Source: Desulfolithobacter dissulfuricans (GTDB taxonomy: Bacteria > Desulfobacterota > Desulfobulbia > Desulfobulbales > Desulfobulbaceae). Taken from it: a stretch of 64,000 nucleotides of DNA. Made by a program: the position numbers and the translations under genes. The stretch covers positions 1,587,219 through 1,651,218 of the forward strand of contig NZ_AP024233.1 in the NCBI RefSeq assembly GCF_025998535.1, read 5' to 3'. Shown here piece by piece: positions 1 to 64,000 of the stretch; within the stretch, counting starts at the first letter, position 1; each line of letters begins with the position of its first letter. The notes under the pieces are model-generated. The model worked only from the letters and a program-made list of their open reading frames with translations. It made no database searches and was not told the DNA's origin.

Positions 1-2
1 GG

Positions 3-485
3 TTGCGCGAGGTCTGCGAGGCGGTCGGTATGCCGCCGGCCCTGCATGTGGGCTCCTGTGTGGACAACTCCCGCTTACTCATCGCCCTGACCGAGATGGT
101 CAACGAGGGCGGGCTGGGCGAAGATATCTCGGAACTGCCCGCCTGTGGAACCGCACCCCTGTACATGTCGGAGAAGGCGGTTGCCATCGGTCAGTATTTT
201 GTCAGTTCCGGAGCCCACGTCATCTTCCAGAATCTGCCGATCACCGGAGCCAAGAAGTTTACCGAATTCATCAAGGGCGGCATGAAGGAAGTCTATGGCG
301 CCTGCTGGGACACCGAAGAGGATCCCATCAAACTGGCCCAGAAGATGATCAAGGCCATCGATGGAAAGCGCGAAGCTCTCGGAATCAACAAGAAGCAGGA
401 CCGCGTGCTCTTTGATATGGCCATGCGCCGTGATCTGGAAGGCAGGACACTGCCCGATACGGGTTGTGGATCCGGAGCTCACTGA
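3..485 (+). CDS. cooS: Anaerobic CO dehydrogenase catalytic subunit, C-terminal part (5' end outside window)
   Basis: This is the C-terminal 160 residues of the Ni-Fe-S CO dehydrogenase that interconverts CO2 and CO for the acetyl-CoA synthase. The segment GSCVDNSR, then LPACGTAP, then YGACWD carry three cysteines at the spacing where CooS proteins hold C-cluster ligands. YFVSSGAHVIF is also typical of the family. The gene begins upstream of the window, so only the tail can be judged. It ends with TGA at 483-485. The MetF-AcsD, AcsB and AcsC genes follow on the same strand, so it is the first visible gene of a CODH/ACS operon. The assignment is firm from motifs and context. Whether this CooS is the ACS-bound form is inferred from position only. 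Confidence 0.93.
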   Translation: MREVCEAVGMPPALHVGSCVDNSRLLIALTEMVNEGGLGEDISELPACGTAPLYMSEKAVAIGQYFVSSGAHVIFQNLPITGAKKFTEFIKGGMKEVYGACWDTEEDPIKLAQKMIKAIDGKREALGINKKQDRVLFDMAMRRDLEGRTLPDTGCGSGAH

Positions 486-599
486 CAGCTCTTTTGGTTT
501 TGGTTACTGCCCGCGGGGCAGAAATACAAGTTGCTAAACATGTCTTGTGTCAGTGAACAGCAACCCTGTTCATGCTGCATATAGAGGGAAGGAGGATCG

Positions 600-3293
600 A
601 TGAAATCGGGGAGCAATCTGGAGCAGGTGCTCAGGAGCGGGACATTTGCCGTTACTGGTGAGCTGGGACCGCCCAAAAACAGTGATCCTGAAGTCGTCAG
701 GAAGAAGGCACGCATCCTCAAGGGAAACGTCGATGCGGTCAATATCACCGACTGCCAGACCGCCATTGTCAGGATGTCGAGCATCGGTGCCGGGCTGATC
801 GCCCAGGCCGAGGGCCTGGAGCCGGTCATCCAGATGACCTGCCGTGATCGGAACCGGATCGGCATGCAGAGCGATCTGCTGGCTGCTTCGGCCATGGGGC
901 TCAAGAACCTGCTCTGTCTGACCGGCGATCATCAGAAATTTGGTAATCACCCGGGATCCAAGGGTGTCTTTGACATGGATTCCATCCAGCTCCTCGGTAT
1001 GGTCCGGGACATGCGGGATGCGAAAAAATTCCAGTGCGGAGAAGAGATCAAGGGGCCAGCCCCGAAATTTTTCCTCGGCTGCGCCGCCAATCCCTTTGCT
1101 CATCCCTTTGAATTCAGGGCCGTGCGTCTGGGGAAGAAGATCGCCAACGGTGCCGACTTCGTCCAGACCCAGATTATCTATAATGTGGAGAAATTTGCCA
1201 GATTCATGGAGATGGTCCGTGATCTCGGACTGCATGAAAAGGCCTATATACTTGCAGGTGTTACCCCGCCCAAGTCTCTGGGTATGGCCCGGTACATGAA
1301 GAAATTCGTCCCGGGCATGGACGTGACCGATGAGGTCATACAGCGGATGAAAGATGCCAGAGACAAGCAGGATGAGGGAATCCAGATCTGCGTTGACATC
1401 ATCAACCAGGTCAAGGAAATCGAAGGTGTTGCCGGCGTGCACGTCATGGCCATCGAATGGGAAGAGGCTGTGGCGGAAATCTGTGAGCGGGCAGGGCTGC
1501 TTCCCAGGCCCACCTTTGAGACTATCGAAGAACAACCTGCCGCACCGGTCGCCGAGACCGAGACTGTTGTTGTACGTGAAGAGATTGCCGCACCGATTGC
1601 AGCGGCTCAGGATACCGAGGAGATTCTTGCCCGGGCCCGTGCCGAGGCAGAAGAGATCCTGGAGCAGGCCAGGCTGGAGGCCGAACGTATCAAGGCCAGT
1701 GCAGCCGGTTCTGAAGCTGCAGCTGAAGGTGTTGCCACAGTTACTGACGATGCAGGAGAACATGAAATGAACGAAAAAGAACGGTTAATGGCGCTTGAGT
1801 CTGTCAAACAGGGTCTTGCCGCCTTGAAAAAAGCATACGGACTCAGTGACGATCAGTTCGAGGCCCTGATGCAGTTTGCCGGTGCTGAATCCATTCTCAA
1901 AAAGGAACCCGAGGTGGCCAAGAGCGGCCCTGCTGCTCCGGCAGCACCGTCGGCGCCGGAACCCGCACCAAAGCCAGAGCCCGCCGTAGCCCCTGTGAAA
2001 GAGGAGGGTGCCGGTGCCGAAGCGGAAGCCAGGGCAAAGGCTGAGGCAGAGGCCAGGGCAAAAGCAGAGGCTGAGGCAAAGGCTGAAGAGGAAGCCAGGG
2101 CCAGAGCCGAGGAAGAGGCAAAAAAGGCTGCGGAAGCCAAGGCAAAGGCCGAGGCAGAGGCCCGGGCCAAGGCCGAAGCGGAAGCCAGGGCAAAAGCAGA
2201 GGCAGAGGCCAAGGCCAAAGCCGAGGCTGAGGCAAAGGCAAAGGCTGAAGAGGAAGCCAAGGCTGCCGAAGCCAAGGCCAAACCGGCCCCGGCCGGCCTG
2301 GATGTCCCGCCCCTGGCCAAAGAGGAAACTCCTTTTAACGAGCGGGCCACCAAAGTGCCGCCCACGTCCTACAGGCAGGACTATTCCGGAGCCATCCGTG
2401 AATGCGTGCTTGGCAATGGTGACAAGACCGTCACGGTCGGCGGGTCCGAGGTTCTGCCGTTCCATCTCTTTGAAGGTAACATGCCGCATAAACCGCTGGT
2501 TGCCATGGAGATCATGGACACCGCGCCCGACAACTGGCCCGAGACCCTGGGACAGTACTTCAACGATGTCTGGGATAACCCGGTGGCCTGGGCCAGGAAA
2601 TGTATCGAGGTCTACGGCGCCGACGCCATCAATATCTGGCTCAACTCCACCGATCCCAATGGCCAGAACCGGTCTCCCGCTGACGCGGCCAGGGATGCGG
2701 CCGCGGTCATCGCCGAGATCGATGTGCCGATCATTGTCTGGGGCTGCGGCAACGCTGAAAAGGACACTGAAACGCTGCGGGAGGTCACCTCGCTGATCGG
2801 CGACAAGAAAGTCTGTCTTGCCCCGCTGGAAGATGCCAACTACCGGGCCATCGGTGCCACGGCCATGGCATTTGGCCATCCCATGGTGGCTGCCTCGCCC
2901 ATCGATGTCAACCTGGCCAAGCAGCTCAACATCCTCCTGGAGAACCTTGGCGTGCCCCTGGACCATGTGCTCATGGATCCCTCCATCGGCGCCCTGGGAT
3001 ATGGAATCGAATACACCTACTCGGTCATGGAACGTATCCGGATCGCTGCACTGACCCAGAAGGACGACAAGCTGCAGGTCCCGATCATCTGCAACCTGGG
3101 CCGTGAGGTCTGGAAGACCAAGGAAGTTAGCCTGCCCAGCGACGACCTGCTTGGCGACCAGGAAGGTCGCGGAATCATGATGGAAGCCATGACCGCCAAC
3201 TGCATGCTGATGGCCGGTGGCGAGGTGCTGATCATGCGGCACCCCAAAGCGATTAACATGACCAAAGCACTGATCGATGGTCTGATGGGCTGA
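600..3293 (+). CDS. Fusion of methylenetetrahydrofolate reductase (MetF) with CODH/ACS corrinoid-protein small subunit (AcsD)
   Basis: One open frame of 897 residues starts at ATG 600 behind a GGAAGGAGG site. Residues 1 to about 310 form a complete MetF-like domain (FAVTGELGPPKN near the N-terminus, NITDCQTA, FFLGCAANP, GADFVQTQ), which reduces methylene-THF to methyl-THF. Residues about 335-370 look like a coiled coil. Residues 390-450 form a short helical segment, and about 470-560 are a TolA-like Ala/Glu/Lys repeat. Residues about 575-897 match the ACS delta subunit (AcsD/CdhD: PFHLFEGNMPHKP, MEIMDTAPDNWPE, LMDPSIGALGYGIEY). With AcsC this subunit forms the corrinoid methyl carrier. An in-frame ATG at 1767 has its own AGGAG (1754-1758), so a separate 508-residue AcsD could also be made. 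The join has no frameshift and the reading frame is continuous. Confidence 0.9.
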   Translation: MKSGSNLEQVLRSGTFAVTGELGPPKNSDPEVVRKKARILKGNVDAVNITDCQTAIVRMSSIGAGLIAQAEGLEPVIQMTCRDRNRIGMQSDLLAASAMGLKNLLCLTGDHQKFGNHPGSKGVFDMDSIQLLGMVRDMRDAKKFQCGEEIKGPAPKFFLGCAANPFAHPFEFRAVRLGKKIANGADFVQTQIIYNVEKFARFMEMVRDLGLHEKAYILAGVTPPKSLGMARYMKKFVPGMDVTDEVIQRMKDARDKQDEGIQICVDIINQVKEIEGVAGVHVMAIEWEEAVAEICERAGLLPRPTFETIEEQPAAPVAETETVVVREEIAAPIAAAQDTEEILARARAEAEEILEQARLEAERIKASAAGSEAAAEGVATVTDDAGEHEMNEKERLMALESVKQGLAALKKAYGLSDDQFEALMQFAGAESILKKEPEVAKSGPAAPAAPSAPEPAPKPEPAVAPVKEEGAGAEAEARAKAEAEARAKAEAEAKAEEEARARAEEEAKKAAEAKAKAEAEARAKAEAEARAKAEAEAKAKAEAEAKAKAEEEAKAAEAKAKPAPAGLDVPPLAKEETPFNERATKVPPTSYRQDYSGAIRECVLGNGDKTVTVGGSEVLPFHLFEGNMPHKPLVAMEIMDTAPDNWPETLGQYFNDVWDNPVAWARKCIEVYGADAINIWLNSTDPNGQNRSPADAARDAAAVIAEIDVPIIVWGCGNAEKDTETLREVTSLIGDKKVCLAPLEDANYRAIGATAMAFGHPMVAASPIDVNLAKQLNILLENLGVPLDHVLMDPSIGALGYGIEYTYSVMERIRIAALTQKDDKLQVPIICNLGREVWKTKEVSLPSDDLLGDQEGRGIMMEAMTANCMLMAGGEVLIMRHPKAINMTKALIDGLMG
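1754..1769 (+). promoter_or_regulatory. Candidate internal ribosome binding site and start codon inside the metF-acsD fusion
   Basis: AGGAG at 1754-1758 lies 8 nt before an in-frame ATG at 1767-1769. The product from this start would begin MNEKERLMALE and contain only the helical segment, the Ala/Glu/Lys linker and the AcsD domain (508 residues). This is a sequence observation. Internal initiation in the cell is inference, since a good match can arise by chance in purine-rich coding sequence. Confidence 0.4.
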
Positions 3294-3413
3294 GAACGGA
3301 AAACAAGGCCTGCGATCCAGGGCCCCCCGGGCCAAGGTGATAGAAACCGGCCTGGACCATCGCACTCCATATTGATTTTCATATAAAAACAGTTACCAAA
3401 GGGAGTTACCAAA

Positions 3414-5621
3414 GTGTCGAAGATCATCTGTTCCGCAGCAATACGTGGCGCCAAGAAAATCATTGACATGGCAGAAGAATCCTATGAGGAGGCCCTCAAG
3501 AAATATGGACCGGAACAGGAGGTTTCCTTCCCGAATACGGCCTACTATCTGCCCATCATCTATTCTATTCTCGGTGCAAAGGTTGAAAAACTCGGCGACA
3601 TGAAAGACATCTTTCAGGAGTGCCGCAAACTTCTGCCGCCGGTGGTCAGTGAGGACATCTGGCTGCCCTATCTGGGCCCGGCCCTGGACGCCGGCATGGC
3701 GACCTTTTTTGCCGAAGAAATGTTCGAGGCCATCCGCTACCTGAACGAGCCCAACTTCTATACCAAGACCGAGGATCCCTCCGAGGACAATCTCTGGCTC
3801 GGTGCAGCCGATGACGTTATCTTCCGGAAGCGTGGTGTTGAGTTCGTGGACGGTACAGCTCCCGGTTTTGCCGCCATCATGGGTACCCCGGAAGACAAAG
3901 AGGTGGCCTCCCGCATCGCCCTGGAACTGCAGGAAAAGAACCTCTACATCTTCATGCACGACCAGTCCAATGGCAAGAACATGGCCGAGCTCCTGGTGGA
4001 TAACGGGGTTCAGGTCGGCTGGAACACCCGGCTTGTTCCCTTTGGCAAGTCCTATACCTCGGCCGTCTTCGCCATCGGTTTTGCCTGCCGGGTAGCACTG
4101 GCCTTTGGTGGTATCAAGCCTGGAGATTACAAGGGTAACCTGATCTACAACAAGGATCGGACCTTCGCCTTCATCATGGCCTTTGGTCCAGTATCCGACG
4201 AATGGTATGCCAATGCTGCCGGAGCCATCAACTGGGGCTTCCCGACTATCTCCGACTGGGATATCCCCGAGGTACTGCCCACGGGTATCTGTACCTACGA
4301 GCATGTGGTCTCCAACGTTCCCCACGACGAAATCGTCCAGAAGGCGATCGAGGTCCGCGGACTCAAGGTCAATGTCACCAAGATCGACATCCCCATGGCC
4401 TTTGGTCCGGCCTTCGAGGGCGAAAGGATCCGCAAGGACGACCTGTTCATGGAATGCGGCGGCGGGCGGACCACCGGTGTCGAGGTCCTGATTTCCCGGG
4501 AGATGGACGAGGTCGAGGATGGCAAGGTCATCCTCGAAGGTCCGGATATATCTGACATCGAAGAGGGCCAGAACCTGCCCATCGGTATCCTGGTCGAGGT
4601 TGCCGGCCGGGAGATGCAGTCGGATTTCGAACCCATTCTCGAGCGCCAGTTCCATCACCTGATCAACTACATCCAGGGTATCATGCATATCGGCCAGCGG
4701 AACATCATGTGGATTCGCATAGGTAAGGGTGCAGTTGAAAAAGGATTCTCTTTCAAGCATATCGGTGTCGTTCTTCACGGAAAACTTCACCAGGAGTTCG
4801 GGGCCATTCTCGATAAGGTACAGGTCAAGATCTACACCATCCAGGAAAAGGTGGACGAGGTCATGCAGCTGGCGCTCAAGGTCTACGAGGAACGTGATCT
4901 GCGCCTTGGCTCCATGACCGACGAGACCGAGGAGGTCTTCTACTCCTGTACCCTGTGTCAGTCCTTTGCTCCCAGCCATGTCTGCGTCATCACACCGGAA
5001 CGTATCGGTATGTGCGGGGCCTACAACTGGCTCGATGGCAAGGCCTCATACCAGATCAACCCCACCGGCCCCAACCAGCCCATTCAGAAGGGTGAGTGTC
5101 TGGACGAGCTCAACGGCTACTATGCCGGTATCAACGAATTTGTGGCCCAGGCCTCACGCGGGGCTGTAACCCAGGTCAGCTGCTACTCTCTGATGAACAA
5201 CCCGATGACCGCCTGTGGCTGTTTCGAGGCCATCGCCGCCATGCTCCCCCAGTGTAACGGCATTATGGTCGTTAACCGGGATTACCGCGGTATGACACCG
5301 TCGGGAATGAAGTTCACCACCCTGGCTGGCATGGCTGGTGGCGGTATGCAGACGCCGGGCTTCATGGGCGTGTCCAAGCATTACCTGACCAGCAAGAAAC
5401 TGTTCATGGCCGAGGGCGGACTCAAGCGTGTGGTCTGGCTGCCCAAGATGCTCAAGGACGAACTGGCTGAAAAACTCAAGAAACGGTGCGAGGAGATCGG
5501 CATGCCCGAGCTCTTCGACATGATAGCCACCGAGGAGCAGGGGACCACCGAGGAGGAGATCATGAGCTTCCTCAAGGAGAAGGGCCATCCTGCTCTGGAG
5601 ATGGAAACAGCCATCGGCTGA
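3414..5621 (+). CDS. acsB: Acetyl-CoA synthase, CODH/ACS beta subunit
   Basis: This 735-residue protein condenses CO, a methyl group from the corrinoid protein and CoA into acetyl-CoA at the Ni-Ni-[4Fe-4S] A-cluster. The six A-cluster cysteines known from the family are all present: C512, C515, C524, C534, C601 and C603 (in YSCTLCQSF, SHVC, GMCGAYNW and ACGC). The length fits bacterial AcsB of about 730 residues. The start is GTG at 3414, with GGGAG at 3401-3405 eight bases upstream. No nearby ATG has a comparable site. It lies 120 nt after the MetF-AcsD fusion and before acsC, a typical ACS gene order. No missing key residue was seen. Confidence 0.97.
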   Translation: MSKIICSAAIRGAKKIIDMAEESYEEALKKYGPEQEVSFPNTAYYLPIIYSILGAKVEKLGDMKDIFQECRKLLPPVVSEDIWLPYLGPALDAGMATFFAEEMFEAIRYLNEPNFYTKTEDPSEDNLWLGAADDVIFRKRGVEFVDGTAPGFAAIMGTPEDKEVASRIALELQEKNLYIFMHDQSNGKNMAELLVDNGVQVGWNTRLVPFGKSYTSAVFAIGFACRVALAFGGIKPGDYKGNLIYNKDRTFAFIMAFGPVSDEWYANAAGAINWGFPTISDWDIPEVLPTGICTYEHVVSNVPHDEIVQKAIEVRGLKVNVTKIDIPMAFGPAFEGERIRKDDLFMECGGGRTTGVEVLISREMDEVEDGKVILEGPDISDIEEGQNLPIGILVEVAGREMQSDFEPILERQFHHLINYIQGIMHIGQRNIMWIRIGKGAVEKGFSFKHIGVVLHGKLHQEFGAILDKVQVKIYTIQEKVDEVMQLALKVYEERDLRLGSMTDETEEVFYSCTLCQSFAPSHVCVITPERIGMCGAYNWLDGKASYQINPTGPNQPIQKGECLDELNGYYAGINEFVAQASRGAVTQVSCYSLMNNPMTACGCFEAIAAMLPQCNGIMVVNRDYRGMTPSGMKFTTLAGMAGGGMQTPGFMGVSKHYLTSKKLFMAEGGLKRVVWLPKMLKDELAEKLKKRCEEIGMPELFDMIATEEQGTTEEEIMSFLKEKGHPALEMETAIG

Positions 5622-5641
5622 TACCTCGTCGTTCCACCACT

Positions 5642-5755
5642 GTCCGGCCCGTTCCCGGAGCTGGCCGGACGCCCATGATATGCTGATGCAGGACCGCTGT
5701 CCTGCATGGAATGTGATAGATTTTGAGCTGCGGTCCCTGAAATGTTGCGGACCGC
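5642..5755 (+). other. Three consecutive hairpins in the acsB-acsC spacer
   Basis: The 164-nt spacer holds three separate inverted repeats. GTCCGGCC (5642-5649) pairs with GGCCGGAC (5663-5670). GCAGGAC (5688-5694) pairs with GTCCTGC (5699-5705). GCGGTCC (5730-5736) pairs with GGACCGC (5749-5755). None is followed by a T-run, so they are unlikely to be simple terminators. They may stabilise or help process the operon mRNA. The acsC ribosome site AAGGAGG follows at about 5770. Confidence 0.5.
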
Positions 5756-5785
5756 CCTTGTGATACTCGAAGGAGGATAGAGACA

Positions 5786-7141
5786 ATGGCGTTAACCGGT
5801 ATACAGATTCTCAAAATGCTGCCCAAGAAGAATTGTGGCGAATGCAGTATTCCCACCTGTCTTGCATTTGCCATGAAAGTGGCAGCCGGGCAGGCGGAAA
5901 TTGATACCTGTCCGTATGTCAGTGACGAGGCCAAGGCGACCATCGGTGAAGCATCGGCGCCGCCGATTCGAACCGTCAAGATAGGAGCGGGGGACGCTGA
6001 ATTTACCGCTGGTGGCGAGACCTGTCTGTTCCGGCATGAAAAACGGTTCGAGCATCCCACCGGTATTGCCATTCTCGTGTCCACCAATGAGGACGATGCC
6101 GAGGTTGAAGGCAAGCTCAAACGGTTCCGGGACATGGAGTTTGAGCGGGTTGGCGTCCTGATGCGGGCCAACCTTGTGGCCATCAAGGATACCAGCGGTG
6201 ATCCTGCCAAGATGAGCTCTCTGGTTGGTAAGGTGCAGGAGATGGCCCCCAAGGCGGCGATTATCCTGATGAGCGACAACACCGATGTCCTCAAGGCCGG
6301 CGCCGAGGCCTGCGGCGACAACAAGCCACTGCTCTATGGCGCCACCGCTGACAACTGGGAGGCTTTTGCCGACCTGGCCAAGGAGACCGGCTGTGTTCTT
6401 GGCGTCAAGGGTGCCAACCTCGACGACCTGGTCGAGGTTTCCGGCAAGCTGGTTGACTCCGGGCTCAAGGATATGGTTATCGATACGGGTGCCCGGACGC
6501 TCAGGGCAGCCTTTGAAGACAATATCGTCGCCCGGCGCTCTGCCATCAAGGAGCGCTTCAAACCGCTTGGTTTCCCTACCATCACCTTTCCCTGCGAGAT
6601 GACCGACGACCTGATGATGGAGGCCATGATCGCCTCGGTCCTGATGGCCAAATATGCCGGGATCATCGTTCTCTCCGATATCCAGGGTGACATTCTCTTC
6701 CCGCTGCTGCTGGAACAGCTCAATATTTTCACGGATCCGCAGCGGCCAATGGTGGTTCAGGAGGATATCTACCCCATCACCGGGCCTGACGAGAACTCAC
6801 CGGTGCTCATCACCTGTAACTTCTCGCTGACCTACTTCATCGTCTCAGGCGAGATCGAAGGGTCCAAGGTACCCTCGTGGCTGCTGATCAAGGATACCGA
6901 AGGTCTGTCTGTACTCACGGCCTGGGCAGCGGGCAAATTCGGGGCCGACCTGATCGCCCAGTTCGTCAACAAGAGCGGTATTGCTGACAAGGTCAAGCAC
7001 CATGAGCTGATCATCCCCGGTTACCTGGCCACTATCAAGGGTGAGCTTGAAGAAGAGCTGCCCGACTGGACCATTACCATTGGACCTCGTGAGGCCGGCC
7101 ATCTGCCAGCGTTCCTGAAGGAATGGCAGCCGGCGGCCTGA
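5786..7141 (+). CDS. acsC: CODH/ACS corrinoid iron-sulfur protein large subunit (gamma)
   Basis: This 451-residue subunit carries, with AcsD, the cobamide that shuttles the methyl group from methyl-THF to AcsB. The N-terminus has the low-potential [4Fe-4S] motif with C17, C20, C25 and C42 (KKNCGECSIPTCLAFA, then DTCPY). The rest is a TIM barrel and a C-terminal corrinoid-binding domain typical of AcsC/CdhE. The ATG at 5786 is preceded by AAGGAGG about 10 nt upstream. It follows acsB in the same operon. The methyltransferase AcsE and the nickel-insertion ATPase are not in this window, so they are probably upstream or elsewhere. Confidence 0.96.
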   Translation: MALTGIQILKMLPKKNCGECSIPTCLAFAMKVAAGQAEIDTCPYVSDEAKATIGEASAPPIRTVKIGAGDAEFTAGGETCLFRHEKRFEHPTGIAILVSTNEDDAEVEGKLKRFRDMEFERVGVLMRANLVAIKDTSGDPAKMSSLVGKVQEMAPKAAIILMSDNTDVLKAGAEACGDNKPLLYGATADNWEAFADLAKETGCVLGVKGANLDDLVEVSGKLVDSGLKDMVIDTGARTLRAAFEDNIVARRSAIKERFKPLGFPTITFPCEMTDDLMMEAMIASVLMAKYAGIIVLSDIQGDILFPLLLEQLNIFTDPQRPMVVQEDIYPITGPDENSPVLITCNFSLTYFIVSGEIEGSKVPSWLLIKDTEGLSVLTAWAAGKFGADLIAQFVNKSGIADKVKHHELIIPGYLATIKGELEEELPDWTITIGPREAGHLPAFLKEWQPAA

Positions 7142-7289
7142 TAGCGGCCGACTCCCGGATGAGGCCGTAAGCCTGGACCAGATTCCGGCAGCATTCAACT
7201 TTTTTACCTGAAGCGGTGGACAGGTTGCCGCCACCCGGGGACAGCGTGCCCCCGGTGGTGGTCCTGTACCCCACTCATATCCGATATTT

Positions 7290-10200
7290 ATGGCAACTAT
7301 AACGCTTAGCATCAACGGTAACGAAATCGTCGCGGAAAAGGGCCTGACCGTCCTCGAAGTTGCGAAACGTTCTCAGATCACTATCCCTACACTGTGCTGG
7401 GTCAAGGGAACGGTTCCCCGGAAAGCCTGTGAGATCTGCGTGGTCGAGATAGCCAACGGTGATGAACTCGGCCTGAAGAGCCGGGTGGGTGATGGAGAGA
7501 ACAGACTCTATTGCGCCTGCACCACCCTGGCCCAGGATGGTATGGAGATAGCCACGGACTCGGAAGCGGTTATCGCCCATCGCCAACAGCGCCTTGCCAT
7601 CATATCCCAGACCCATTTCGGTGACTGCAAGGCCCCCTGCAACCTGACCTGTCCCGGTCAGATCAATGTTCAGGGCTACATCGCCCATGTGGCCAAGGGT
7701 GAGTATATCGAGGCGCTCAGGCTGATCATGGAGCGCAATCCGGTGCCCTTTTCGGTCGGCCGGGTATGTCCCCGGTTCTGCGAGACCAGGTGCCGGCGGA
7801 TACTGGTCGACGAGCCGGTGTCCATCAACCATCTCAAACGGTTTGTCGCCGACTGGTGCATGGCCCACCACATTGACCTGAAAATACCCCGGGAACGGCC
7901 CACGGGCAAACGGATCGCCGTGATCGGTGGTGGTCCTGCCGGCCTGAGCTGTGCCTATTTTCTCACCCGCAAGGGCCACCAGGTCACTATCTTCGAAGCC
8001 AACCCCAAGCTGGGCGGCGCCCTGAGGTACGGATTTCCCGAGTATAAAATTCCCAAGGAAGTCCTGGATTATGAGATCAACACCATTCTCAAGATGGGGA
8101 TCTCGATCATGCTGTCCCAGAAATGGGGCCGCGACTTCACACTCCAGGACCTTCGTGACCAGGGATTTGACGCCATTTTCATCGGTACCGGAGCCGGGGT
8201 TGATCAACCCATGGACATCCCCTGTGCCTCCAGGGAGCACGTCTATACCGCCACCAGATTCCTGCGCATGATAAACGAAGGCCGGGACCTGGACCTGGGC
8301 CGCAAGGCCGCGGTCATAGGCGGCAACAACATAGCCATGGAGGTGGCCCGCTCCCTGATCCGCAAGGGCGTGGACGAAGTCACCATCATCTATCCCGGGC
8401 CAAACTGGAAATGCCGGCCAACCAGCGTAATATCAAAGAGGCCGAGCACGAGGGGGTCCAGTTTCTGCTCATGGCCTCACCGGTTGAAATATGTGGCCAC
8501 CCGAAAGAAAACCATCGCCTCCGCCTCGAACTGATCCGGATGAAGCTTGGCGAACCGGACAAGAGGGGCCGCAGGGAGCCGGTACCGGTTCCGGGGTCCT
8601 TCACCGCCCTTGACGTGGATACGGTTGTTTCGTCGCTGGGGCAGATGGCGGTCAACGGCCGCTTCGCCGGCGGGATCCTGGAAGAACAGCTCGATATCTC
8701 TCCCCGGGGTACAATTGTCGCCAATCCCCGCTCCTCGCAGACCAGTGTCGAGGGCGTCTTTGCCGGCGGCGATGCGGCCACAGGCGTCAAGTCGGTCATC
8801 CAGGCCGTGGTCTCGGCCAGGAGGGCGGCGGAAAATATCCACGCCTTTGTCACCGGCGAGCCCAAGGCCCCGGCCGAGAGCCGGTTCAACTTCACCCGGG
8901 GCAAGACCTTTGACGATGTCTCGCTGAAGAACTTTGAAGGCATTGATGTCAAGCTGCGCGAGAAGATGCCGGAGAGACCTCCCGAGACCGCGGTCCAGGA
9001 TTTCGACGAGGTCAAGCTGGGCTTTACCGAGAAGATGGCCCGCCGGGAGGCTGACCGTTGCCTGTCATGCGGCTGCACCGCCTTTGACCGCTGCGATCTC
9101 AAGAGGCTCGATATCGAGTACAACGTCAACATCAACAAGACCGGCATGGGCAAGGTGCCCCTCTACCCGAAGGACGAATCGCACCCCTCCATCGCCGTGG
9201 ACCGCAACAAGTGCATCTTCTGTCTGCGCTGCGAACGGTCCTGTGCCTACGATGCCCTGGAAGTCAAGGCCAGCTCCTTTGATGAACTGGGGCGGCCCGA
9301 GGGGCTTGAGATTGACTTCAAGGACCACTGCGTCTCCTGCGGCAAGTGCGTCGACAACTGCTCCACCGGGGCCCTGAACAAGAAACACCGCCTCGTGCCG
9401 ATCCAGTCTGAAGAGGTGCGTGAGGTCCGGACCACCTGCCCGTACTGCGGTACCGGCTGCCAGCTGATCCTCAAGGTCAAGGGATTGACCATCATGGAGG
9501 TGACCGCGGATCCGGAAATCGGCCCCAACTATGGCGATCTCTGTGTCAAGGGACGGTTCGGCTTCCACTTCATCCAGCACCCGGACCGGTTGAAAACTCC
9601 GCTTATAAGACGCTACAAGGGTGGCCCGCTGGAAGTGGCGACCTGGGACGAGGCACTTGACTTCGTGGCCACCTCCATGGCCAATATCCGGGCGGAAATG
9701 GGGCCGGATGCCCTGGCCGGACTGTCCTCGGCCAGGTGCACCACCGAGGAAAACTACGCCTTTCAGAAATTTTTCCGGACTATTGTCGGAACCAACAATG
9801 TCGACCACTGTGCCAGATACTGACACAGCCCGACGGTGACCGGTCTGGTCACAGTACTTGGTTCCGGAGCAATGACCAACACCATCAACGGTATTCTGGA
9901 TGGCGAGGTACTCTTTGTCATTGGCTCCAACACCACCGAGACCCATCCGGTGATTGGCCTGAGGATGCGCGAGGCCGTGAAGCGGGGGGCGTCGCTGATT
10001 GTCGCTGACCCGCGGAAAATCAATCTGGTCGATGAGGCCCGGTTGTGGCTGCGGCAGCGTCCCGGTACAGACGGGGCTCTCATCAACGCCATGTGCCACG
10101 TCATCCTGCGCGATAACCTGGCCGATGAAGCCTATATTGCCGAGCGGACCGAGAATTTTGATAGCCTGAAAGAGGCCGTGGCCGACTGCACCCCGCAGTG

Positions 10201-11533
10201 GGCTGAAAAGATCACCGGCATCCCGGCCGAGGACATTGAAACCGCGGCCAGGATCTTTGCCGAGGCGGAGCGGGCCGGCATCTACTATACCATGGGGATC
10301 ACCCAGCATACCTCGGGGACCGACAATGTCCTGGCGCTGGCCAACCTGGCCCTCCTCACCGGCAACATTGGCAAGCATGGGGCCGGACTCAATCCCCTCA
10401 GGGGCCAGAACAATGTGCAGGGTTCCAGTGACATGGGGTGTCTGCCTGTCTACTTTCCCGGCTACCAGCGGGTGGATGACGAAGAGGCCCGACGCAGATT
10501 CGAGGAACTCTGGCAGGCTGAACTGTCCCCCAAACCCGGGCTGACAGCCACGGAGATGACCGGCGCCATGCTCGAGGGCCGGATCAAGGGACTGTGGATC
10601 ATGGGAGAGAATCCCATCCTCAGTGATCCCAACAGCGACCATGTCCGCAAGGCCTTTGAGCAACTCGATCTGCTGGTGGTCCAGGATATCTTTCTCACCG
10701 AGACCGCTCAGCATGCCGATGTGGTACTGCCGGCGGCCTCTTTTGCAGAGAAAAACGGAACCTTTGTCAATACCGAGCGCCGGGTTCAGCGGGTTCGCCG
10801 GGTGGTGCCGCCTCCGGGCGAGGCCCGGGACGACCTCTCGATCATCAACATGCTCACCGCCCGGATGATCGGACCGTCCCAGGCTGGACCTGTTCCTGCC
10901 GGCGGCAGGATATCCCAGGAAGAGGAACGGATGTTCAAGACCTTTCCGCCGCTGGCAGCAACCGTCTTTGACGAGATTACCAGCTGCTGGCCGGCCATGG
11001 CCGGGATGAACTATGATCGTCTGGAAGAGCAGGGGCTCCAGTGGCCCTGCCCGGATCCAGACCATCCGGGAACACCGGTGCTGCATGAAAACGGTTTCCC
11101 CAGGGGCCGGGCCCTGTTCTCTGCCATTGAATGGAAGGGACCGGAAGAGCTGCCCGACGAGGAATATCCGCTCCTGCTGACCACCGGCCGGGTACTCTAC
11201 CAGTACCACACCGGGACCATGACCAGGCGCTCGCCGGTGCTTGAGAACTCAGCCCCGTCGCCCTATGTGGAGATGAACCCGGAAGATGCTGCCCGCCTTG
11301 GCCTTGACGACGGGGACAAGGTCCGGGCCACCAGTCGCCGCGGTTCGATTATCCTGCCGGTACGGGTGACCTCCCGGGTCAACGGTGGTATCGTGTTCAT
11401 GCCGTTCCATTACCGGGAGGCGGCAGCCAACCTGCTGACCAACGATGCGCTGGATCCGGTATGCAAGATACCGGAGGCCAAGGTCTGCGCCGTGAAGATT
11501 GAAAAATACGAGGAACCCGTTGAAACCCTGTGA
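7290..11533 (+). CDS. Multidomain formate dehydrogenase: NuoG-like [2Fe-2S] + GltD-like FAD/NAD(P) module + ferredoxins + selenocysteine FdhA (one apparent frameshift)
   Basis: Restoring one base near 8394-8399 and reading TGA 9821-9823 as selenocysteine gives 1414 residues. In order they are: a [2Fe-2S] domain (C36, C47, C50, C77); a GltD-type Fe-S segment (DCKAPCNLTCPGQ); an FAD fold (AVIGGGPAGLS); a pyridine-nucleotide fold (AVIGGNNIAME); CLSCGC; two ferredoxin clusters (CIFCLRCERSC, CVSCGKCVDNC); then an FdhA-type molybdopterin domain with CPYCGTGC. The Sec is residue 845 in DHCARY-U-HSPTV, the formate dehydrogenase active-site motif. It should oxidise formate (or reduce CO2) and pass electrons to NAD(P), or to HdrA and MvhD encoded just downstream. 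The start ATG 7290 has only a weak ribosome site. The nucleotide partner is inferred from domains. Confidence 0.88.
8394..8399 (+). other. Apparent -1 frameshift (CCCGGG) inside the formate dehydrogenase fusion
   Basis: The reading frame from 7290 runs into unrelated sequence after DEVTIIYP. The conserved continuation (EMPANQRNIKEAEHEG) resumes one frame over at about 8408. Adding one C to the CCC run restores a continuous GltD-like domain. The missing base is most simply a sequencing error in a homopolymer. Programmed slippage is possible, but no slippery heptamer with a downstream structure was evident. Confidence 0.75.
9821..9852 (+). promoter_or_regulatory. Selenocysteine TGA codon with SECIS hairpin (fdh)
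   Basis: TGA at 9821-9823 sits where FdhA proteins carry the active-site Sec. Downstream, GTGACC (9836-9841) pairs with GGTCAC (9847-9852) around the loop GGTCT. That loop sequence also occurs in the E. coli fdhF SECIS. The loop begins 19 nt after the TGA, inside the usual window for SelB-dependent recoding. Confidence 0.92.
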
Positions 11534-11683
11534 CAGGGGGCGCAGCGATCGTGTTCTGGAATGGGGTGCAAACGGGTATGGACACGTCCGGAAGGTTATC
11601 CCGTGCTGGTGCGCGGGACCACTGAACTGTTTATAACCTGATACGCAACACTTATTACTTACTACTCATTCGTGGAGATTGTG

Positions 11684-14600
11684 ATGGGAAAAGGAATGGA
11701 ACATAGGGCCGGATCAGTGATGGTTGTCGGTGGCGGGATCGCCGGAGTGCAGGCCGCACTTGACCTGACTGAACTGGGATACTATGTCTATCTGGTGGAA
11801 AAGGCCGCCGTAATCGGCGGAGTCATGGCACAGCTTGACAAAACCTTTCCCACCAACGACTGCTCGCTCTGAATTCTCGCGCCCAAGCTGGTAGAGGCCG
11901 GTCGGTCTCCAAACATCGAGATGCTCACCAACGCAGACTTCCTGGCCCTGTCCGGGAAGCCTGGTGATTTCACAGCTAAAGTCAGACTGCGTCCGCGCTA
12001 CATCGACGCCGATGCCTGTACGGCCTGCGGTCTGTGTACCCAGTACTGTCCGCGCCATCATGTGGATCCCTACAATGAAGGGCTGGCGCTCACCCGGCCG
12101 ATCCACATCGATTACGCCCAGGCGGTACCGGCCACCTATTACATTGATCCGTCATCGTGTCTCCATCTCCAGTATGACACCTGCCAGATCTGTGTACCGG
12201 TGTGTCAGAGCCATGCCATCAACTTCAAGCAGCAGCCGGAAGAACGGGAAATCAAAGTGGGTGCGGTTATCCTCTCTCCCGGTTTCGGCAAGATAAGCGA
12301 AGAGACGCTGGAAAAGTATTCCTACAATAAACATCCGGATGTTATCACCTCCATCGAGTTCGAGCGGATGACCAATGCCTCGGGTCCGTTCCAGGGCGAG
12401 GTGAAATGCTTTTCCGACGGCCGCCATCCCAAGAGGATAGCCTTCATCCAGTGCGTGGGCTCCCGGGACCTGGGATGCGACAACGGCTACTGCTCGTCGG
12501 TCTGCTGCATGTATGCGATCAAGGAAGCTCTGGTCGCCAAGGAGCATGATCCGGAAGTGGATATCACCATCTACTACATGGACATGCGGACCCAGGGCAA
12601 GGAGTTCGACAAGGCCCGGCAGCGGGCCGAGGCCATGGGCATCAAGTTCGTCCGGGCCAAGGTGGCCGACGTGACCCCCTGGAAAAACCGTCTGCAGCTG
12701 ACCTATGCCACCCTGGACGGGACCCACGAGTTCGAACCCTTTGACATGGTTGTCCTGTCCGTGGGCCTGGAATCGCCCAGGGACGCCAAGGGTATTGCCG
12801 ACATCACCGGAATCGAACTCAACCAGTATCAGTTCGCGGCCACCGACACCTTCACCCCGCTCAACACCTCTGTCGACGGCGTGGTCGTAGCCGGTGCCTT
12901 CCAGGGCCCCAAGGATATTCCCGAATCGGTAACCCAGGCCTCGGGCGCTGCCGGGATCGCCGCCGGCATGCTGGAGAAACAGCGGGGGCAGGGCATTGTT
13001 CACAAGACCTACCCCAAGGAAAAGACGCTGGACGACGAGGTCCGCATCGGGGTCTTTGTCTGCCACTGCGGCATCAATATCGGTTCCGTGGTCGATGTCC
13101 CCACCGTGGAGCAGTCTGTTGAAGGCATGGAGGGCGTGGTCTACCACACCGATTCCATGTACTCCTGCTCCCAGGATGCTGTGGAAACCCTGAAGGAAAA
13201 GATCATCGAGCATAACCTGAACCGGGTGGTCATCGCAGCCTGTTCACCGCGGACCCATGAGCCGCTGTTCCAGGAAACCCTCAGGGATGCTGGTCTGAAC
13301 CCCTGCCTGGTGGAGATGGTCAACATCCGCGACCAGTGTTCCTGGGTCCATGCCGGGGAACCGGACGCCGCCACCGACAAGTCCAAGGATCTGGTACGGA
13401 TGGCCATTGCCAAGGCCCAGCGGCTCAAGCCGCTGCCGGAACAGACCGTGCCGGTAACGCCGCGGGCCCTGATCATCGGCGGTGGAGTGGCCGGGATGAC
13501 CGCGGCCCTCACCCTGGCCGATCAGGGATTTGAAGCCGTACTGGTGGAAAGGGAGAAGCAACTCGGCGGCAACCTCGGTCAGCTCAATCACACCCTGGCG
13601 TCAAGCGAGACCGCCAGCTATCTCAAAAGTCTGGTTTCCCGGGTCAAGAAAAACAAGAAAATCGATGTTCTGACCGACGCCACCCTGACCCAGCTCTCCG
13701 GGTTCATCGGCAACTTTGCCTCGGTCGTCACCAGCGGCAGCGGCAAGGCCAGCCGGGAGCACACAGTGGACCACGGGGTAATTATCCTGGCCACCGGTGG
13801 CCGGGAGCACCGGCCGGGCGGATACCTGTTGGAGGAGTCCAAGAAGGTTCTGACCCAGCTGGAGCTGGAAAAACGGCTGGCGGGCAAGGCCAAGAAAAGG
13901 GCGCCGGACTCGGTTATCATGATCCAGTGCGCCGGATCGCGGGGCGACGACCTGAACTACTGCTCCAAGGTCTGCTGCAACCATGCGGTCAAAAACGCAC
14001 TGAAGATCAAAGAAATCAATCCCGACTCCCAGGTTATTGTCCTCTACCGCGACATGCGGACCTATGGTTTTGCCGAGGACGCCTATCGGGAAGCCCGGCT
14101 CAAGGGGGTTGTCTTTATTCCCTATACCCTGGACAACAAGCCCGAGGTATATGAAAAGGGCCGTCGTCTGCACGTGAAGTTCTTTGACTCGCTGCTGCAG
14201 GAAGAGATGGATATGACCCCGGACCTGGTCGCCCTGTCTGTCGGTATTGTCCCGGAATCCACCGAGGATCTGAGCAAGATGCTCAAGGCACCGCTGACCG
14301 ACGACAAGTTCTTCCTCGAGGCCCATGTCAAACTGCGGCCCGTGGAACTGCCCGTGGACGGGGTCTATGTCTGCGGTCTGGCCCATGCGCCCAAGCCGGT
14401 GGACGAAACCATTGCCCAGGCTCAGGCTGCGGCGGCCAAGGCAGCAGCTCCGCTGGTCAAGGGGTATGTTTCGGTGGCACCTATTGTCTCCCAGGTTGAA
14501 GAGGACAAATGCATCGGTTGCAGTATATGCGCCAGTCTCTGTCCCTACCAGGCCATCGAGATGGTCAAGGTGGACAAGAAACGCAAGGCCCGTACCATTG

Positions 14601-14755
14601 CCGCATCCTGCAAAGGCTGTGGTATATGCGCCTCGCACTGTCCCACGTTCGCCATCTCCATGGGAGGCTTCACCAATGAACAGATTACGGCCCAGATCGA
14701 AGCATTTGGGACGGATACGGAAAAAAACAGTCCTGAAACCGCTGAGGTATCCTAA
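11684..14755 (+). CDS. hdrA: Heterodisulfide reductase subunit A-like protein with selenocysteine, duplicated FAD domains
   Basis: This flavoprotein is the likely electron-bifurcating or electron-distributing core partnered by MvhD and formate dehydrogenase. I chose ATG 11684 because TGGAG lies six bases upstream; GTG 11672 is possible. Read through TGA 11870-11872 it has 1023 residues. Domains: FAD fold ([14 protein letters not shown]); [15 protein letters not shown], where the Sec (residue 63) replaces a conserved HdrA cysteine; Fe-S motifs [12 protein letters not shown] and CQICVPVC; a middle [10 protein letters not shown] segment; a second FAD fold ([14 protein letters not shown]); and a C-terminal two-cluster ferredoxin ([24 protein letters not shown]). 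It overlaps mvhD by one base (TAATG), implying translational coupling. Sec in HdrA is known from methanogens and some Desulfobacterota. Confidence 0.93.
11870..11909 (+). promoter_or_regulatory. Selenocysteine TGA codon with SECIS-like hairpin (hdrA)
   Basis: TGA 11870-11872 interrupts an otherwise intact HdrA frame at a conserved cysteine position. GAGGCC (11894-11899) pairs with GGTCTC (11904-11909), with one G-U pair and the loop GGTC. The loop begins 27 nt after the TGA, within the normal range. Confidence 0.85.
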
Positions 14756-15354
14756 TGAGTGACCAATTTAATCCCAGGATCCTGGGTTTTCTCTGCAACT
14801 GGTGCTGTTATGCCGCCGCCGATGCGGCCGGTGTCTCCCGGTACCAGTATCCGCCGAACCTGCGGACCATCCGAATCATGTGCACCGGACGGGTTGATCC
14901 GGCCTTTGTCTTCAAGGGACTGCTTGAAGGTGCGGACGGCATCTTCACCGGTGGCTGACAACTTGGTGAATGTCATTACCAGGTAGGTAATTACGACGCC
15001 ATGGGAATGGACGCGCTGGTGAAACGCATCCTGAACGATATCGGTATCCGGGAAGAACGGTTCAGTCTGGAATGGGCTTCGGCAGCCGAAGCTCCGCGCT
15101 TTGTCCAGCTGATAACCGACTTCACCGAGCGGATCAAGGAACTTGGCCCTCTGGGCGAAGCCGAAGGCCTGAGTGAGGATGAGGTCAGGGAGCGTTTACA
15201 GAAAGCCCTGGATATTGTCTCTTCCCAGAAGGTCCGGATCAGTTTCGGCAATGCAACCAAGGCGGTTCGCAAGGACGGCATCTGGACGCCGGAACATATT
15301 TCAGAAATTATCAACACCAAGATGGCCAAGACCCTGGAAAAAGCCCTGGGTTGA
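14755..15354 (+). CDS. mvhD: MvhD-type [2Fe-2S] electron-transfer subunit with selenocysteine
   Basis: The protein has 199 residues when TGA 14956-14958 is read as Sec (residue 68). MvhD passes electrons from a hydrogenase or formate dehydrogenase to HdrA. The N-terminal FLCNWCCYAAADAAG and RIMCTGRVDP are family hallmarks. GADGIFTGG-U-QLGECHYQVGNY matches the conserved CxxGxCHY motif, with Sec in place of the first cysteine. After the TGA the same frame continues to a normal C-terminus at 15354. The start codon overlaps the hdrA stop. A Sec-containing homologue (VhuD) is known in methanococci. No hydrogenase genes are next to it, so the formate dehydrogenase upstream is its likely electron donor. 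Confidence 0.93.
14956..14984 (+). promoter_or_regulatory. Selenocysteine TGA codon with SECIS-like hairpin (mvhD)
   Basis: TGA 14956-14958 is followed by a 9-bp stem: ACTTGGTGA (14961-14969) with TTACCAGGT (14976-14984). It includes G-U pairs and has the loop ATGTCA, which carries the GU expected in bacterial SECIS loops. It is close to the TGA, near the short end of known spacing. Confidence 0.82.
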
Positions 15355-15382
15355 TCTCCCTGCCATCACTATTTGGCCCCAC

Positions 15383-15419
15383 GCCCTGGTTTTCTACTGT
15401 GAAAACCAGGGCTTTTTTT
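15383..15419 (+). terminator. Intrinsic terminator after mvhD
   Basis: GCCCTGGTTTTC (15383-15394) is perfectly complementary to GAAAACCAGGGC (15401-15412) and is followed by seven T. It closes the fdh-hdrA-mvhD transcription unit. Confidence 0.95.
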
Positions 15420-15555
15420 ATGTCAAGCATCCGCATCATGACTTCTGCTTTTTTTGGCTTATGACTAGGACCGTTGGCACAGGCAAAGTTGGAGCGAAAA
15501 AAATCATTGCCTGAGGTTGGTTTCCCGGGGCAAGATATTCAAGAGAACTATCCCT

Positions 15556-15617
15556 GCAGGCTCCCGGCGGCCTGCACAACGAAACATGAAAGCTGTTGTC
15601 CCCTTGGAGGGCGGGAT
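15556..15617 (+). repeat. Dispersed repeat C, copy 1
   Basis: This begins with a GCAGGC...GCCTGC hairpin and continues with ACAACGAAACATGAAAGCTG and TTGTCCCC. A close copy is at 17268-17343, and its second half recurs inverted at 38284-38324. It is intergenic here, between the mvhD terminator and the small gene at 15656. Confidence 0.8.
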
Positions 15618-15655
15618 GAATAAAACATCAGGCGGTCTCCGAGAAGGAGGATGAG

Positions 15656-15862
15656 ATGGAAGAGCATAAAGAGGGCAGGGGAAAGGGAGAGGAAATCAGG
15701 AGCAGCTGTCCGGCCTGCGGGGGCACCGGCCAGGTCAGTTTTTTCCAGGGAGAGTCTCGCTTCCTGCTGACCACCGAGGAATGTTCCCTGTGTCTTGGCC
15801 TGGGCTATGTACTCGAGAAAAACCAGGAACAGGCAGGCGGGACGGAAAAAAGGGCTGATTAA
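15656..15862 (+). CDS. Small protein with paired CxxCxGxG zinc-finger half-sites
   Basis: This is a 68-residue ORF with an excellent AGAAGGAGG-type ribosome site just upstream of ATG 15656. It contains CPACGGTG (about residues 18-25) and CSLCLGLG (about 43-50). These resemble the two halves of a DnaJ-type zinc centre, so the protein probably binds one metal ion and may act as a thiol or assembly factor. The flanks are strongly charged, and no membrane segment or signal peptide is seen. It stands alone between the mvhD terminator and the convergent ino1 gene. The function is unknown. Confidence 0.7.
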   Translation: MEEHKEGRGKGEEIRSSCPACGGTGQVSFFQGESRFLLTTEECSLCLGLGYVLEKNQEQAGGTEKRAD

Positions 15863-15914
15863 GAGAGGCAGGGTGGCAGCAATAATGCTGACACCCTGCA
15901 TTAACTTTTAGATT

Positions 15915-17015
15915 TTATTTACTGTATTTTCGAATAAAATCTTTTGTCATCTGGTAGGCTCGGTCGTCGTTGAACTGGCGGATGGGATGCTTGCAGAAAT
16001 AGGAGGAGGGTCCTTCGAGTACGCCACCGATACCGTTGTCCAGGGCCAGTTTGACGCAGCGGACCGCATCGATGGCCACTCCGGCCGAGTTGGGAGAGTC
16101 CTCCACCGACAACCGCAGTTCCAGGTTCATGGGCACATCGCCAAAGAGCTTGCCTTCCATGCGGATGAAACAGACCTTGTTGTCGTTTTGCCAGGCCACA
16201 TAATCGCTGGGGCCGACGTGGATATTGACATCGTCGAGGCGGGTATCGGCTACCGCTTGGACGGCCTCGGTCTTCGAGACCTTCTTGGACAGCAGCCGGT
16301 CGCGGTTGAGCATGTTGAGAAAATCGGTGTTGCCGCCGGTGTTCAGCTGGTAGGTCCGCTCCAGCTTGACTCCCCGCTTGCGGAACAGGTCCGTCAGGGT
16401 TCGGTGGGTGATGGTGGCGCCGAGCTGGGCCTTGATGTCATCCCCGATGATGGGCAGGTTCTTTTCTGCGAACCGGGCCTCCCAGACCGGGTTGGAGGCA
16501 ATGAATACCGGGATGTTGTTGACAAAGCCGATGTTGGCCTCCAGGGCGCATTCGGCATAGAACCTGGTCGCCTCCTCCGAGCCCACCGGCAGGTAGTTGA
16601 GCAGCATCTCGGCCCCGCTTTCCTTGAGAACCCGGACCACTTCCTCCTTGCCGGGTTCCTGGGCCGTGGCCGGAACAAAGGTCCGGGACTCATCATAGTT
16701 CTGCATGTGTTCGGAAAAACCGTCCAGGATACGGCCCATCCGGACCTTGACGCCAGAGACGGGGAGGTCACCGCAGAAGACCTTGGTACAGTTGGGCTTG
16801 GCAAAAATTGCCTGGTTGACATCCCGACCAACTTTGCGTTTGTCAATGTCAAAGGCGGCCACAACCTCGATATCACTGGGGCGGTACGGACCAATCTGCC
16901 AGTGCATGAGACCTATGGCATCTTCCGGGCTCCTGCTTTCATAGTAATAGATACCCTGAATCAGTGAGCTGGCGCAGTTACCAAGGCCGGCAATAGCAAT
17001 CCTGATCTTCTTCAT
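15915..17015 (-). CDS. ino1: Inositol-3-phosphate synthase
   Basis: This 366-residue protein converts glucose 6-phosphate to L-myo-inositol 1-phosphate using NAD. It has the N-terminal Rossmann motif IAGLGNCASSLIQG. Conserved blocks include IGDDIKAQLGAT, LNTGGNTDFLNM, and SDYVAWQNDNK with its catalytic-region lysine. Length and style match the bacterial/archaeal form rather than the long eukaryotic one. The second ATG (17015) is preferred because GGGGAGG lies directly upstream; the outer ATG at 17030 overlaps that ribosome site. It faces away from the phosphatidyltransferase gene at 17363, which suggests a pathway to an inositol phospholipid. Confidence 0.93.
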   Translation of the reverse strand: MKKIRIAIAGLGNCASSLIQGIYYYESRSPEDAIGLMHWQIGPYRPSDIEVVAAFDIDKRKVGRDVNQAIFAKPNCTKVFCGDLPVSGVKVRMGRILDGFSEHMQNYDESRTFVPATAQEPGKEEVVRVLKESGAEMLLNYLPVGSEEATRFYAECALEANIGFVNNIPVFIASNPVWEARFAEKNLPIIGDDIKAQLGATITHRTLTDLFRKRGVKLERTYQLNTGGNTDFLNMLNRDRLLSKKVSKTEAVQAVADTRLDDVNIHVGPSDYVAWQNDNKVCFIRMEGKLFGDVPMNLELRLSVEDSPNSAGVAIDAVRCVKLALDNGIGGVLEGPSSYFCKHPIRQFNDDRAYQMTKDFIRKYSK

Positions 17016-17362
17016 CACATTCCTCCCCATGTTAAAAATTTGACCAGATACATTTCAAATTCACGTCGAAAAATTGAATCCGGTACAGACCACAGTCTCC
17101 CGGGAACAGAAGGGGATACCCTGCCTGACCGTTTTTTTAGTATAGAGCAAGAAAATAGCTCCCGGCGGGGAGGATGAAGCAGATATCCATCGTCCCGGCC
17201 TGTTCGTTGACAACCAGATACACTATGATTACTTAACATAATGTCAAGTCTTCCTTCTACCACCCATGCAGGCTCCCACGGCCTGCACAACGAAACATGA
17301 AAGCTGTTGTCCCCCTGAAGGATAGGACGAGACTTTCATATAATCACCGTGAGGGTTCTTCC
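17016..17362. other. Intergenic region between divergent ino1 and phosphatidyltransferase genes
   Basis: These 347 nt hold no convincing gene. They must contain the promoters of both divergent genes, although no clear consensus was recognised. The right part is occupied by repeat C (17268-17343), so the leader of the phosphatidyltransferase gene is largely repeat-derived. Confidence 0.6.
17268..17343 (+). repeat. Dispersed repeat C, copy 2
   Basis: This carries the GCAGGC...GCCTGC hairpin (17268-17286), then the same block as at 15576, then GACGAGACTTTCATATAA. That tail is also found (inverted) at 38284. It ends about 20 nt before the ATG of the downstream gene. Confidence 0.8.
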
Positions 17363-17986
17363 ATGAAAAGAGACACACCCCTGGTCCAGTTATTCTACAA
17401 AGGCCTCAACCGGTACATCCTGCCGCTGCTCGACCGGTACCATGTAACCCCGGACCAGTTGACGGTGACCGGGCTTCTGCTCAGCGGTGTGGCGGGGCTG
17501 ATCTTCATCTGGCATCCGGGCCTGGGGGCCGCCATGCTCCTGGCCGGCGGACTCTTCGACAGCCTGGATGGCCTGGTGGCGCGGGCCCGCGGCAGCGCCA
17601 GCAAGGCCGGTGCCTTCCTTGATTCCGTCCTCGACCGCTACGGTGAACTCCTGGTGCTGGCCGGAATCTGGGGATACTTGTACCGTACAGGCCAGCCGGT
17701 GGTCCTGGCGACCCTGGCCATCCTCTTTACGCTGGCCGGTTCGCTCCTGGTGAGCTACACCCGGGCCCGGGGCGAAGGATTGGGGGTTTCCTGCACCAGC
17801 GGACTTCTGCAGCGGCCCGAACGGATCCTTCTTCTGGCTCTGGCCGGATTCCTGGAAACCCTGCTGCCGGGCATGGCCCTGCTGGGCATCACCCTGCTGC
17901 TGGCCATCCTAACCAACTCCACCGCCGTGGGGCGGCTGCTTGCAATCCGCCACCAGCTGCGTCAGGCCGCGGCGGAACAGGGCTGA
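17363..17986 (+). CDS. CDP-alcohol phosphatidyltransferase family membrane enzyme
   Basis: The 207-residue integral membrane protein has about six hydrophobic segments. It contains the family signature D-x2-D-G-x2-A-R...G-x3-D-x3-D as DSLDGLVARA followed by KAGAFLDSVLDR. It exchanges CMP of a CDP-diacylglycerol (or similar) for an alcohol phosphate. Being divergent from inositol-phosphate synthase, the most likely acceptor is inositol 1-phosphate, giving phosphatidylinositol phosphate. This is context inference, and a glycerol-phosphate acceptor (PgsA) remains possible. ATG 17363 is favoured over the upstream start at 17297 because GAGGG lies seven bases before it and the added N-terminus would fall in repeat C. 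Confidence 0.85.
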   Translation: MKRDTPLVQLFYKGLNRYILPLLDRYHVTPDQLTVTGLLLSGVAGLIFIWHPGLGAAMLLAGGLFDSLDGLVARARGSASKAGAFLDSVLDRYGELLVLAGIWGYLYRTGQPVVLATLAILFTLAGSLLVSYTRARGEGLGVSCTSGLLQRPERILLLALAGFLETLLPGMALLGITLLLAILTNSTAVGRLLAIRHQLRQAAAEQG

Positions 17987-18012
17987 GCAGCGGCCGGACC
18001 GAACCTGACCGT

Positions 18013-19632
18013 CTACAGCAGGTCGGCGAAAAAATCATTTCCCTTGTCATCGATGAGGATAAAGGCCGGGAAGTCTTCGACCTCTATGCGCCACACTGCC
18101 TCCATGCCCAGCTCCGGGTAATCCAGACACTCCACATGCTTGATGTTTTCCTCAGCGATCAGGGCCGCCGGTCCGCCGATGGAACCCAGGTAAAAACCAC
18201 CATAGCGCTGACAGGCCTCGGTTACCTGGCGGGAACGATTGCCCTTGGCGATCATAACCATGGAGCCGCCATGCTGCTGAAACAGGGCCACGTAGGAATC
18301 CATCCGGCCGGCTGTGGTCGGCCCGAACGATCCCGATGGCTTACCCGGCGGTGTTTTGGCCGGACCGGCATAGTAAACCGGATGCTTCTTCAGGTAATCG
18401 GGTAACGGTTTGCCGGCATCGAGCAGTTCCTTCCACCGCGCATGGGCCATGTCCCGGCCGACGATAATAGTACCGGTGAGCCGGATCCTGGTGGCCACGG
18501 GATATCTGCTCAGAGTGGCGAGTATCGCTTCCATGGGCTGGTTGAGATCGATGCGCACCGCATCCTTATCCTCACCATTGCGAAAGCGTTCTGGAATAAG
18601 ACGACCGGGATTCCTGTCGAGTTCCTCGAGCCACAATCCCTTGCGGTCGATCCTGGCAAGGATATTGCGGTCAGCCGAGCAGGAGACTCCCATGCCGATG
18701 GGACAGGAGGCGCCATGGCGGGGAAGCCGGATTACCCGGACGTCATGGGCGAAGTACTTGCCGCCGAACTGGGCCCCGAAACCCAGTTTCCACGCCTCGT
18801 GCAGGAGTTCCTCCTCCAGTTCAAGATCGCGGAAAGCCCGGCCGTACCTGTCGCCGCTGGTCGGCAGACCGTCGAGATATTTGGTGGTCGCCAGCTTGAC
18901 TATCTTCAGGTTGGCCTCGGCGCTGGTACCGCCGATGACAAAGGCCAGGTGATAGGGCGGGCAGGCGGCCGTGCCCAGGGTTTTCATCTTGTCGACAAGA
19001 AATTTCTTCAGAACCCCGGGCTGGAGCAGGGCCTTGGTCTCCTGGTAGAGATACATCTTGTTGGCACTGCCACCGCCTTTGGCGATGAAGAGAAAATCAT
19101 AGGTTGAGCCGGTGGTGGCATGGATGTCGATCTGGGCCGGCAGGTTGGTGCCGGTGTTGACTTCCTCGTACATGGTCAGAGGGGCCACCTGGGAATAACG
19201 GAGATTCTCGGTCGCATAGCAGGTGAAAATACCCTCGGACAGCCAACGGGCATCATTGCAGCCGGTCCAGACATTCTGGCCCTTTTTGGCCATCACGATA
19301 GCCGTGCCGGTGTCCTGGCAAACGGGCAGGACGAAATCCGCGGCAATTTCGGCGTTACGTAGCATGGAAAGGGCCACGGCTCGGTCATTGTCCGAGGCCT
19401 CCGGATCGTCCAGGATGGTCGCCACCATTTTATTATGGGCCGGCCGCAGGAGAAAGGAGACCTCCCGCATGGCCGCCCGGGCCAGGACCTTGAGACCTTC
19501 GGGTGCGACTTGCACCACCTCTTCCCCATGGAACAGGTCGGTGCTGACATACTGCTGCGAGTCCTCCAGCAGCCGATAGCTGGTGGTATCGGGAGCCAGG
19601 GGGAAGGGATCGTGGTAGGTGAACTCTGTCAT
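18013..19632 (-). CDS. fumA: Fumarate hydratase, class I (single-chain, [4Fe-4S])
   Basis: The 539-residue enzyme hydrates fumarate to malate and is oxygen-sensitive. Class I markers include [26 protein letters not shown] and [12 protein letters not shown] (cluster cysteines), then the C-terminal beta-type half with [12 protein letters not shown] and SIGGPAAL. The length agrees with E. coli FumA/FumB (548). ATG 19632 with AAGGAG upstream is preferred. The longer frame from 19758 adds 42 unconserved residues. Its promoter region contains the 3' part of structured repeat B. It is likely used in a partial or reductive TCA cycle together with KorDABC. Confidence 0.95.
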
Positions 19633-19769
19633 CACATTCTCCTTGCTGGGATTTGTCCACTCCAGGCACCGGTGTTTATTGGGCACCAGCCGGTATATAT
19701 AGTCCGAACCGGCGATATCGGCCAGGTACTTTTCAACACTTTTTTCTTTTTCAGGCAATGATTTTTGTT

Positions 19770-19895
19770 ATTACCACTGAAATTCAGCCACCGATACCTG
19801 AAGGTGTCGGCCTCACCTGTTTCACGGGTGTCTGTGGCCTGGATGGCCACAGTCAAGCCCCTAGGGACGGGTTTATGGCGTCCCGTAAAACAGGT
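19770..19895 (-). repeat. Structured repeat B, copy 1, 3' part (interrupted by group II intron)
   Basis: This matches the right part of the intact copy at 52988-53159 on the opposite strand. The other part is at 21921-21962, on the far side of the intron. It includes the inner hairpins GGGACG...CGTCCC and TGTGGCC...GGCCACA. The arm CAGGT (19891-19895) pairs with ACCTG (19815-19819). Confidence 0.9.
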
Positions 19896-19998
19896 GTAGA
19901 GTAGAGCGCTGTCAACAATGATCTTCAACGACTATGCCCTGCCGCACGCGGCTACTACATATCAGAGGAGGTCTCATTGCGGACAGCGCCCCCTCGTC

Positions 19999-20031
19999 GA
20001 ACCGGACGTGCGGTTTTACCGCATCCGGCTC
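19999..20031 (-). ncRNA. Group II intron domain V, copy 1
   Basis: The minus-strand sequence GAGCCGGATGCGGT...ACCGCACGTCCGGTTC folds into the 33-34 nt catalytic domain V hairpin with a GUAAAAC-type loop. It is identical to 47521-47553. Confidence 0.93.
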
Positions 20032-20057
20032 TCCGATGATCTCTCGCCTCAAGGCAT

Positions 20058-21415
20058 TCACAGGGAGTTGACGGCTCTTTTATGCAGATAGACCAGCCCC
20101 TTAGACATGAGCGCCCTGTACAACGACGCTCCAGCAAGGTGCCGGCAGTGCCGGTGACTCCGTGTCCTCATAAAGCGACTGAACCGGGTCTGCACGTACC
20201 AGTCAAGCGTCTTGAACGATACCTTCGGGTATCCGAAGGAAAAGTAGTTGCCCCAGCCAATCAGAAATCGATTGACGTGGTCAATTACTTCTTCTACCGG
20301 CTTTTGAATCCTGCGAATCGTCAGAGCATGTATCCTTTCTCGCGCCCGTTTCAAGCTCTTGGCAGAAGGGACAATGTTCAGGTACCGGCCCGCTCCGTAC
20401 AGACTGCGATCAAAGCGGAACGTAAATCCAAGGAAATCAAAACTACTGCCGGGATCTTTCAAGTTAACTATGGTTGTCTTGTTCCGATTCAGGATCAGGT
20501 CGAGTTCCCCAGCGTCTTGTCAACAAAGGCGTGAATGCGAGGTCCGATGTACCGAGCCATGATAACCCAGTCGTCGGCATATCGTACCAGCCTTGCGTTG
20601 GCAAAATTGCGGGGACCTTCCGAGCTGTGAAAGCGTTGGTCGAATTCATGGAGAAAGATGTTGGCCAGCAGAGGCGAGATGACTCCACCCTGTGGCGTAC
20701 CCTTGCGGGAGCGAGTGATCTTGCGACCGCCCTGCCCATCCTCTTCAACGATATCGCTTTTCAACCACATCCTGATCAGCTTCAAAACGGATCGGTCAGC
20801 TATTCGACGCTCCAGGCATTGCATCAGTTTGCCATGGTCAATCGTGTCAAAGTAGCTGCTCAGATCCGCATCCAGGACTTCAGTAAATCCCGCCTTGAGC
20901 GCCTGCCGAATCGCGGCGAGAGCATCATGGGCCTTAAGGCCCGGGCGGAATCCGTACGAGCAGTCCTCAAAGTCTGCCTCGAAAATCGGCTCCAGGATCA
21001 ACAGGACCGCCATCTGTACAACCCGATCCTTGACGGTCGGGATACCCAGCGGACGCATCTTTCCATTCGCCTTTGGGATATAGACCCGTTTCACCGGCAT
21101 GGGCCGGTAGGTCTTATCCTTCAATTCCTGCTGTATTGTTTGCAGCAGGCCTGCTACACCTTCCGAACTCTCCTTGATGGACGCAAGGCTTACTCCATCC
21201 ACCCCGGCAGCGCCTCGATTGGCGTAAACCCGGTTCCAGGCACTTTGCAGTACATCCAGGCGATACACCCGATCGTACAGGGCATAGAATCGAAACTCCG
21301 GTTCCTGCTTGGCCTTGTGGCCCAGTTTCTTTCGCAAGAGGGAGACCTTCGGGCTCAGGCCGAACTCCTGCCCTGCCCGTTTATCCGTAGTGGGAGACAA
21401 ACATGTGTACTCCAA
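20058..21415 (-). pseudogene. ltrA: Group II intron reverse transcriptase/maturase, frameshifted copy
   Basis: The first 303 residues match the intact copy at 46136-47494, including the YADD active site. The frame then breaks at 20507-20510, where a run of five G has become four (sense strand). The frame resumes at about residue 305 (starting near [11 protein letters not shown]) to the natural stop at 20058. Adding one G gives a full-length 452-residue protein. If the loss is real, this copy lacks the maturase (X) domain in its main product and would depend on the other copy in trans. It may equally be a sequencing error. Confidence 0.9.
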
Positions 21416-21920
21416 GCGGGACTTCCTCCATTGTCAGAAACACGATCAAAGTCCTGCCCCTTCGCTCCACGGGAGTTACCCCGCTTCAACACTACTATGG
21501 GCAGGTCCGACTCCCGGCCGGGACCGCACAGAGGGTTATGCATTCCCCTCCAGCGTTTGGACTCGGGCTATCTGCTGCCCTGCCCGTCCCGCCGGGTCTC
21601 CCAGGTTCCCTGGCGCTCCCTTGAGTACATGCCATCTCCAAACACCCCGGGCGGCCCAACGCAACGCTCCTGTTGTCTCATCGCGTCAATGACTGGCTTC
21701 CCCATGACCTCGGAGGGTCGCCGCCGCCAAATGTGTAACGAGGCCGAATCGAGTTCACAGATGTTACGGCCTATACTCTATCTGACCTTACGGCCTTTTC
21801 CGACCCTGCTTGACGATTCGGGTTACCCCTACACGCCGGGTCGGCGATTTCGCGGTGAACAGGCAATTACCGCGGGTGGCATCGCAGCCACCAGGTTCGC
21901 CAGAGCTTCGCCTGGCACAC

Positions 21921-21962
21921 GAGGTCGACACCGGTTTCAATGCTGAAGATTGATGGTAATCA
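21921..21962 (-). repeat. Structured repeat B, copy 1, 5' part
   Basis: This is the 5' exon side of the intron. On the minus strand it reads GATTACCATCAATC...GGTGTCGACCTC and joins the intron exactly after GACCTC, as in copy 2. Confidence 0.92.
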
Positions 21963-22173
21963 GATTGTTTTTTTCTCTGCTTGTCGGCGGGATCGAGTGT
22001 TTCTTCTCCCTTTTGCAAACCGTCCTGAGGCAGGGTCCAGAGGAGTGAGCCGGCCGAGCCGGAAGGTTATTTTCAGTCGGGGACAAATATCTGTTGCAGC
22101 CTTTGAACGCCGGCGTTATGAAGCCAGCATAACATCAGGGGAACAGTGAACCTCAATAAAAGGCACCCGAGCC

Positions 22174-23549
22174 ATGGATAATGATATCTATTTCAGTAAC
22201 TACACCCTTGATCCCGAGACGTACTATTTTCTCTATATCGGGGAACTCAAGTGTTATGGACTCAACCTGTTCCTGCGCGACATGTTTGCCCGAACCATGA
22301 ACAGGCCGGTGGCCTTTATCTCCGTTATTCCAGACATACTCCACCAGTATAATTACAGCAATATCATGGTGATATCACCGATGCTCGAGCAGCTGCGGGC
22401 CATAAGCGGCAACCGCATCTGTTTCCGGACCGAGCCGGGTCGGTTCATGGAGGCGGTTTCCACCCATCCCGCTGTTCATGAGCTCATCGACCGGATTCTC
22501 GAGCACCAGGATCATCTCTATATCAACATGTATGAAAGCGATCCCAACATGACCCTGGATCAGCGCGACAGGGTCTCCATTCTGGGCCCGGACAAGGAAC
22601 TGGCCCGGAAGTTCAACAACAAGATGGTCCAGTACGAGATGCTCCGCGACAAGATCCCGGTGATCGAATTTGAGATCTGCAAGTCCATGAGCGATCTGCT
22701 GTTTCGTTCCGAGCAGAAACGTCAGCAGTGGAGTGACGGCATCTTTGTCTCCAAAGTCTACTCTGCGGCCGGCGCGGCCAGTGGTATCACCCACAGCCAG
22801 GCCGATATTGTCCACCTTTTTGGCGCCGAGGACTGTATCTATCTCATGTCCCGCTATATCCCGCATGAATTCGATCCCACGGTGCTCGCGGTAGTGGCCA
22901 ATGAAGAGGATGTCTATATTGCCGGGGTTGCGGATCAGAACATCGAGGACGGCAACCGCTTTGTCGGTTCGAGCTGGCCCTCGGTACTGCCGCTGGATAT
23001 CGTCCATGAACTCAAGGAGTACACCCGGGTGGTAGGCCGGGAGCTGGGCCGCCGCGGCTACCGGGGGATCTTTGGCTGCGACTACCTGGTGGACCGGAAG
23101 AACAACGTTTACTTCCTGGAAATCAATGCCCGCAAGCAGGGAACGACCCTGGAATTCTGCTACACCCTGGAACAGGCCCTGCCCCGGGCAGTCCGTCCCT
23201 GCCCGAGCTGGAGTACCATGCCGTTGTTTCCGGCTCTTTCCCTGAAAATACCCGGGAACGTGCCGATGACGCTGTTCCCCTGCACTGGGGAACCTATAAC
23301 TATAAACTCAAGCAGGCCCGTTCAACTCGCGGTTACATCCCGCAAAATCCCTACGAACGGGAGACGTTTTACAAGGTGGCCAAGGGCGAGCTGCTCAAGG
23401 ATTTTGTCATCCTCGAACATATCGGTTCCGGGTTGACCGTTTTGCCCGGCACCTTCCTGGCCCGGATAGTTTCCGTGGCCCGCAACCGCCGGGATGTGGA
23501 GGAGGGACTGCGCCAGGGCAAGGAAATCATTGAACTGACCATTGAGTAA
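22174..23549 (+). CDS. ATP-grasp domain protein (one apparent frameshift near the C-terminus)
   Basis: The frame from ATG 22174 gives a protein with a preATP-grasp region and an ATP-grasp fold. Visible segments are RKFNNKMVQYEML, a SKVYSAAGAASGI region, and GIFGCDYLVDRKNNVYFLEINARKQG, the metal/ATP-binding end with an E-x-N triad. After EQALPRA (about 23185) the frame changes. Restoring one base gives SLPELEYHAVVSGSF... to TAA 23547-23549, for a total of 458 residues. ATP-grasp enzymes form amide bonds from a carboxylate and an amine or thiol; the substrate is unknown. The gene precedes an aminomutase-type radical SAM gene and an M20 peptidase, suggesting ligation and trimming of an unusual amino acid. 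A start with a weak ribosome site leaves the N-terminus slightly uncertain. Confidence 0.8.
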
Positions 23550-23555
23550 CGGGTG

Positions 23556-23579
23556 CCTTGAAAATACAATTTTTCAAGG
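23556..23579. terminator. Hairpin after the ATP-grasp gene (repeat D)
   Basis: CCTTGAAAA (23556-23564) pairs with TTTTCAAGG (23571-23579). The block AAATACAATTTTTCAAGG plus TAGCC recurs at 53866-53888. It follows the ATP-grasp stop by 7 nt and may act as a weak terminator, though no T-run follows. Confidence 0.5.
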
Positions 23580-23661
23580 TAGCCTAAATCGGGAACATAG
23601 GGGGCAGGGGAGCGGGGCGAACACCAGCTCCCGGGCAGGAGATCAATGGGATATTTTTTAT

Positions 23662-23793
23662 AACCAGCATGGCTGGACCAGGTAAGCGACCGAAGGGAGA
23701 CTCCGGGTTTCGGCACTGTCCAGCCACAACAGATAGCGAAGACTTCGACATATGAAAATCACCATGGAATTATCCAGACTTGTGGTGATTTTT
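23662..23793 (+). repeat. Dispersed repeat A, copy 1
   Basis: This is about 132 bp, from ACCAGCATGGCTGG through AGGTAAGCGACCGAAGGGAG to AATTATCCAGACTTGTGG and TGATTTT. A nearly identical inverted copy lies at 38152-38283. Its last part folds as AAAATCACCA...TGGTGATTTT. A shared 26-bp module also occurs at 59572-59597. It separates the ATP-grasp gene from the radical SAM gene. Confidence 0.9.
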
Positions 23794-23869
23794 GCACAAA
23801 CTGCTACGATCGAACAGCTGCAGAACCCGGCACGAGGCCGGGTTGCACCAGCCACAGCAGGAGAGGATC

Positions 23870-25429
23870 ATGAATAACGAACTGGACAGCTATACCACGG
23901 AACTGATTGACAGACTGTATGCCGGAGAAGACGGCGCCAAACCGGACGACACCCTGCAGGCGGAAATAAACACCATGGTAATCAGGGCCGAAGAGGAGGA
24001 CCTGACCGGTCCCATCGTCGAGCTCTTTGCCCGCCTCAAGGCCCTCCGGGAAGAGGAGAATATCCGTGCGGACAGCCTGGGGCTCAAGCGGGAGCAGCTG
24101 GAGGCCCTGGCCCGCAAGCATCAGGAGATCGACGAGCACATGGTTTCCGTGGGCGGACGGGTCGACCGGGCCAGGCCCATTGTCGAGGCTGCCAACGCCA
24201 GGGTGGACGCCTACCTGGATGTCAAGGACCAGGAGGCGCCGAGTGGAATCGAGCTCTGGGACCGGATACTGGAGAACCAGGCCCGGATCCGCCAGGCCCT
24301 TGGCATGGATGAGGAGGCCTGGAATACCTTTTCCGGCCAGATCCGCCATGCGGTTTCTTCGGTGGAGGAGCTGGCCCGGCTCATCGAGCTGCCCGCAGAT
24401 GCGGTGGCAGATATTGCCCGGGTGACCAGAAATTACCGGATGCGGCTGACGCCCTATTACACCAGCCTGATCATGCCGCGCCTCAACGATCCCATTATGC
24501 TTCAGTCCATTCCCACCGGGGAAATGGTGGATAATGCCGGGGTCGAGATTCCGCCGGTGGCCGCGGACCATTCCCCGGCCCGGCTGGTGGACCAGTTTTA
24601 TCCCCGGGTGGTGACCATCAAGTCGACTAACATGTGTGCCATGTATTGCACCCACTGCCTGCGGATCGCCCACATCGGCAAGAAGGACAAAATGTTCTCC
24701 AAACAGGCTTACGGTGAGGCCCTGGACTACATCCGGGCCAATAAGAGGATTCGCGATGTCCTGGTCACCGGCGGGGACGCTTTTGTCCTGCCCAACTCCC
24801 TGCTCAAGTGGCTGCTCGACGAGCTCGACTCCATTGACCACGTGAGGATGAAACGACTGGGGACCAGGGTCCCTGTGACCGTGCCCATGCGTATCGACGA
24901 TGAACTCCTCGATATCCTTGAGGCATCCAATGACCGAAAACCGCTCCGGGTGGTTACCCAGATCAATACGGCCCAGGAGATCACCCCGGTATCCCGGGCC
25001 GCCTTTAAAAACATTTCCAAACGGGTCAGTGCAGTGCTCAACCAGGCCGTCCTGCTGCGGGGTATCAACGACTCGCAGGTCAAGATGTGGAAGCTGTGCG
25101 AGACCATCCACGAGTCCTATGTGCGTCCCTACTACATCTTCAACTGTTCCTACCGGAACCCGCAGTTCGTCCACTTCCGGGTCCCGGTGGAAAAAGGCCG
25201 CGATATTGTTGAATCCATGTACGGCAACATCTCCGGTGATGCCATCCCACGGTACATTGCCACCGCCGGCGGCAAGATTCCCATGCACCGCTCCAACGTG
25301 ATGGGCCGGGAAGGCAACGAGCTGATCCTGAAAAAACCGTGGTCAGGTGAAGAGGTCCGCTATCCCGATGCCGATCCGGAAGTGTACGGGGACGACGACA
25401 ACTTTTCCTTTGCCCGGTACGGAAAATGA
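23870..25429 (+). CDS. KamA-like radical SAM aminomutase family protein
   Basis: The 519-residue protein resembles lysine/glutamate 2,3-aminomutases. It has C256-x3-C260-x2-C263 (CAMYCTHC) for the SAM-binding [4Fe-4S] cluster, LVTGGDAFVLP, and TAGGKIPM, whose K469 corresponds in context to the PLP lysine. About 200 N-terminal residues form an extra helical region before the radical SAM core, longer than in classical KamA. ATG 23870 with AGGAGAGG upstream is preferred; the extension to 23792 lies in repeat A. It overlaps the M20 peptidase gene by 4 bp (ATGA). It likely makes a beta-amino acid; the substrate is not deducible from sequence. Confidence 0.82.
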   Translation: MNNELDSYTTELIDRLYAGEDGAKPDDTLQAEINTMVIRAEEEDLTGPIVELFARLKALREEENIRADSLGLKREQLEALARKHQEIDEHMVSVGGRVDRARPIVEAANARVDAYLDVKDQEAPSGIELWDRILENQARIRQALGMDEEAWNTFSGQIRHAVSSVEELARLIELPADAVADIARVTRNYRMRLTPYYTSLIMPRLNDPIMLQSIPTGEMVDNAGVEIPPVAADHSPARLVDQFYPRVVTIKSTNMCAMYCTHCLRIAHIGKKDKMFSKQAYGEALDYIRANKRIRDVLVTGGDAFVLPNSLLKWLLDELDSIDHVRMKRLGTRVPVTVPMRIDDELLDILEASNDRKPLRVVTQINTAQEITPVSRAAFKNISKRVSAVLNQAVLLRGINDSQVKMWKLCETIHESYVRPYYIFNCSYRNPQFVHFRVPVEKGRDIVESMYGNISGDAIPRYIATAGGKIPMHRSNVMGREGNELILKKPWSGEEVRYPDADPEVYGDDDNFSFARYGK

Positions 25430-26595
25430 GTGTCGACCAGGCTCTGTCCTTTCTGGAGCAGCGTGACCAGGACCTTTTTTCACTCCTGCGGGAACTGGTC
25501 CTCATTTCCAGCTACACCGGCGACAAGTCAGGGGTGGACAGGGTCGGGGCGGTCATCCGGAAACGGCTTGAGGGGCTCGGGCTGGAACTGGAAACCGTGC
25601 GGGTTCGGGAGTTCGGCGACCACCTGATCTTCCGGACCCGGGCCAGCCACAGCCAGCCCTATATCCTGGTGACCGGACATATGGATACCGTGTTTCCGGA
25701 AGAGAGCGGTTTTAACTGGTACCGGGAAGACGGACCACGGGTCCATGGTCCGGGGGTCATTGACATGAAAGGCGGGCTGGTGACCACCATCGGCGCGGTC
25801 CAGGCCCTGGCCCGGGCGGGAGTTCTGGAGCAGTTGCCGCTGGTTCTTCTGTTCAACTCCGACGAGGAGATGGGCTCGCCATCCTCCCTCGAACTCATCC
25901 AGGAGCTGGCCAGGGGAGCCTGCTGTGGGCTGGTCACCGAGTGCGGGGGCCTTTCGGGAGAAGTGGTCACCGGGCGGCGCGGCAAAACCGGCTACCGCCT
26001 GGAAATCAGAGGCCAGGCCGGGCATGCCGCCTTTGTCGGTCGAAACAAGGCCAGTGCGGTCCTGGAACTGGCCCGCAAGGTTCTTGCCCTGGAAGAGCTC
26101 AACAAGCCCGAACAGGGCGTGGTGGTCAACGTGGGTATCATCCAGGGAGGCATAGGTCCCAACACGGTGCCGGAACAGGCCGAGGCCCGGATCGACACCC
26201 GGTACACCACCAGGGCGGCAGGCCTGGAACTGGAGGAGCGGATCGGGCGGATCGCTGAAACCTGCGTAACTCCGGGAACCACCGCCCGGCTGGAGACCAC
26301 CAACCGGCGGCCGGTCCTGGAAGAAACCGCAGCCAACAGGGATTTGTTCATCCTGGCTGCCGAGCAGGCAAGGCGACTCGGTATCGGGATCTGTCGGGAG
26401 GTCCGCCAGGGGGTTTCGGACGCCAACACCATGGGCGAATTTATCCCGGTTCTCGACGGGCTGGGTCCCATCGGGGAGCATGACCACAGCGACAGAGAAT
26501 ACATGCTCCGGGACAGCCTGCCGGCCCGGACCCGCCTCCTCACCGCCCTGCTGCCCGCCCTGGCCGGGAAATTCTCGACTCCTGCAGCCCGCTGA
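25426..26595 (+). CDS. M20-family metallopeptidase / aminoacylase
   Basis: The 389-residue protein has the ArgE/DapE/CPG2 fold. VTGHMDTVFP carries the first metal-binding histidine and catalytic Asp. VHGPGVIDMKGG has the bridging Asp, NSDEEMGSP the general-base Glu and metal ligand, and IGEHDHSDREYM the final histidine. A dimerisation domain with QAGHAAFVG lies between. It hydrolyses an amide bond of an acylated amino acid or dipeptide. Its start overlaps the stop of the aminomutase-like gene, so the two are co-translated. With the ATP-grasp gene upstream they may form a pathway for a beta-amino-acid-containing peptide. That pathway is inference. Confidence 0.88.
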   Translation: MSVDQALSFLEQRDQDLFSLLRELVLISSYTGDKSGVDRVGAVIRKRLEGLGLELETVRVREFGDHLIFRTRASHSQPYILVTGHMDTVFPEESGFNWYREDGPRVHGPGVIDMKGGLVTTIGAVQALARAGVLEQLPLVLLFNSDEEMGSPSSLELIQELARGACCGLVTECGGLSGEVVTGRRGKTGYRLEIRGQAGHAAFVGRNKASAVLELARKVLALEELNKPEQGVVVNVGIIQGGIGPNTVPEQAEARIDTRYTTRAAGLELEERIGRIAETCVTPGTTARLETTNRRPVLEETAANRDLFILAAEQARRLGIGICREVRQGVSDANTMGEFIPVLDGLGPIGEHDHSDREYMLRDSLPARTRLLTALLPALAGKFSTPAAR

Positions 26596-26609
26596 TTATC
26601 GTTTCCCTG

Positions 26610-27119
26610 TTATTTTTCCCGGTCCATATCCTTCAGGATACGTTTGCGAAGACGGCCGGCATTGTGCTCGTCCCGGTAGGAGACAATGGTCACCGGCGAG
26701 CGACGGAAGAGCTTTTCTGCCACGGAACCGGTGAAGGCATGGACCAGTTCGGATTTGGCCTTTATCCCCATGACGATCATGTCGACATTTTCCTTGACCG
26801 CAAACTTCAGCAGGGTTGAGGCCGGCCGGCCCACCTTGAAGACAAAGCGGACCTGCTCCTCGGGAAAATCCACCTTTTTCATCATCTCCTCGAGCATACC
26901 GATACGCTGCTGCTGCAGCTGCTGTAGATAATGTTCCTCGTCCACCTCGTATCCGAACGAGGTGATCACCTGCACGGTCTCGATATCCCTTTCATTGATC
27001 ACATTAATGAGGATCAGCTCGGCATCCAGGGGTTTTGCCAGCTTGGCGGCAAACTGGAGAATATCCTGGGAGAATGCCGAGAAGGCCAGGGGAACCATGA
27101 TTTTCTTGAAATCTGACAT
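26610..27119 (-). CDS. Universal stress protein, UspA family
   Basis: The 169-residue single-domain Usp begins KKIMVPLAFS, with the typical D/N-rich strand NVINE, and VDMIVMGIKAKSE then FTGSVAEKLFRRSPVTIV. The ATP-binding consensus G-x2-G-x9-G(S/T) is incomplete: the second glycine is replaced in GIKA, so nucleotide binding is uncertain. ATG 27119 has a GGAGAG site. It lies convergent to the M20 gene and downstream of the TRAP permease gene on the same strand (119 nt apart). Usp genes next to TRAP transporters are common, which suggests transport or stress coupling. Confidence 0.9.
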   Translation of the reverse strand: MSDFKKIMVPLAFSAFSQDILQFAAKLAKPLDAELILINVINERDIETVQVITSFGYEVDEEHYLQQLQQQRIGMLEEMMKKVDFPEEQVRFVFKVGRPASTLLKFAVKENVDMIVMGIKAKSELVHAFTGSVAEKLFRRSPVTIVSYRDEHNAGRLRKRILKDMDREK

Positions 27120-27238
27120 GACAAGTGTCTCTCCGGCAATGGTAGGTATTTTTTTATAAACGTTCCTTTTCCTAGGGGAAGCGCAGGATTGGGAACAAAC
27201 CGCCGGGATCCGGAGATCCCGGCGGAAGCATGATCATA

Positions 27239-29323
27239 TCAAGCCCGGGACATGGCCACCTGGCCGCCGGCATCCTTCCTGCATCGCGGCCGCTGCATGA
27301 GATAGAGCATACCGTACAGGGCCAGCCCGATCAGGTAGGTCCAGTAGCGCTGGTCATGGGGCATGCCGAGCCAGGAGGCGATCTGATCCGGTCGCATCAG
27401 GATAAAGGTGACGCAGAGGAACAGAGGGATCTCCCACGGTTTGTTTCTGGTGATGAACCAGCCCTGGGTGGCCGAGGCAAAGGCAAAGTTGCCGATACAG
27501 GCCATGACAAAAATCAGGATACCCTGGGTCCAGGAAGAGACATTGTGCAGAATCAGATCTGAGTTGAAGATGAACATGAACGGCAGAATGGCCGTCCTGA
27601 TATCATACATGAATCCCTGGATGCCGGTGGCGATGGGCGGGGACTTGGCAATGGCAGCGGCGGCATAGGCAGCCAGGCCCACCGGCGGGGTGTCATCGGC
27701 CAGGATACCGAAGTAGAAGCAGAACAGGTGCGCTGCCATGAGTGGAACGATAAAGCCCTGCATGCCACCGATGTTGACGATGGCAGGCGCGGTCAGGGAG
27801 GCCATGACGATATAGGTGGCGGTGGTGGGCAGCCCCATGCCGATGATCAGGCTGGCGAGAGCGGTAATGACGAGCATCAAAAAGACATTGCCCATGGACA
27901 GCACGTCGATGATCTCCGAGATCAGGTTGCCAAGACCAAGGGCCACCACGCCGACGATGATGCCGGCCGCGGCGGTGGCCAGGGCCACGGCCACCATGTT
28001 GCGGGCCCCGGAGGCCAGGGCCTCGAAAATCTGGACAATGGCCTTTTTAAAGGCCGGACCCAGGGGTTTCTTGTTCTTCCAGGCCAGGAAAGGCTCCTGT
28101 AAGAGCATAATAATGGCCATGACCCAGATGGCGTTGAAGGCGGCCAGTTCCGGCGAATGGCGTACCACGATCAGCTCGTAGAGGAGCATGAACAGGGGCA
28201 CCAGGTAATGGACACCGGAGAGCAGGGTCTGGAAAAAGGGCGGCAGTTCGCTCTTTGGCAGGCCGCGGATACCGAGCTTGGAGGCTTCGATATGGGAGAT
28301 GAAGAACAGGGCCGCATAGGAGGCAAAGGCCGGAACGGCGGCAGCCTTGACGACCTCGATATAGGGCACGTTGACGTACTCGGCAATGATAAAAGCGGCC
28401 GCGCCCATGATCGGCGGCGCAAGCTGCCCGTCGGTGGAGGCAGCCACTTCGGTGGCCGCGGCCTTGGTGGCCGGATAGCCAACCTTCTTCATCATGGGAA
28501 TGGTGAAGGTGCCGGTGGTGACGATATTGGCAATGGAGGAACCGGAGACCAGGCCGGTCAGGCCCGAGCCCATGATCGCAGCCTTGGCCGGCCCGCCCTT
28601 GAAACGCCCCAGCAGGCTGAGCGCCAGCTGGATGAAGTAATGACCGGCACCGGCCTTGTCCAGCATGGCGCCAAAAAGGACAAAGAGAAAGACGATGGTC
28701 GCCGACACGTCCAGGGGAATACCGTAGATACCCTCGGTGGACATGGTCATCTGCCCGACAAAACGGTTCAACGAGGTGCCCTTGAAGGCGATCAGGTCGG
28801 GCATGTAGGGCCCGAGAAAGGAATAGGCGATAAAACAGGAGCCGATAAAGGGCAGGGCAGGGCCGATGGTCCGCCGGGCTGCCTCCAGCAACAGGATAAC
28901 CAGGCCGATCCCGGCCACCAGGTCCATGGTGTTCGGGGCCCCGTACCTGGTGGTGATACCCTCGTAGTCAATTATTATATAGAGGGCGGCCAGGGCGGCG
29001 GTCACGGCCAGGAGCATGTCGAGCAGGGGAATTTTTTTATGCTCGGCGAAATATTTCAGGCCGAAATAGGGTTTCTTGAACAGGGGATAGTTCAGGTAGA
29101 CGATGGCCAGGGCAAAGGCCAGGTGGATTGCCCGGATATAGGTTGAATCCAGCAGGATCCACTTGGGCAGGGCCAGCTGGAAAAGGGACCAGCAGACCGC
29201 AATGGTTGGTATAAGATACTTCTGCCAGCCCTCCGGCTTTCGGCCGATCCCTTCCTCGGCTTCGGCCAGTTTTCTGGCAACCTCAACTCCGTCATCAACC
29301 TTTTCGACTCGAATTTTGCTCAT
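27239..29323 (-). CDS. TRAP transporter permease, fused small and large subunits (DctQM type)
   Basis: This is an integral membrane protein of 694 residues with many hydrophobic helices. The N-terminal four-helix part corresponds to DctQ and the remainder to the 12-helix DctM core. Motifs include GSGLTGLVSGSSIANIVTTG and IIGMGLPTTATYIVMA, both conserved in the 4TM/12TM fusion family, which pairs with TAXI-type receptors. It imports organic acids or similar anions using an ion gradient. The start at ATG 29323 is uncertain because no strong ribosome site is visible; GTG 29338 is possible. It lies downstream of the receptor gene at 29625, with a hairpin between them. Confidence 0.93.
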   Translation of the reverse strand: MSKIRVEKVDDGVEVARKLAEAEEGIGRKPEGWQKYLIPTIAVCWSLFQLALPKWILLDSTYIRAIHLAFALAIVYLNYPLFKKPYFGLKYFAEHKKIPLLDMLLAVTAALAALYIIIDYEGITTRYGAPNTMDLVAGIGLVILLLEAARRTIGPALPFIGSCFIAYSFLGPYMPDLIAFKGTSLNRFVGQMTMSTEGIYGIPLDVSATIVFLFVLFGAMLDKAGAGHYFIQLALSLLGRFKGGPAKAAIMGSGLTGLVSGSSIANIVTTGTFTIPMMKKVGYPATKAAATEVAASTDGQLAPPIMGAAAFIIAEYVNVPYIEVVKAAAVPAFASYAALFFISHIEASKLGIRGLPKSELPPFFQTLLSGVHYLVPLFMLLYELIVVRHSPELAAFNAIWVMAIIMLLQEPFLAWKNKKPLGPAFKKAIVQIFEALASGARNMVAVALATAAAGIIVGVVALGLGNLISEIIDVLSMGNVFLMLVITALASLIIGMGLPTTATYIVMASLTAPAIVNIGGMQGFIVPLMAAHLFCFYFGILADDTPPVGLAAYAAAAIAKSPPIATGIQGFMYDIRTAILPFMFIFNSDLILHNVSSWTQGILIFVMACIGNFAFASATQGWFITRNKPWEIPLFLCVTFILMRPDQIASWLGMPHDQRYWTYLIGLALYGMLYLMQRPRCRKDAGGQVAMSRA

Positions 29324-29350
29324 ATCAGTACCAATCACAATATAAACCAG

Positions 29351-29383
29351 AAAAAAGCCCCCGATCGGCAGTGTATCGGGGGC
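29351..29383 (-). terminator. Terminator-like hairpin between TAXI receptor and TRAP permease
   Basis: On the minus strand GCCCCCGAT pairs with ATCGGGGGC (29357-29383) and is followed by six T (29351-29356). It lies in the receptor-to-permease spacer and would attenuate transcription, leaving more receptor than permease mRNA. Confidence 0.85.
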
Positions 29384-29624
29384 GCCTTGTCAAAAAATAT
29401 ACATGACCCGGACAGACGGCCCCATGCAAAGCCATCCCTGACCGCCGGGACAGCGGGGAGACGCAGTACTCTCGGGGAGCCGTTGTCCTTCTGGACAATA
29501 TCGCGACACCTTCTGCCGCCTGGACCGGACTCCATTTTCCGGGTACCGGCACCGGTACCCGGAAAACGATTTCCGACACGGAAAACCGGCGACAGCAGAG
29601 ACTGCCGCCGGCTGCGAGCATGGG

Positions 29625-30596
29625 TTATTTCATCAGACCGACTTCCTTGAAGTACTTCACGGCACCGGGATGCAGCGGTGCGGACAGACCTTCGAGCATG
29701 GACTCTTTGGTCAGAGTGGAATAGGCAGGATGCAGTTTCTTGAAGTCGTCGAAGTTGTCGAACACTTCCTTGGTGATGGCATAGACAACGTCATCGGGTA
29801 CCTTGGCGCTGGTCACCAGGGTGGCCTTTACACCAAAGGTGGGGACGTCCTTGTCGTTCTGGGCTCCGGGGTACATGGCCACCGGGATGACCGAGCTGGC
29901 ATAGTAGGGATACTTGGCCAGGAGTTTGTCGATACCGGTGATGGATGCAAAACGTACCTTGCGGGCGCCGGAAGTGGCTTCCTTGATGGCTCCGGAGGGA
30001 TGGCCAACGGTGTAGAAAAAGGCGTCGATACGACCGTCCTGGAGCAGGCCCGGGGCCTCGGAGGCCTTGGCGCTTTCAGCCTGCAGGTCTTTCTTGTAGT
30101 CGATACCCACGGTCTCCAGGGCGTCAATGGCATTCTGGCGCTGACCGGAACCGGGATTGCCGATGTTGACCTTCTTACCTTTCAGGTCGCGGATATCCTT
30201 GATGCCGGCATCCACCGCAGCCACCAGGGTCACCGACTCGGGATGGATGGAGAACACGGCCCGCAGGTCTTTCTGCGGTCCCTTCTTCTCCCACTCGGCC
30301 AGCCCGTGGACGGCCTGGTACTGGCGGTCGGACTGGGCGATACCGAACTCCAGGTCACCACTCATAACGGCATTGATGTTGAATACCGAGCCGCCGGTGG
30401 ACTCGACAGTGGCCCGGATGCCGTACTGCTTTCTCTTCTTGTTCACCATTTTGGCGATGGCGCCGCCAGTGGGATAATAGACACCGGTGATGCCGCCGGT
30501 ACCGATGGTGACAAAGGTTGTCTTTGCCTGGGCCGTGGCAAGGGTGAACAGCATGGCTGCTCCCAGTGCAACTGTCGCTAAAATTCCTCGCTTCAT
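29625..30596 (-). CDS. TAXI-family TRAP transporter solute-binding protein
   Basis: The 323-residue periplasmic receptor has a clear signal peptide (MKRGILATVALGAAMLF, cleavage after TAQA). FVTIGTGGITGVYYPTGGAI, near the mature N-terminus, is the TAXI hallmark. ESTGGSVFNINAV, GSGQRQNA and HPSGAIKEA follow. The start ATG 30596 is preceded by AGGAGG. It delivers substrate to the fused permease encoded downstream. Similar receptors bind glutamate or other C4-C5 carboxylates, but the ligand cannot be read from the sequence. It is divergent from the korDABC operon, which handles 2-oxoacids, and this may hint at the substrate class. Confidence 0.95.
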   Translation of the reverse strand: MKRGILATVALGAAMLFTLATAQAKTTFVTIGTGGITGVYYPTGGAIAKMVNKKRKQYGIRATVESTGGSVFNINAVMSGDLEFGIAQSDRQYQAVHGLAEWEKKGPQKDLRAVFSIHPESVTLVAAVDAGIKDIRDLKGKKVNIGNPGSGQRQNAIDALETVGIDYKKDLQAESAKASEAPGLLQDGRIDAFFYTVGHPSGAIKEATSGARKVRFASITGIDKLLAKYPYYASSVIPVAMYPGAQNDKDVPTFGVKATLVTSAKVPDDVVYAITKEVFDNFDDFKKLHPAYSTLTKESMLEGLSAPLHPGAVKYFKEVGLMK

Positions 30597-30692
30597 ACGT
30601 ACCTCCTGATGAATTTGGTGAGGGGTTTTGGGTGTTGCTTGGTTACCATTTTTCTATATTAAACAAACCGCCAATTGGCAAGCGAATCATCA

Positions 30693-30741
30693 CCCAAAAA
30701 AATAAAGAATCCAGCTCCAGATTCTCTTGCTTTTTTTTGGG
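30693..30741. promoter_or_regulatory. Long inverted repeat in the divergent TAXI / kor spacer
   Basis: CCCAAAAAAATAAAGAATC pairs imperfectly with GATTCTCTTGCTTTTTTTTG plus GG around a short loop. The stem has A and T tracts on both sides, so it could terminate in either direction or be a regulator site. The 249-nt spacer (30597-30845) must also hold promoters for both divergent units. Confidence 0.5.
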
Positions 30742-30845
30742 AGAGTCTGTATTGCGGAGCTATCGATAACCCAGAAAAAAAGGTCGGCCAGAGGCGGTTC
30801 CACGGGGCGGAATCTGATCCAAGGGCCGGCCGGAGAGAAGAGATC

Positions 30846-31139
30846 ATGGCAAACAAAACACCCACAGATTCAGGCACTGCCTGCAAGAAGAAAACAGCCC
30901 GTAAAACGGGCAAGACAAGAGAGAAGTTTGATGTCGCTTTCTACCTTGCCTGGTGCAAGGCCTGCGGCATCTGCATCGCCTTCTGTCCTCAGAAGATCAT
31001 CGCGGCGGATAAGAACGGTAAACCCTACATGACCGACTCCGATCGCTGTGTCGGCTGTCGTTTCTGCGAAATCCACTGTCCTGATTTTGCCATCACCGTG
31101 TCTGCCCGGACACCCAAGAGGAGGGAGAACGATGCCTGA
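30846..31139 (+). CDS. korD: 2-oxoacid:ferredoxin oxidoreductase, delta (ferredoxin) subunit
   Basis: The 97-residue protein has two [4Fe-4S] motifs, CKACGICIAFCP and CVGCRFCEIHCP, after a basic N-terminal tail. It passes electrons from the TPP-containing subunits to external ferredoxin. ATG 30846 is chosen over the longer frame at 30675 because the extension would run through the inverted-repeat spacer. It overlaps korA by 8 bp. Confidence 0.93.
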   Translation: MANKTPTDSGTACKKKTARKTGKTREKFDVAFYLAWCKACGICIAFCPQKIIAADKNGKPYMTDSDRCVGCRFCEIHCPDFAITVSARTPKRRENDA

Positions 31140-32268
31140 GACCAACAACCGCCGACTGCTGCAGGGCAATGAGGCCATTGTCCACGGGGCCCTGGCCGCC
31201 GGCTGCCGGTTTTTTGCCGGCTACCCCATCACGCCGGCTTCTGAAATAGCCGAGCAGCTCTCTGTCCTGCTGCCCGGTGTGGACGGCACCTTTATTCAGA
31301 TGGAGGATGAAATCGCCTCCATCGGCGCGGTCATCGGCGCCTCGCTGGCCGGGTCCAAGGCCATGACCGCCACCTCGGGACCAGGTTTTTCCCTGATGCA
31401 GGAAAACCTGGGCTTTGCCTGTGTGGCCGAAGTGCCGTGCGTTATCGTCAATGTCATGCGCGGAGGACCGTCCACCGGGTTGCCCACCTGTCCGGCCCAG
31501 GGCGACGTGCAGATGGCCCGCTGGGGAACCCATGGCGATCACCCGATCATCGTTCTGGCTGTCTCCTCGGTAAGCGATTCCTTTTCCATCACGGTCAAGG
31601 CCTTTAATCTCTCGGAAAAATACCGGGTTCCGGTCATCCTGCTCTCCGACGAGGTGGTGGCCCATACCCGTGAGTGCGTGGAACTGCCCGACCAGAGTGA
31701 TATCAAGGTGGTTGACCGCATCCGGCCGAGCATGCCGCCGGACTGGTACAAACCCTATGAGGGCGATACCCGCGGAGTTCCGCCCATGGCGCCCTTTGGC
31801 GAAGGGTACCGCCATCATGTCACCGGCCTGATCCATGATGAACTGGGTTTTCCCACTCAGAACAGCCGCGAGATCGAGGCTTTCCACGAGCGGATCACCC
31901 AGAAGATCTGCCGCGGTTTTCCTGAGATCCAGATGACCAAGGGCTTTATGCTCGACGACGCCGAAGTGGTGGTCATTGCTTACGGTTCCGTGACCAGACC
32001 TGCAATGCGCGCGGTCCAGGAGGCCCGGGAAAACGGGGTCAAGGCCGGGTTGTTGCAGCTCATCACCCTGTTTCCCTTTCCGCGCCGGACGGTGAGCCCG
32101 CTCCTCCAGCAGTGCCGGGCCGTGCTGGTCCCGGAGATGAACCTGGGCCAGATCAGCCGTGAGGTACAGCGGGTGAACCAGTATGACTGCCGGATCGTCA
32201 AGCACAACCGGGTCGACGGCCAGTTCATCACCCCCATGGAAATTTTCAAGAAACTCGTCAAACTTTAA
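31132..32268 (+). CDS. korA: 2-oxoglutarate (2-oxoacid):ferredoxin oxidoreductase, alpha subunit
   Basis: The 378-residue subunit carries YPITPASEIAEQL and IQMEDEIASIGAVIGAS, typical of the pyrimidine-binding and core domains of KorA. MRGGPSTGLPT follows. The short PFOR-type gamma domain is encoded separately (33129). The complex reversibly decarboxylates 2-oxoglutarate (or a related 2-oxoacid) to acyl-CoA with reduction of ferredoxin. ATG 31132 lies behind GAGGAGGGAG. In an autotroph it may run in the carboxylating direction. Confidence 0.94.
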   Translation: MPETNNRRLLQGNEAIVHGALAAGCRFFAGYPITPASEIAEQLSVLLPGVDGTFIQMEDEIASIGAVIGASLAGSKAMTATSGPGFSLMQENLGFACVAEVPCVIVNVMRGGPSTGLPTCPAQGDVQMARWGTHGDHPIIVLAVSSVSDSFSITVKAFNLSEKYRVPVILLSDEVVAHTRECVELPDQSDIKVVDRIRPSMPPDWYKPYEGDTRGVPPMAPFGEGYRHHVTGLIHDELGFPTQNSREIEAFHERITQKICRGFPEIQMTKGFMLDDAEVVVIAYGSVTRPAMRAVQEARENGVKAGLLQLITLFPFPRRTVSPLLQQCRAVLVPEMNLGQISREVQRVNQYDCRIVKHNRVDGQFITPMEIFKKLVKL

Positions 32269-32289
32269 GCGAGAGAGAGGATACATATC

Positions 32290-33132
32290 ATGCCTATTTC
32301 GGCTCAGGCGCTTCGCCACGAATATCTGCGCCATAACAAGAAATTCCCCCACGTATGGTGTCCGGGCTGCGGCAACGGCATCGTCATGGGTGCCCTGCTC
32401 CGGGCCATCTCCCGGCTGGAACTCAGCAAGGACGAGGTGGTGCTGGCCTCGGGAATCGGCTGTTCCGGCCGCATGCCCACCTACCTGGACTTCAACACCC
32501 TGCACACCACCCATGGCCGGGCCCTCACCTTCGCCACCGGGGTCAAGCTGGCCAACCCGGCCCTCAACGTGATCACCATCATGGGGGACGGCGATGCCAC
32601 TGCCATCGGTGGTAACCACTTCATCCATGCGGCCCGGCGCAACCTGAACCTGACCGCGATCATCATCAACAATTCCATCTACGGTATGACCGGAGGTCAG
32701 TACTCACCGACCACGCCCTTTGGTTCCAAGTCCACCACCTCGGTGTATGGTCATATAGAGCACGACTTTTCCATCGCCGAACTGGCCGTCACCGCCGGGG
32801 CCTCCTTTGTTGCCCGCTCCACGGTCTATCACGCCGATCTCCTGGACCGGCTCATCGAACAGGCGATCGGCAAACGGGGTTTTGCCGTGGTCGAGGTGAT
32901 CTCCAACTGCCATATCCAGTACGGACGCCGCAACAAGCTCGGCGGAGCCGTGGATATGCTCAGGAGTTTCAAGGAAAAAGCGGTCACCATCCAGAAGGCG
33001 TCAACGCTCACTCCCGAGGAGCTGGAGGGAAAGATCACCATCGGCGTACTGGCCGACCGTGATTTGCCCATCTCCACCGAAGAGTACAAGAAGGTGCGGG
33101 AAAAGGCCCGGGCGGCAAGGAGGCAGAAATGA
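32290..33132 (+). CDS. korB: 2-oxoacid:ferredoxin oxidoreductase, beta subunit (TPP-binding)
   Basis: The 280-residue TPP-binding subunit has FPHVWCPGCGNGI at the N-terminus, SGIGCSGRMPTY, and GDGDATAIGGNHFIHAARRN followed by NNSIYGMTGGQYSPTTP, the TPP/Mg-binding GDG...NN motif. The cysteines fit the proximal cluster. It partners KorA in the catalytic centre. It overlaps korC by 4 bp (ATGA). Confidence 0.95.
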   Translation: MPISAQALRHEYLRHNKKFPHVWCPGCGNGIVMGALLRAISRLELSKDEVVLASGIGCSGRMPTYLDFNTLHTTHGRALTFATGVKLANPALNVITIMGDGDATAIGGNHFIHAARRNLNLTAIIINNSIYGMTGGQYSPTTPFGSKSTTSVYGHIEHDFSIAELAVTAGASFVARSTVYHADLLDRLIEQAIGKRGFAVVEVISNCHIQYGRRNKLGGAVDMLRSFKEKAVTIQKASTLTPEELEGKITIGVLADRDLPISTEEYKKVREKARAARRQK

Positions 33133-33737
33133 AAAAAACACAGGAAACCAAGAAGAGAGAGCGTTACGAAATCCGGTTCTCAGGTTCAGGTGGCCAGGGG
33201 CTGATCACCGCGGCCGTGGTTTTTGCCGAGGCGGTGGGGGTCTATGACGGCAAATATGTCTGCCAGACCCAGAGTTACGGTCCCGAGGCCCGGGGTGGTA
33301 AGAGCAAGGCCGAAGTGGTTATCAGCGACTCTCCCATCGATTACCCCAAAGCGCTGGAGCTCGACCTGCTGCTGGCCATGAACCAGGCCGCCTGCGATGC
33401 CTATTTCTACGACCTCAAGCCAAACGGTCTGCTCATCGTCGATTCCTACCTGGTGGAGCAGTATCCCACCAGCCGGATCATCACCATTCCCTTTACCCAG
33501 ATCGCCCGCGAGGAGATCGGCCGGGAACTGGTGGCCAACATGGTGGCCCTTGGCGCGGTGGGCCTGCTCTGCGGACTCGTGAATCTGGACAACCTGGAAA
33601 AGGCCCTGCTGGCCAGGGTTCCGCCGGGAACCGAGGAGATGAACTCCAAGGCCCTCAAACGGGGGATCGAGGAGGCGGCCAAGATAGACCTGAACAGCCT
33701 GCCCCGATCGATCATGAGCGAAGACGAGGAGGTGTAA
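33129..33737 (+). CDS. korC: 2-oxoacid:ferredoxin oxidoreductase, gamma subunit
   Basis: The 202-residue gamma domain has [19 protein letters not shown] and [15 protein letters not shown], the CoA-binding-side motifs of the family. It is translationally coupled to korB and followed after 1 nt by a flavoprotein gene. It completes a four-subunit Kor enzyme. Confidence 0.94.
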
Positions 33738-33738
33738 T

Positions 33739-34314
33739 ATGAAGGTTGTGGCGTTCAACGGCAGTGCCCGCAAGGACGGCAACACGGCCATGCTGATCGG
33801 CTATGTTTTCGAGGAACTGGAAAAGGAGGGGATCGAGACCGAGCTGGTTCAACTGGCAGGTAAACATCCCCACGGCTGCATCGCCTGCTACTCCTGCTTC
33901 AAGAACAAGGACCGGAGGTGCGCGGTTACGACCGACTGCATCAACGAGTGCATCGAGAAGATGGAATCAGCCGACGGCATCATCCTGGCCTCGCCAACCT
34001 ATTTCGCCGATCTGTCCACCGAGCTCAAGGCCCTCATAGACCGGTGCGGCATGGTCTCCCGGGCCAACGGCGACATGTACCGGCGCAAGGTGGGGGCGGC
34101 GGTGGTGGCCCGGCGCCGGGGTGGGGCCATTCACGTCTTTGACTCCATCAACCACTTCTTCACCATCGGCCAGATGATCATAGTCGGTTCGTCCTACTGG
34201 AATATCGGTATCGGCCGAGACAAGGGAGAGGTTGCCGGAGACGAGGAAGGCGTGACGACCATGCGCAATCTGGGCCGGAACATGGCCTGGTTGCTGAAGA
34301 AACTCCACTCCTGA
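33739..34314 (+). CDS. Flavodoxin-fold NAD(P)H-dependent FMN oxidoreductase / iron-sulfur flavoprotein-like
   Basis: The 191-residue protein has the FMN-binding start [14 protein letters not shown] and [18 protein letters not shown]. Between them [15 protein letters not shown] resembles the compact cysteine motif of iron-sulfur flavoproteins, so it may bind a [4Fe-4S] cluster. ATG 33739 lies one base after the korC stop. It probably exchanges electrons with ferredoxin made by KorDABC, but the acceptor is unknown. Two tandem terminators follow. Confidence 0.85.
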
Positions 34315-34331
34315 TCCCTGTCTTTTCTCTG

Positions 34332-34377
34332 CCTGGGTCCCGGGACCGATTTCGTCGCCTCCGGGACCCAGGTTTTT
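34332..34377 (+). terminator. Terminator after the kor operon (first of two)
   Basis: CCTGGGTCCCGG (34332-34343) pairs with CCGGGACCCAGG (34361-34372) and is followed by TTTTT. Confidence 0.92.
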
Positions 34378-34382
34378 CCAGC

Positions 34383-34423
34383 CCCGTATCCTCCGGGCTC
34401 TCCCCACCGGATACGGGTTTTTT
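34383..34423 (+). terminator. Second tandem terminator after the kor operon
   Basis: CCCGTATCC (34383-34391) pairs with GGATACGGG (34409-34417) and is followed by a T-rich tract. Two terminators in a row suggest tight insulation of the next gene. The 320-nt region to 34634 otherwise holds no recognisable gene. Confidence 0.88.
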
Positions 34424-34634
34424 ATTTTCTGCTTTCTTCATGTCCTGCGTCCTGACACGTTTTTCCGCTGGTCATATCCTGCCATCTCCAGGGATTTCCA
34501 TATTCCCATGTTTTTAATTGACCAGAATTTTTCCAAAACATATAACTGACAGTAGAGGTCACCATTTCCCTTCATCAATGGCCATAAACCCTACTGCAAG
34601 TTGGATAACCTGTTGCGGGACAAGGAGGAAGTTA

Positions 34635-35714
34635 ATGCTGGTTATCTGCGAGGAGTGCGCTAAAAAATACAACATCGATGAAACACGGATGAAAGGGGAC
34701 CGGGCCCGGTTCACCTGCCGCCAGTGTGGACACCTGATCATCGTGGAAAAGCCGGCACCCAGAAAAACCACTCCGCCTGGTCCCAAACCGAGACCCGCTG
34801 CCAGGGGGGAGAATGACCGGGCAGAGCAGAAAAACAAAAACGATAAGGAGCAGGACTCCGGGACCATGCCCAGGGACTCTTCCGCGGCTCCGGAAGCGGC
34901 AAAGGATGATAAGTCCAGAGCCGTTCCCGCGAACCGTGGCCGGGGAATGCCCATCTCGGTTTACCTGCTGCTGGCGCTCTTTGTCGGTGTTCTTTCCATC
35001 TCCTCTGCCCTGGCTTATATCTCCATGCAGTATATCCCGCAGTTGGTCAACGAACAGGTCGGGCTGCGGACCGCGGCCATCGCCATGGCCTTCAAGGGTT
35101 CTATCACCAAACCGCTGCTGATCCGCAACTATCTGCAGGTGAATAAAGAGGCGGAACGGATCAGCCGCCTGCCCGGAGTCGCCTATGCGGCGGTGGTCAA
35201 CGACCGCGGGGTGGTGGTGGCTGGATTTTTCAGTGATCCTGGTCGATTTTCCCCTGAATTTGCAGCCAGTATCCGGAAAAAGGGCTTCCCGAAGGGTATC
35301 ATCGGGCAAAACAGGCTCAAAAAGGGCCAGCAACAACAGGATGCCGAGCTGCTGATCGGTGGCCAGCGGATCCATGACCAGGTCCTGGCCCTGGATGAAA
35401 CCGGTGGTGAAATTCACGTCGGCATCTATGGAGCGGACATCGACAGAACTATCAGAAAAGCCCTGCTCTCCTCATCCTCCCTGTCCCTGCTCGGCCTGAT
35501 CCTGGGTAGTGGCATCCTGATCTTTCTCCTCCTGGCCCGGGCCATTTCCAGGCCCCTGCAGGAACTGACAGAGGTTGTCAACCGGATCAGTCTTGGCGAG
35601 GTGGACCTGGTGGTCCAGCCCAGGGGGCCAAGGGAAGTCCGGGAGCTGGCCCTGGCCTTCGAGAGGATGCGTTATTCCATAAAAGCCGCCATTGAAAGGC
35701 TGCGCAGCCGCTGA
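34635..35714 (+). CDS. Zinc-ribbon (MJ0042-type) membrane protein with HAMP domain and no output domain
   Basis: The 359-residue protein begins at ATG 34635 behind AGGAGG. The N-terminal about 40 residues form a cytoplasmic zinc ribbon (CEECAKKYNID, then FTCRQCGHLI). A charged linker to about residue 105 is followed by TM1 (YLLLALFVGVLSISSALAY), a roughly 150-residue extracytoplasmic domain with a double Cache/PAS-like strand pattern (AYAAVVNDRGVVVAG), TM2 (LGLILGSGILIFLLLARA) and a HAMP domain. It ends without kinase, cyclase or methyl-accepting domain. It may signal through the zinc ribbon or a partner. The gene at 36073 is the only same-strand neighbour. Confidence 0.75.
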   Translation: MLVICEECAKKYNIDETRMKGDRARFTCRQCGHLIIVEKPAPRKTTPPGPKPRPAARGENDRAEQKNKNDKEQDSGTMPRDSSAAPEAAKDDKSRAVPANRGRGMPISVYLLLALFVGVLSISSALAYISMQYIPQLVNEQVGLRTAAIAMAFKGSITKPLLIRNYLQVNKEAERISRLPGVAYAAVVNDRGVVVAGFFSDPGRFSPEFAASIRKKGFPKGIIGQNRLKKGQQQQDAELLIGGQRIHDQVLALDETGGEIHVGIYGADIDRTIRKALLSSSSLSLLGLILGSGILIFLLLARAISRPLQELTEVVNRISLGEVDLVVQPRGPREVRELALAFERMRYSIKAAIERLRSR

Positions 35715-36072
35715 TTTTTTTCTCTTTTCTGTCAGCCTGTGCAGGACGAGAGGTCTCCCGTGAAGATGCTGCCTGAATGTACGCTCCTGGCGCTCCGCCT
35801 GCTCCTTTGTCCGGTGCTCCTGCTGGTTTGATGGAACTCCGTGAAGGGAATGCTGTCCTGCAGGCCTTGAAGATCAGGTCCTTCAGGCCAGCCCGCGACA
35901 GTGAGTACGACCCCGTCCGGCGGGCTGCCGGCCTGATGGATTCTTCAGAAAACAGGTTCGGCCAGACCAGATAACCACAGTCCCTCGCACGATCTACCAG
36001 GTGACGGGAACCTGGCGTCAGTCTGCCCGGTGCCGATCAGTCACAACTACCACCGTAACCCACAGGTTGTCC
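35715..36072 (+). other. Intergenic region without a convincing gene
   Basis: These 358 nt contain one short frame (35777-35974) with no ribosome site and a composition unlike the neighbouring genes. No terminator or repeat was recognised. Confidence 0.5.
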
Positions 36073-37062
36073 ATGCTCATTCCAAGGGAAAAACCACATC
36101 TCACTGGTCTCAACAGTTATTATCTCCGGATTGACAAGTTTGTCGAGCATCTTCAGGGCGAAATAGGCAGCGGCTGTATCTACTGTCGGGCTGTCGATCA
36201 GGAACTGCTGATCTATTTCGATGAACAGGAAATTTTGCGCGGGGTTGTCCAGGATGATGGTGCCCAGTCAAGGGTCTCTCCTTCGCTGAAACCAGTGCTC
36301 GAAGCCCTGAACGCCAAAAATTTTGTGGTTAGCGTCTATTACCTGGACCCTAATGCGATTTTTTTCTGGAGCCAGATGGGACCGTTTCGCCGGGCCAGGA
36401 ACCTGCTCACCTCCAGGGACATCGGCCTGCCGGAGCTCATGTACAGACTGGAACAAAAAGAGTTTTCAGGCTTTGTCGATGTGGAGCTGCAAAACGGCGA
36501 GAGCGGCCTGCTTTTTCTCCACCGGGGAAAACGGGTAGGCGGTTCCTACTCCTGGGGGCAGGGCGGGTTGAGTCCGGCCAGGGAGGCCTACCAGGGCCTG
36601 GTAGAGCGGTTGGCCGGAACCGAGGCAACCTACAGAGTGGGACATTTTCAAAGGGAGCAGGTGGAAGCGGAGGTCCGGACCGGGAACAGCCATCCGGAAG
36701 AGACTGCGGGGCCGCAATCCTTTGCCGATCTGGCCACCGCCCTGGAGGAATTTCTTGAGATTTATGGTCGGATCATGAAACGGCGCAGCCGGCAGGATCC
36801 TGTCATTCTGCTCAAGCAGTGTTTTCTCGACCACCTGGACAAGTACCCCTTTCTCGACCCCTTCAGCTCGCCGTTTCAGTACGAAAACAACCGGGTGACC
36901 CTGGCTGACGAGGCCAGGGGAGAGGAGATTGCCGAGGCCGTGGTCGGCTGCGCCTGGGAGGTGGCCTCCCGCCACCGGGCAGAAAAAAAGTTCCGGACAG
37001 AGCTGGGCAAGTGGGCCTACCGATCGGCCCTGGAAGATCGCGGTATAGCTGTGGAACGCTGA
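36073..37062 (+). CDS. Uncharacterised protein, possible DUF4388-like module
   Basis: The 329-residue soluble protein starts at ATG 36073 (a GTG at 36001 would add 24 unconserved-looking residues). I do not recognise the family with certainty. The stretch FSGFVDVELQNGESGLLFLH followed by RGKRVGG has the beta-hairpin pattern of DUF4388-type regulatory modules. The C-terminal part (ATALEEFLEIYGRIMKRR, then a helical region) resembles scaffold or dimer domains. No signal peptide, membrane segment or catalytic motif is visible. It follows the HAMP-containing zinc-ribbon gene and may take part in the same signalling path. This is inference from position. Confidence 0.6.
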   Translation: MLIPREKPHLTGLNSYYLRIDKFVEHLQGEIGSGCIYCRAVDQELLIYFDEQEILRGVVQDDGAQSRVSPSLKPVLEALNAKNFVVSVYYLDPNAIFFWSQMGPFRRARNLLTSRDIGLPELMYRLEQKEFSGFVDVELQNGESGLLFLHRGKRVGGSYSWGQGGLSPAREAYQGLVERLAGTEATYRVGHFQREQVEAEVRTGNSHPEETAGPQSFADLATALEEFLEIYGRIMKRRSRQDPVILLKQCFLDHLDKYPFLDPFSSPFQYENNRVTLADEARGEEIAEAVVGCAWEVASRHRAEKKFRTELGKWAYRSALEDRGIAVER

Positions 37063-37084
37063 CAGACAGGGATAAGGGAAAGGC

Positions 37085-38137
37085 TCAGACCGGCGGAGAG
37101 CTGTGCCTGCCCGCGAGCTGGCCGCAGGCGGCGAGAATATCTTCGCCCCGGCTGTGGCGGATGAACACGGAAAAGCCGTGTCTGCGCAGGATCTGCTGAA
37201 ACCGCAGCATCCTTTCCCGTCCCGGACTGCGAAACTCCTCATTATCAGTGGCATTCATTGCGAGCAGGTTGATCTTGCTGGGAACCCCTCGCAGCAGCCG
37301 GGCCAGTTTTTCCGCGGTTTCGTCCGAATCGTTGATACCGGCGAGCATGGTGTATTCAAACATGATCCGCTGCCGTTTTTTCATGGGAAATTTTTTGCAT
37401 GCCTCGATGAGCTCGGCCAGGGGGTAGCGGTCGTTAACCGGCATGAGCCGGCTGCGGGTCACGTCATCGGCCGCGTGCAGGGAGACGGCCAGGTTCACAT
37501 CCGTGGCCTGGCCCAGTTCCATCATCTGCGGGACCAGCCCACAGGTGGAGACCGTGATCCGTCGGCTGGCGAAATCAAGACCCCGCTGCTCGGTGAGGAT
37601 GGAAAGCGCGGTGAGCAGGTTTTTCAGATTGGCCAGCGGCTCCCCCATGCCCATGAAGACCAGGTTGGTCAGCCTGCCCCGGTCGTATTCCAGCATCCAG
37701 TCGCGGACCGCGCAGACCTGGTTGACGATCTCGGCCGGTTGCAGGTTACGGGTAAACCCCATGCTTCCGGTCATGCAGAACCGGCAGCCCATGGCACAGC
37801 CGGCCTGGGACGAAACACAGAGCGTGTTGCGGTCCTCATCGGGGATGAGAACCGATTCGATGACAAAGCCGTCCTCGAGCCGGAACCCGAACTTGGCCGA
37901 GCCATCCCGGGACTGCTGGACAACGGGCTCTGTGAAGCGACTGATCCGCGCATGACGACCCAGGACAGCCCGGAACTCTCTGGCCAGGTCCGTCATCTGA
38001 AAAAAATCCGTGACTCCGGGGCGATACAGCCAGGCAAGGATCTGCCGGCCGCGGAAGGCCGGCTGGCCCAGCGATTCGACAAACCGAATCAGGCCCTGCT
38101 GGTCGAGATTTTTGAGATCGGTGAGTTCTTGTTCCAT
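37085..38137 (-). CDS. rlmN: 23S rRNA (A2503)/tRNA (A37) C2-methyltransferase
   Basis: The 350-residue radical SAM enzyme has CAMGCRFCMTG (cluster cysteines), GMGEPLANL, a STCGLVP segment and a C-terminal SRGEDILAACGQL with the catalytic cysteine. It methylates A2503 of 23S rRNA and A37 of some tRNAs. ATG 38137 is chosen because the frame upstream of it lies in repeat A and is not conserved. No clear ribosome site is visible; the 5' leader begins directly at the repeat. Confidence 0.94.
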   Translation of the reverse strand: MEQELTDLKNLDQQGLIRFVESLGQPAFRGRQILAWLYRPGVTDFFQMTDLAREFRAVLGRHARISRFTEPVVQQSRDGSAKFGFRLEDGFVIESVLIPDEDRNTLCVSSQAGCAMGCRFCMTGSMGFTRNLQPAEIVNQVCAVRDWMLEYDRGRLTNLVFMGMGEPLANLKNLLTALSILTEQRGLDFASRRITVSTCGLVPQMMELGQATDVNLAVSLHAADDVTRSRLMPVNDRYPLAELIEACKKFPMKKRQRIMFEYTMLAGINDSDETAEKLARLLRGVPSKINLLAMNATDNEEFRSPGRERMLRFQQILRRHGFSVFIRHSRGEDILAACGQLAGRHSSPPV

Positions 38138-38151
38138 ATATTTTTTTATCC

Positions 38152-38283
38152 GAAAATCACCACAAGTTTGGATAATTCCATTGTTATTTTCATATGTCGA
38201 AGTCTTCGCTATCTGTTGTGGCTGGGCCGTGCCGAAACCCGGAGTCTCCCTTCGGTCGCTTACCTGGTCCAGCCATGCTGGTT
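38152..38283 (-). repeat. Dispersed repeat A, copy 2 (inverted)
   Basis: This is the reverse complement of 23662-23793 with few differences. It lies 14 nt upstream of the rlmN start and so supplies its leader and perhaps its promoter. Confidence 0.9.
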
Positions 38284-38324
38284 TATGTGAAAGTCTCGTC
38301 CCACCCTCCAAGGGGACAACAGCT
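38284..38324 (-). repeat. Dispersed repeat C, partial copy 3
   Basis: On the minus strand this reads AGCTGTTGTCCCCTTGGAGG then GTGGGACGAGACTTTCACAT. It matches parts of 15587-15616 and 17302-17340. It directly adjoins repeat A, so the two modules can occur together. Confidence 0.75.
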
Positions 38325-38381
38325 CGATGACAGCTGAGCTTTGTAGGTAATCACCTTTTTTTGTATTCCGCACTGCCTGCG

Positions 38382-39251
38382 CTACAGCGCTCGGAGTGGT
38401 TCCGGTTTCAGGGCCAGATGCCCCTCCAGGGCCCGGTCGATGATGGCGAGAAATTTTTCCCGGTCGCGGGGTAACCGTCCGTCCAGGCTGAAATAGTTGG
38501 AAGCATGGTTGGCCTGGAACTGGGCCCTTTTGACCTCGATGGCCGCGACCAGGGTCCGCAGCTCGGCAAAGAGCTGGTCCGGCGGCGGCAGGACAAAGCG
38601 GCCTTCGGCCGCGGCCCGGCCAAGTTCGGTATTTTCGAGCAGCATCAGGGTCAGGACCGCGATCTGGCTCGGTTCCATCCGGCCAAGCACCCGGGCGGTG
38701 GCCAGGGCGTGTTCCCTTGACCGATCGACCCCGCCAAGACCGAGCAGGCAACTGACCGAGAGAAAAAGACCTGCCTCCCGCACCTGCCGTCCTGCCCGGA
38801 CCATGGACCGGGCATCAGCACCCTTGTGCACGGCCTTCAGGACCGTGTCGTCCCCGCTTTCAAGTCCCATGTATACCCGGCCAAGTCCCAGAGAGCGCAG
38901 TTCACGCAGCTGGTCCACATCCAGGCGGAGGATATCCCGGCAGTTGGCATAAAGGCTGATCCGGCGGACCCAGGGCAGGCTGGCCCGTATCTGACCAAGA
39001 AGTTCCACCAGTCGGGCATGGGGCAGGACAAGCACATCGCCGTCAGCCAGAAACACTGTCTTCTGGCGCCGGCAGTACCGGGCGGCAAAGGCGAGATCCC
39101 GGGCAATGGTCTGCCGGTCCTTGACCCGAAAGGTCTTGTCCCGGTAAGCGCCGCAGAAAGTGCACCGGTTATGGGAACAGCCCACCGTGACCTGGAGAAT
39201 GATGGAACCGGCCTCGGATGGGGGCCGGATAATGGTTCCTTCGTACTGCAC
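38382..39251 (-). CDS. Radical SAM protein of unknown substrate
   Basis: The 289-residue protein has TVGCSHNRCTFCGAY (cluster cysteines in CxxxxCxFC spacing), ADGDVLVLPHARL, MGLESGDDTVLKAVHKG and a GLGGVDRSREHA segment, as in B12-independent HemN/Elp3-like radical SAM proteins. No extra cluster or methyltransferase domain is seen. GTG 39251 is preferred because GAGGG lies five bases before it; a TTG at 39263 is the outer limit. It sits between serC and rlmN on the same strand but about 100 nt from each, so cotranscription is possible but unproven. Confidence 0.85.
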   Translation of the reverse strand: MQYEGTIIRPPSEAGSIILQVTVGCSHNRCTFCGAYRDKTFRVKDRQTIARDLAFAARYCRRQKTVFLADGDVLVLPHARLVELLGQIRASLPWVRRISLYANCRDILRLDVDQLRELRSLGLGRVYMGLESGDDTVLKAVHKGADARSMVRAGRQVREAGLFLSVSCLLGLGGVDRSREHALATARVLGRMEPSQIAVLTLMLLENTELGRAAAEGRFVLPPPDQLFAELRTLVAAIEVKRAQFQANHASNYFSLDGRLPRDREKFLAIIDRALEGHLALKPEPLRAL

Positions 39252-39352
39252 GAAATCCCTCAAGGGTTGCCGGCAGCTGTCAGGGCCGGAAGCAGGTCGA
39301 TATTTTCTCCTTCAGGAGAAGGAGGGAAAAAAAAGAAAGAGAAAAAGAGAGC

Positions 39353-40435
39353 TCAGCCGTTTTCCCTGGCAAACCGGTCCATGAAATCCACCAGCTTTTC
39401 CACCCCTTCACGGGGAAAGGCGTTATAAATCGAGGCCCGGCATCCGCCGATGGACCGATGTCCCTTGAGACCGTCCAGCCCCTGCTCGGCGGCCTCGGCT
39501 ATGAATTTTGCCTCCAGCTCCGGAGAGGGGAGGTTGAACGAGACATTCATCATGGAGCGGGACTCCTTCTGCGCATGTCCGCGATAGAAATCCGTCGCAT
39601 CGATGGCACTGTAGAGCAGGGCTGCCTTTTCCTCGTTGCGGCGCTGCATGGCTTCGACACCGCCCTGCTCGCGGAGCCAGTTCATGACCCGGCCCACGCA
39701 GTAGATGGCAAAACAGGGCGGGGTGTTGAACATGGAGCCCTTGTCGGCATGGGTTTTATATTTCAGCATGGTGGGCAGGTTGTCCGGAGCCCTTTCCAGC
39801 AGGTCCTCACGGATGATGACCACGGTCACGCCGGCCGGCCCCATGTTTTTCTGCGCCCCGGCAAAGATGATCCCGAACCTGCTCACGTCTATGGGCCGGG
39901 AGAGGATGTCGGAGGACATGTCGGATACGAGCATGCAGTCGGCCCTGGGCATGTCCTTGAACTGGGTCCCGTAGATGGTGTTGTTGGAGACAAAATAGAG
40001 GTACTCGGAATCCGGGGCCACCGTGTACTCGTCATCCCGGGGCACCCGGTTGAACTTCTGCTCCTGGCTGGAGTATGCCACCTCGATATCGCCAAAGAGC
40101 CTGGCCTCCTTGATCGCCTTGTTGGACCAGGTCCCGGTGTTGAGGTAGGTTGCCTTCTTGCCCTCGCCGAGCAGATTCATGGGAATCATGAAGAACTGGG
40201 ACGAGGCGCCGCCCTGGAGAAAGAGGACCTTGTAGTTGTCCGGTACGGCCAATAGTTCGCGGATGAGCTGCTCGGCTTCCTCGGCCACGGCCATGAATTC
40301 CTTCGACCGGTGGCTCAGCTCGATGAGGCCGATGCCCCGGTCTTTGTAGTTGACAATATCTTTTGCCGCCTCCTGGAGTACGGAATAGGGCAGGGTGGCT
40401 GGTCCGGGGCTGAAGTTATAGATACGTTCAGGCAT
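39353..40435 (-). CDS. serC: Phosphoserine aminotransferase
   Basis: The 360-residue PLP enzyme transfers the amino group of glutamate to 3-phosphohydroxypyruvate in serine synthesis. FSPGPATLPYSVL begins the protein, ELSHRSKEF is the conserved substrate loop, and FAGAQKNMGPAGVT holds the PLP lysine. The C-terminal FPREGVEKLVDFM is typical. The length is normal. AAGGAG lies before the ATG. The trmL gene is 50 nt upstream on the same strand. Confidence 0.97.
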   Translation of the reverse strand: MPERIYNFSPGPATLPYSVLQEAAKDIVNYKDRGIGLIELSHRSKEFMAVAEEAEQLIRELLAVPDNYKVLFLQGGASSQFFMIPMNLLGEGKKATYLNTGTWSNKAIKEARLFGDIEVAYSSQEQKFNRVPRDDEYTVAPDSEYLYFVSNNTIYGTQFKDMPRADCMLVSDMSSDILSRPIDVSRFGIIFAGAQKNMGPAGVTVVIIREDLLERAPDNLPTMLKYKTHADKGSMFNTPPCFAIYCVGRVMNWLREQGGVEAMQRRNEEKAALLYSAIDATDFYRGHAQKESRSMMNVSFNLPSPELEAKFIAEAAEQGLDGLKGHRSIGGCRASIYNAFPREGVEKLVDFMDRFARENG

Positions 40436-40485
40436 TGGTTTACTCCTTGTTAGGCTGAAAGTTACAGGTCACTGATCCAGATCAA

Positions 40486-40989
40486 CTAACTGTTCCTGCA
40501 GCAGGAAGAAGAGATCGCCTGCTGGCGCAGGGCCTCGTAGAGGACAATCCCGGCGCTCATGGCCAGATTGAGGCTGCGGATGTTGGGGTTGGTCATCGGG
40601 ATGGTGTAGCAGCGGTCCTGGTAGAGGTCCAGGATCTCCTCGGGCAGTCCCCTGGTTTCCCGGCCGAAGACCAGGCAATCGCCGGGACGGAAGTGGGCCT
40701 CGTAGTAGGGCCGGCGGGTCTTGGTGGTGAAAAAATAAAGCCTCTGTTCATCCTGGGCCTCAAGAAAGGCATCCACATCCGGCCAGTGATTGATCCGGAC
40801 ATGTTCCCAGTAGTCGAGTCCAGCCCGTTTGAGATGTCGATCGTCGGTGGAAAACCCCAGCGGATGGATCAGGTCCAGGACCGAATCCGTGGCCCCGCAC
40901 AGCCTGGCAATGGAACCGGTGTTGGGCGGAATTTCCGGCTCCACCAGGGCAATATGAAACGGAGAGCTTTTTTTTCCGGTGTCTTGCAT
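40486..40989 (-). CDS. trmL: tRNA (cytidine/uridine-34 2'-O)-methyltransferase
   Basis: The 167-residue SPOUT methyltransferase has IALVEPEIPPNTGSIARLC at the start and FGRETRGLPEEIL and IPMTNPNIRSLNLAMSAGIV at the trefoil knot. It methylates the wobble base of leucine tRNAs. The tail SSSCCRNS is unusual in having two adjacent cysteines, but the knot core is complete. Confidence 0.94.
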   Translation of the reverse strand: MQDTGKKSSPFHIALVEPEIPPNTGSIARLCGATDSVLDLIHPLGFSTDDRHLKRAGLDYWEHVRINHWPDVDAFLEAQDEQRLYFFTTKTRRPYYEAHFRPGDCLVFGRETRGLPEEILDLYQDRCYTIPMTNPNIRSLNLAMSAGIVLYEALRQQAISSSCCRNS

Positions 40990-41214
40990 GAATGATTCTT
41001 CTTTTCGAACAGGTTTCTGAACCGTGGTTTTTACTGAACCGCATACAGTACCAGTATATATAGAGCTTGCAAAATTAAAAATACGTCTTACATTCGGTTT
41101 TTCAGCCCGAAACTGGAATCAGGTCCGGACCGCCACGTGTTTCCTCTTCTTTTCCCTTCAGGCAGACCGAACCTGAAATCCCGAAACCTCAAACCTAACT
41201 CAAGTGAACTGATC

Positions 41215-42480
41215 ATGGCGCTTATAGTCCAGAAATTTGGTGGAACGTCCGTGGGGTCCACCGACAAGATCAAGGCGGTGGCCAGGCGGGTCCTGGACTG
41301 CCAGCAGCAGGGCAACCAGATGGTGGTGGTCCTGTCTGCCATGTCCGGTGAAACCGACCGACTCATCGGCCTGGCCAATGAAATCCAGAAAATTCCCAGC
41401 CTCAGGGAAATGGACATGCTGCTCTCCACCGGCGAGCAGGTCACCATTGCCCTGTTTGCCATGGCTGTCAAGGAGATGGGCGGCGACGCGGTTTCCCTGC
41501 TCGGCGATCAGGTCCGGATCCAGACCGACACCATGCATACCAAGGCCCGGATCAAACATATCGACACCGACCGGATAAAAAAACACCTGGATGAGGGCAG
41601 GGTGGTCACCATTGCCGGCTTCCAGGGGGTGACCGACGACGGCGACATCACCACGCTCGGCCGCGGTGGCTCCGATACCACGGCGGTGGCTCTGGCCGCG
41701 GCGCTCAAGGCCGATGCCTGCGAGATCTTCACCGATGTGGACGGGGTCTTCACCACGGATCCCAATATCTGCAGGAATGCCCGCAAGATTGACCGGATTT
41801 CCTATGACGAGATGCTGGAGCTGGCGAGTCTGGGGGCCAAGGTCCTTGATATCCGTTCAGTGGGGCTGGCCAAACGCTACGGCGTTCCCCTGCATGTACG
41901 TTCAACTTTTACCGACAATGAAGGCACCTGGGTTGTGGAGGAGGAAAAAATCATGGAGTCCATGCTGGTTTCCGGTGTAACATACAATAAGAACGAGGCC
42001 CGAATCACGATTAACAACGTTCCCGATCAGCCCGGGGTGGCGGCCAAGATCTTTCTGCCCATCTCCGACGCCGGGATTATCGTTGACATGATCATCCAGA
42101 ACACCGGCACCAGGGCCAATACGACGGACATGACCTTTACCGTCCTGCGTAACGACTACGAGCGGGCCATGAAGCTGCTCAAGGAGATCAGCAGTGAGAT
42201 CGGGGCGGAAAGCGTGACCGGCGACGAGGACATCGCCAAGGTTTCCATCGTCGGGGTCGGCATGCGAAACCATTCAGGTATCGCCTCAACCATGTTTCAG
42301 ATCATGGCCAAGGAAAATATAAACATTCACATGATCTCCACCTCGGAGATCAAGGTTTCCTGTATCATAGACGAAAAGTATACAGAACTTGCGGTCCGGG
42401 CCCTGCACGATGCCTTTGCGCTCGATAAGGAGCCGGTACACGAGAAACTTCCCGAACCGGACACGACACAGCACGGATAA
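41215..42480 (+). CDS. lysC: Aspartate kinase
   Basis: The 421-residue enzyme phosphorylates aspartate as the first step to lysine, threonine and methionine. [11 protein letters not shown] and [18 protein letters not shown] are catalytic motifs, and two C-terminal ACT domains (about residues 265-410) give feedback control. ATG 41215 is preferred over the frame start at 41137, which adds unconserved residues. It is 28 nt upstream of cimA, linking aspartate-family and isoleucine synthesis. Confidence 0.96.
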
Positions 42481-42508
42481 GCCCTCGCTTGCGAGGCAGG
42501 AGTGACGC

Positions 42509-44094
42509 ATGAACATAGAGGTATATGATACGACCCTGCGCGACGGTACCCAGGCGGAGAACTTCAACCTTTCCGTGGACGACAAGATCAAGGTCAGCAG
42601 GAAGCTGGACGAGCTGGGTATAGACTTCATCGAAGGGGGCTGGCCCGGTTCCAATCCCCTGGCGGTGGAGTACTTCGAGAAGATGAAAACCGTTGAGCTC
42701 AAACATGCCAAACTGACCGCATTCGGCTCCACCAGACATTTTCAGAATCCACCGGAAAAAGATCCCAACCTGCAGGCCCTGCTGGCAGCCAGGACACCGG
42801 CCATAACCATCTTCGGCAAGAGCTGGGACGTGCATGTCTTTGATGCCCTGCGCATCGAGCTGGAAGATAACCTGCAGATCATCGAGGACTCCCTGGCCTA
42901 CCTGCGTCCCCGGGTCGAACATCTGATCTATGATGCTGAACATTTTTTCGACGGCTTCAAGAACAACCGGGAATACTGCCTGGCAACGCTCGGCCGGGCG
43001 GTGGCCGGCGGGGCGGAAACCATCACCCTCTGCGACACCAACGGCGGTACTCTGCCCCATGAGATCCAGCCCATTGTCGAGGAAGTAAAAAAATACCTGG
43101 ACCGGCTGGATCGGCCGGTACGGCTGGGTATCCACTGCCACAACGATTCCGAGTGCGCGGTGGCCAATTCGCTCCTGGCGGTCCAAAGTGGTGTCACGCA
43201 GATTCAGGGCACCATGAACGGCTATGGGGAACGATGCGGGAACGCCAACCTGACCTCCATCATCCCGGCCATTGTCTTCAAGATGGGCCTGGAATGCGAA
43301 GTGGCCAACCATATTGACAGGCTCTATGAGACCTCCCGCCTGATCAACGAACTGGCCAACCTGCCCCACAACCGGTACCAGCCCTATGTGGGTGAATCCG
43401 CCTTTGCCCACAAGGGTGGCATCCACGTAAGTGCCGTGGAGCGCAATCCACTCACCTACGAGCATATCGAGCCGGAAAAGGTGGGCAATATCCGCCGGAT
43501 CCTGATATCCGACCAGGCGGGGAGGTCCAATGTCCTCCACAAGGCCAAAAAATACGGTCTCAAGCTGGAGGCCTCGGATCCGGTGGTGGCGGCCATCATC
43601 AACGAACTCAAAGAGCTGGAGAACCAGGGCTACCAGTACGAGGGGCCGAGGCCAGCTTTGAACTCCTCATGCGCCGCGCCCTGGGCCTCCAGCGGCGATT
43701 TTTTGACCTGGAGGGTTTCCGGGTCATGAACAACAAATACCGGATGGATAAACCACCGCTGACCGAGGCGACCATCCGGCTCTATGTCGGTGGGAACGAA
43801 GTGCACACCGCCTCCATGGGTGACGGGCCGGTCAACGCCCTGGACCGCGCCCTGCGCAAGGCCCTGACCCGCTTCTACCCGAGCCTGGAGGAAATGGAAC
43901 TGGTGGATTACAAAGTCCGGGTCCTCTCCGGCGAGCACGGCACCGGGGCCAAAGTCCGGGTCCTCATTGAAAGCCGGGACCACAAATGTTCCTGGGGCAC
44001 GGTGGGGGTCTCGGTTAATATCATCGAGGCCAGCTGGCAGGCACTGGTAGATTCGGTCAACTACAAGCTGATGAAGGATGAAAAGGACAAGTAG
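42509..44094 (+). CDS. cimA: (R)-citramalate synthase (one apparent frameshift)
   Basis: CimA condenses acetyl-CoA and pyruvate to citramalate for isoleucine synthesis. The HMGL-like catalytic domain has YDTTLRDGTQAE, LCDTNGGTLPHE, GIHCHNDSECAVANSL and GYGERCGNANL. The frame breaks after YQYEG at a GGGG run (43642-43645). Adding one G joins it to ASFELLMRRALGLQRRFF and the C-terminal regulatory domain ending at 44094, giving 528 residues, the usual CimA length. Without that base the enzyme would lose its leucine/isoleucine-sensing domain. I consider a sequencing error likeliest. Confidence 0.93.
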
Positions 44095-44166
44095 CCAGGT
44101 AGGCCACGCCCATGCCACCGAGGGCTGAACACGACCTCTGAACCGGGACTGAAGGGACGAACAATC

Positions 44167-44610
44167 ATGACCGGGTCACGACTTTTAAAGAAGGACAAGC
44201 GCTTGCTTGTCCTTCTTGCGTTTGGCTGGTGGTTTCTGGCCGAGCCGTTTCTTCCCTGGTCGTGGCCTCCATCTCCGGAGCCGTCCCTGAGCCCGGAAGG
44301 AGGGCAGGGGATTCAGGGCCTCCTCAGTGAGACCGGCGGGAGTGACGACCGGGAAAAGGTCGCGGATGAAGGGGAACCGCCGCCCCGGCTGGCCCTGCTG
44401 CTGGGCCGCCCGGTAGCTATCAACCGGGCCGACGCCAGGACGCTGGGCATGCTGCCGGGCATTGGCCCCCGGCTGGCTGAAAATATCATCCGCTTTCGCC
44501 GGGAGCACGGGTCCATACAGGATGACGAAACCCTGCTGCAGGTTGCGGGAATCGGCAGGGAAACTCTGAAACGGCTGCGCTCCCTCATCATTTATGACCA
44601 AGAGCCATGA
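44167..44610 (+). CDS. ComEA-like helix-hairpin-helix DNA-binding protein
   Basis: The 147-residue protein has an N-terminal hydrophobic anchor (LLVLLAFGWWFLAEPFLPW), a low-complexity linker and a C-terminal double HhH domain with INRADARTLGMLPGIGPRLA and LLQVAGIGRETLKRL, as in ComEA. It probably holds extracytoplasmic DNA, as in competence or pilus-linked uptake. It overlaps miaA by 4 bp (ATGA). No other competence genes are near. Confidence 0.88.
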   Translation: MTGSRLLKKDKRLLVLLAFGWWFLAEPFLPWSWPPSPEPSLSPEGGQGIQGLLSETGGSDDREKVADEGEPPPRLALLLGRPVAINRADARTLGMLPGIGPRLAENIIRFRREHGSIQDDETLLQVAGIGRETLKRLRSLIIYDQEP

Positions 44611-45575
44611 CACCATTACCGATAAATGAACCGGTCCTGGTCCTGATCGGCCCGACAGCCATCGGCAAGACCGACCTGTCCCTTGAGATCGCCGACCGCT
44701 TTGGATGCGAAATCATCTCCATGGATTCCATGCAGGTCTACCGGTACATGGATATAGGCACGGCCAAAGTCTCGGCTGCAGAGATGGCCCGGGTCACCCA
44801 CCATCTCATTGATATCATCAACCCGGATGAACAGTATGACGCGGCCCGCTTTGTCCACGACGCCCTGGAGGCCGTGGACAGAATCCGGAGCCGGAACAGG
44901 ATTCCCCTGCTCACAGGTGGCACGGGCCTCTACCTGAAATCCCTGGTCCACGGCCTGTTCGATATCCTGCCAACAGACAACGACCTGCGCGACAGGCTGC
45001 GGCAACGTCTGCAGGAAGAGGGGAGGGAGGCCCTTTTTTCCGAACTGGCCCAAGTGGATCCGGAAACCGCCAAACGCATTCACCCAAATGACAGCCAGCG
45101 GCTCCTGCGGGGGCTGGAGATCTTTTACCTGACCTCTGTCCCCTGGTCTGTTCATCTCCGCAACCAGCGGCAGCAACAGGAACGGTCGAGGTTCACCAAC
45201 ATCCTGCAGCTTGGCCTGCGCTGCGAGCGGGACCTGCTCTATGAACGCATTGGCCGGCGGACCACCATCATGCTGGACCAGGGGCTGATCGAAGAGGTGG
45301 AGCAGCTGCGCCGGATGGGTTATGGACCAAAGCTTGGTTCCATGCAGTCCATCGGTTACCGTCACGCCAACAGATATATCGACGGGATATGGGACGCAGC
45401 CACCATGCAGGAGACACTTGTGCGTGATACAAGAAGATATGCCAAGCGACAGATGACCTGGTTCACAGCCCAAAAGGATATCGAGTGGTTTGAACGAACC
45501 AGGACCAGGGACGTTCTGGCCAGGATCGAGGTTTTTCTCGCAGGGTGCGGTGGTCCTGAATCTCTTGCTGTCTGA
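44607..45575 (+). CDS. miaA: tRNA dimethylallyltransferase
   Basis: The 322-residue enzyme adds an isopentenyl group to A37 of tRNAs reading UNN codons. LIGPTAIGKTDLS is the P-loop, SMDSMQVYRYMDIGTAK the substrate motif, and LLTGGTGLYLKSLVHGL follows. The product is the substrate of MiaB, encoded at 51606, though the two are not in one operon here. Repeat B copy 2 starts 12 nt after its stop. Confidence 0.97.
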   Translation: MTPLPINEPVLVLIGPTAIGKTDLSLEIADRFGCEIISMDSMQVYRYMDIGTAKVSAAEMARVTHHLIDIINPDEQYDAARFVHDALEAVDRIRSRNRIPLLTGGTGLYLKSLVHGLFDILPTDNDLRDRLRQRLQEEGREALFSELAQVDPETAKRIHPNDSQRLLRGLEIFYLTSVPWSVHLRNQRQQQERSRFTNILQLGLRCERDLLYERIGRRTTIMLDQGLIEEVEQLRRMGYGPKLGSMQSIGYRHANRYIDGIWDAATMQETLVRDTRRYAKRQMTWFTAQKDIEWFERTRTRDVLARIEVFLAGCGGPESLAV

Positions 45576-45587
45576 AGAAAAATTTTT

Positions 45588-45630
45588 CTGATTACCATCA
45601 ATCTTCAGCATTGAAACCGGTGTCGACCTC
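45588..45630 (+). repeat. Structured repeat B, copy 2, 5' part
   Basis: CTGATTACCATCAATCTTCA through GGTGTCGACCTC, identical to 52988-53030. The intron starts exactly after GACCTC. Confidence 0.93.
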
Positions 45631-46135
45631 GTGTGCCAGGCGAAGCTCTGGCGAACCTGGTGGCTGCGATGCCACCCGCGGTAATTGCCTGTTCACCGCG
45701 AAATCGCCGACCCGGCGTGTAGGGGTAACCCGAATCGTCAAGCAGGGTCGGAAAAGGCCGTAAGGTCAGATAGAGTATAGGCCGTAACATCTGTGAACTC
45801 GATTCGGCCTCGTTACACATTTGGCGGCGGCGACCCTCCGAGGTCATGGGGAAGCCAGTCATTGACGCGATGAGACAACAGGAGCGTTGCGTTGGGCCGC
45901 CCGGGGTGTTTGGAGATGGCATGTACTCAAGGGAGCGCCAGGGAACCTGGGAGACCCGGCGGGACGGGCAGGGCAGCAGATAGCCCGAGTCCAAACGCTG
46001 GAGGGGAATGCATAACCCTCTGTGCGGTTCCGGCCGGGAGTCGGACCTGCTCATAGTAGTTTTGAAGCGGGGTAACTCCCGTGGAGCGAAGGGGCAGGAC
46101 TTTGATCGTGTTTCTGACAATGGAGGAAGTCCCGC

Positions 46136-47494
46136 TTGGAGTACACATGTTTGTCTCACACTACGGATAAACGGGCAGGGCAGGAGTTCGGCCTGAGCCC
46201 GAAAGTCTCCCTCTTGCGAAAGAAACTGGGCCACAAGGCCAAGCAGGAACCGGAGTTCCGATTCTATGCCCTGTACGACCGGGTGTATCGCCTGGATGTA
46301 CTGCAAAGTGCCTGGAACCGGGTTTACGCCAATCGAGGCGCTGCCGGGGTGGATGGAGTAAGCCTTGCGTCCATCAAGGAGAGTTCGGAAGGCGTATCTG
46401 GCCAGCTGCGAACAATACAGCAGGAATTGAAGGGTAAGACCTACCGGCCCATGCCGGTGAAACGGGTCTATATCCCAAAGGCGAATGGCAAGATGCGTCC
46501 GCTGGGCATCCCGACCGTCAAGGATCGGGTCGTGCAGATGGCGGTCCTGTTGATCCTGGAGCCGATTTTCGAGGCAGACTTTGAGGACTGCTCGTACGGA
46601 TTCCGCCCGGGCCTTAAGGCCCATGATGCTCTCGCCGCGATTCGGCAGGCGCTCAAGGCGGGATTTACCGAAGTTCTGGATGCGGATCTGAGCAGCTACT
46701 TTGACACGATTGACCATGGCAAACTGATGCAATGCCTGGAGCGTCGAATAGCTGACCGATCCGTTTTGAAGCTGATCAGGATGTGGTTGAAAAGCGATAT
46801 CGTGGAAGCGGATGGGCAGGGCGGTCGCAAGATCACTCGCTCCCGCAAGGGTACGCCACAGGGTGGAGTCATCTCGCCTCTGCTGGCCAACATCTTTCTC
46901 CATGAATTCGACCAACGCTTTCACAGCTCGGAAGGTCCCCGCAATTTTGCCAACGCAAGGCTGGTACGATATGCCGACGACTGGGTTATCATGGCTCGGT
47001 ACATCGGACCTCGCATTCACGCCTTTGTTGACAAGACGCTGGGGGAACTCGACCTGATCCTGAATCGGAACAAGACAACCATAGTTAACTTGAAAGATCC
47101 CGGCAGTAGTTTTGATTTCCTTGGATTTACGTTCCGCTTTGACCGCAGTCTGTACGGAGCGGGCCGGTACCTGAACATTGTCCCTTCTGCCAAGAGCTTG
47201 AAACGGGCGCGAGAAAGGATACATGCTCTGACGATTCGCAGGATTCAAAAGCCGGTAGAAGAAGTAATTGACCACGTCAATCGATTTCTGATTGGCTGGG
47301 GCAACTACTTTTCCTTCGGATACCCGAAGGTATCGTTCAAGACGCTTGACTGGTACGTGCAGACCCGGTTCAGTCGCTTTATGAGGACACGGAGTCACCG
47401 GCACTGCCGGCACCTTGATGGAGCGTCGTTGTACAGGGCGCTCATGTCTAAGGGGCTGGTCTATCTGCATAAAAGAGCCGTCAACTCCCTGTGA
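46136..47494 (+). CDS. ltrA: Group II intron reverse transcriptase/maturase
   Basis: The 452-residue intron-encoded protein has RT blocks through [53 protein letters not shown] and the active site VRYADDWVI, then FLGFTFRF and the maturase X domain ([14 protein letters not shown]). There is no C-terminal HNH endonuclease, so retrohoming would need nicked or single-stranded target DNA. The start is TTG 46136, with GGAGG at 46122-46126 nine bases before it; no in-frame ATG with a ribosome site was seen nearby. It promotes splicing and mobility of this intron and perhaps of the frameshifted copy. Confidence 0.95.
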
Positions 47495-47520
47495 ATGCCT
47501 TGAGGCGAGAGATCATCGGA

Positions 47521-47553
47521 GAGCCGGATGCGGTAAAACCGCACGTCCGGTTC
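47521..47553 (+). ncRNA. Group II intron domain V, copy 2
   Basis: GAGCCGGATGCGGT...ACCGCACGTCCGGTTC is the catalytic hairpin with conserved AGC-type base and 2-nt bulge. It lies 27 nt after the maturase stop. Confidence 0.93.
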
Positions 47554-47656
47554 GACGAGGGGGCGCTGTCCGCAATGAGACCTCCTCTGATATGTAGTAG
47601 CCGCGTGCGGCAGGGCATAGTCGTTGAAGATCATTGTTGACAGCGCTCTACTCTAC

Positions 47657-47785
47657 ACTTGTTTAACGGGACGCCATAAACCCGTCCCTGGGGGCTTGAC
47701 TGTGGCCATCCAGGCCACAGACACCCGTGAAACAAGTGAGGCCGACACCTTCAGGCATCGGTGGCTGAATTTCAGTGGTAATCAC
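47657..47785 (+). repeat. Structured repeat B, copy 2, 3' part
   Basis: This is the right part of the repeat, nearly identical to 53031-53159. ACTTG (47657-47661) pairs with CAAGT (47733-47737), a covarying equivalent of the ACCTG/CAGGT pair in copy 1. Confidence 0.92.
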
Positions 47786-47864
47786 AAAAATTTTTTCTTG
47801 TTAAAAAAACGTGGCCTGGGAACCGACCGTGCCTGATTGTTAAAGTGTTACTTTAAGTTTCTCA

Positions 47865-49613
47865 ATGAATCCAACCAAGACAGTATCAGTTCTGCAACCG
47901 GTCCGCACCAGCCATGACCTGAGGACGCATCAGAAACTGGCAGAAAAACTGGGAATTCCTCTCCCGCTGGCGACCCTGCTCTGCCAGCGGGGGTTGTGCG
48001 AGGCCGAAGAGGCCGCCCGTTTTCTCCATCCCCAGCTTGCCCAGCTGCCTCCACCTGAAAAAATGCAGGACATGGACCGAGCCGTGGACCAGATTATGCG
48101 GGCCTTCCAGGAAAGGCAACAGGTCATCGTCCACGGCGATTATGATGTGGACGGCATTTCCGCCACAGTGCTTCTGGTCAGTTTCCTCAAAACCCTGGAC
48201 ATGGATGTCCGCTGGCATATTCCAAACCGCCTGGTGGAAGGCTATGGCCTGCACCGGGATGTGATCGGCTCGCTGGCAGCCCAGGTGCGGATGCCGGCCC
48301 TGCTCATCACAGTGGACTGTGGGGTGGCGGCTGTGGAAGAGGTGGCCTATGCCCGGCAACTGGGATTCAACGTGGTGGTCACCGATCATCACCTGCCCAC
48401 CGAGACCCTGCCACCGGCAGAGGCCCTCCTTAATCCACGGCGCAAAGACTGCGGATTTCCTTTTCCAGCCCTGTCCGGGGTCGGGGTAGCCTTTTACCTG
48501 GCCTGGGGTATACGCAACCGGTTGATCAGGGAGGGATTCTGGAGCAGGGAAAGTGCGCCAAACTTGAAGAGATATCTGGATCTGGTGGCCCTTGGTACCG
48601 TGGCGGACGTTATGCCCATGCTTGAGACCAACCGTATCCTGGTACGGGCCGGGCTTGAAGTGCTGACCGAGCGGGCCCGGCCTGGTATCTGGGCCTTGTG
48701 CGAACAGGCCGGCCTCAGTGAAGGTCGCATCCGAGCAGAAGATATCGGTTATCGGTTGGCCCCGCGTATCAATGCCGCCGGAAGGCTTGGTAAACCCGAG
48801 CTGGCCATACGGCTTTTGCTCTGCCAGGAAGCTGATGAAGCCCTGGAAATTGCCGCCAGCCTCGAACAGGCCAACCTGGAAAGGCGAACCATCGAAGGCC
48901 GCTCGACCGATGACGCCCTGGAAAAAGCCAGGGATCTGGTAGTGGCCGGGAAACGGGGCCTGGTTGTGTACGGAGCCGACTACCATCCGGGCATCGTCGG
49001 CATCGTGGCCTCCAGGGTAGTGGATGCCTTTGGTTTGCCTACGATCATTCTCACCAGGGACACCGGTGAGTCCACAGGAATCCTGAAAGGCTCGGGCCGG
49101 TCTTTAGAAGGACTTAATTTGTGCGATATTTTAAAGAGATGTGGAAAACACCTCATGCAATATGGAGGGCATGCCATGGCTGCGGGATTAACCCTGGAAG
49201 AGAGCCGGCTCCAGGAGTTTACCGAGATGTTTAGCCGCCTGTGTGCCGAAATAGTCAGTGGGGACCGGGAAGGCCGGGTTGTCTACGATTACCAGGCAAA
49301 GAGCGCAGAAATCTTTTCCCGGCAATTTATCCAGACGTATGAATGGCTCGAACCTTTTGGTGAAGGGAACCCTGAACCGGTTTTTCTGCTGGACAGACTG
49401 AGGCTGCTGCAACCGGAGATCTTGAAAGAACATCTCCGGTTTCGAATCAAACTCAACAATACAATCTACCGCGGCATTGGTTTCGGTATGGCCCCCAAAC
49501 TCAGTCAGGCCCGGTCCCGATCCGTGCGCCTGGCGTTCAGATTAAAGAGATCTGTCTACCGGGGAGAGGAACGGATCGAGCTCCATGCGGTACACATCGA
49601 GCCAACCGATTGA
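47865..49613 (+). CDS. recJ: Single-stranded-DNA-specific exonuclease RecJ
   Basis: The 582-residue 5'-3' exonuclease of DNA repair has DHH motifs HGDYDVDGISATVL, TVDCGVAAVEE and VVVTDHHLP, then LVALGTVADVMP, PRINAAGRLGKPELA and the DHHA1 domain (SGRSLEGLNL, QYGGHAMAAGLTLE), with a C-terminal OB fold. Its start ATG 47865 has no strong ribosome site. The leader lies just after repeat B copy 2, so the repeat separates it from miaA. Confidence 0.96.
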   Translation: MNPTKTVSVLQPVRTSHDLRTHQKLAEKLGIPLPLATLLCQRGLCEAEEAARFLHPQLAQLPPPEKMQDMDRAVDQIMRAFQERQQVIVHGDYDVDGISATVLLVSFLKTLDMDVRWHIPNRLVEGYGLHRDVIGSLAAQVRMPALLITVDCGVAAVEEVAYARQLGFNVVVTDHHLPTETLPPAEALLNPRRKDCGFPFPALSGVGVAFYLAWGIRNRLIREGFWSRESAPNLKRYLDLVALGTVADVMPMLETNRILVRAGLEVLTERARPGIWALCEQAGLSEGRIRAEDIGYRLAPRINAAGRLGKPELAIRLLLCQEADEALEIAASLEQANLERRTIEGRSTDDALEKARDLVVAGKRGLVVYGADYHPGIVGIVASRVVDAFGLPTIILTRDTGESTGILKGSGRSLEGLNLCDILKRCGKHLMQYGGHAMAAGLTLEESRLQEFTEMFSRLCAEIVSGDREGRVVYDYQAKSAEIFSRQFIQTYEWLEPFGEGNPEPVFLLDRLRLLQPEILKEHLRFRIKLNNTIYRGIGFGMAPKLSQARSRSVRLAFRLKRSVYRGEERIELHAVHIEPTD

Positions 49614-49894
49614 TTTATATAGAAGTATTAAAATTTAACATAATATATATTATGCGACATTGTTAATATGGCCATAAAACTGCCGGCTCGAAACCGTTGC
49701 AGGGCCACCTGGAGCCCATTTTCCTGCTGGACATTTTCAGGGCCCTGCTGTCTAATATCTGACCCCGGCGGAACCATCCATCACTCCCGCCTGACACCAG
49801 GTATAAAATTTAACGCTCATTCAGGAAGTAACAAATCGTTTTTCATATTGCATTGTAAGTTTGCAGCGCCCAATTCTTTCAAGGAGATAATGTT
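49614..49894 (+). other. AT-rich intergenic region before purB
   Basis: The 281-nt stretch starts with a very AT-rich block (49615-49660, repeated TATA/ATAT) unlike the GC-rich genes around it. It may hold the purB promoter. No gene or clear terminator was found. Confidence 0.5.
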
Positions 49895-51337
49895 ATGAAC
49901 CGGGACGTGTACCAGGAACCCCTTGTCAGCCGGTATACCAGCCGTGAGATGCAGGAACTCTTTTCTGAAAAGTTCAAGTTCACCACCTGGCGCCGCTGCT
50001 GGGTCGCTCTGGCAGAAGCACAGCATGAACTGGGTCTTTCCCTGGTCACCAGGGAGATGGTCGACGAGCTGAAAAGTCATATCGAAGATGTGGATTTCGA
50101 GCTGGCAGCAAAAAAAGAAAAAGAGATCCGCCATGATGTCATGGCCCATGTCTATGCCTATGGCAAACAGTGTCCCAGGGCCGAGGCCATCATCCACCTG
50201 GGCGCCACCTCCCAGTTCGTGGTCTGCAATACCGACCTGATCATCCAGAAAAAGGCGCTTGGGCTGGTCAAGACAGCCCTTGTCAACGTTATAGCCAATC
50301 TGGCTTCCTTTGCCAGGAAGTACAAAGAGATGGCGACGCTGGGCTTCACCCACTACCAGCCTGCCCAGCCGACCACCGTGGGTAAACGCAACACCCTCTA
50401 CATCCAGGACCTGCTCATGGATCTGGAATACATCGAGATGCTAGAAAAACAGCTCAAGGCCCGGGGCGCCAAAGGTACGGTCGGAACCCAGGCCACCTTC
50501 CTGGAACTCTTTGGCGGCGATCATGCCAGGGTGCGCGAGCTGGACCGGCTCGTTTCGAAAAAACTCGGGTTTGACACTGTTTTTCCCGTGACCGGTCAGA
50601 CCTATCCCCGCAAGCTGGACATGAAGACCGCTGAAACCCTGGCTGGTATCGGGGCCTCAGCCCATAAGTTCGCGGTCGACATGCGGCTGCTCTCCAACCT
50701 GAAGGTCCAGGAAGAACCGTTTGCCAAGAAACAGGTCGGCAGCTCAGCCATGGCCTACAAGAGAAACCCCATGCGTTCCGAGCGGATGACCGGGCTGGCA
50801 AGAAAACTGATGGGCCTGCCGGCAAATTTTGCTGCCACTGCCGCCAATCAGTGGTTTGAGCGCACCCTGGACGACTCTGCCATCCGCCGCATGGACATGG
50901 CGCAGGCCTTCCTTCTCACCGATGCCATATTGAAGCTCTACGTCAATATTACAAGTGATATGGTTGTATATCCGAAACAAATTGAAAAATATCTGCGCAC
51001 GGAACTTCCGTTTATGGCAACAGAGAAAATCCTCATGGCCTGTGTGGAACGGGGCAAGAGCCGCCAGGAAATGCACGAGGTCATCCGCGAACACTCTGTG
51101 GCCGCGGGTCTTGCGGTCAAGGAGGAAGGCCGGGATAATGACCTGCTGGACCGGCTGGCAGCCGATGAACGGATTCCCTTTGACCGGGAGGAACTCAGCG
51201 GCCTGCTCGGCAACTACCAGGAGTTCACCGGCCGGGCCACTGAACAGACCGAGGAATACCTGGACGAGGTGGTGCAGCCGGTACTGGAGAAGTACCGGGA
51301 GATGATCGGCCAGGTGGACTCCAGCCTCAAGGTGTAA
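49895..51337 (+). CDS. purB: Adenylosuccinate lyase
   Basis: The 480-residue enzyme cleaves SAICAR and adenylosuccinate in purine synthesis. HLGATSQFVVCNTD and MATLGFTHYQPAQPTTVGKR are substrate-binding segments; VGSSAMAYKRNPMRSERM is the flexible signature loop with the catalytic serine. The length and style match the human/archaeal-like PurB subgroup with a long C-terminus. AAGGAG lies upstream of ATG 49895. A small gene and miaB follow closely. Confidence 0.97.
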   Translation: MNRDVYQEPLVSRYTSREMQELFSEKFKFTTWRRCWVALAEAQHELGLSLVTREMVDELKSHIEDVDFELAAKKEKEIRHDVMAHVYAYGKQCPRAEAIIHLGATSQFVVCNTDLIIQKKALGLVKTALVNVIANLASFARKYKEMATLGFTHYQPAQPTTVGKRNTLYIQDLLMDLEYIEMLEKQLKARGAKGTVGTQATFLELFGGDHARVRELDRLVSKKLGFDTVFPVTGQTYPRKLDMKTAETLAGIGASAHKFAVDMRLLSNLKVQEEPFAKKQVGSSAMAYKRNPMRSERMTGLARKLMGLPANFAATAANQWFERTLDDSAIRRMDMAQAFLLTDAILKLYVNITSDMVVYPKQIEKYLRTELPFMATEKILMACVERGKSRQEMHEVIREHSVAAGLAVKEEGRDNDLLDRLAADERIPFDREELSGLLGNYQEFTGRATEQTEEYLDEVVQPVLEKYREMIGQVDSSLKV

Positions 51338-51338
51338 G

Positions 51339-51572
51339 GTGACAGAGGAGCGCATCACAGAGCTGTACCTGCGGATCCGTCCGGCGAGTATAGGATTCTT
51401 CAAATTCCTCCTCGAGGGGTATGACGGTCTTGCCACTCTCTCGACCCTCGATCGTACCAGGGGGCTGGTCCGGCTGATGGTCCCCTCTTCCAGGTACAGC
51501 GAACTGCTCGATGTGGTTTCGGCCCTGGCGCCCCGACTCAGGAACGAACCAGACAATCAACATGAAAATTAA
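51339..51572 (+). CDS. Small DUF4911-like protein
   Basis: The 77-residue protein starts at GTG 51339, one base after the purB stop, so it is translationally linked. The sequence (YLRIRPASIGFFKFLLEGYDG, LSTLDRTRGLVRLMVP) has the alpha/beta layout of the small DUF4911 family that often precedes miaB in deltaproteobacteria. The domain name is from memory. It has no catalytic motif. A role with tRNA modification is suggested only by position. Confidence 0.75.
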   Translation: MTEERITELYLRIRPASIGFFKFLLEGYDGLATLSTLDRTRGLVRLMVPSSRYSELLDVVSALAPRLRNEPDNQHEN

Positions 51573-51605
51573 TTTTTATTTTTATCTTATTGTGATAGCG
51601 ATATA

Positions 51606-52979
51606 ATGTCAGGATTTGTATACATCAAGACCTTTGGCTGCCAGATGAACGAGCGCGACTCGGAAATCATGGAGCACCTGCTCGGCCAGGCCGGGTACGT
51701 CACCACCGAGGTCATGGAAGAGGCTGATCTGGTCATCCTCAACACGTGCAGCATCAGGGCCAAGGCAGAACAGAAGGTCTTCAGCCTGCTGGGGCACCTC
51801 CGCCAGCTCAAGGAAAAAAAGGAAAGAAAGAATAAACCGCTGTTCATCGGGGTGGCCGGCTGCGTGGCCCAGCAGGAAGGGGAACGGATCATCAGGCGGA
51901 TGCCGCACGTGAACATCGTGGTCGGCACCCAGCAGTTCTATCACCTGCCCGATATGCTTGGCCGCCTGCAGCGTGGCGAGTCCACCAGCGAGGTGGCCAC
52001 CGACCTGTCGAGTTCCTTTGCCATTCCCGCGCTCCAGGAGATGACCTCCCCCCCTGCCCCGTCCCAGTTCCGCAAGTTCGTTACCATCATGCAGGGATGC
52101 AACAACTACTGCAGTTACTGCGTGGTTCCGGAAACCCGGGGCCGGGAGATCAGCCGCCCGGTGCGGGATATCCTGGAAGAAGTTGAAAAACTGGTCTCGG
52201 CCGGAGTCCGGGAAATCACCCTCCTTGGTCAGAACGTCAACTCCTATGGCCGGACCAACCAGGTGGCCAGTCAGGATGTAACGTTCAGCGATCTTTTGCG
52301 GTTGGTCGCCAGGACACCGGGCCTTGAGCGGCTGCGGTTCACCACCTCCAACCCCAAGGATCTCTCCACCGAACTGATGCGTTGTTTTGCCGAGATAGAT
52401 ATCCTCTGTCCCCAGTTCCACCTGCCGGTCCAGTCCGGTTCCAACCGGATTCTGGCCCGCATGAACCGCAAATATACCCGTGAACTCTACCTGGAACGGG
52501 TTGCGGACCTGCGCAGCTTTCGCCCCGATATCGCCCTGACCACCGATGTGATTGTGGGCTTTCCCGGCGAGTCCGAGGCAGACTTCGAGCAGACCATGGA
52601 CCTGCTCCGGGAGGTCCGCTACCACGGATCCTTTTCCTTCAAGTATTCCGATCGACCCGGGACCCGCTCCTCGGGTTTTGACGATAAGGTTCCCGAAGAG
52701 GTCAAAAAGGAACGGTTGGCCCGCTTCCAGGAACTCCAGGACGAGATCAGCCTGGAGCGCAATACCGAATATGTTGGAAAAACTGTGGACATTATGGTTG
52801 AATCAATTGGCAGAGAAGGAATTTCCGGGAGAACGACCACAAATCACATCGTCCACTGCCCTCCCCTGCCCGGGGTCGGGCCCGGAGATACCGTTCCTGT
52901 CCGCGTCGTCCAGGCAGGCAAGCACTCGCTCAAGGGAGACTTTGTCGGGCCTCAGCTGGAAGCCGGCGGCCGGAAATAA
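51606..52979 (+). CDS. miaB: tRNA-2-methylthio-N6-dimethylallyladenosine synthase
   Basis: The 457-residue radical SAM methylthiotransferase has the UPF0004 domain with cysteines in FGCQMNERDSE, NTCSIRAKAE and AGCVAQQEGE. The SAM cluster is in GCNNYCSYCVVPETRG, and a C-terminal TRAM domain includes GRTTTNHIVHC. It thiomethylates i6A37 made by MiaA. The gene directly abuts repeat B copy 3 (9 nt to its start). Confidence 0.97.
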   Translation: MSGFVYIKTFGCQMNERDSEIMEHLLGQAGYVTTEVMEEADLVILNTCSIRAKAEQKVFSLLGHLRQLKEKKERKNKPLFIGVAGCVAQQEGERIIRRMPHVNIVVGTQQFYHLPDMLGRLQRGESTSEVATDLSSSFAIPALQEMTSPPAPSQFRKFVTIMQGCNNYCSYCVVPETRGREISRPVRDILEEVEKLVSAGVREITLLGQNVNSYGRTNQVASQDVTFSDLLRLVARTPGLERLRFTTSNPKDLSTELMRCFAEIDILCPQFHLPVQSGSNRILARMNRKYTRELYLERVADLRSFRPDIALTTDVIVGFPGESEADFEQTMDLLREVRYHGSFSFKYSDRPGTRSSGFDDKVPEEVKKERLARFQELQDEISLERNTEYVGKTVDIMVESIGREGISGRTTTNHIVHCPPLPGVGPGDTVPVRVVQAGKHSLKGDFVGPQLEAGGRK

Positions 52980-52987
52980 AAAAAAAT

Positions 52988-53159
52988 CTGATTACCATCA
53001 ATCTTCAGCATTGAAACCGGTGTCGACCTCACCCGTTTCACGGGACGCCATAAACCCGTCCCTGGGGGCTTGACTGTGGCCATCCAGGCCACAGACACCC
53101 GTGAAACAAGTGAGGCCGACACCTTCAGGCATCGGTGGCTGAATTTCAGTGGTAATCAC
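52988..53159 (+). repeat. Structured repeat B, copy 3 (intact, empty group II intron site)
   Basis: About 172 bp with imperfect inverted ends (CTGATTACCA...TGGTAATCA). A long stem pairs 53019-53044 with 53098-53123. Two inner hairpins follow: GGGACG (53042-53047) with CGTCCC (53057-53062), and TGTGGCC (53075-53081) with GGCCACA (53087-53093). The intron insertion point of the other two copies corresponds to 53030/53031. It carries no ORF. Confidence 0.93.
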
Positions 53160-53185
53160 AAAAAAAATGCAACCGACAGCTGCCC

Positions 53186-53833
53186 ATGATTGATCTGCAC
53201 ACCCACACCTTTTTCAGCGACGGCGCCCTGGTACCGGCCGAGCATCTGCGCCGGGTCGAGGTTCTTGGTTATGAAGCTGTGGCCATTACCGACCACGCCG
53301 ACTCGTCCAACCTGGACTTCATCATTCCACGGATTGTCAAGGCCGCCCAGGACCTGAGTCCCCTCTCCAGTACCCGCCTGATTCCAGGTATCGAGCTGAC
53401 CCATGTCCCCCCTGAACTCATTGGCCCGCTTACCGCCCGGGCCCGGGAACTGGGAGCCCGGATCGTGGTTGTCCATGGCGAAACCCCTGTGGAACCGGTG
53501 AAACCGGGCACCAACCGGGCCGCCCTGGAGGCCGGAGTGGAACTGCTGGCCCATCCGGGTTTCATCTCTGAAGAGGATGCCGCCCTGGCGGCGGAAAAGG
53601 GCATTTTCCTGGAACTCTCCGGCCGCAAGGGACACAGCCTGACCAACGGTCACGTGGCCAGGATGGCGGAGAAGACCGGCGCACTCCTGGCCGTCAATGC
53701 CGATGCCCACGAGCCCGGTGACTTCCTCACCAGCGAGATGGCGAGAAAAGTCGCCCTTGGAGCCGGCCTTTCCGAGGAACGCTACAAGAAGCTGCGCCGG
53801 GACATGGCCGAGCTCGTTGATTGCCTGAAATAA
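53186..53833 (+). CDS. PHP-domain phosphoesterase, histidinol-phosphatase-like
   Basis: The 215-residue PHP protein has the metal-binding IDLHTHTFFSDGAL, AITDHADSSNLDF, PGIELTHVPP, ARIVVVHGETPVEP, LLAHPGFISEEDA and VNADAHEPGD motifs, all in family order. It probably hydrolyses a phosphate ester; histidinol phosphate is one option, but no his genes are near. ATG 53186 begins the first motif directly. The preceding repeat gives no obvious ribosome site. Confidence 0.9.
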   Translation: MIDLHTHTFFSDGALVPAEHLRRVEVLGYEAVAITDHADSSNLDFIIPRIVKAAQDLSPLSSTRLIPGIELTHVPPELIGPLTARARELGARIVVVHGETPVEPVKPGTNRAALEAGVELLAHPGFISEEDAALAAEKGIFLELSGRKGHSLTNGHVARMAEKTGALLAVNADAHEPGDFLTSEMARKVALGAGLSEERYKKLRRDMAELVDCLK

Positions 53834-54207
53834 GCTCAATGTCATAAGCGAGCCTGGAGACTCCGAAATACAATTTTTCAAGGTAGCCATAAAAAGATAG
53901 AAAGAACAATTGCCGTCACCTGTAAACTGACGACGGCTGCCGATCTCTTCTGTCCAATCCAGGTAATTCCGCATCTCTTGCATGGCCAACCGGGGCTTGC
54001 CACCCTCCTGCCCCGGTCACGGACCACTCAACTCAGATTCAGCCAACGAAGGTTCCGATAACGGATCTGCTGGGTCCACTGTATAGCTGCCATATCAGGT
54101 GGTTCATGGAAGAATCCAGCTGCCCGGGAAAGTAGACATTTCTCACTGGTGAATGCTATACCTGAAATGAGAATGTTATTCGTTATCAATCCAGACCGCT
54201 GCATTGT
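53834..54207 (+). other. Intergenic region with repeat D
   Basis: These 374 nt hold no convincing gene. GAGACTCCGAAATACAATTT through CAAGGTAGCC (53857-53888) combines the tail of the 26-bp repeat-A module with the repeat-D block of 23562-23584. Further right the sequence is AT-rich and may hold the promoter of the response regulator. Confidence 0.6.
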
Positions 54208-55236
54208 ATGAAGCCACAGAAGAAACAGCGAAAAATACTTGTCGTCGAGGATGACATCTCCCAGCGCATGCTGTTGAAAATGGCCCTGGAAGCCACCGGT
54301 TTCCAGGTCATCGAGGCGGCCAATGGCAGCGAAGCCATTGGGTTCTTTGAAAGCGATGTCGATATCCGCTTTGTCATAACCGATCTCAACATGCCGCTGA
54401 TGGACGGTTTTGAACTGATAAGCGAAGTCCGACGCAAGGAGCGGCGCTACACGTACCTCATTGTTCTGACCAACAGGGACAACAAGGAAAGCGTCACCAG
54501 GGCCCTTCGGGCCGGGGCCGACGACTACCTCACCAAGCCGGTATGCCAGGACGAACTGAATCTCCGGTTGACCGCCGGCGAACGGCTGCTTCGCCTGGAA
54601 AGCCAGGAAGAACTCATCCTCTCCATGGCCAAACTGGCCGAATACCGGAGCCAGGAAACCGGCTTTCATCTGGAAAGAGTCCAGTACTACACCCGCCTGC
54701 TGGCCATGGACATCCATGGTCATCATCCCGAGCAGAAGCTTTCGGTATCCATGGCCGACGAGATAGCCCGGGTCAGCCCCCTCCATGATCTCGGCAAGGT
54801 CTCCATCCCGGACCATGTGCTCCACAAACCCGGCCGTCTGACCGATGAAGAATTCGCAATGATGCAGAAGCACACGGTCTTCGGGGGTTCCATTCTGCTT
54901 GAGCTGTACGAGAAAACCCATGACAATTACCTGCTGGTAGCCTACCAGGTGGCCATGTACCATCATGAGAAATGGGACGGCAGCGGCTATCCGCACGGAC
55001 TCAAAGGCGAAGATATTCCGCTGGCGGCCCGCATCGTTGCCTTGGCCGATGTGTATGACGCGGTGAGCAGTAACCGCTGCTATAAAAAATGCATGGACCA
55101 CAACCTGGCCAGATCCATCCTGTGCAACGGCCGGGGCACTCATTTCGACCCCATGGTTGTCGATGCCTTTCTCCGTCAGGAAAATGTGTGGTTGACGATT
55201 CGGGAAAAATATGTCGATGAAGACCATGTTCAATGA
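54208..55236 (+). CDS. Response regulator with HD-GYP c-di-GMP phosphodiesterase domain
   Basis: The 342-residue RpfG-like protein has a receiver domain (ILVVEDD; phosphoacceptor D59 in FVITDLNMPLMDG; K in YLTKPV). After a helical linker comes an HD-GYP domain with H193-D194 in SPLHDLGKVSIP and HHEKWDGSGYPHGLKG. It should hydrolyse c-di-GMP when phosphorylated. The hybrid kinase gene begins 66 nt downstream and is the likely phosphodonor. No DNA-binding domain is present. Confidence 0.94.
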   Translation: MKPQKKQRKILVVEDDISQRMLLKMALEATGFQVIEAANGSEAIGFFESDVDIRFVITDLNMPLMDGFELISEVRRKERRYTYLIVLTNRDNKESVTRALRAGADDYLTKPVCQDELNLRLTAGERLLRLESQEELILSMAKLAEYRSQETGFHLERVQYYTRLLAMDIHGHHPEQKLSVSMADEIARVSPLHDLGKVSIPDHVLHKPGRLTDEEFAMMQKHTVFGGSILLELYEKTHDNYLLVAYQVAMYHHEKWDGSGYPHGLKGEDIPLAARIVALADVYDAVSSNRCYKKCMDHNLARSILCNGRGTHFDPMVVDAFLRQENVWLTIREKYVDEDHVQ

Positions 55237-55302
55237 TATAAGCTCCCCGTTCCACCTCCCCCCTTTCCCCTTTTCCAAGCAGACCTGCCCCCGGGCCGCC
55301 TT

Positions 55303-58300
55303 ATGAAAAAATCATCACCCATTGTCTACGGCTCCGTTCTGGCCGTGGTGACCCTCATTATCGCCGCCCTGATCTTTATCGGCAAGATCAACCGCCAGAG
55401 ACAAGCCCGCGAGATTGATGTCTACCAGCAATTCGTGGAATTTGAGACCAAGGGACTCCTGGGCCGCTTCGAACAGCTCCGGACCCTCAACCACCTGCTC
55501 ACCAGTGACCCGACGATTCTCGATACCCTGGGCCGGTACAAGAAAGGACTTACTCCCGATTCGGGCGCCATCGACACCATTGACACCCTGCTCCACAATA
55601 TTGCCCAGATCCAGCATGTTTCCACCGCCTACCTGCTCGATACCTCCGGGACCTGCGTATTTTCCAGCCACCCGAGTTTTATCGGCCATGATTACAGCTT
55701 CCGGCCCTACTTCACCCAGGCCCTGACCAGGGACCATGCGATCTATGTGGCCCGAGAGATAACCTCCCACCAGCTCGGAATCTATCTCGCCCACCCTATA
55801 GCCGCCGGCGAGAACGTCCTCGGGGTCGCGGTATTGAAAATCGATCCGGCCTTTTTTGATGTATCCCCGATTTTTTCCTTCACCGTCCTGCCGCTGGACC
55901 AGAACCAGCTCCGCGTGGGGTTGGTGACGGAGCAGGGTGTTTTTGTCGATATCCTCGGCAATACCCTGCATGCCATGGAAACTCTGGACCCTGAACAGAT
56001 AAAACAGCTCGAAATCTCCAGGCAGTTTCCGGTCAAGTCCATCCAGAATCTTTCCTTTCCTCCCGGAACCTGGGCCACGGTCAAGCGGTCCGGTTTTTTG
56101 CAACAGTCGGCCGGTGGCCAGCAATACTATCTCTTTGCCCGCCCGCTCGGTACCACCGGGCTCTTTTTTGTCCACATGGCCGAGAGCGCCTGGTTCCACA
56201 GCGCGGTCCAGCCCATCTCCGGTTTTTACAAGGCTCTGCTCCTGGTTTTTGCCTTCATGCTGGTCATTGCCTGCGCGCTGATCTATCTCTTTGACAAACG
56301 CCACCGGACAATCCTCGAACAGTCCACCGTCCTGGCCGAGAGCGAAGATAAACTGCGGCTCTTCTCCAAGGCCGTCGAACAAAGTGGCAACAGCATCATC
56401 ATCACCGACAGCCGGGGCGACATCATCTACGTCAATCCCCATTTCACTCGGGTAACAGGATATACCCTTGCGGAAGTGCGCGGAAAAAACCCGCGGGTGC
56501 TGAAGTCGGGCTCCCAGGATTCCTCGGTCCACCAGGAGCTGTGGCAGACCCTGACGCGGGGCGAGACCTGGAAAGGAGTCCTCCACAATAAAAAGAAGAA
56601 CGGGGAGCTCTACTGGGAGGAGGCCACTATCTCGCCGATCTTTGGCTCGGATGGCGAGACGACCCATTATATCGCTATAAAAGAAGATATCTCTGACCGC
56701 GTTGCCCTGACCCAGCAGCTGCGCGAGGAAAAGGAAAAACTGCAGTTGATCGTCGAGCATGCCGGCCTTGGTATCGCTATCATTATTGAAAGACACATAA
56801 GCTGGGTTAACCAGGCCGGCGTGGACCTGTTCGGCTACGATTCGGTAGATGAGGTAATCGGGAAATCAGTCATGCTCATCCATGCCAGCGAAGAAGTTTT
56901 CCAGCAGGTTGGCAGACAGGCCTACAAACAACTTTCTCAGGAAAATACGGTCTTTAAAACAGAGATTCGTATGCGGAAAAAAGACGGCTCGCTTTTCTGG
57001 GCCGCGATCACCGGCAAGGCCCTGGACCATAAGAGACCGGACCAGGCTGTTATCTGGATTGTCGAGGATATCGATCAACGAAAGAAGGACGAAGAACAGC
57101 TGAAACAGGCAAAGAGGGAAGCGGAAGAGGCCAACGCCATGAAAAGCAGGCTTCTGGCCAACATCAGTCACGATATCCGGACGCCTCTTCATGGGATACT
57201 GGGCACCTTTTCCCTGCTTCAGGCCCAGCCGCTTGGCAAGGAACAGGAAAAGCTGGTTATCACCGGCAACCGGGCGGCCGAGTTCCTTCTCAACCTGCTC
57301 AACAACCTGCTGGATCTTTCCAAGATCGAGGCCGGACAGCTGGTGCTGGATAACTATCCCTTCAGCATCAGGGAACTGCTGGGCGAGGTCGGAGAAATCC
57401 TCGCCGGTCAGTTCAGCCAGAAATCCGTCGCCTACCGCTACCAGGTTGCCAGCTCCATTCCCGAGATCCTCATCGGTGATGCCCTGCGGATAAAACAGAT
57501 CTTCATCAATCTGGTCGGCAACAGTCTCAAGTTCACCGAGCAGGGCTCGGTGAACGTCTCGGTGGCAGGAGAAAGAGAGGAGGACGGCAACATCCTCCTC
57601 ACCTGCCAGGTCCGGGATACCGGCATCGGTATTGCGGCCGACAGGCAGGAACGACTTTTCGAGGCCTTCACCCAGGCTGACAATTCCATTACCAGGCAGT
57701 TCGGCGGCTCGGGTCTGGGTCTGTCCATATGCCGGGAACTGTGTACCCTCATGGGCGGCAGGATCTGGTTTGAGAGCAGGGAGGGCAAAGGCACCACATT
57801 CTACTTCACCCTGCGTTGCACCATCGCCAGCGACCAGAGCCTCGACAGGGACATGGTCGAGAGCAACGAGTCGGCCCCGAGCCTCCCGAAGTCCCCGCTG
57901 GCCATTTTGATTGTCGACGACAATGAGGCCAATCAGGATATCCTGCGCATGATGCTCGAGCGCGATGGCCACCGGGTCCACATCGCCGCAAATGGCCTGC
58001 TTGCCCTGGAAAAGCTGGTCGACTCCTCCTATGACCTCATCTTCATGGACATGCAGATGCCGGTCATGGACGGACTGACCGCAACGCGGCTGATCCGCGA
58101 ATGCGAGGCCGGCCTCCAGCCTGATAAAGCCAGACTGGTGGACCCGGAACTCCTGGGCACCCTCAGCCGATCCCTGCGCCACACCTATACACCCATCGTC
58201 GCCCTGACGGCCAATGCCCTCCAGGACGACAAGCGACGCTGTGAGGAGGCGGGGATGGATAGTTACCTGATCAAGCCGTTTCAGCGCGAGCAGCTGCTCC

Positions 58301-58713
58301 ACATCCTGGCCGATTTTGCCCCTGCACCGGCCCCGGGAAGCGGTGACGCCGAGCAGACCGGCGCTGGTCACCCCATACCCGATCTTGACGTACTCAAGGG
58401 ATTCATCCGCGAGCGCTACCCCTTTTCAGAAGAGCAGATCACCACCCTGGTCACCACCACCATCGAGACCATCTCAGGCGACCTGGAACTGCTGGCCCGC
58501 CATGCCGGGGCCGGGGAGATGAAAGAAATCGGGGCGCTGGCGCACAAGATAAAGGGGTCGGCCCTCAACATGGGACTGGAGTATCTTGCCCGGGGACTGA
58601 GCTGCCTGGAAGAGGCCGCCGCAGAGGGGGACAGCGGAACCTGTCAACGAACACTTCGCGATCTTGAGCTCTGGTGGTACAGGTTCAGCCACCAGCTCGA
58701 CCAGAATAGATAG
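55303..58713 (+). CDS. Hybrid sensor histidine kinase: Cache-PAS-PAS-HisKA-HATPase-REC-Hpt
   Basis: This is a 1136-residue inner-membrane kinase. TM1 is near residues 9-25 and a large extracytoplasmic double-Cache sensor follows (SHPSFIGHDYSFRPYFTQAL). TM2 is near 306-328. Two PAS domains come next (about 355-470 and 480-600; ITDSRGDIIYVNPHFTRVTG). HisKA has H623 in ANISHDIRTPLHG, and the HATPase has VRDTGIGIA and GGSGLGLSI. A receiver domain has D916 in FMDMQMPVMDG. A C-terminal Hpt domain has H1081 in ALAHKIKGSA. It can thus run a full phosphorelay internally and pass the phosphate to the HD-GYP regulator encoded just upstream. Confidence 0.95.
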   Translation: MKKSSPIVYGSVLAVVTLIIAALIFIGKINRQRQAREIDVYQQFVEFETKGLLGRFEQLRTLNHLLTSDPTILDTLGRYKKGLTPDSGAIDTIDTLLHNIAQIQHVSTAYLLDTSGTCVFSSHPSFIGHDYSFRPYFTQALTRDHAIYVAREITSHQLGIYLAHPIAAGENVLGVAVLKIDPAFFDVSPIFSFTVLPLDQNQLRVGLVTEQGVFVDILGNTLHAMETLDPEQIKQLEISRQFPVKSIQNLSFPPGTWATVKRSGFLQQSAGGQQYYLFARPLGTTGLFFVHMAESAWFHSAVQPISGFYKALLLVFAFMLVIACALIYLFDKRHRTILEQSTVLAESEDKLRLFSKAVEQSGNSIIITDSRGDIIYVNPHFTRVTGYTLAEVRGKNPRVLKSGSQDSSVHQELWQTLTRGETWKGVLHNKKKNGELYWEEATISPIFGSDGETTHYIAIKEDISDRVALTQQLREEKEKLQLIVEHAGLGIAIIIERHISWVNQAGVDLFGYDSVDEVIGKSVMLIHASEEVFQQVGRQAYKQLSQENTVFKTEIRMRKKDGSLFWAAITGKALDHKRPDQAVIWIVEDIDQRKKDEEQLKQAKREAEEANAMKSRLLANISHDIRTPLHGILGTFSLLQAQPLGKEQEKLVITGNRAAEFLLNLLNNLLDLSKIEAGQLVLDNYPFSIRELLGEVGEILAGQFSQKSVAYRYQVASSIPEILIGDALRIKQIFINLVGNSLKFTEQGSVNVSVAGEREEDGNILLTCQVRDTGIGIAADRQERLFEAFTQADNSITRQFGGSGLGLSICRELCTLMGGRIWFESREGKGTTFYFTLRCTIASDQSLDRDMVESNESAPSLPKSPLAILIVDDNEANQDILRMMLERDGHRVHIAANGLLALEKLVDSSYDLIFMDMQMPVMDGLTATRLIRECEAGLQPDKARLVDPELLGTLSRSLRHTYTPIVALTANALQDDKRRCEEAGMDSYLIKPFQREQLLHILADFAPAPAPGSGDAEQTGAGHPIPDLDVLKGFIRERYPFSEEQITTLVTTTIETISGDLELLARHAGAGEMKEIGALAHKIKGSALNMGLEYLARGLSCLEEAAAEGDSGTCQRTLRDLELWWYRFSHQLDQNR

Positions 58714-58771
58714 CTGGTCCCGACCCGCCTGCGTTCAGCCAGACGTGGCCGGAACAGACAAAAAACAACGG

Positions 58772-59464
58772 TTATTTTGCGCCGGGTTTGACAATGGGAT
58801 AGCCACGCCGGGCCCAGTCATAGATGCCGTATCTCAGGTTGTAGATCCGCTTGAAACCATGATCGGCCAGGATCTTGGATGCCACCGTGCTCCTGTTGCC
58901 AGTGGCGCAGTAAACAAAAATGTCATCGTTCTTGTACGCTTCAAGCTCCCCTATCCTGGCCTGGAGGAGCTGGATCGGCAGGAGGTGGGCTCCCTTGATG
59001 GCCAGCTGGGCATACTCCTTCGGGGTCCGGACATCGAGGATAAAGGGCTTCAGGTTGGCCAGAATCCTTGCACCCTGGGCCGCATCCACCTCGGTGTAGT
59101 TGGGTCGCACCAGTTCAATTACCCGGATCGTTCCCGTATAGTCTCCCAGGGTGTAGGCATAGGACCCGGCTTTCTTCATCTTGAAATAGGGTGATTTGCC
59201 CGGGTCCGGCTGCACGATCTGTCTGTAGCCCAGCTCAGGCACGGAAAAGAGCAGCGGTCCGAGCCGGGAATCGTAGCGGAACTTTATGTAATCGCCGCGA
59301 TACACGGTAAAATCATATGTTTTTTCCATGGGCGGCACGGTCAGTATCCGATAACCGCCGACAATTCTACCGGAAACCCGCTCACCACTCTGGCTGTCCA
59401 CAGGCAAGGTGAGAAAAGAAACAAGCAACAGCAGGATTGAAAAACGGCTGATATTATGAAACAT
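58772..59464 (-). CDS. Periplasmic rhodanese-domain protein
   Basis: The 230-residue protein has a signal peptide (FSILLLLVSFLTLPVDS). An N-terminal beta-rich domain (about residues 30-120; YDFTVYRGDYIKFRYDSR) resembles cupredoxin-like folds but lacks clear copper ligands. The C-terminal rhodanese domain has the catalytic cysteine in FVYCATGNRS. It would handle sulfane sulfur or act as a sulfur carrier in the periplasm, which suits an organism with sulfur-based energy metabolism. It is convergent with the hybrid kinase gene and single in its unit. Confidence 0.88.
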   Translation of the reverse strand: MFHNISRFSILLLLVSFLTLPVDSQSGERVSGRIVGGYRILTVPPMEKTYDFTVYRGDYIKFRYDSRLGPLLFSVPELGYRQIVQPDPGKSPYFKMKKAGSYAYTLGDYTGTIRVIELVRPNYTEVDAAQGARILANLKPFILDVRTPKEYAQLAIKGAHLLPIQLLQARIGELEAYKNDDIFVYCATGNRSTVASKILADHGFKRIYNLRYGIYDWARRGYPIVKPGAK

Positions 59465-59519
59465 GACAGGAATTCTCTTCAGTAATTTTTTTTATTGATA
59501 GTTTGCCAGGACGGTTTAT

Positions 59520-59682
59520 CAGGCCGTTGAAAAACTACTGCGCTTGATGATACTGCGTCAAAATTCGGCTCAGGTAAGCGACCGAAGGGAGACTCCGAAT
59601 GCTCATGTACTTCCCGTACACTGCGCTTTTCGCCTCATTTTTCCTTGTCTCATCTTCGCTCGCTACGTCTTTCAACAGCCTG
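59520..59682. repeat. MITE-like element E with terminal inverted repeats
   Basis: This is 163 bp bounded by CAGGCCGTTGAAAAAC and the complementary GTCTTTCAACAGCCTG (12-14 of 16 positions pairing). Inside is the 26-bp module AGGTAAGCGACCGAAGGGAG plus ACTCCG, shared with repeat A. No ORF of note. It ends directly at the parC stop codon (TAA, 59683-59685 on the minus strand). Confidence 0.8.
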
Positions 59683-61704
59683 TTATGCGTCATCCTCTGA
59701 GCCCGGGCCTTCGAAACCAGGCAGGGGCGAAAGGACCGGCTTGGCGGTGGCGGGCTTGCCGGTGATGTTGCTGACCCGGCGCACAACCCGGTTACTCACC
59801 CGCCTGCCCTTGGCGCCCGGTCCCTTGATCAGGTAGTCGTCCATCTCGATCTCAATGGCATTGTACCGGGCCCGGCTCGAGGGCACCAGGCTGACTCTGG
59901 CCCGGATCCCCGTCTCGCCCACGGCCAGGAACTGGATGAGCGAGCGCTTGTGCTCGGGGAAAAGGCGGTACTCCCGGTTGATGATGTACTTCGGGGTCCT
60001 GAACCGCTTGACATATGACATGTTTTCCGCGCCAAAACGGTAAATTACATTAAATACCTGATCCTTTCTCACAACTCCCATCCACAAAAGATCGCTACCG
60101 ACAAAGAGCTTGTCGGCCACGGAGATGACCTTGTAGCGCCCATCCTTGTAGATGAGCAGGATCCTGTCGTATTCCGAGCAGTGCAGGTCCAGGTCTTTTT
60201 TAGGATTTTCTTTTTTGACCTTGTAGCCCAGAAAGCCGCTGTCCCGGTGATAGCAGAGATGAAGGTTGGACAGGGCCGCCGCCCGGGCATCCACTTCGTC
60301 AAACTCCCTGATCTCGCTCTTGCGCGGGAATAACTTGCCGTATTTTTTGAGCAGCCCCCGAAGATAGGTAATGGTGAAACCGACGAGGTCTTCCAGGTGT
60401 TTCTCGATGATCCGGATATTCTTTTCCAGGGTATCGATTTCCTTCTGCTGGCGGTTGATGTCATAGCGGGAAATTCTTTTGATCCGGATCTCCAGCAGAC
60501 GTTCGATATCGTCCTTGGTTACCTTGCGCTGCAGTTCGTCTGCATATGGCAGCAAGGCCTGGCGGATAGTGGAGATAACCTCCTTGTAGCTGATCTGTTC
60601 CTCGATCTGTTTGTAGAGCCGCTCTTCGATGAAGATCTGCTCGAGCTTGCGGGCATGCAGTTTTTCCTGCAGCCTGCCAAGCTCGATGCGCAGTTCCTTT
60701 TCCAGGTCCGCCTTCAGCTTCGCGGTGTTGTGCCGCAGTACATCCTCCACCTTCATCAGGCAGGGCATGGAATCCTTGATCACGACCAGATTGGGTGAGA
60801 TGGCCAGTTCGCAGTCGGTGAAGGCGTAGAGGGCGTCGATGGTCTCCTCGGCGTGGACGCCGCGGGGCAGTTTGATCTCCACCTCCACCTCTTCGGCGGT
60901 GTAGTCATTGATGGAGACAATTTTGAGTTTGCCGGCCTTGGCCGCCTTTTCCACCGAATCAATCAGGGTCTGGGTAGTGACGTTGTAGGGCAGCTCCCGG
61001 ATTACGATGGTCTTGTCGTCTTTGGTCTCGATCCTGGCCCGGCAGCGCAGCCGGCCATGGCCGCTCTGGTAGTCAGAGACATCAATGATCCCGCCGCGGG
61101 GAAAATCGGGATACAGGGTGAACTCCTGGCCCTGGAGGCAGTCGATCATGGCCTCGAGCAGTTCGCAGAAGTTATGCGGCATGATCTTGGTGGCCATACC
61201 CACCGCAATGCCCTCGGCCCCCAGGAGCAGGAGCAGGGGCAGTTTGGACGGCAGGGTCACCGGCTCCTGCATCCGTCCGTCGTAGGAGTCCACGTACTCG
61301 GTGAGATCACGGTTGAAGAGGGTCTCTCGGGCCAGCGGCGTGAGCCGGCATTCGATGTAGCGGGCCGCCGAGGCCTGGTCGCCGGTGAAAATATTGCCGA
61401 AATTACCCTGGCGATCAATGAGGTAGCCCTTGTTGGCCAGGTTGACCAGGGCGGCGAAGATGGACTGGTCTCCGTGGGGATGGAGCTTCATGGTCTCGCC
61501 GACCACGTTGGCGACCTTGTGATAGCGGCCGTCATCCATGTTATACAGGGTCTCGAGAATCCTTCGCTGCACGGGCTTGAGGCCGTCATCGATGTCTGGG
61601 ATGGCCCGTTCCCGGATCACGTAGGAGGTGTAATCCAGGAAGTTGGTATCAAAGAGGCGGTGCAGCCGGCCGTGGCCTGTCTTCTGAGTAGTGTGCTCGC
61701 TCAT
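59683..61704 (-). CDS. parC: DNA topoisomerase IV subunit A
   Basis: The 673-residue protein has the breakage-reunion domain with IRERAIPDIDDGLKPVQRRI, GETMKLHPHGD and the active tyrosine Y116 in SAARYIECRLTPLARE. A long coiled-coil region (about 400-480) follows. The C-terminal part is shorter than in E. coli ParC (752). The start overlaps parE by 4 bp. It decatenates chromosomes together with ParE. Confidence 0.93.
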   Translation of the reverse strand: MSEHTTQKTGHGRLHRLFDTNFLDYTSYVIRERAIPDIDDGLKPVQRRILETLYNMDDGRYHKVANVVGETMKLHPHGDQSIFAALVNLANKGYLIDRQGNFGNIFTGDQASAARYIECRLTPLARETLFNRDLTEYVDSYDGRMQEPVTLPSKLPLLLLLGAEGIAVGMATKIMPHNFCELLEAMIDCLQGQEFTLYPDFPRGGIIDVSDYQSGHGRLRCRARIETKDDKTIVIRELPYNVTTQTLIDSVEKAAKAGKLKIVSINDYTAEEVEVEIKLPRGVHAEETIDALYAFTDCELAISPNLVVIKDSMPCLMKVEDVLRHNTAKLKADLEKELRIELGRLQEKLHARKLEQIFIEERLYKQIEEQISYKEVISTIRQALLPYADELQRKVTKDDIERLLEIRIKRISRYDINRQQKEIDTLEKNIRIIEKHLEDLVGFTITYLRGLLKKYGKLFPRKSEIREFDEVDARAAALSNLHLCYHRDSGFLGYKVKKENPKKDLDLHCSEYDRILLIYKDGRYKVISVADKLFVGSDLLWMGVVRKDQVFNVIYRFGAENMSYVKRFRTPKYIINREYRLFPEHKRSLIQFLAVGETGIRARVSLVPSSRARYNAIEIEMDDYLIKGPGAKGRRVSNRVVRRVSNITGKPATAKPVLSPLPGFEGPGSEDDA

Positions 61705-63539
61705 ACCGGCCTCAATACAAGATGGTCCATGATGTACTGACGGCGTTCCGGGGTGTTTTTGCCCATGTAGAACCGGAGCACCCTGCTCACCTCGGAGACC
61801 GAATCGATGTCCACCCGGTCAAGGCGCATGTCCGGGCCGATGAACTGCTTGAACTCGGGCGGCGAAATCTCGCCCAGCCCCTTGAACCGGGTCACCTCCA
61901 CGTTGTCCGCCTTGCCCCGCCCTTTGAGGGCCTTGATGGCTGCTTCCTTTTCCTCTTCCGAATAGCAGTAGGTGGTCTGCTTCCGGTTCCGGACCCGGAA
62001 AATCGGGGTCTGGAGGATATAGACATGGCCAAGTTTGATCAGCGGCTCGAAATAATGGAGAAAAAAGGTCAGCAGCAGGTTGCGGATATGGAGCCCGTCC
62101 ACATCGGCGTCCGTGGCCAGAATCACCTTGTCGAACCGGAGGTTGCCCACCGACTCCTCGATATCCAGGGCCCGCATCAGGGCATACATCTCATCGTTTT
62201 TGTAGAGCAGATCCAGCCGCTGGCCAAAGACGTTCATGGGTTTGCCCTTGAGTGAGAACACGGCCTGGGTCATGGGATCGCGGGAGGAGACGATGGAACC
62301 GGCAGCCGACTGGCCTTCGGTGATGAAGATCATGTTCTCCCGGCCTTCCCTGGACGGCTTGCCCCTGCGGGGATGGTACTTGCAGTCCTTGAGCTGGGGA
62401 ATCTTGAAGGCCACCTTCCGGGCCTTGGCCTTGGCCTCCCGGCGGACCGACTGCAGCTCCCGGCGGACCCGCTCGTTTCGCTGGACCTTGTCCATGAGCA
62501 GTTCCGCGGTTTCAGGATGCTTGTAGAGATGGGTCGCCACAGCTTCCCTGACCGTGTTGACGATCCAGGGCCGGATATCGGTGTTGCCCAGCTTGTTCTT
62601 TGTCTGGGACTCGAACACCGGTTCCTGGACCTTGACTGCCAGGGTGCCGACAATGCCGTCCCGCACATCCTTGCCGGTGAATTTCTTGCCGGAAAACTCG
62701 TTGACCCCTTTAAGGATCCCCTCCCGGAAGGCCGAGAGATGGGTGCCGCCCTCACTGGTGTAGGTGCCGTTGACAAACGAATAATAGGTATCGGAATAGT
62801 CATCGGTGTGGGTGAAGGCGAACTCCAGCGACTTGTCGGCAAAATAAAAGGGCGGATAGAGCTCCTTGCCGTCCAGTTCATCGGCCAGCAGATCCAGCAG
62901 CCCGTGTTCGGAGTAGTAGCAGTTGTCGTCGAAATAGAGCCGCAGCCCGGCATTGAGATAGGCGTAGCGCCAGAGTCGTTTGTCGACGAACTCCCGGTCA
63001 AACTTGAAACCGGAAAACAGCTCGCCATCGGGCAGAAACTCGATCAGGGTACCGTTCTTCTCGTCGGTTTCCCCTTCTTCCTCGGACTGCAGATCACCGC
63101 AGGAAAAAACGGCCTTCTTGTAGCGGCCGTCCCGATAGGCGCAGACCATGAAATGGGAAGACAGAGCATTGACCGCCTTGGTGCCCACCCCGTTGAGACC
63201 GACCGAGAACTGGAACACATCGGTGTTGTACTTGGCACCGGTATTGATCACCGAGACGCATTCCACCACCTTGCCCAGCGGAATGCCGCGGCCGTAATCG
63301 CGGACCCGACACAGACCATTGTCCTCGATGGAGATATCGACCTGCTTGCCATAGCCCATAATGAACTCGTCCACGGCATTGTCGATAACCTCCTTGAGCA
63401 GGATATAGATCCCGTCGTCCGGGTGGGAGCCATTCCCGAGCCGACCGATATACATACCGGGTCGCTTGCGGATATGCTCAAGCGAACTCAGGGTTTTTAT
63501 CTTTGATTCGTCGTAGAGATGGGAGGACACGTTTTGCAA
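61701..63539 (-). CDS. parE: DNA topoisomerase IV subunit B
   Basis: The 612-residue GHKL ATPase has EHIRKRPGMYIG, EVIDNAVDEF, VRDYGRGIPLG, VGLNGVGTKAVNALS and the Toprim EGQSAAGSI and ATDADVDGLHIR motifs. The outermost start is TTG 63539; GTG 63530 is an alternative, and neither has a strong ribosome site, so the N-terminus is uncertain by a few residues. It is the first gene of the parEC pair. Confidence 0.94.
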   Translation of the reverse strand: MQNVSSHLYDESKIKTLSSLEHIRKRPGMYIGRLGNGSHPDDGIYILLKEVIDNAVDEFIMGYGKQVDISIEDNGLCRVRDYGRGIPLGKVVECVSVINTGAKYNTDVFQFSVGLNGVGTKAVNALSSHFMVCAYRDGRYKKAVFSCGDLQSEEEGETDEKNGTLIEFLPDGELFSGFKFDREFVDKRLWRYAYLNAGLRLYFDDNCYYSEHGLLDLLADELDGKELYPPFYFADKSLEFAFTHTDDYSDTYYSFVNGTYTSEGGTHLSAFREGILKGVNEFSGKKFTGKDVRDGIVGTLAVKVQEPVFESQTKNKLGNTDIRPWIVNTVREAVATHLYKHPETAELLMDKVQRNERVRRELQSVRREAKAKARKVAFKIPQLKDCKYHPRRGKPSREGRENMIFITEGQSAAGSIVSSRDPMTQAVFSLKGKPMNVFGQRLDLLYKNDEMYALMRALDIEESVGNLRFDKVILATDADVDGLHIRNLLLTFFLHYFEPLIKLGHVYILQTPIFRVRNRKQTTYCYSEEEKEAAIKALKGRGKADNVEVTRFKGLGEISPPEFKQFIGPDMRLDRVDIDSVSEVSRVLRFYMGKNTPERRQYIMDHLVLRPV

Positions 63540-63806
63540 TGAAGAATTGTGAATTATGGATTATGAATCAATGTCAGCCGGGATACGGTTTGTTTTATGC
63601 TTTTCTCCAGTCAGAAACAGGGGTTTTCTTTTGTTTTCAGCATGATGCATTCATGGCCACCGGTGCAGCCGCTGCCTCGGTTCAGGCCTGTGCGGCCCCG
63701 GAATGAGCGACATGAAAGCGCCATGCACGGGTAGGAAAGCGGATGCCGATGATCCCCGGAACTAATCAAAACAGTTTACCCACTTGTCCCCAACAAGTCA
63801 AAAGAT
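63540..63806. other. Divergent spacer between parE and thiD
   Basis: The 267 nt hold no convincing gene. No TPP-riboswitch core was recognised before thiD. The region must contain promoters for both divergent genes. Confidence 0.45.
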
Positions 63807-64000
63807 ATGACACGCACGGTTCTCACCATAGGCGGCTCCGATCCCACCGGCGGTGCCGGGATTCAGGCCGACATAAAAACCCTGACCATGCTCGGAGTGT
63901 ACGGGGCTGCGGCAATCACCTGCGTCACGGTGCAGAATTCCCATGGCGTCACTGCTATCCAGCCCCTGGATCCGGAACTGGTGGCAGCGCAAATCAGGGC
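63807..64000 (+). CDS. thiD: Hydroxymethylpyrimidine/phosphomethylpyrimidine kinase, N-terminal part (3' end outside window)
   Basis: The 64 visible residues begin TRTVLTIGGSDPTGGAGIQA, the ribokinase-fold nucleotide/HMP-binding start of ThiD, followed by DIKTLTMLGVYGAAAITCVT and VQNSHGV. The enzyme phosphorylates HMP and HMP-P in thiamine synthesis. The gene runs past the window end, so a fusion with ThiE or another domain cannot be excluded. Confidence 0.93.
   Translation, partial: MTRTVLTIGGSDPTGGAGIQADIKTLTMLGVYGAAAITCVTVQNSHGVTAIQPLDPELVAAQIR

Follow-up and report, generated by a model that had tools for sequence, protein, structure and literature searches.

Organization of the locus

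The 64,000-nt window examined here, the whole stretch of Desulfolithobacter dissulfuricans DNA that was analysed, carries a 174-bp palindromic element between two plus-strand genes (Table 1; positions are those of the window). The gene upstream, which we take to be miaB-like, encodes UPF0004, Radical_SAM and TRAM domains and its stop codon ends at 52979, while the PHP-domain gene downstream starts at 53186. The element folds as one long stem with two hairpins at the tip, at an RNA folding energy of -87.4 kcal/mol (z -9.0) and a DNA folding energy of -51.4 kcal/mol (z -8.8), and in both cases 0 of 200 shuffles folded as well. The sequence and the fold are as stated by the first-pass annotation, which had read a long stem with two inner hairpins from the letters alone; the hairpins lie at 53047-53069 and 53074-53094, and the limits that it gave, 52988-53159, fall one base short on each side of the exact ends, 52987 and 53160. 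The tip of this copy scores 89.1 bits (E 2.1e-21) against the covariance model R1, in whose seed the same sequence also stands. No promoter-like site was found at the element, and the sole terminator-like site lies outside its fold. The hairpin may have an effect on the mRNA between the miaB-like and PHP genes.

The identity of the element as a tRNA, an Rfam RNA or a CRISPR was ruled out. ARAGORN gave 0 genes in 52000-54500 and the repeats listed for 51000-56000 contained no regularly spaced direct-repeat array, in agreement with the earlier exclusion of both a tRNA and a CRISPR. The Rfam search that had been proposed as a check gave no family reaching the gathering cut-off at the element, where a permissive scan yielded sub-threshold matches only, and the only Rfam matches over cut-off in the window were two group II intron domains, both away from this copy.

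Table 1. Coordinates of the MITE copies, their parts and the nested introns in the window
Feature	Position	Strand	Basis or remark
MITE, complete copy, 174 bp	52987..53160	+	at least 40 near-full-length own-genome matches including this copy; ends set by target duplications
Left 8-bp target duplication AAAAAAAA	52979..52986	.	1 mismatch against the right one in this copy
Right 8-bp target duplication AAAAAAAT	53161..53168	.	outside the right end
Left terminal inverted repeat TCTGATTACCA	52987..52997	+	resembles IS1595-family element ends in relatives
Right terminal inverted repeat TGGTAATCACA	53150..53160	+	end analysis
Conserved cloverleaf tip, 73 nt: closing stem of 10 pairs and two hairpins	53035..53107	+	covariance model R1
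Hairpin 1, GCC-ATAAA-CCC-GTCCCT-GGG-GGC	53047..53069	+	folds; compensatory changes across genomes
Hairpin 2, CTGTGGCC-ATCCA-GGCCACAG	53074..53094	+	folds; cross-genome covariation
Group II intron insertion point GACCTC^ACCCG, unoccupied in this copy	53030..53031	+	junctions of 9 interrupted copies
Second MITE copy, intron-interrupted	45587..47786	+	copy search, junctions, ends
Group II intron, 2026 nt, GTGTG...CTAC	45631..47656	+	Rfam RF00029 at 47519-47656; boundaries
Intron-encoded reverse transcriptase/maturase, 452 aa	46136..47494	+	TIGR04416, E 2.9e-118
Third MITE copy, intron-interrupted	19766..21964	-	copy search, junctions
Intron with broken reverse-transcriptase frame, in third MITE copy	19896..21920	-	junctions, frame reading

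Copies, ends and target duplications

The own 3.6-Mb genome gave at least 40 near-full-length matches to the element at 90-100% identity, counted among the best 40 of 104 candidates scored. By pairing the matches of end-pattern scans (68 left and 79 right ends) we counted 66 copies with a recognisable left end, comprising 54 full-length copies (33 on the plus and 21 on the minus strand), nine that are split by an intron (~2.2 kb) and three shortened to 65 bp; two left-end matches, with three mismatches each, had no partner. Right ends without a left partner numbered 13. By BLAST, three of them (L046, L049 and L050) belong to copies of this element that are truncated or have diverged at the end; the matches in L047 and L051-L053 are weak, with three mismatches and no family assigned, and the remainder fall within related MITE families whose ends are similar (e.g. 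L043, L044, L048, L054).

The copies are bounded by T(C/G)TGATTACCA...TGGTAATCA(C/G)A, which form terminal inverted repeats. Target duplications were counted in the 56 of 66 copies whose ends fit the strict pattern; these 8-bp repeats are perfect in 41, carry one mismatch in nine and two in six, and the left ones are 87% A+T. As 8-bp direct repeats outside the ends are the footprint of transposition, the element is therefore a MITE, i.e. a short, multicopy element without a transposase gene that has terminal inverted repeats and target-site duplications. The earlier suggestion of a nonautonomous mobile element is thus borne out by its inverted ends, its 8-bp duplications and its dozens of copies. 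None of 27 MITE loci had a spanning frame (30 loci were examined, three of them without recognised ends in that analysis). The counts of gene orientation around the MITEs were discarded because the naive ORF caller misjudged the complete copy of Table 1, making its two plus-strand neighbours convergent.

The 65-bp copies (L040, L041, L042) lack the palindrome. The 8-bp duplication is perfect in L040 and L041, so that the 65-bp copies are either internal deletions or moved without the tip. Other MITEs with TGATTACCAC-type ends and different interiors, ~170-440 bp long, were observed at L043, L044, L054, L083 and L084. A degenerate palindrome at ~38150-38355 of the window has a right end, GGTAATCACC, similar to those of the MITE and probably belongs to a different MITE family in the same genome. 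A larger MITE with similar ends encloses an IS110-family transposase gene (NF033542, 360 aa; L080, ~1641-3504), and at L081 (~435-2263) the sequence of this IS110-bearing insert also adjoins such an end, as read by eye.

Candidate mobiliser

In the 57 related genomes searched, the own one included, 13 had any match, and short matches to the MITE ends led to IS1595-family genes. Locus L148, in a genome of the same family as the host (G018), holds a complete element with an intact 339-aa transposase (PF12762, E 7.8e-36; also NF033547) and the terminal inverted repeat TCTGATTACCC (also noted as TCTGATTACC), beside which an AT-rich 8-bp duplication, TATATTTT, was read by eye. Target duplications of 8 bp are typical of the IS1595 family. 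The likeness between this element and the MITE lies in that AT-rich duplication and in the inverted repeat, of which only the 10 terminal bases are common to both, whereas the MITE lacks a transposase gene and differs in internal sequence. At L088 a 26-nt match (96%) to the right end of the MITE stands beside an incomplete IS1595 zinc-ribbon frame (PF12760, E 7.6e-16), and the arrangement at L093 is similar by eye. Since an intact IS1595-family transposase gene lies between similar ends in a relative, mobilisation of the IS1595 type in trans is likely, and the MITE insertions were probably made by such an enzyme. The first-pass view that these are not known IS ends needs qualifying to that extent, as they resemble the ends of IS1595-family elements in relatives.

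No IS1595 element with the ends of the MITE was found in the own genome, which has three identical 985-bp IS1595 copies with ends, TATGGCTCTTAAC, unlike those of the MITE. Because the ends of these copies are different, the mobiliser of the MITE has been lost or is unseen, and the source of the mobilising enzyme is absent from the present genome or unseen in it. One of the own IS1595 copies directly adjoins a MITE (L177, 907-1891), and the 8-mer AAAATTTA is present three times there. IS1 was rejected as mobiliser: PF03400 matched in five of the 57 genomes, and no match was found in the own genome.

A group II intron nested in the MITE

Both other MITE copies in the window are split by a ~2.03-kb group II intron that the first reading had missed. 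For the 452-aa maturase Pfam gave RVT_1 and GIIM only, with no endonuclease domain. All nine long MITE copies of the genome, two of them in the window, carry a ~2026-nt intron at the same base, preceded by GACCTC in eight and by GGCCTC in one; the reverse-transcriptase frame is open in eight of the nine, and the introns differ pairwise at 0-45 positions over ~2,020 compared columns. The whole-genome search gave 15 intron matches. Twelve are full copies, nine in this MITE and three outside it, the latter after GGCCTC, GACCCC and GGCCTC; the remaining matches are two pieces of one decayed copy abutting a truncated MITE (L046) and a 105-nt stretch of 77% identity. The MITE is the main target of this intron.

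The intron contains the complement of GACCTC, GAGGTC, a single time, at nt 210, which suggests that EBS1-IBS1 pairing is the targeting step; the intron would recognise GACCTC in the left arm of the MITE via its EBS1 and retro-insert there. For IBS2-EBS2 pairing, two exact complements were tried and both are absent from the intron. The Rfam domain match, the maturase, the GTGTG...AC boundaries and the EBS1-IBS1 complement are shared with group II introns, from which this intron differs in its favoured target, a MITE arm that holds 9 of the 12 full copies. The nesting offers a clear example from nature of a retroelement for which copies of another mobile element serve as an amplified landing pad. 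No intron-in-MITE case like this one was seen in the titles and abstract openings of the literature matches listed; the available part of PMC4853749 concerns a different nesting, of a MITE inside a group I intron. In one intron-bearing copy (L031) the tip is inverted relative to the MITE ends, as read by eye.

Distribution of the cloverleaf tip

The 25-base string ACGCCATAAACCCGTCCCTGGGGGC of the tip occurs exactly in eight stretches of public genomes, three in Desulfopila sp. IMCC35006 (Thermodesulfobacteriota) and five in Gammaproteobacteria (Halopseudomonas, two Oceanisphaera and two MAGs). The three Desulfopila stretches have TGTGATTACC-type ends, or parts of them, around the string. When a 24-base string was searched with up to 3 mismatches in the six source genomes, it gave 105, 8, 3, 20, 81 and 2 matches, against 0 for a control pattern.

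We further used a tip pattern, GCCRTRAA-NNN-RTCCMT-NNNN-GCTY, in which the inner stem of hairpin 1 was left free. Of 274 genomes sampled from the class to which the Halopseudomonas genome belongs, 25 had matches, with 0 control matches. In at least two of these genomes (G466, G530) the match probably arose by chance, as their loci, L201 and L220, show neither the fold of the tip nor a match to its model. With one match taken per locus, the free triplets are fully complementary in 25 of 30 loci, in four versions (TAC/GTA 14, TCC/GGA 6, CCC/GGG 4 and GAC/GTC 1), and are not so in the other five; L217 and L218, from two genomes, are nearly one locus. The genome G599 had 432 pattern matches in 5.1 Mb, far above any other genome scanned.

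The tip covariance model gave 51 matches over 40 sources (41 distinct rows, some loci overlapping), and several of these sources are in its seed. Of 36 further sources, 34 gave matches, 36 in all. Among 56 relatives of the host the tip was found in G034 only, on a palindrome without MITE ends, and in the own phylum in 4 of 297 genomes including the own, by a covariance-model search of low sensitivity in which the best 16 candidates per genome were scored; these results speak against a wide spread of the tip near the host. A 66-nt query found no tip on plasmids and phages, no Rfam family was over cut-off at five tip-bearing loci, and no mobiliser for the tip was found. A frame between the inverted tip pair of G484 was rejected as a dedicated gene, being by eye a gspE-like ATPase and not a transposase. 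From these matches the tip appears to be a separately distributed structured module that crosses two phyla, and its distribution suggests that it was captured by the MITE.

Covariation of the stem and behaviour of the arms

A change of one stem pair between two copies had been taken earlier as a sign that the structure is maintained. The change is real between the two other copies of the window (ACCTG/CAGGT at 19.8 kb against ACTTG/CAAGT at 47.7 kb), and the complete copy of Table 1 reads ACCCG/CAAGT there, with two adjacent C.A mismatches at the intron site. The larger alignment, of 54 own-genome copies, supports the argument in part: there are two-sided changes, at three pairs in five or more copies and at further pairs in one or two copies, while in many copies other pairs are disrupted. 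Within the element, pair 45-125 is A-T in 29 copies, G-C in 13, C-G in three and unpaired in nine. Pairs 47-123 and 48-122 are T-A in 35 and 38 copies and C-G in 8 and 5, with C.A mismatches in 8 and 9, the complete copy of Table 1 included, and pair 52-118 is T.C in 21 of the 54. The two-copy argument was thus right as read and is weak by itself.

Across genomes the case for the tip is strong. In the alignment of 36 matches 88.4% of cells pair, against 61.4% in shuffles and 35-46% in slid controls; two-sided changes occupy 230 cells against 74 in shuffles, and the covariation score is 0.627 against 0.178 in shuffles and 0.08-0.14 in slid controls. None of 500 shuffles reached these three values. 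Cruder measures on the same alignment were closer to the shuffles, with 20 against 16.4 pairs showing a two-sided change (reached by 2 of 500 shuffles) and 56 against 50.9 further pair types (29 of 500). The alignment of 51 matches scored 0.521 against 0.154, with 47 against 43.4 further pair types (70 of 500 shuffles). Both alignments were fitted to the structure, so that these figures lean towards it, and the shuffling leaves the relatedness of the rows uncontrolled. The claim of a maintained structure is weak within this genome and strong for the 73-nt tip across genomes, where its covariation is strongly supported.

The arms below the tip behave differently between genomes. In a gammaproteobacterial MAG with six copies (G058) the 25-nt arms are 0.76-1.0 self-complementary, and the left arms are 0.28-0.56 identical between copies (shuffled 0.33, sd 0.07). 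Three Halopseudomonas copies have self-complementarity of 0.84-0.96 and identity of 0.32-0.44. In at least two gammaproteobacterial genomes, then, the tip stands on near-perfect palindromic arms that are nearly unrelated between copies. The two copies of G415 have perfect arms, 0.72 identical between copies; the arms are 0.96 identical in G501 and G484 (two copies each), and those of Desulfopila are alike at 0.76-1.0, as expected of a MITE. Self-complementarity is 0.64-0.80 in G061 and weaker, 0.36-0.76, in G568 and G528. L107 gave no arm, and the very low scores in G060 (four of six copies) and for L202 reflect right arms that were truncated where the segment read ends. Two Oceanisphaera genomes share an orthologous locus at which the arms, by eye, differ partly by paired changes and partly by mismatches. 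Among 54 copies with at least 12 arm pairs, G-U makes up 4.7-5.6% of the pairs in gammaproteobacterial copies and 2.4% in Desulfopila.

These comparisons indicate that the tip stays constant while the arms can change in register. Selection on RNA, as in the structured RNA family suggested by the first reading, selection on DNA or copying from one arm to the other may each account for this. We lean towards DNA-level copying for the arms and a putative binding partner for the tip, on which the constraint could act at the level of DNA.

Relation to YPAL and other known repeats

The original paper on the Yersinia YPAL/RU-2 repeat is reportedly that of De Gregorio and co-workers in 2006. We compared the apex as printed in PMC2759123, the only paper that matched sequence strings of the tip in the literature searched. 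The available parts of PMC2229807 and PMC2759123 describe YPAL as ~168 bp long, palindromic and intergenic, and according to PMC2229807 its inverted repeats are internal, its duplications measure 3-26 bp, and its targets extend across or lie next to regions of dyad symmetry. The printed apex, GACGCCGTAAA-TAC-ATCCAT-GTA-GGCTCG followed by a hairpin with an ATCCTT loop, folds as the same tip, TAC-ATCCAT-GTA forming hairpin 1 and ATCCTT the loop of hairpin 2, and has the loop and bulge sequence in common with it. The MITE is set apart by its IS1595-like terminal inverted repeats and 8-bp duplications. Given the internal repeats and variable duplications ascribed to YPAL in that part of the source, the MITE is not a YPAL, and the module is common to both. 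Among the literature matches listed, titles and abstract openings held no description of the tip outside Yersinia, and the literature searched gave no statement of a relation between YPAL and the MITE. ERIC, RUP and Correia/NEMIS, as outlined in the available part of PMC2229807, resemble the MITE in their length of 100-200 bp, terminal inverted repeats, duplications and long stem-loop transcripts, and differ in that their ends are terminal TA and their targets of another length, whereas the tip of the MITE crosses phyla.

Interpretation and alternative explanations

At a probability of about 0.8, we consider the element to be a non-coding 174-bp MITE that was spread by an IS1595-family DDE transposase, that carries the tip as cargo and whose left arm is the main target of the intron. 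The structure, copy number, ends, target duplications and intron junctions were observed directly, as was the cross-phylum tip with its covariation. In the proposed mechanism the transposase would recognise the ends T(C/G)TGATTACCA and insert the MITE into AT-rich sites, duplicating 8 bp, and owing to this recognition the MITE would have spread through the genome. The palindrome between the ends, topped by the 73-nt cloverleaf, would travel along as cargo; the cloverleaf is a module that Desulfopila MITEs and gammaproteobacterial repeats also carry and that the apex of Yersinia YPAL shares. Against this reading, no IS1595 element with the MITE ends was found in the own genome, the L148 repeat has just its 10 terminal bases in common with the MITE, three full introns lie elsewhere, and tips were scarce among the relatives and in the low-sensitivity scan of the own phylum.

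The covariation itself may have arisen without selection, if single-strand template switching (quasi-palindrome correction) rewrote one arm from the other and so produced paired changes in one event. We hold this to be possible, at odds well short of even. The arms of G058, perfect or near-perfect yet little alike between copies, fit it, as do the low G-U fraction of the arms and the joint change of adjacent pairs (CC/GG against TT/AA); but it leaves unexplained why the loops and bulge of the tip are conserved across phyla, the mixed CC/AA copies imply that correction is not efficient in this genome, and the arms of G501, G484, G528 and G568 are alike between copies or less complementary. An element that is mainly a structured RNA, such as a stabiliser or processing site of mRNA 3' ends, with selection on the RNA and incidental mobility, is unlikely. 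Its very stable fold, the strong cross-genome covariation of the tip with conserved loops, the compensatory changes read by eye at the orthologous Oceanisphaera locus and the position of two G484 copies shortly past the stop codons of frames that were judged by eye to be xerC-like and gspE-like speak for an RNA. However, many own-genome copies break stem pairs, including the complete one of Table 1, the element has neither a promoter-like site nor a terminator-like site within its fold, and the copies bear transposition footprints; the low share of G-U in gammaproteobacterial arms fits palindrome correction on DNA at least equally.

Slightly less probable still is a decayed, inert repeat that no longer plays any part in structure or targeting. 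The mixed arm mismatches and the failure to find a matching transposase in the genome agree with decay, but nine closely similar introns occupy one and the same base, many copies are 95-100% identical and most target duplications are perfect. That the element is a classic member of the YPAL family is very improbable: the printed YPAL/RU-2 apex, with its shared loop and bulge sequence, argues for membership, which the internal repeats and variable duplications given in the available source contradict at the family level, the tip alone being in common.

The MITE is a new family with a probable IS1595-type mobiliser and is ordinary in kind; the interesting part is the tip, a structured module that crosses phyla and has no Rfam match. 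We tentatively propose, without regarding it as the likelier course, that the tip might be a phylum-crossing class of mobile or self-propagating hairpin, so far unrecognised, with YPAL and the MITE as two dressed-up forms of it. Each insertion would gain or keep locus-specific near-perfect arms by copying, probably on single-stranded DNA, via a putative enzyme reading the two RTCCMT loops. The cloverleaf ties together repeats so far treated apart, namely the host MITE, the Desulfopila MITE, gammaproteobacterial intergenic hairpins and Yersinia YPAL, and can be searched for in any genome. Ordinary transposition can hardly account for a tip that is conserved while its near-perfect arms are unrelated, and this combination makes the formation of palindromes in bacteria directly testable. 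Five Oceanisphaera loci (L123, L126, L127, L130 and L131) have two tip matches each, often as inverted doublets ~160 nt apart, an arrangement that we take to be reminiscent of REPINs.
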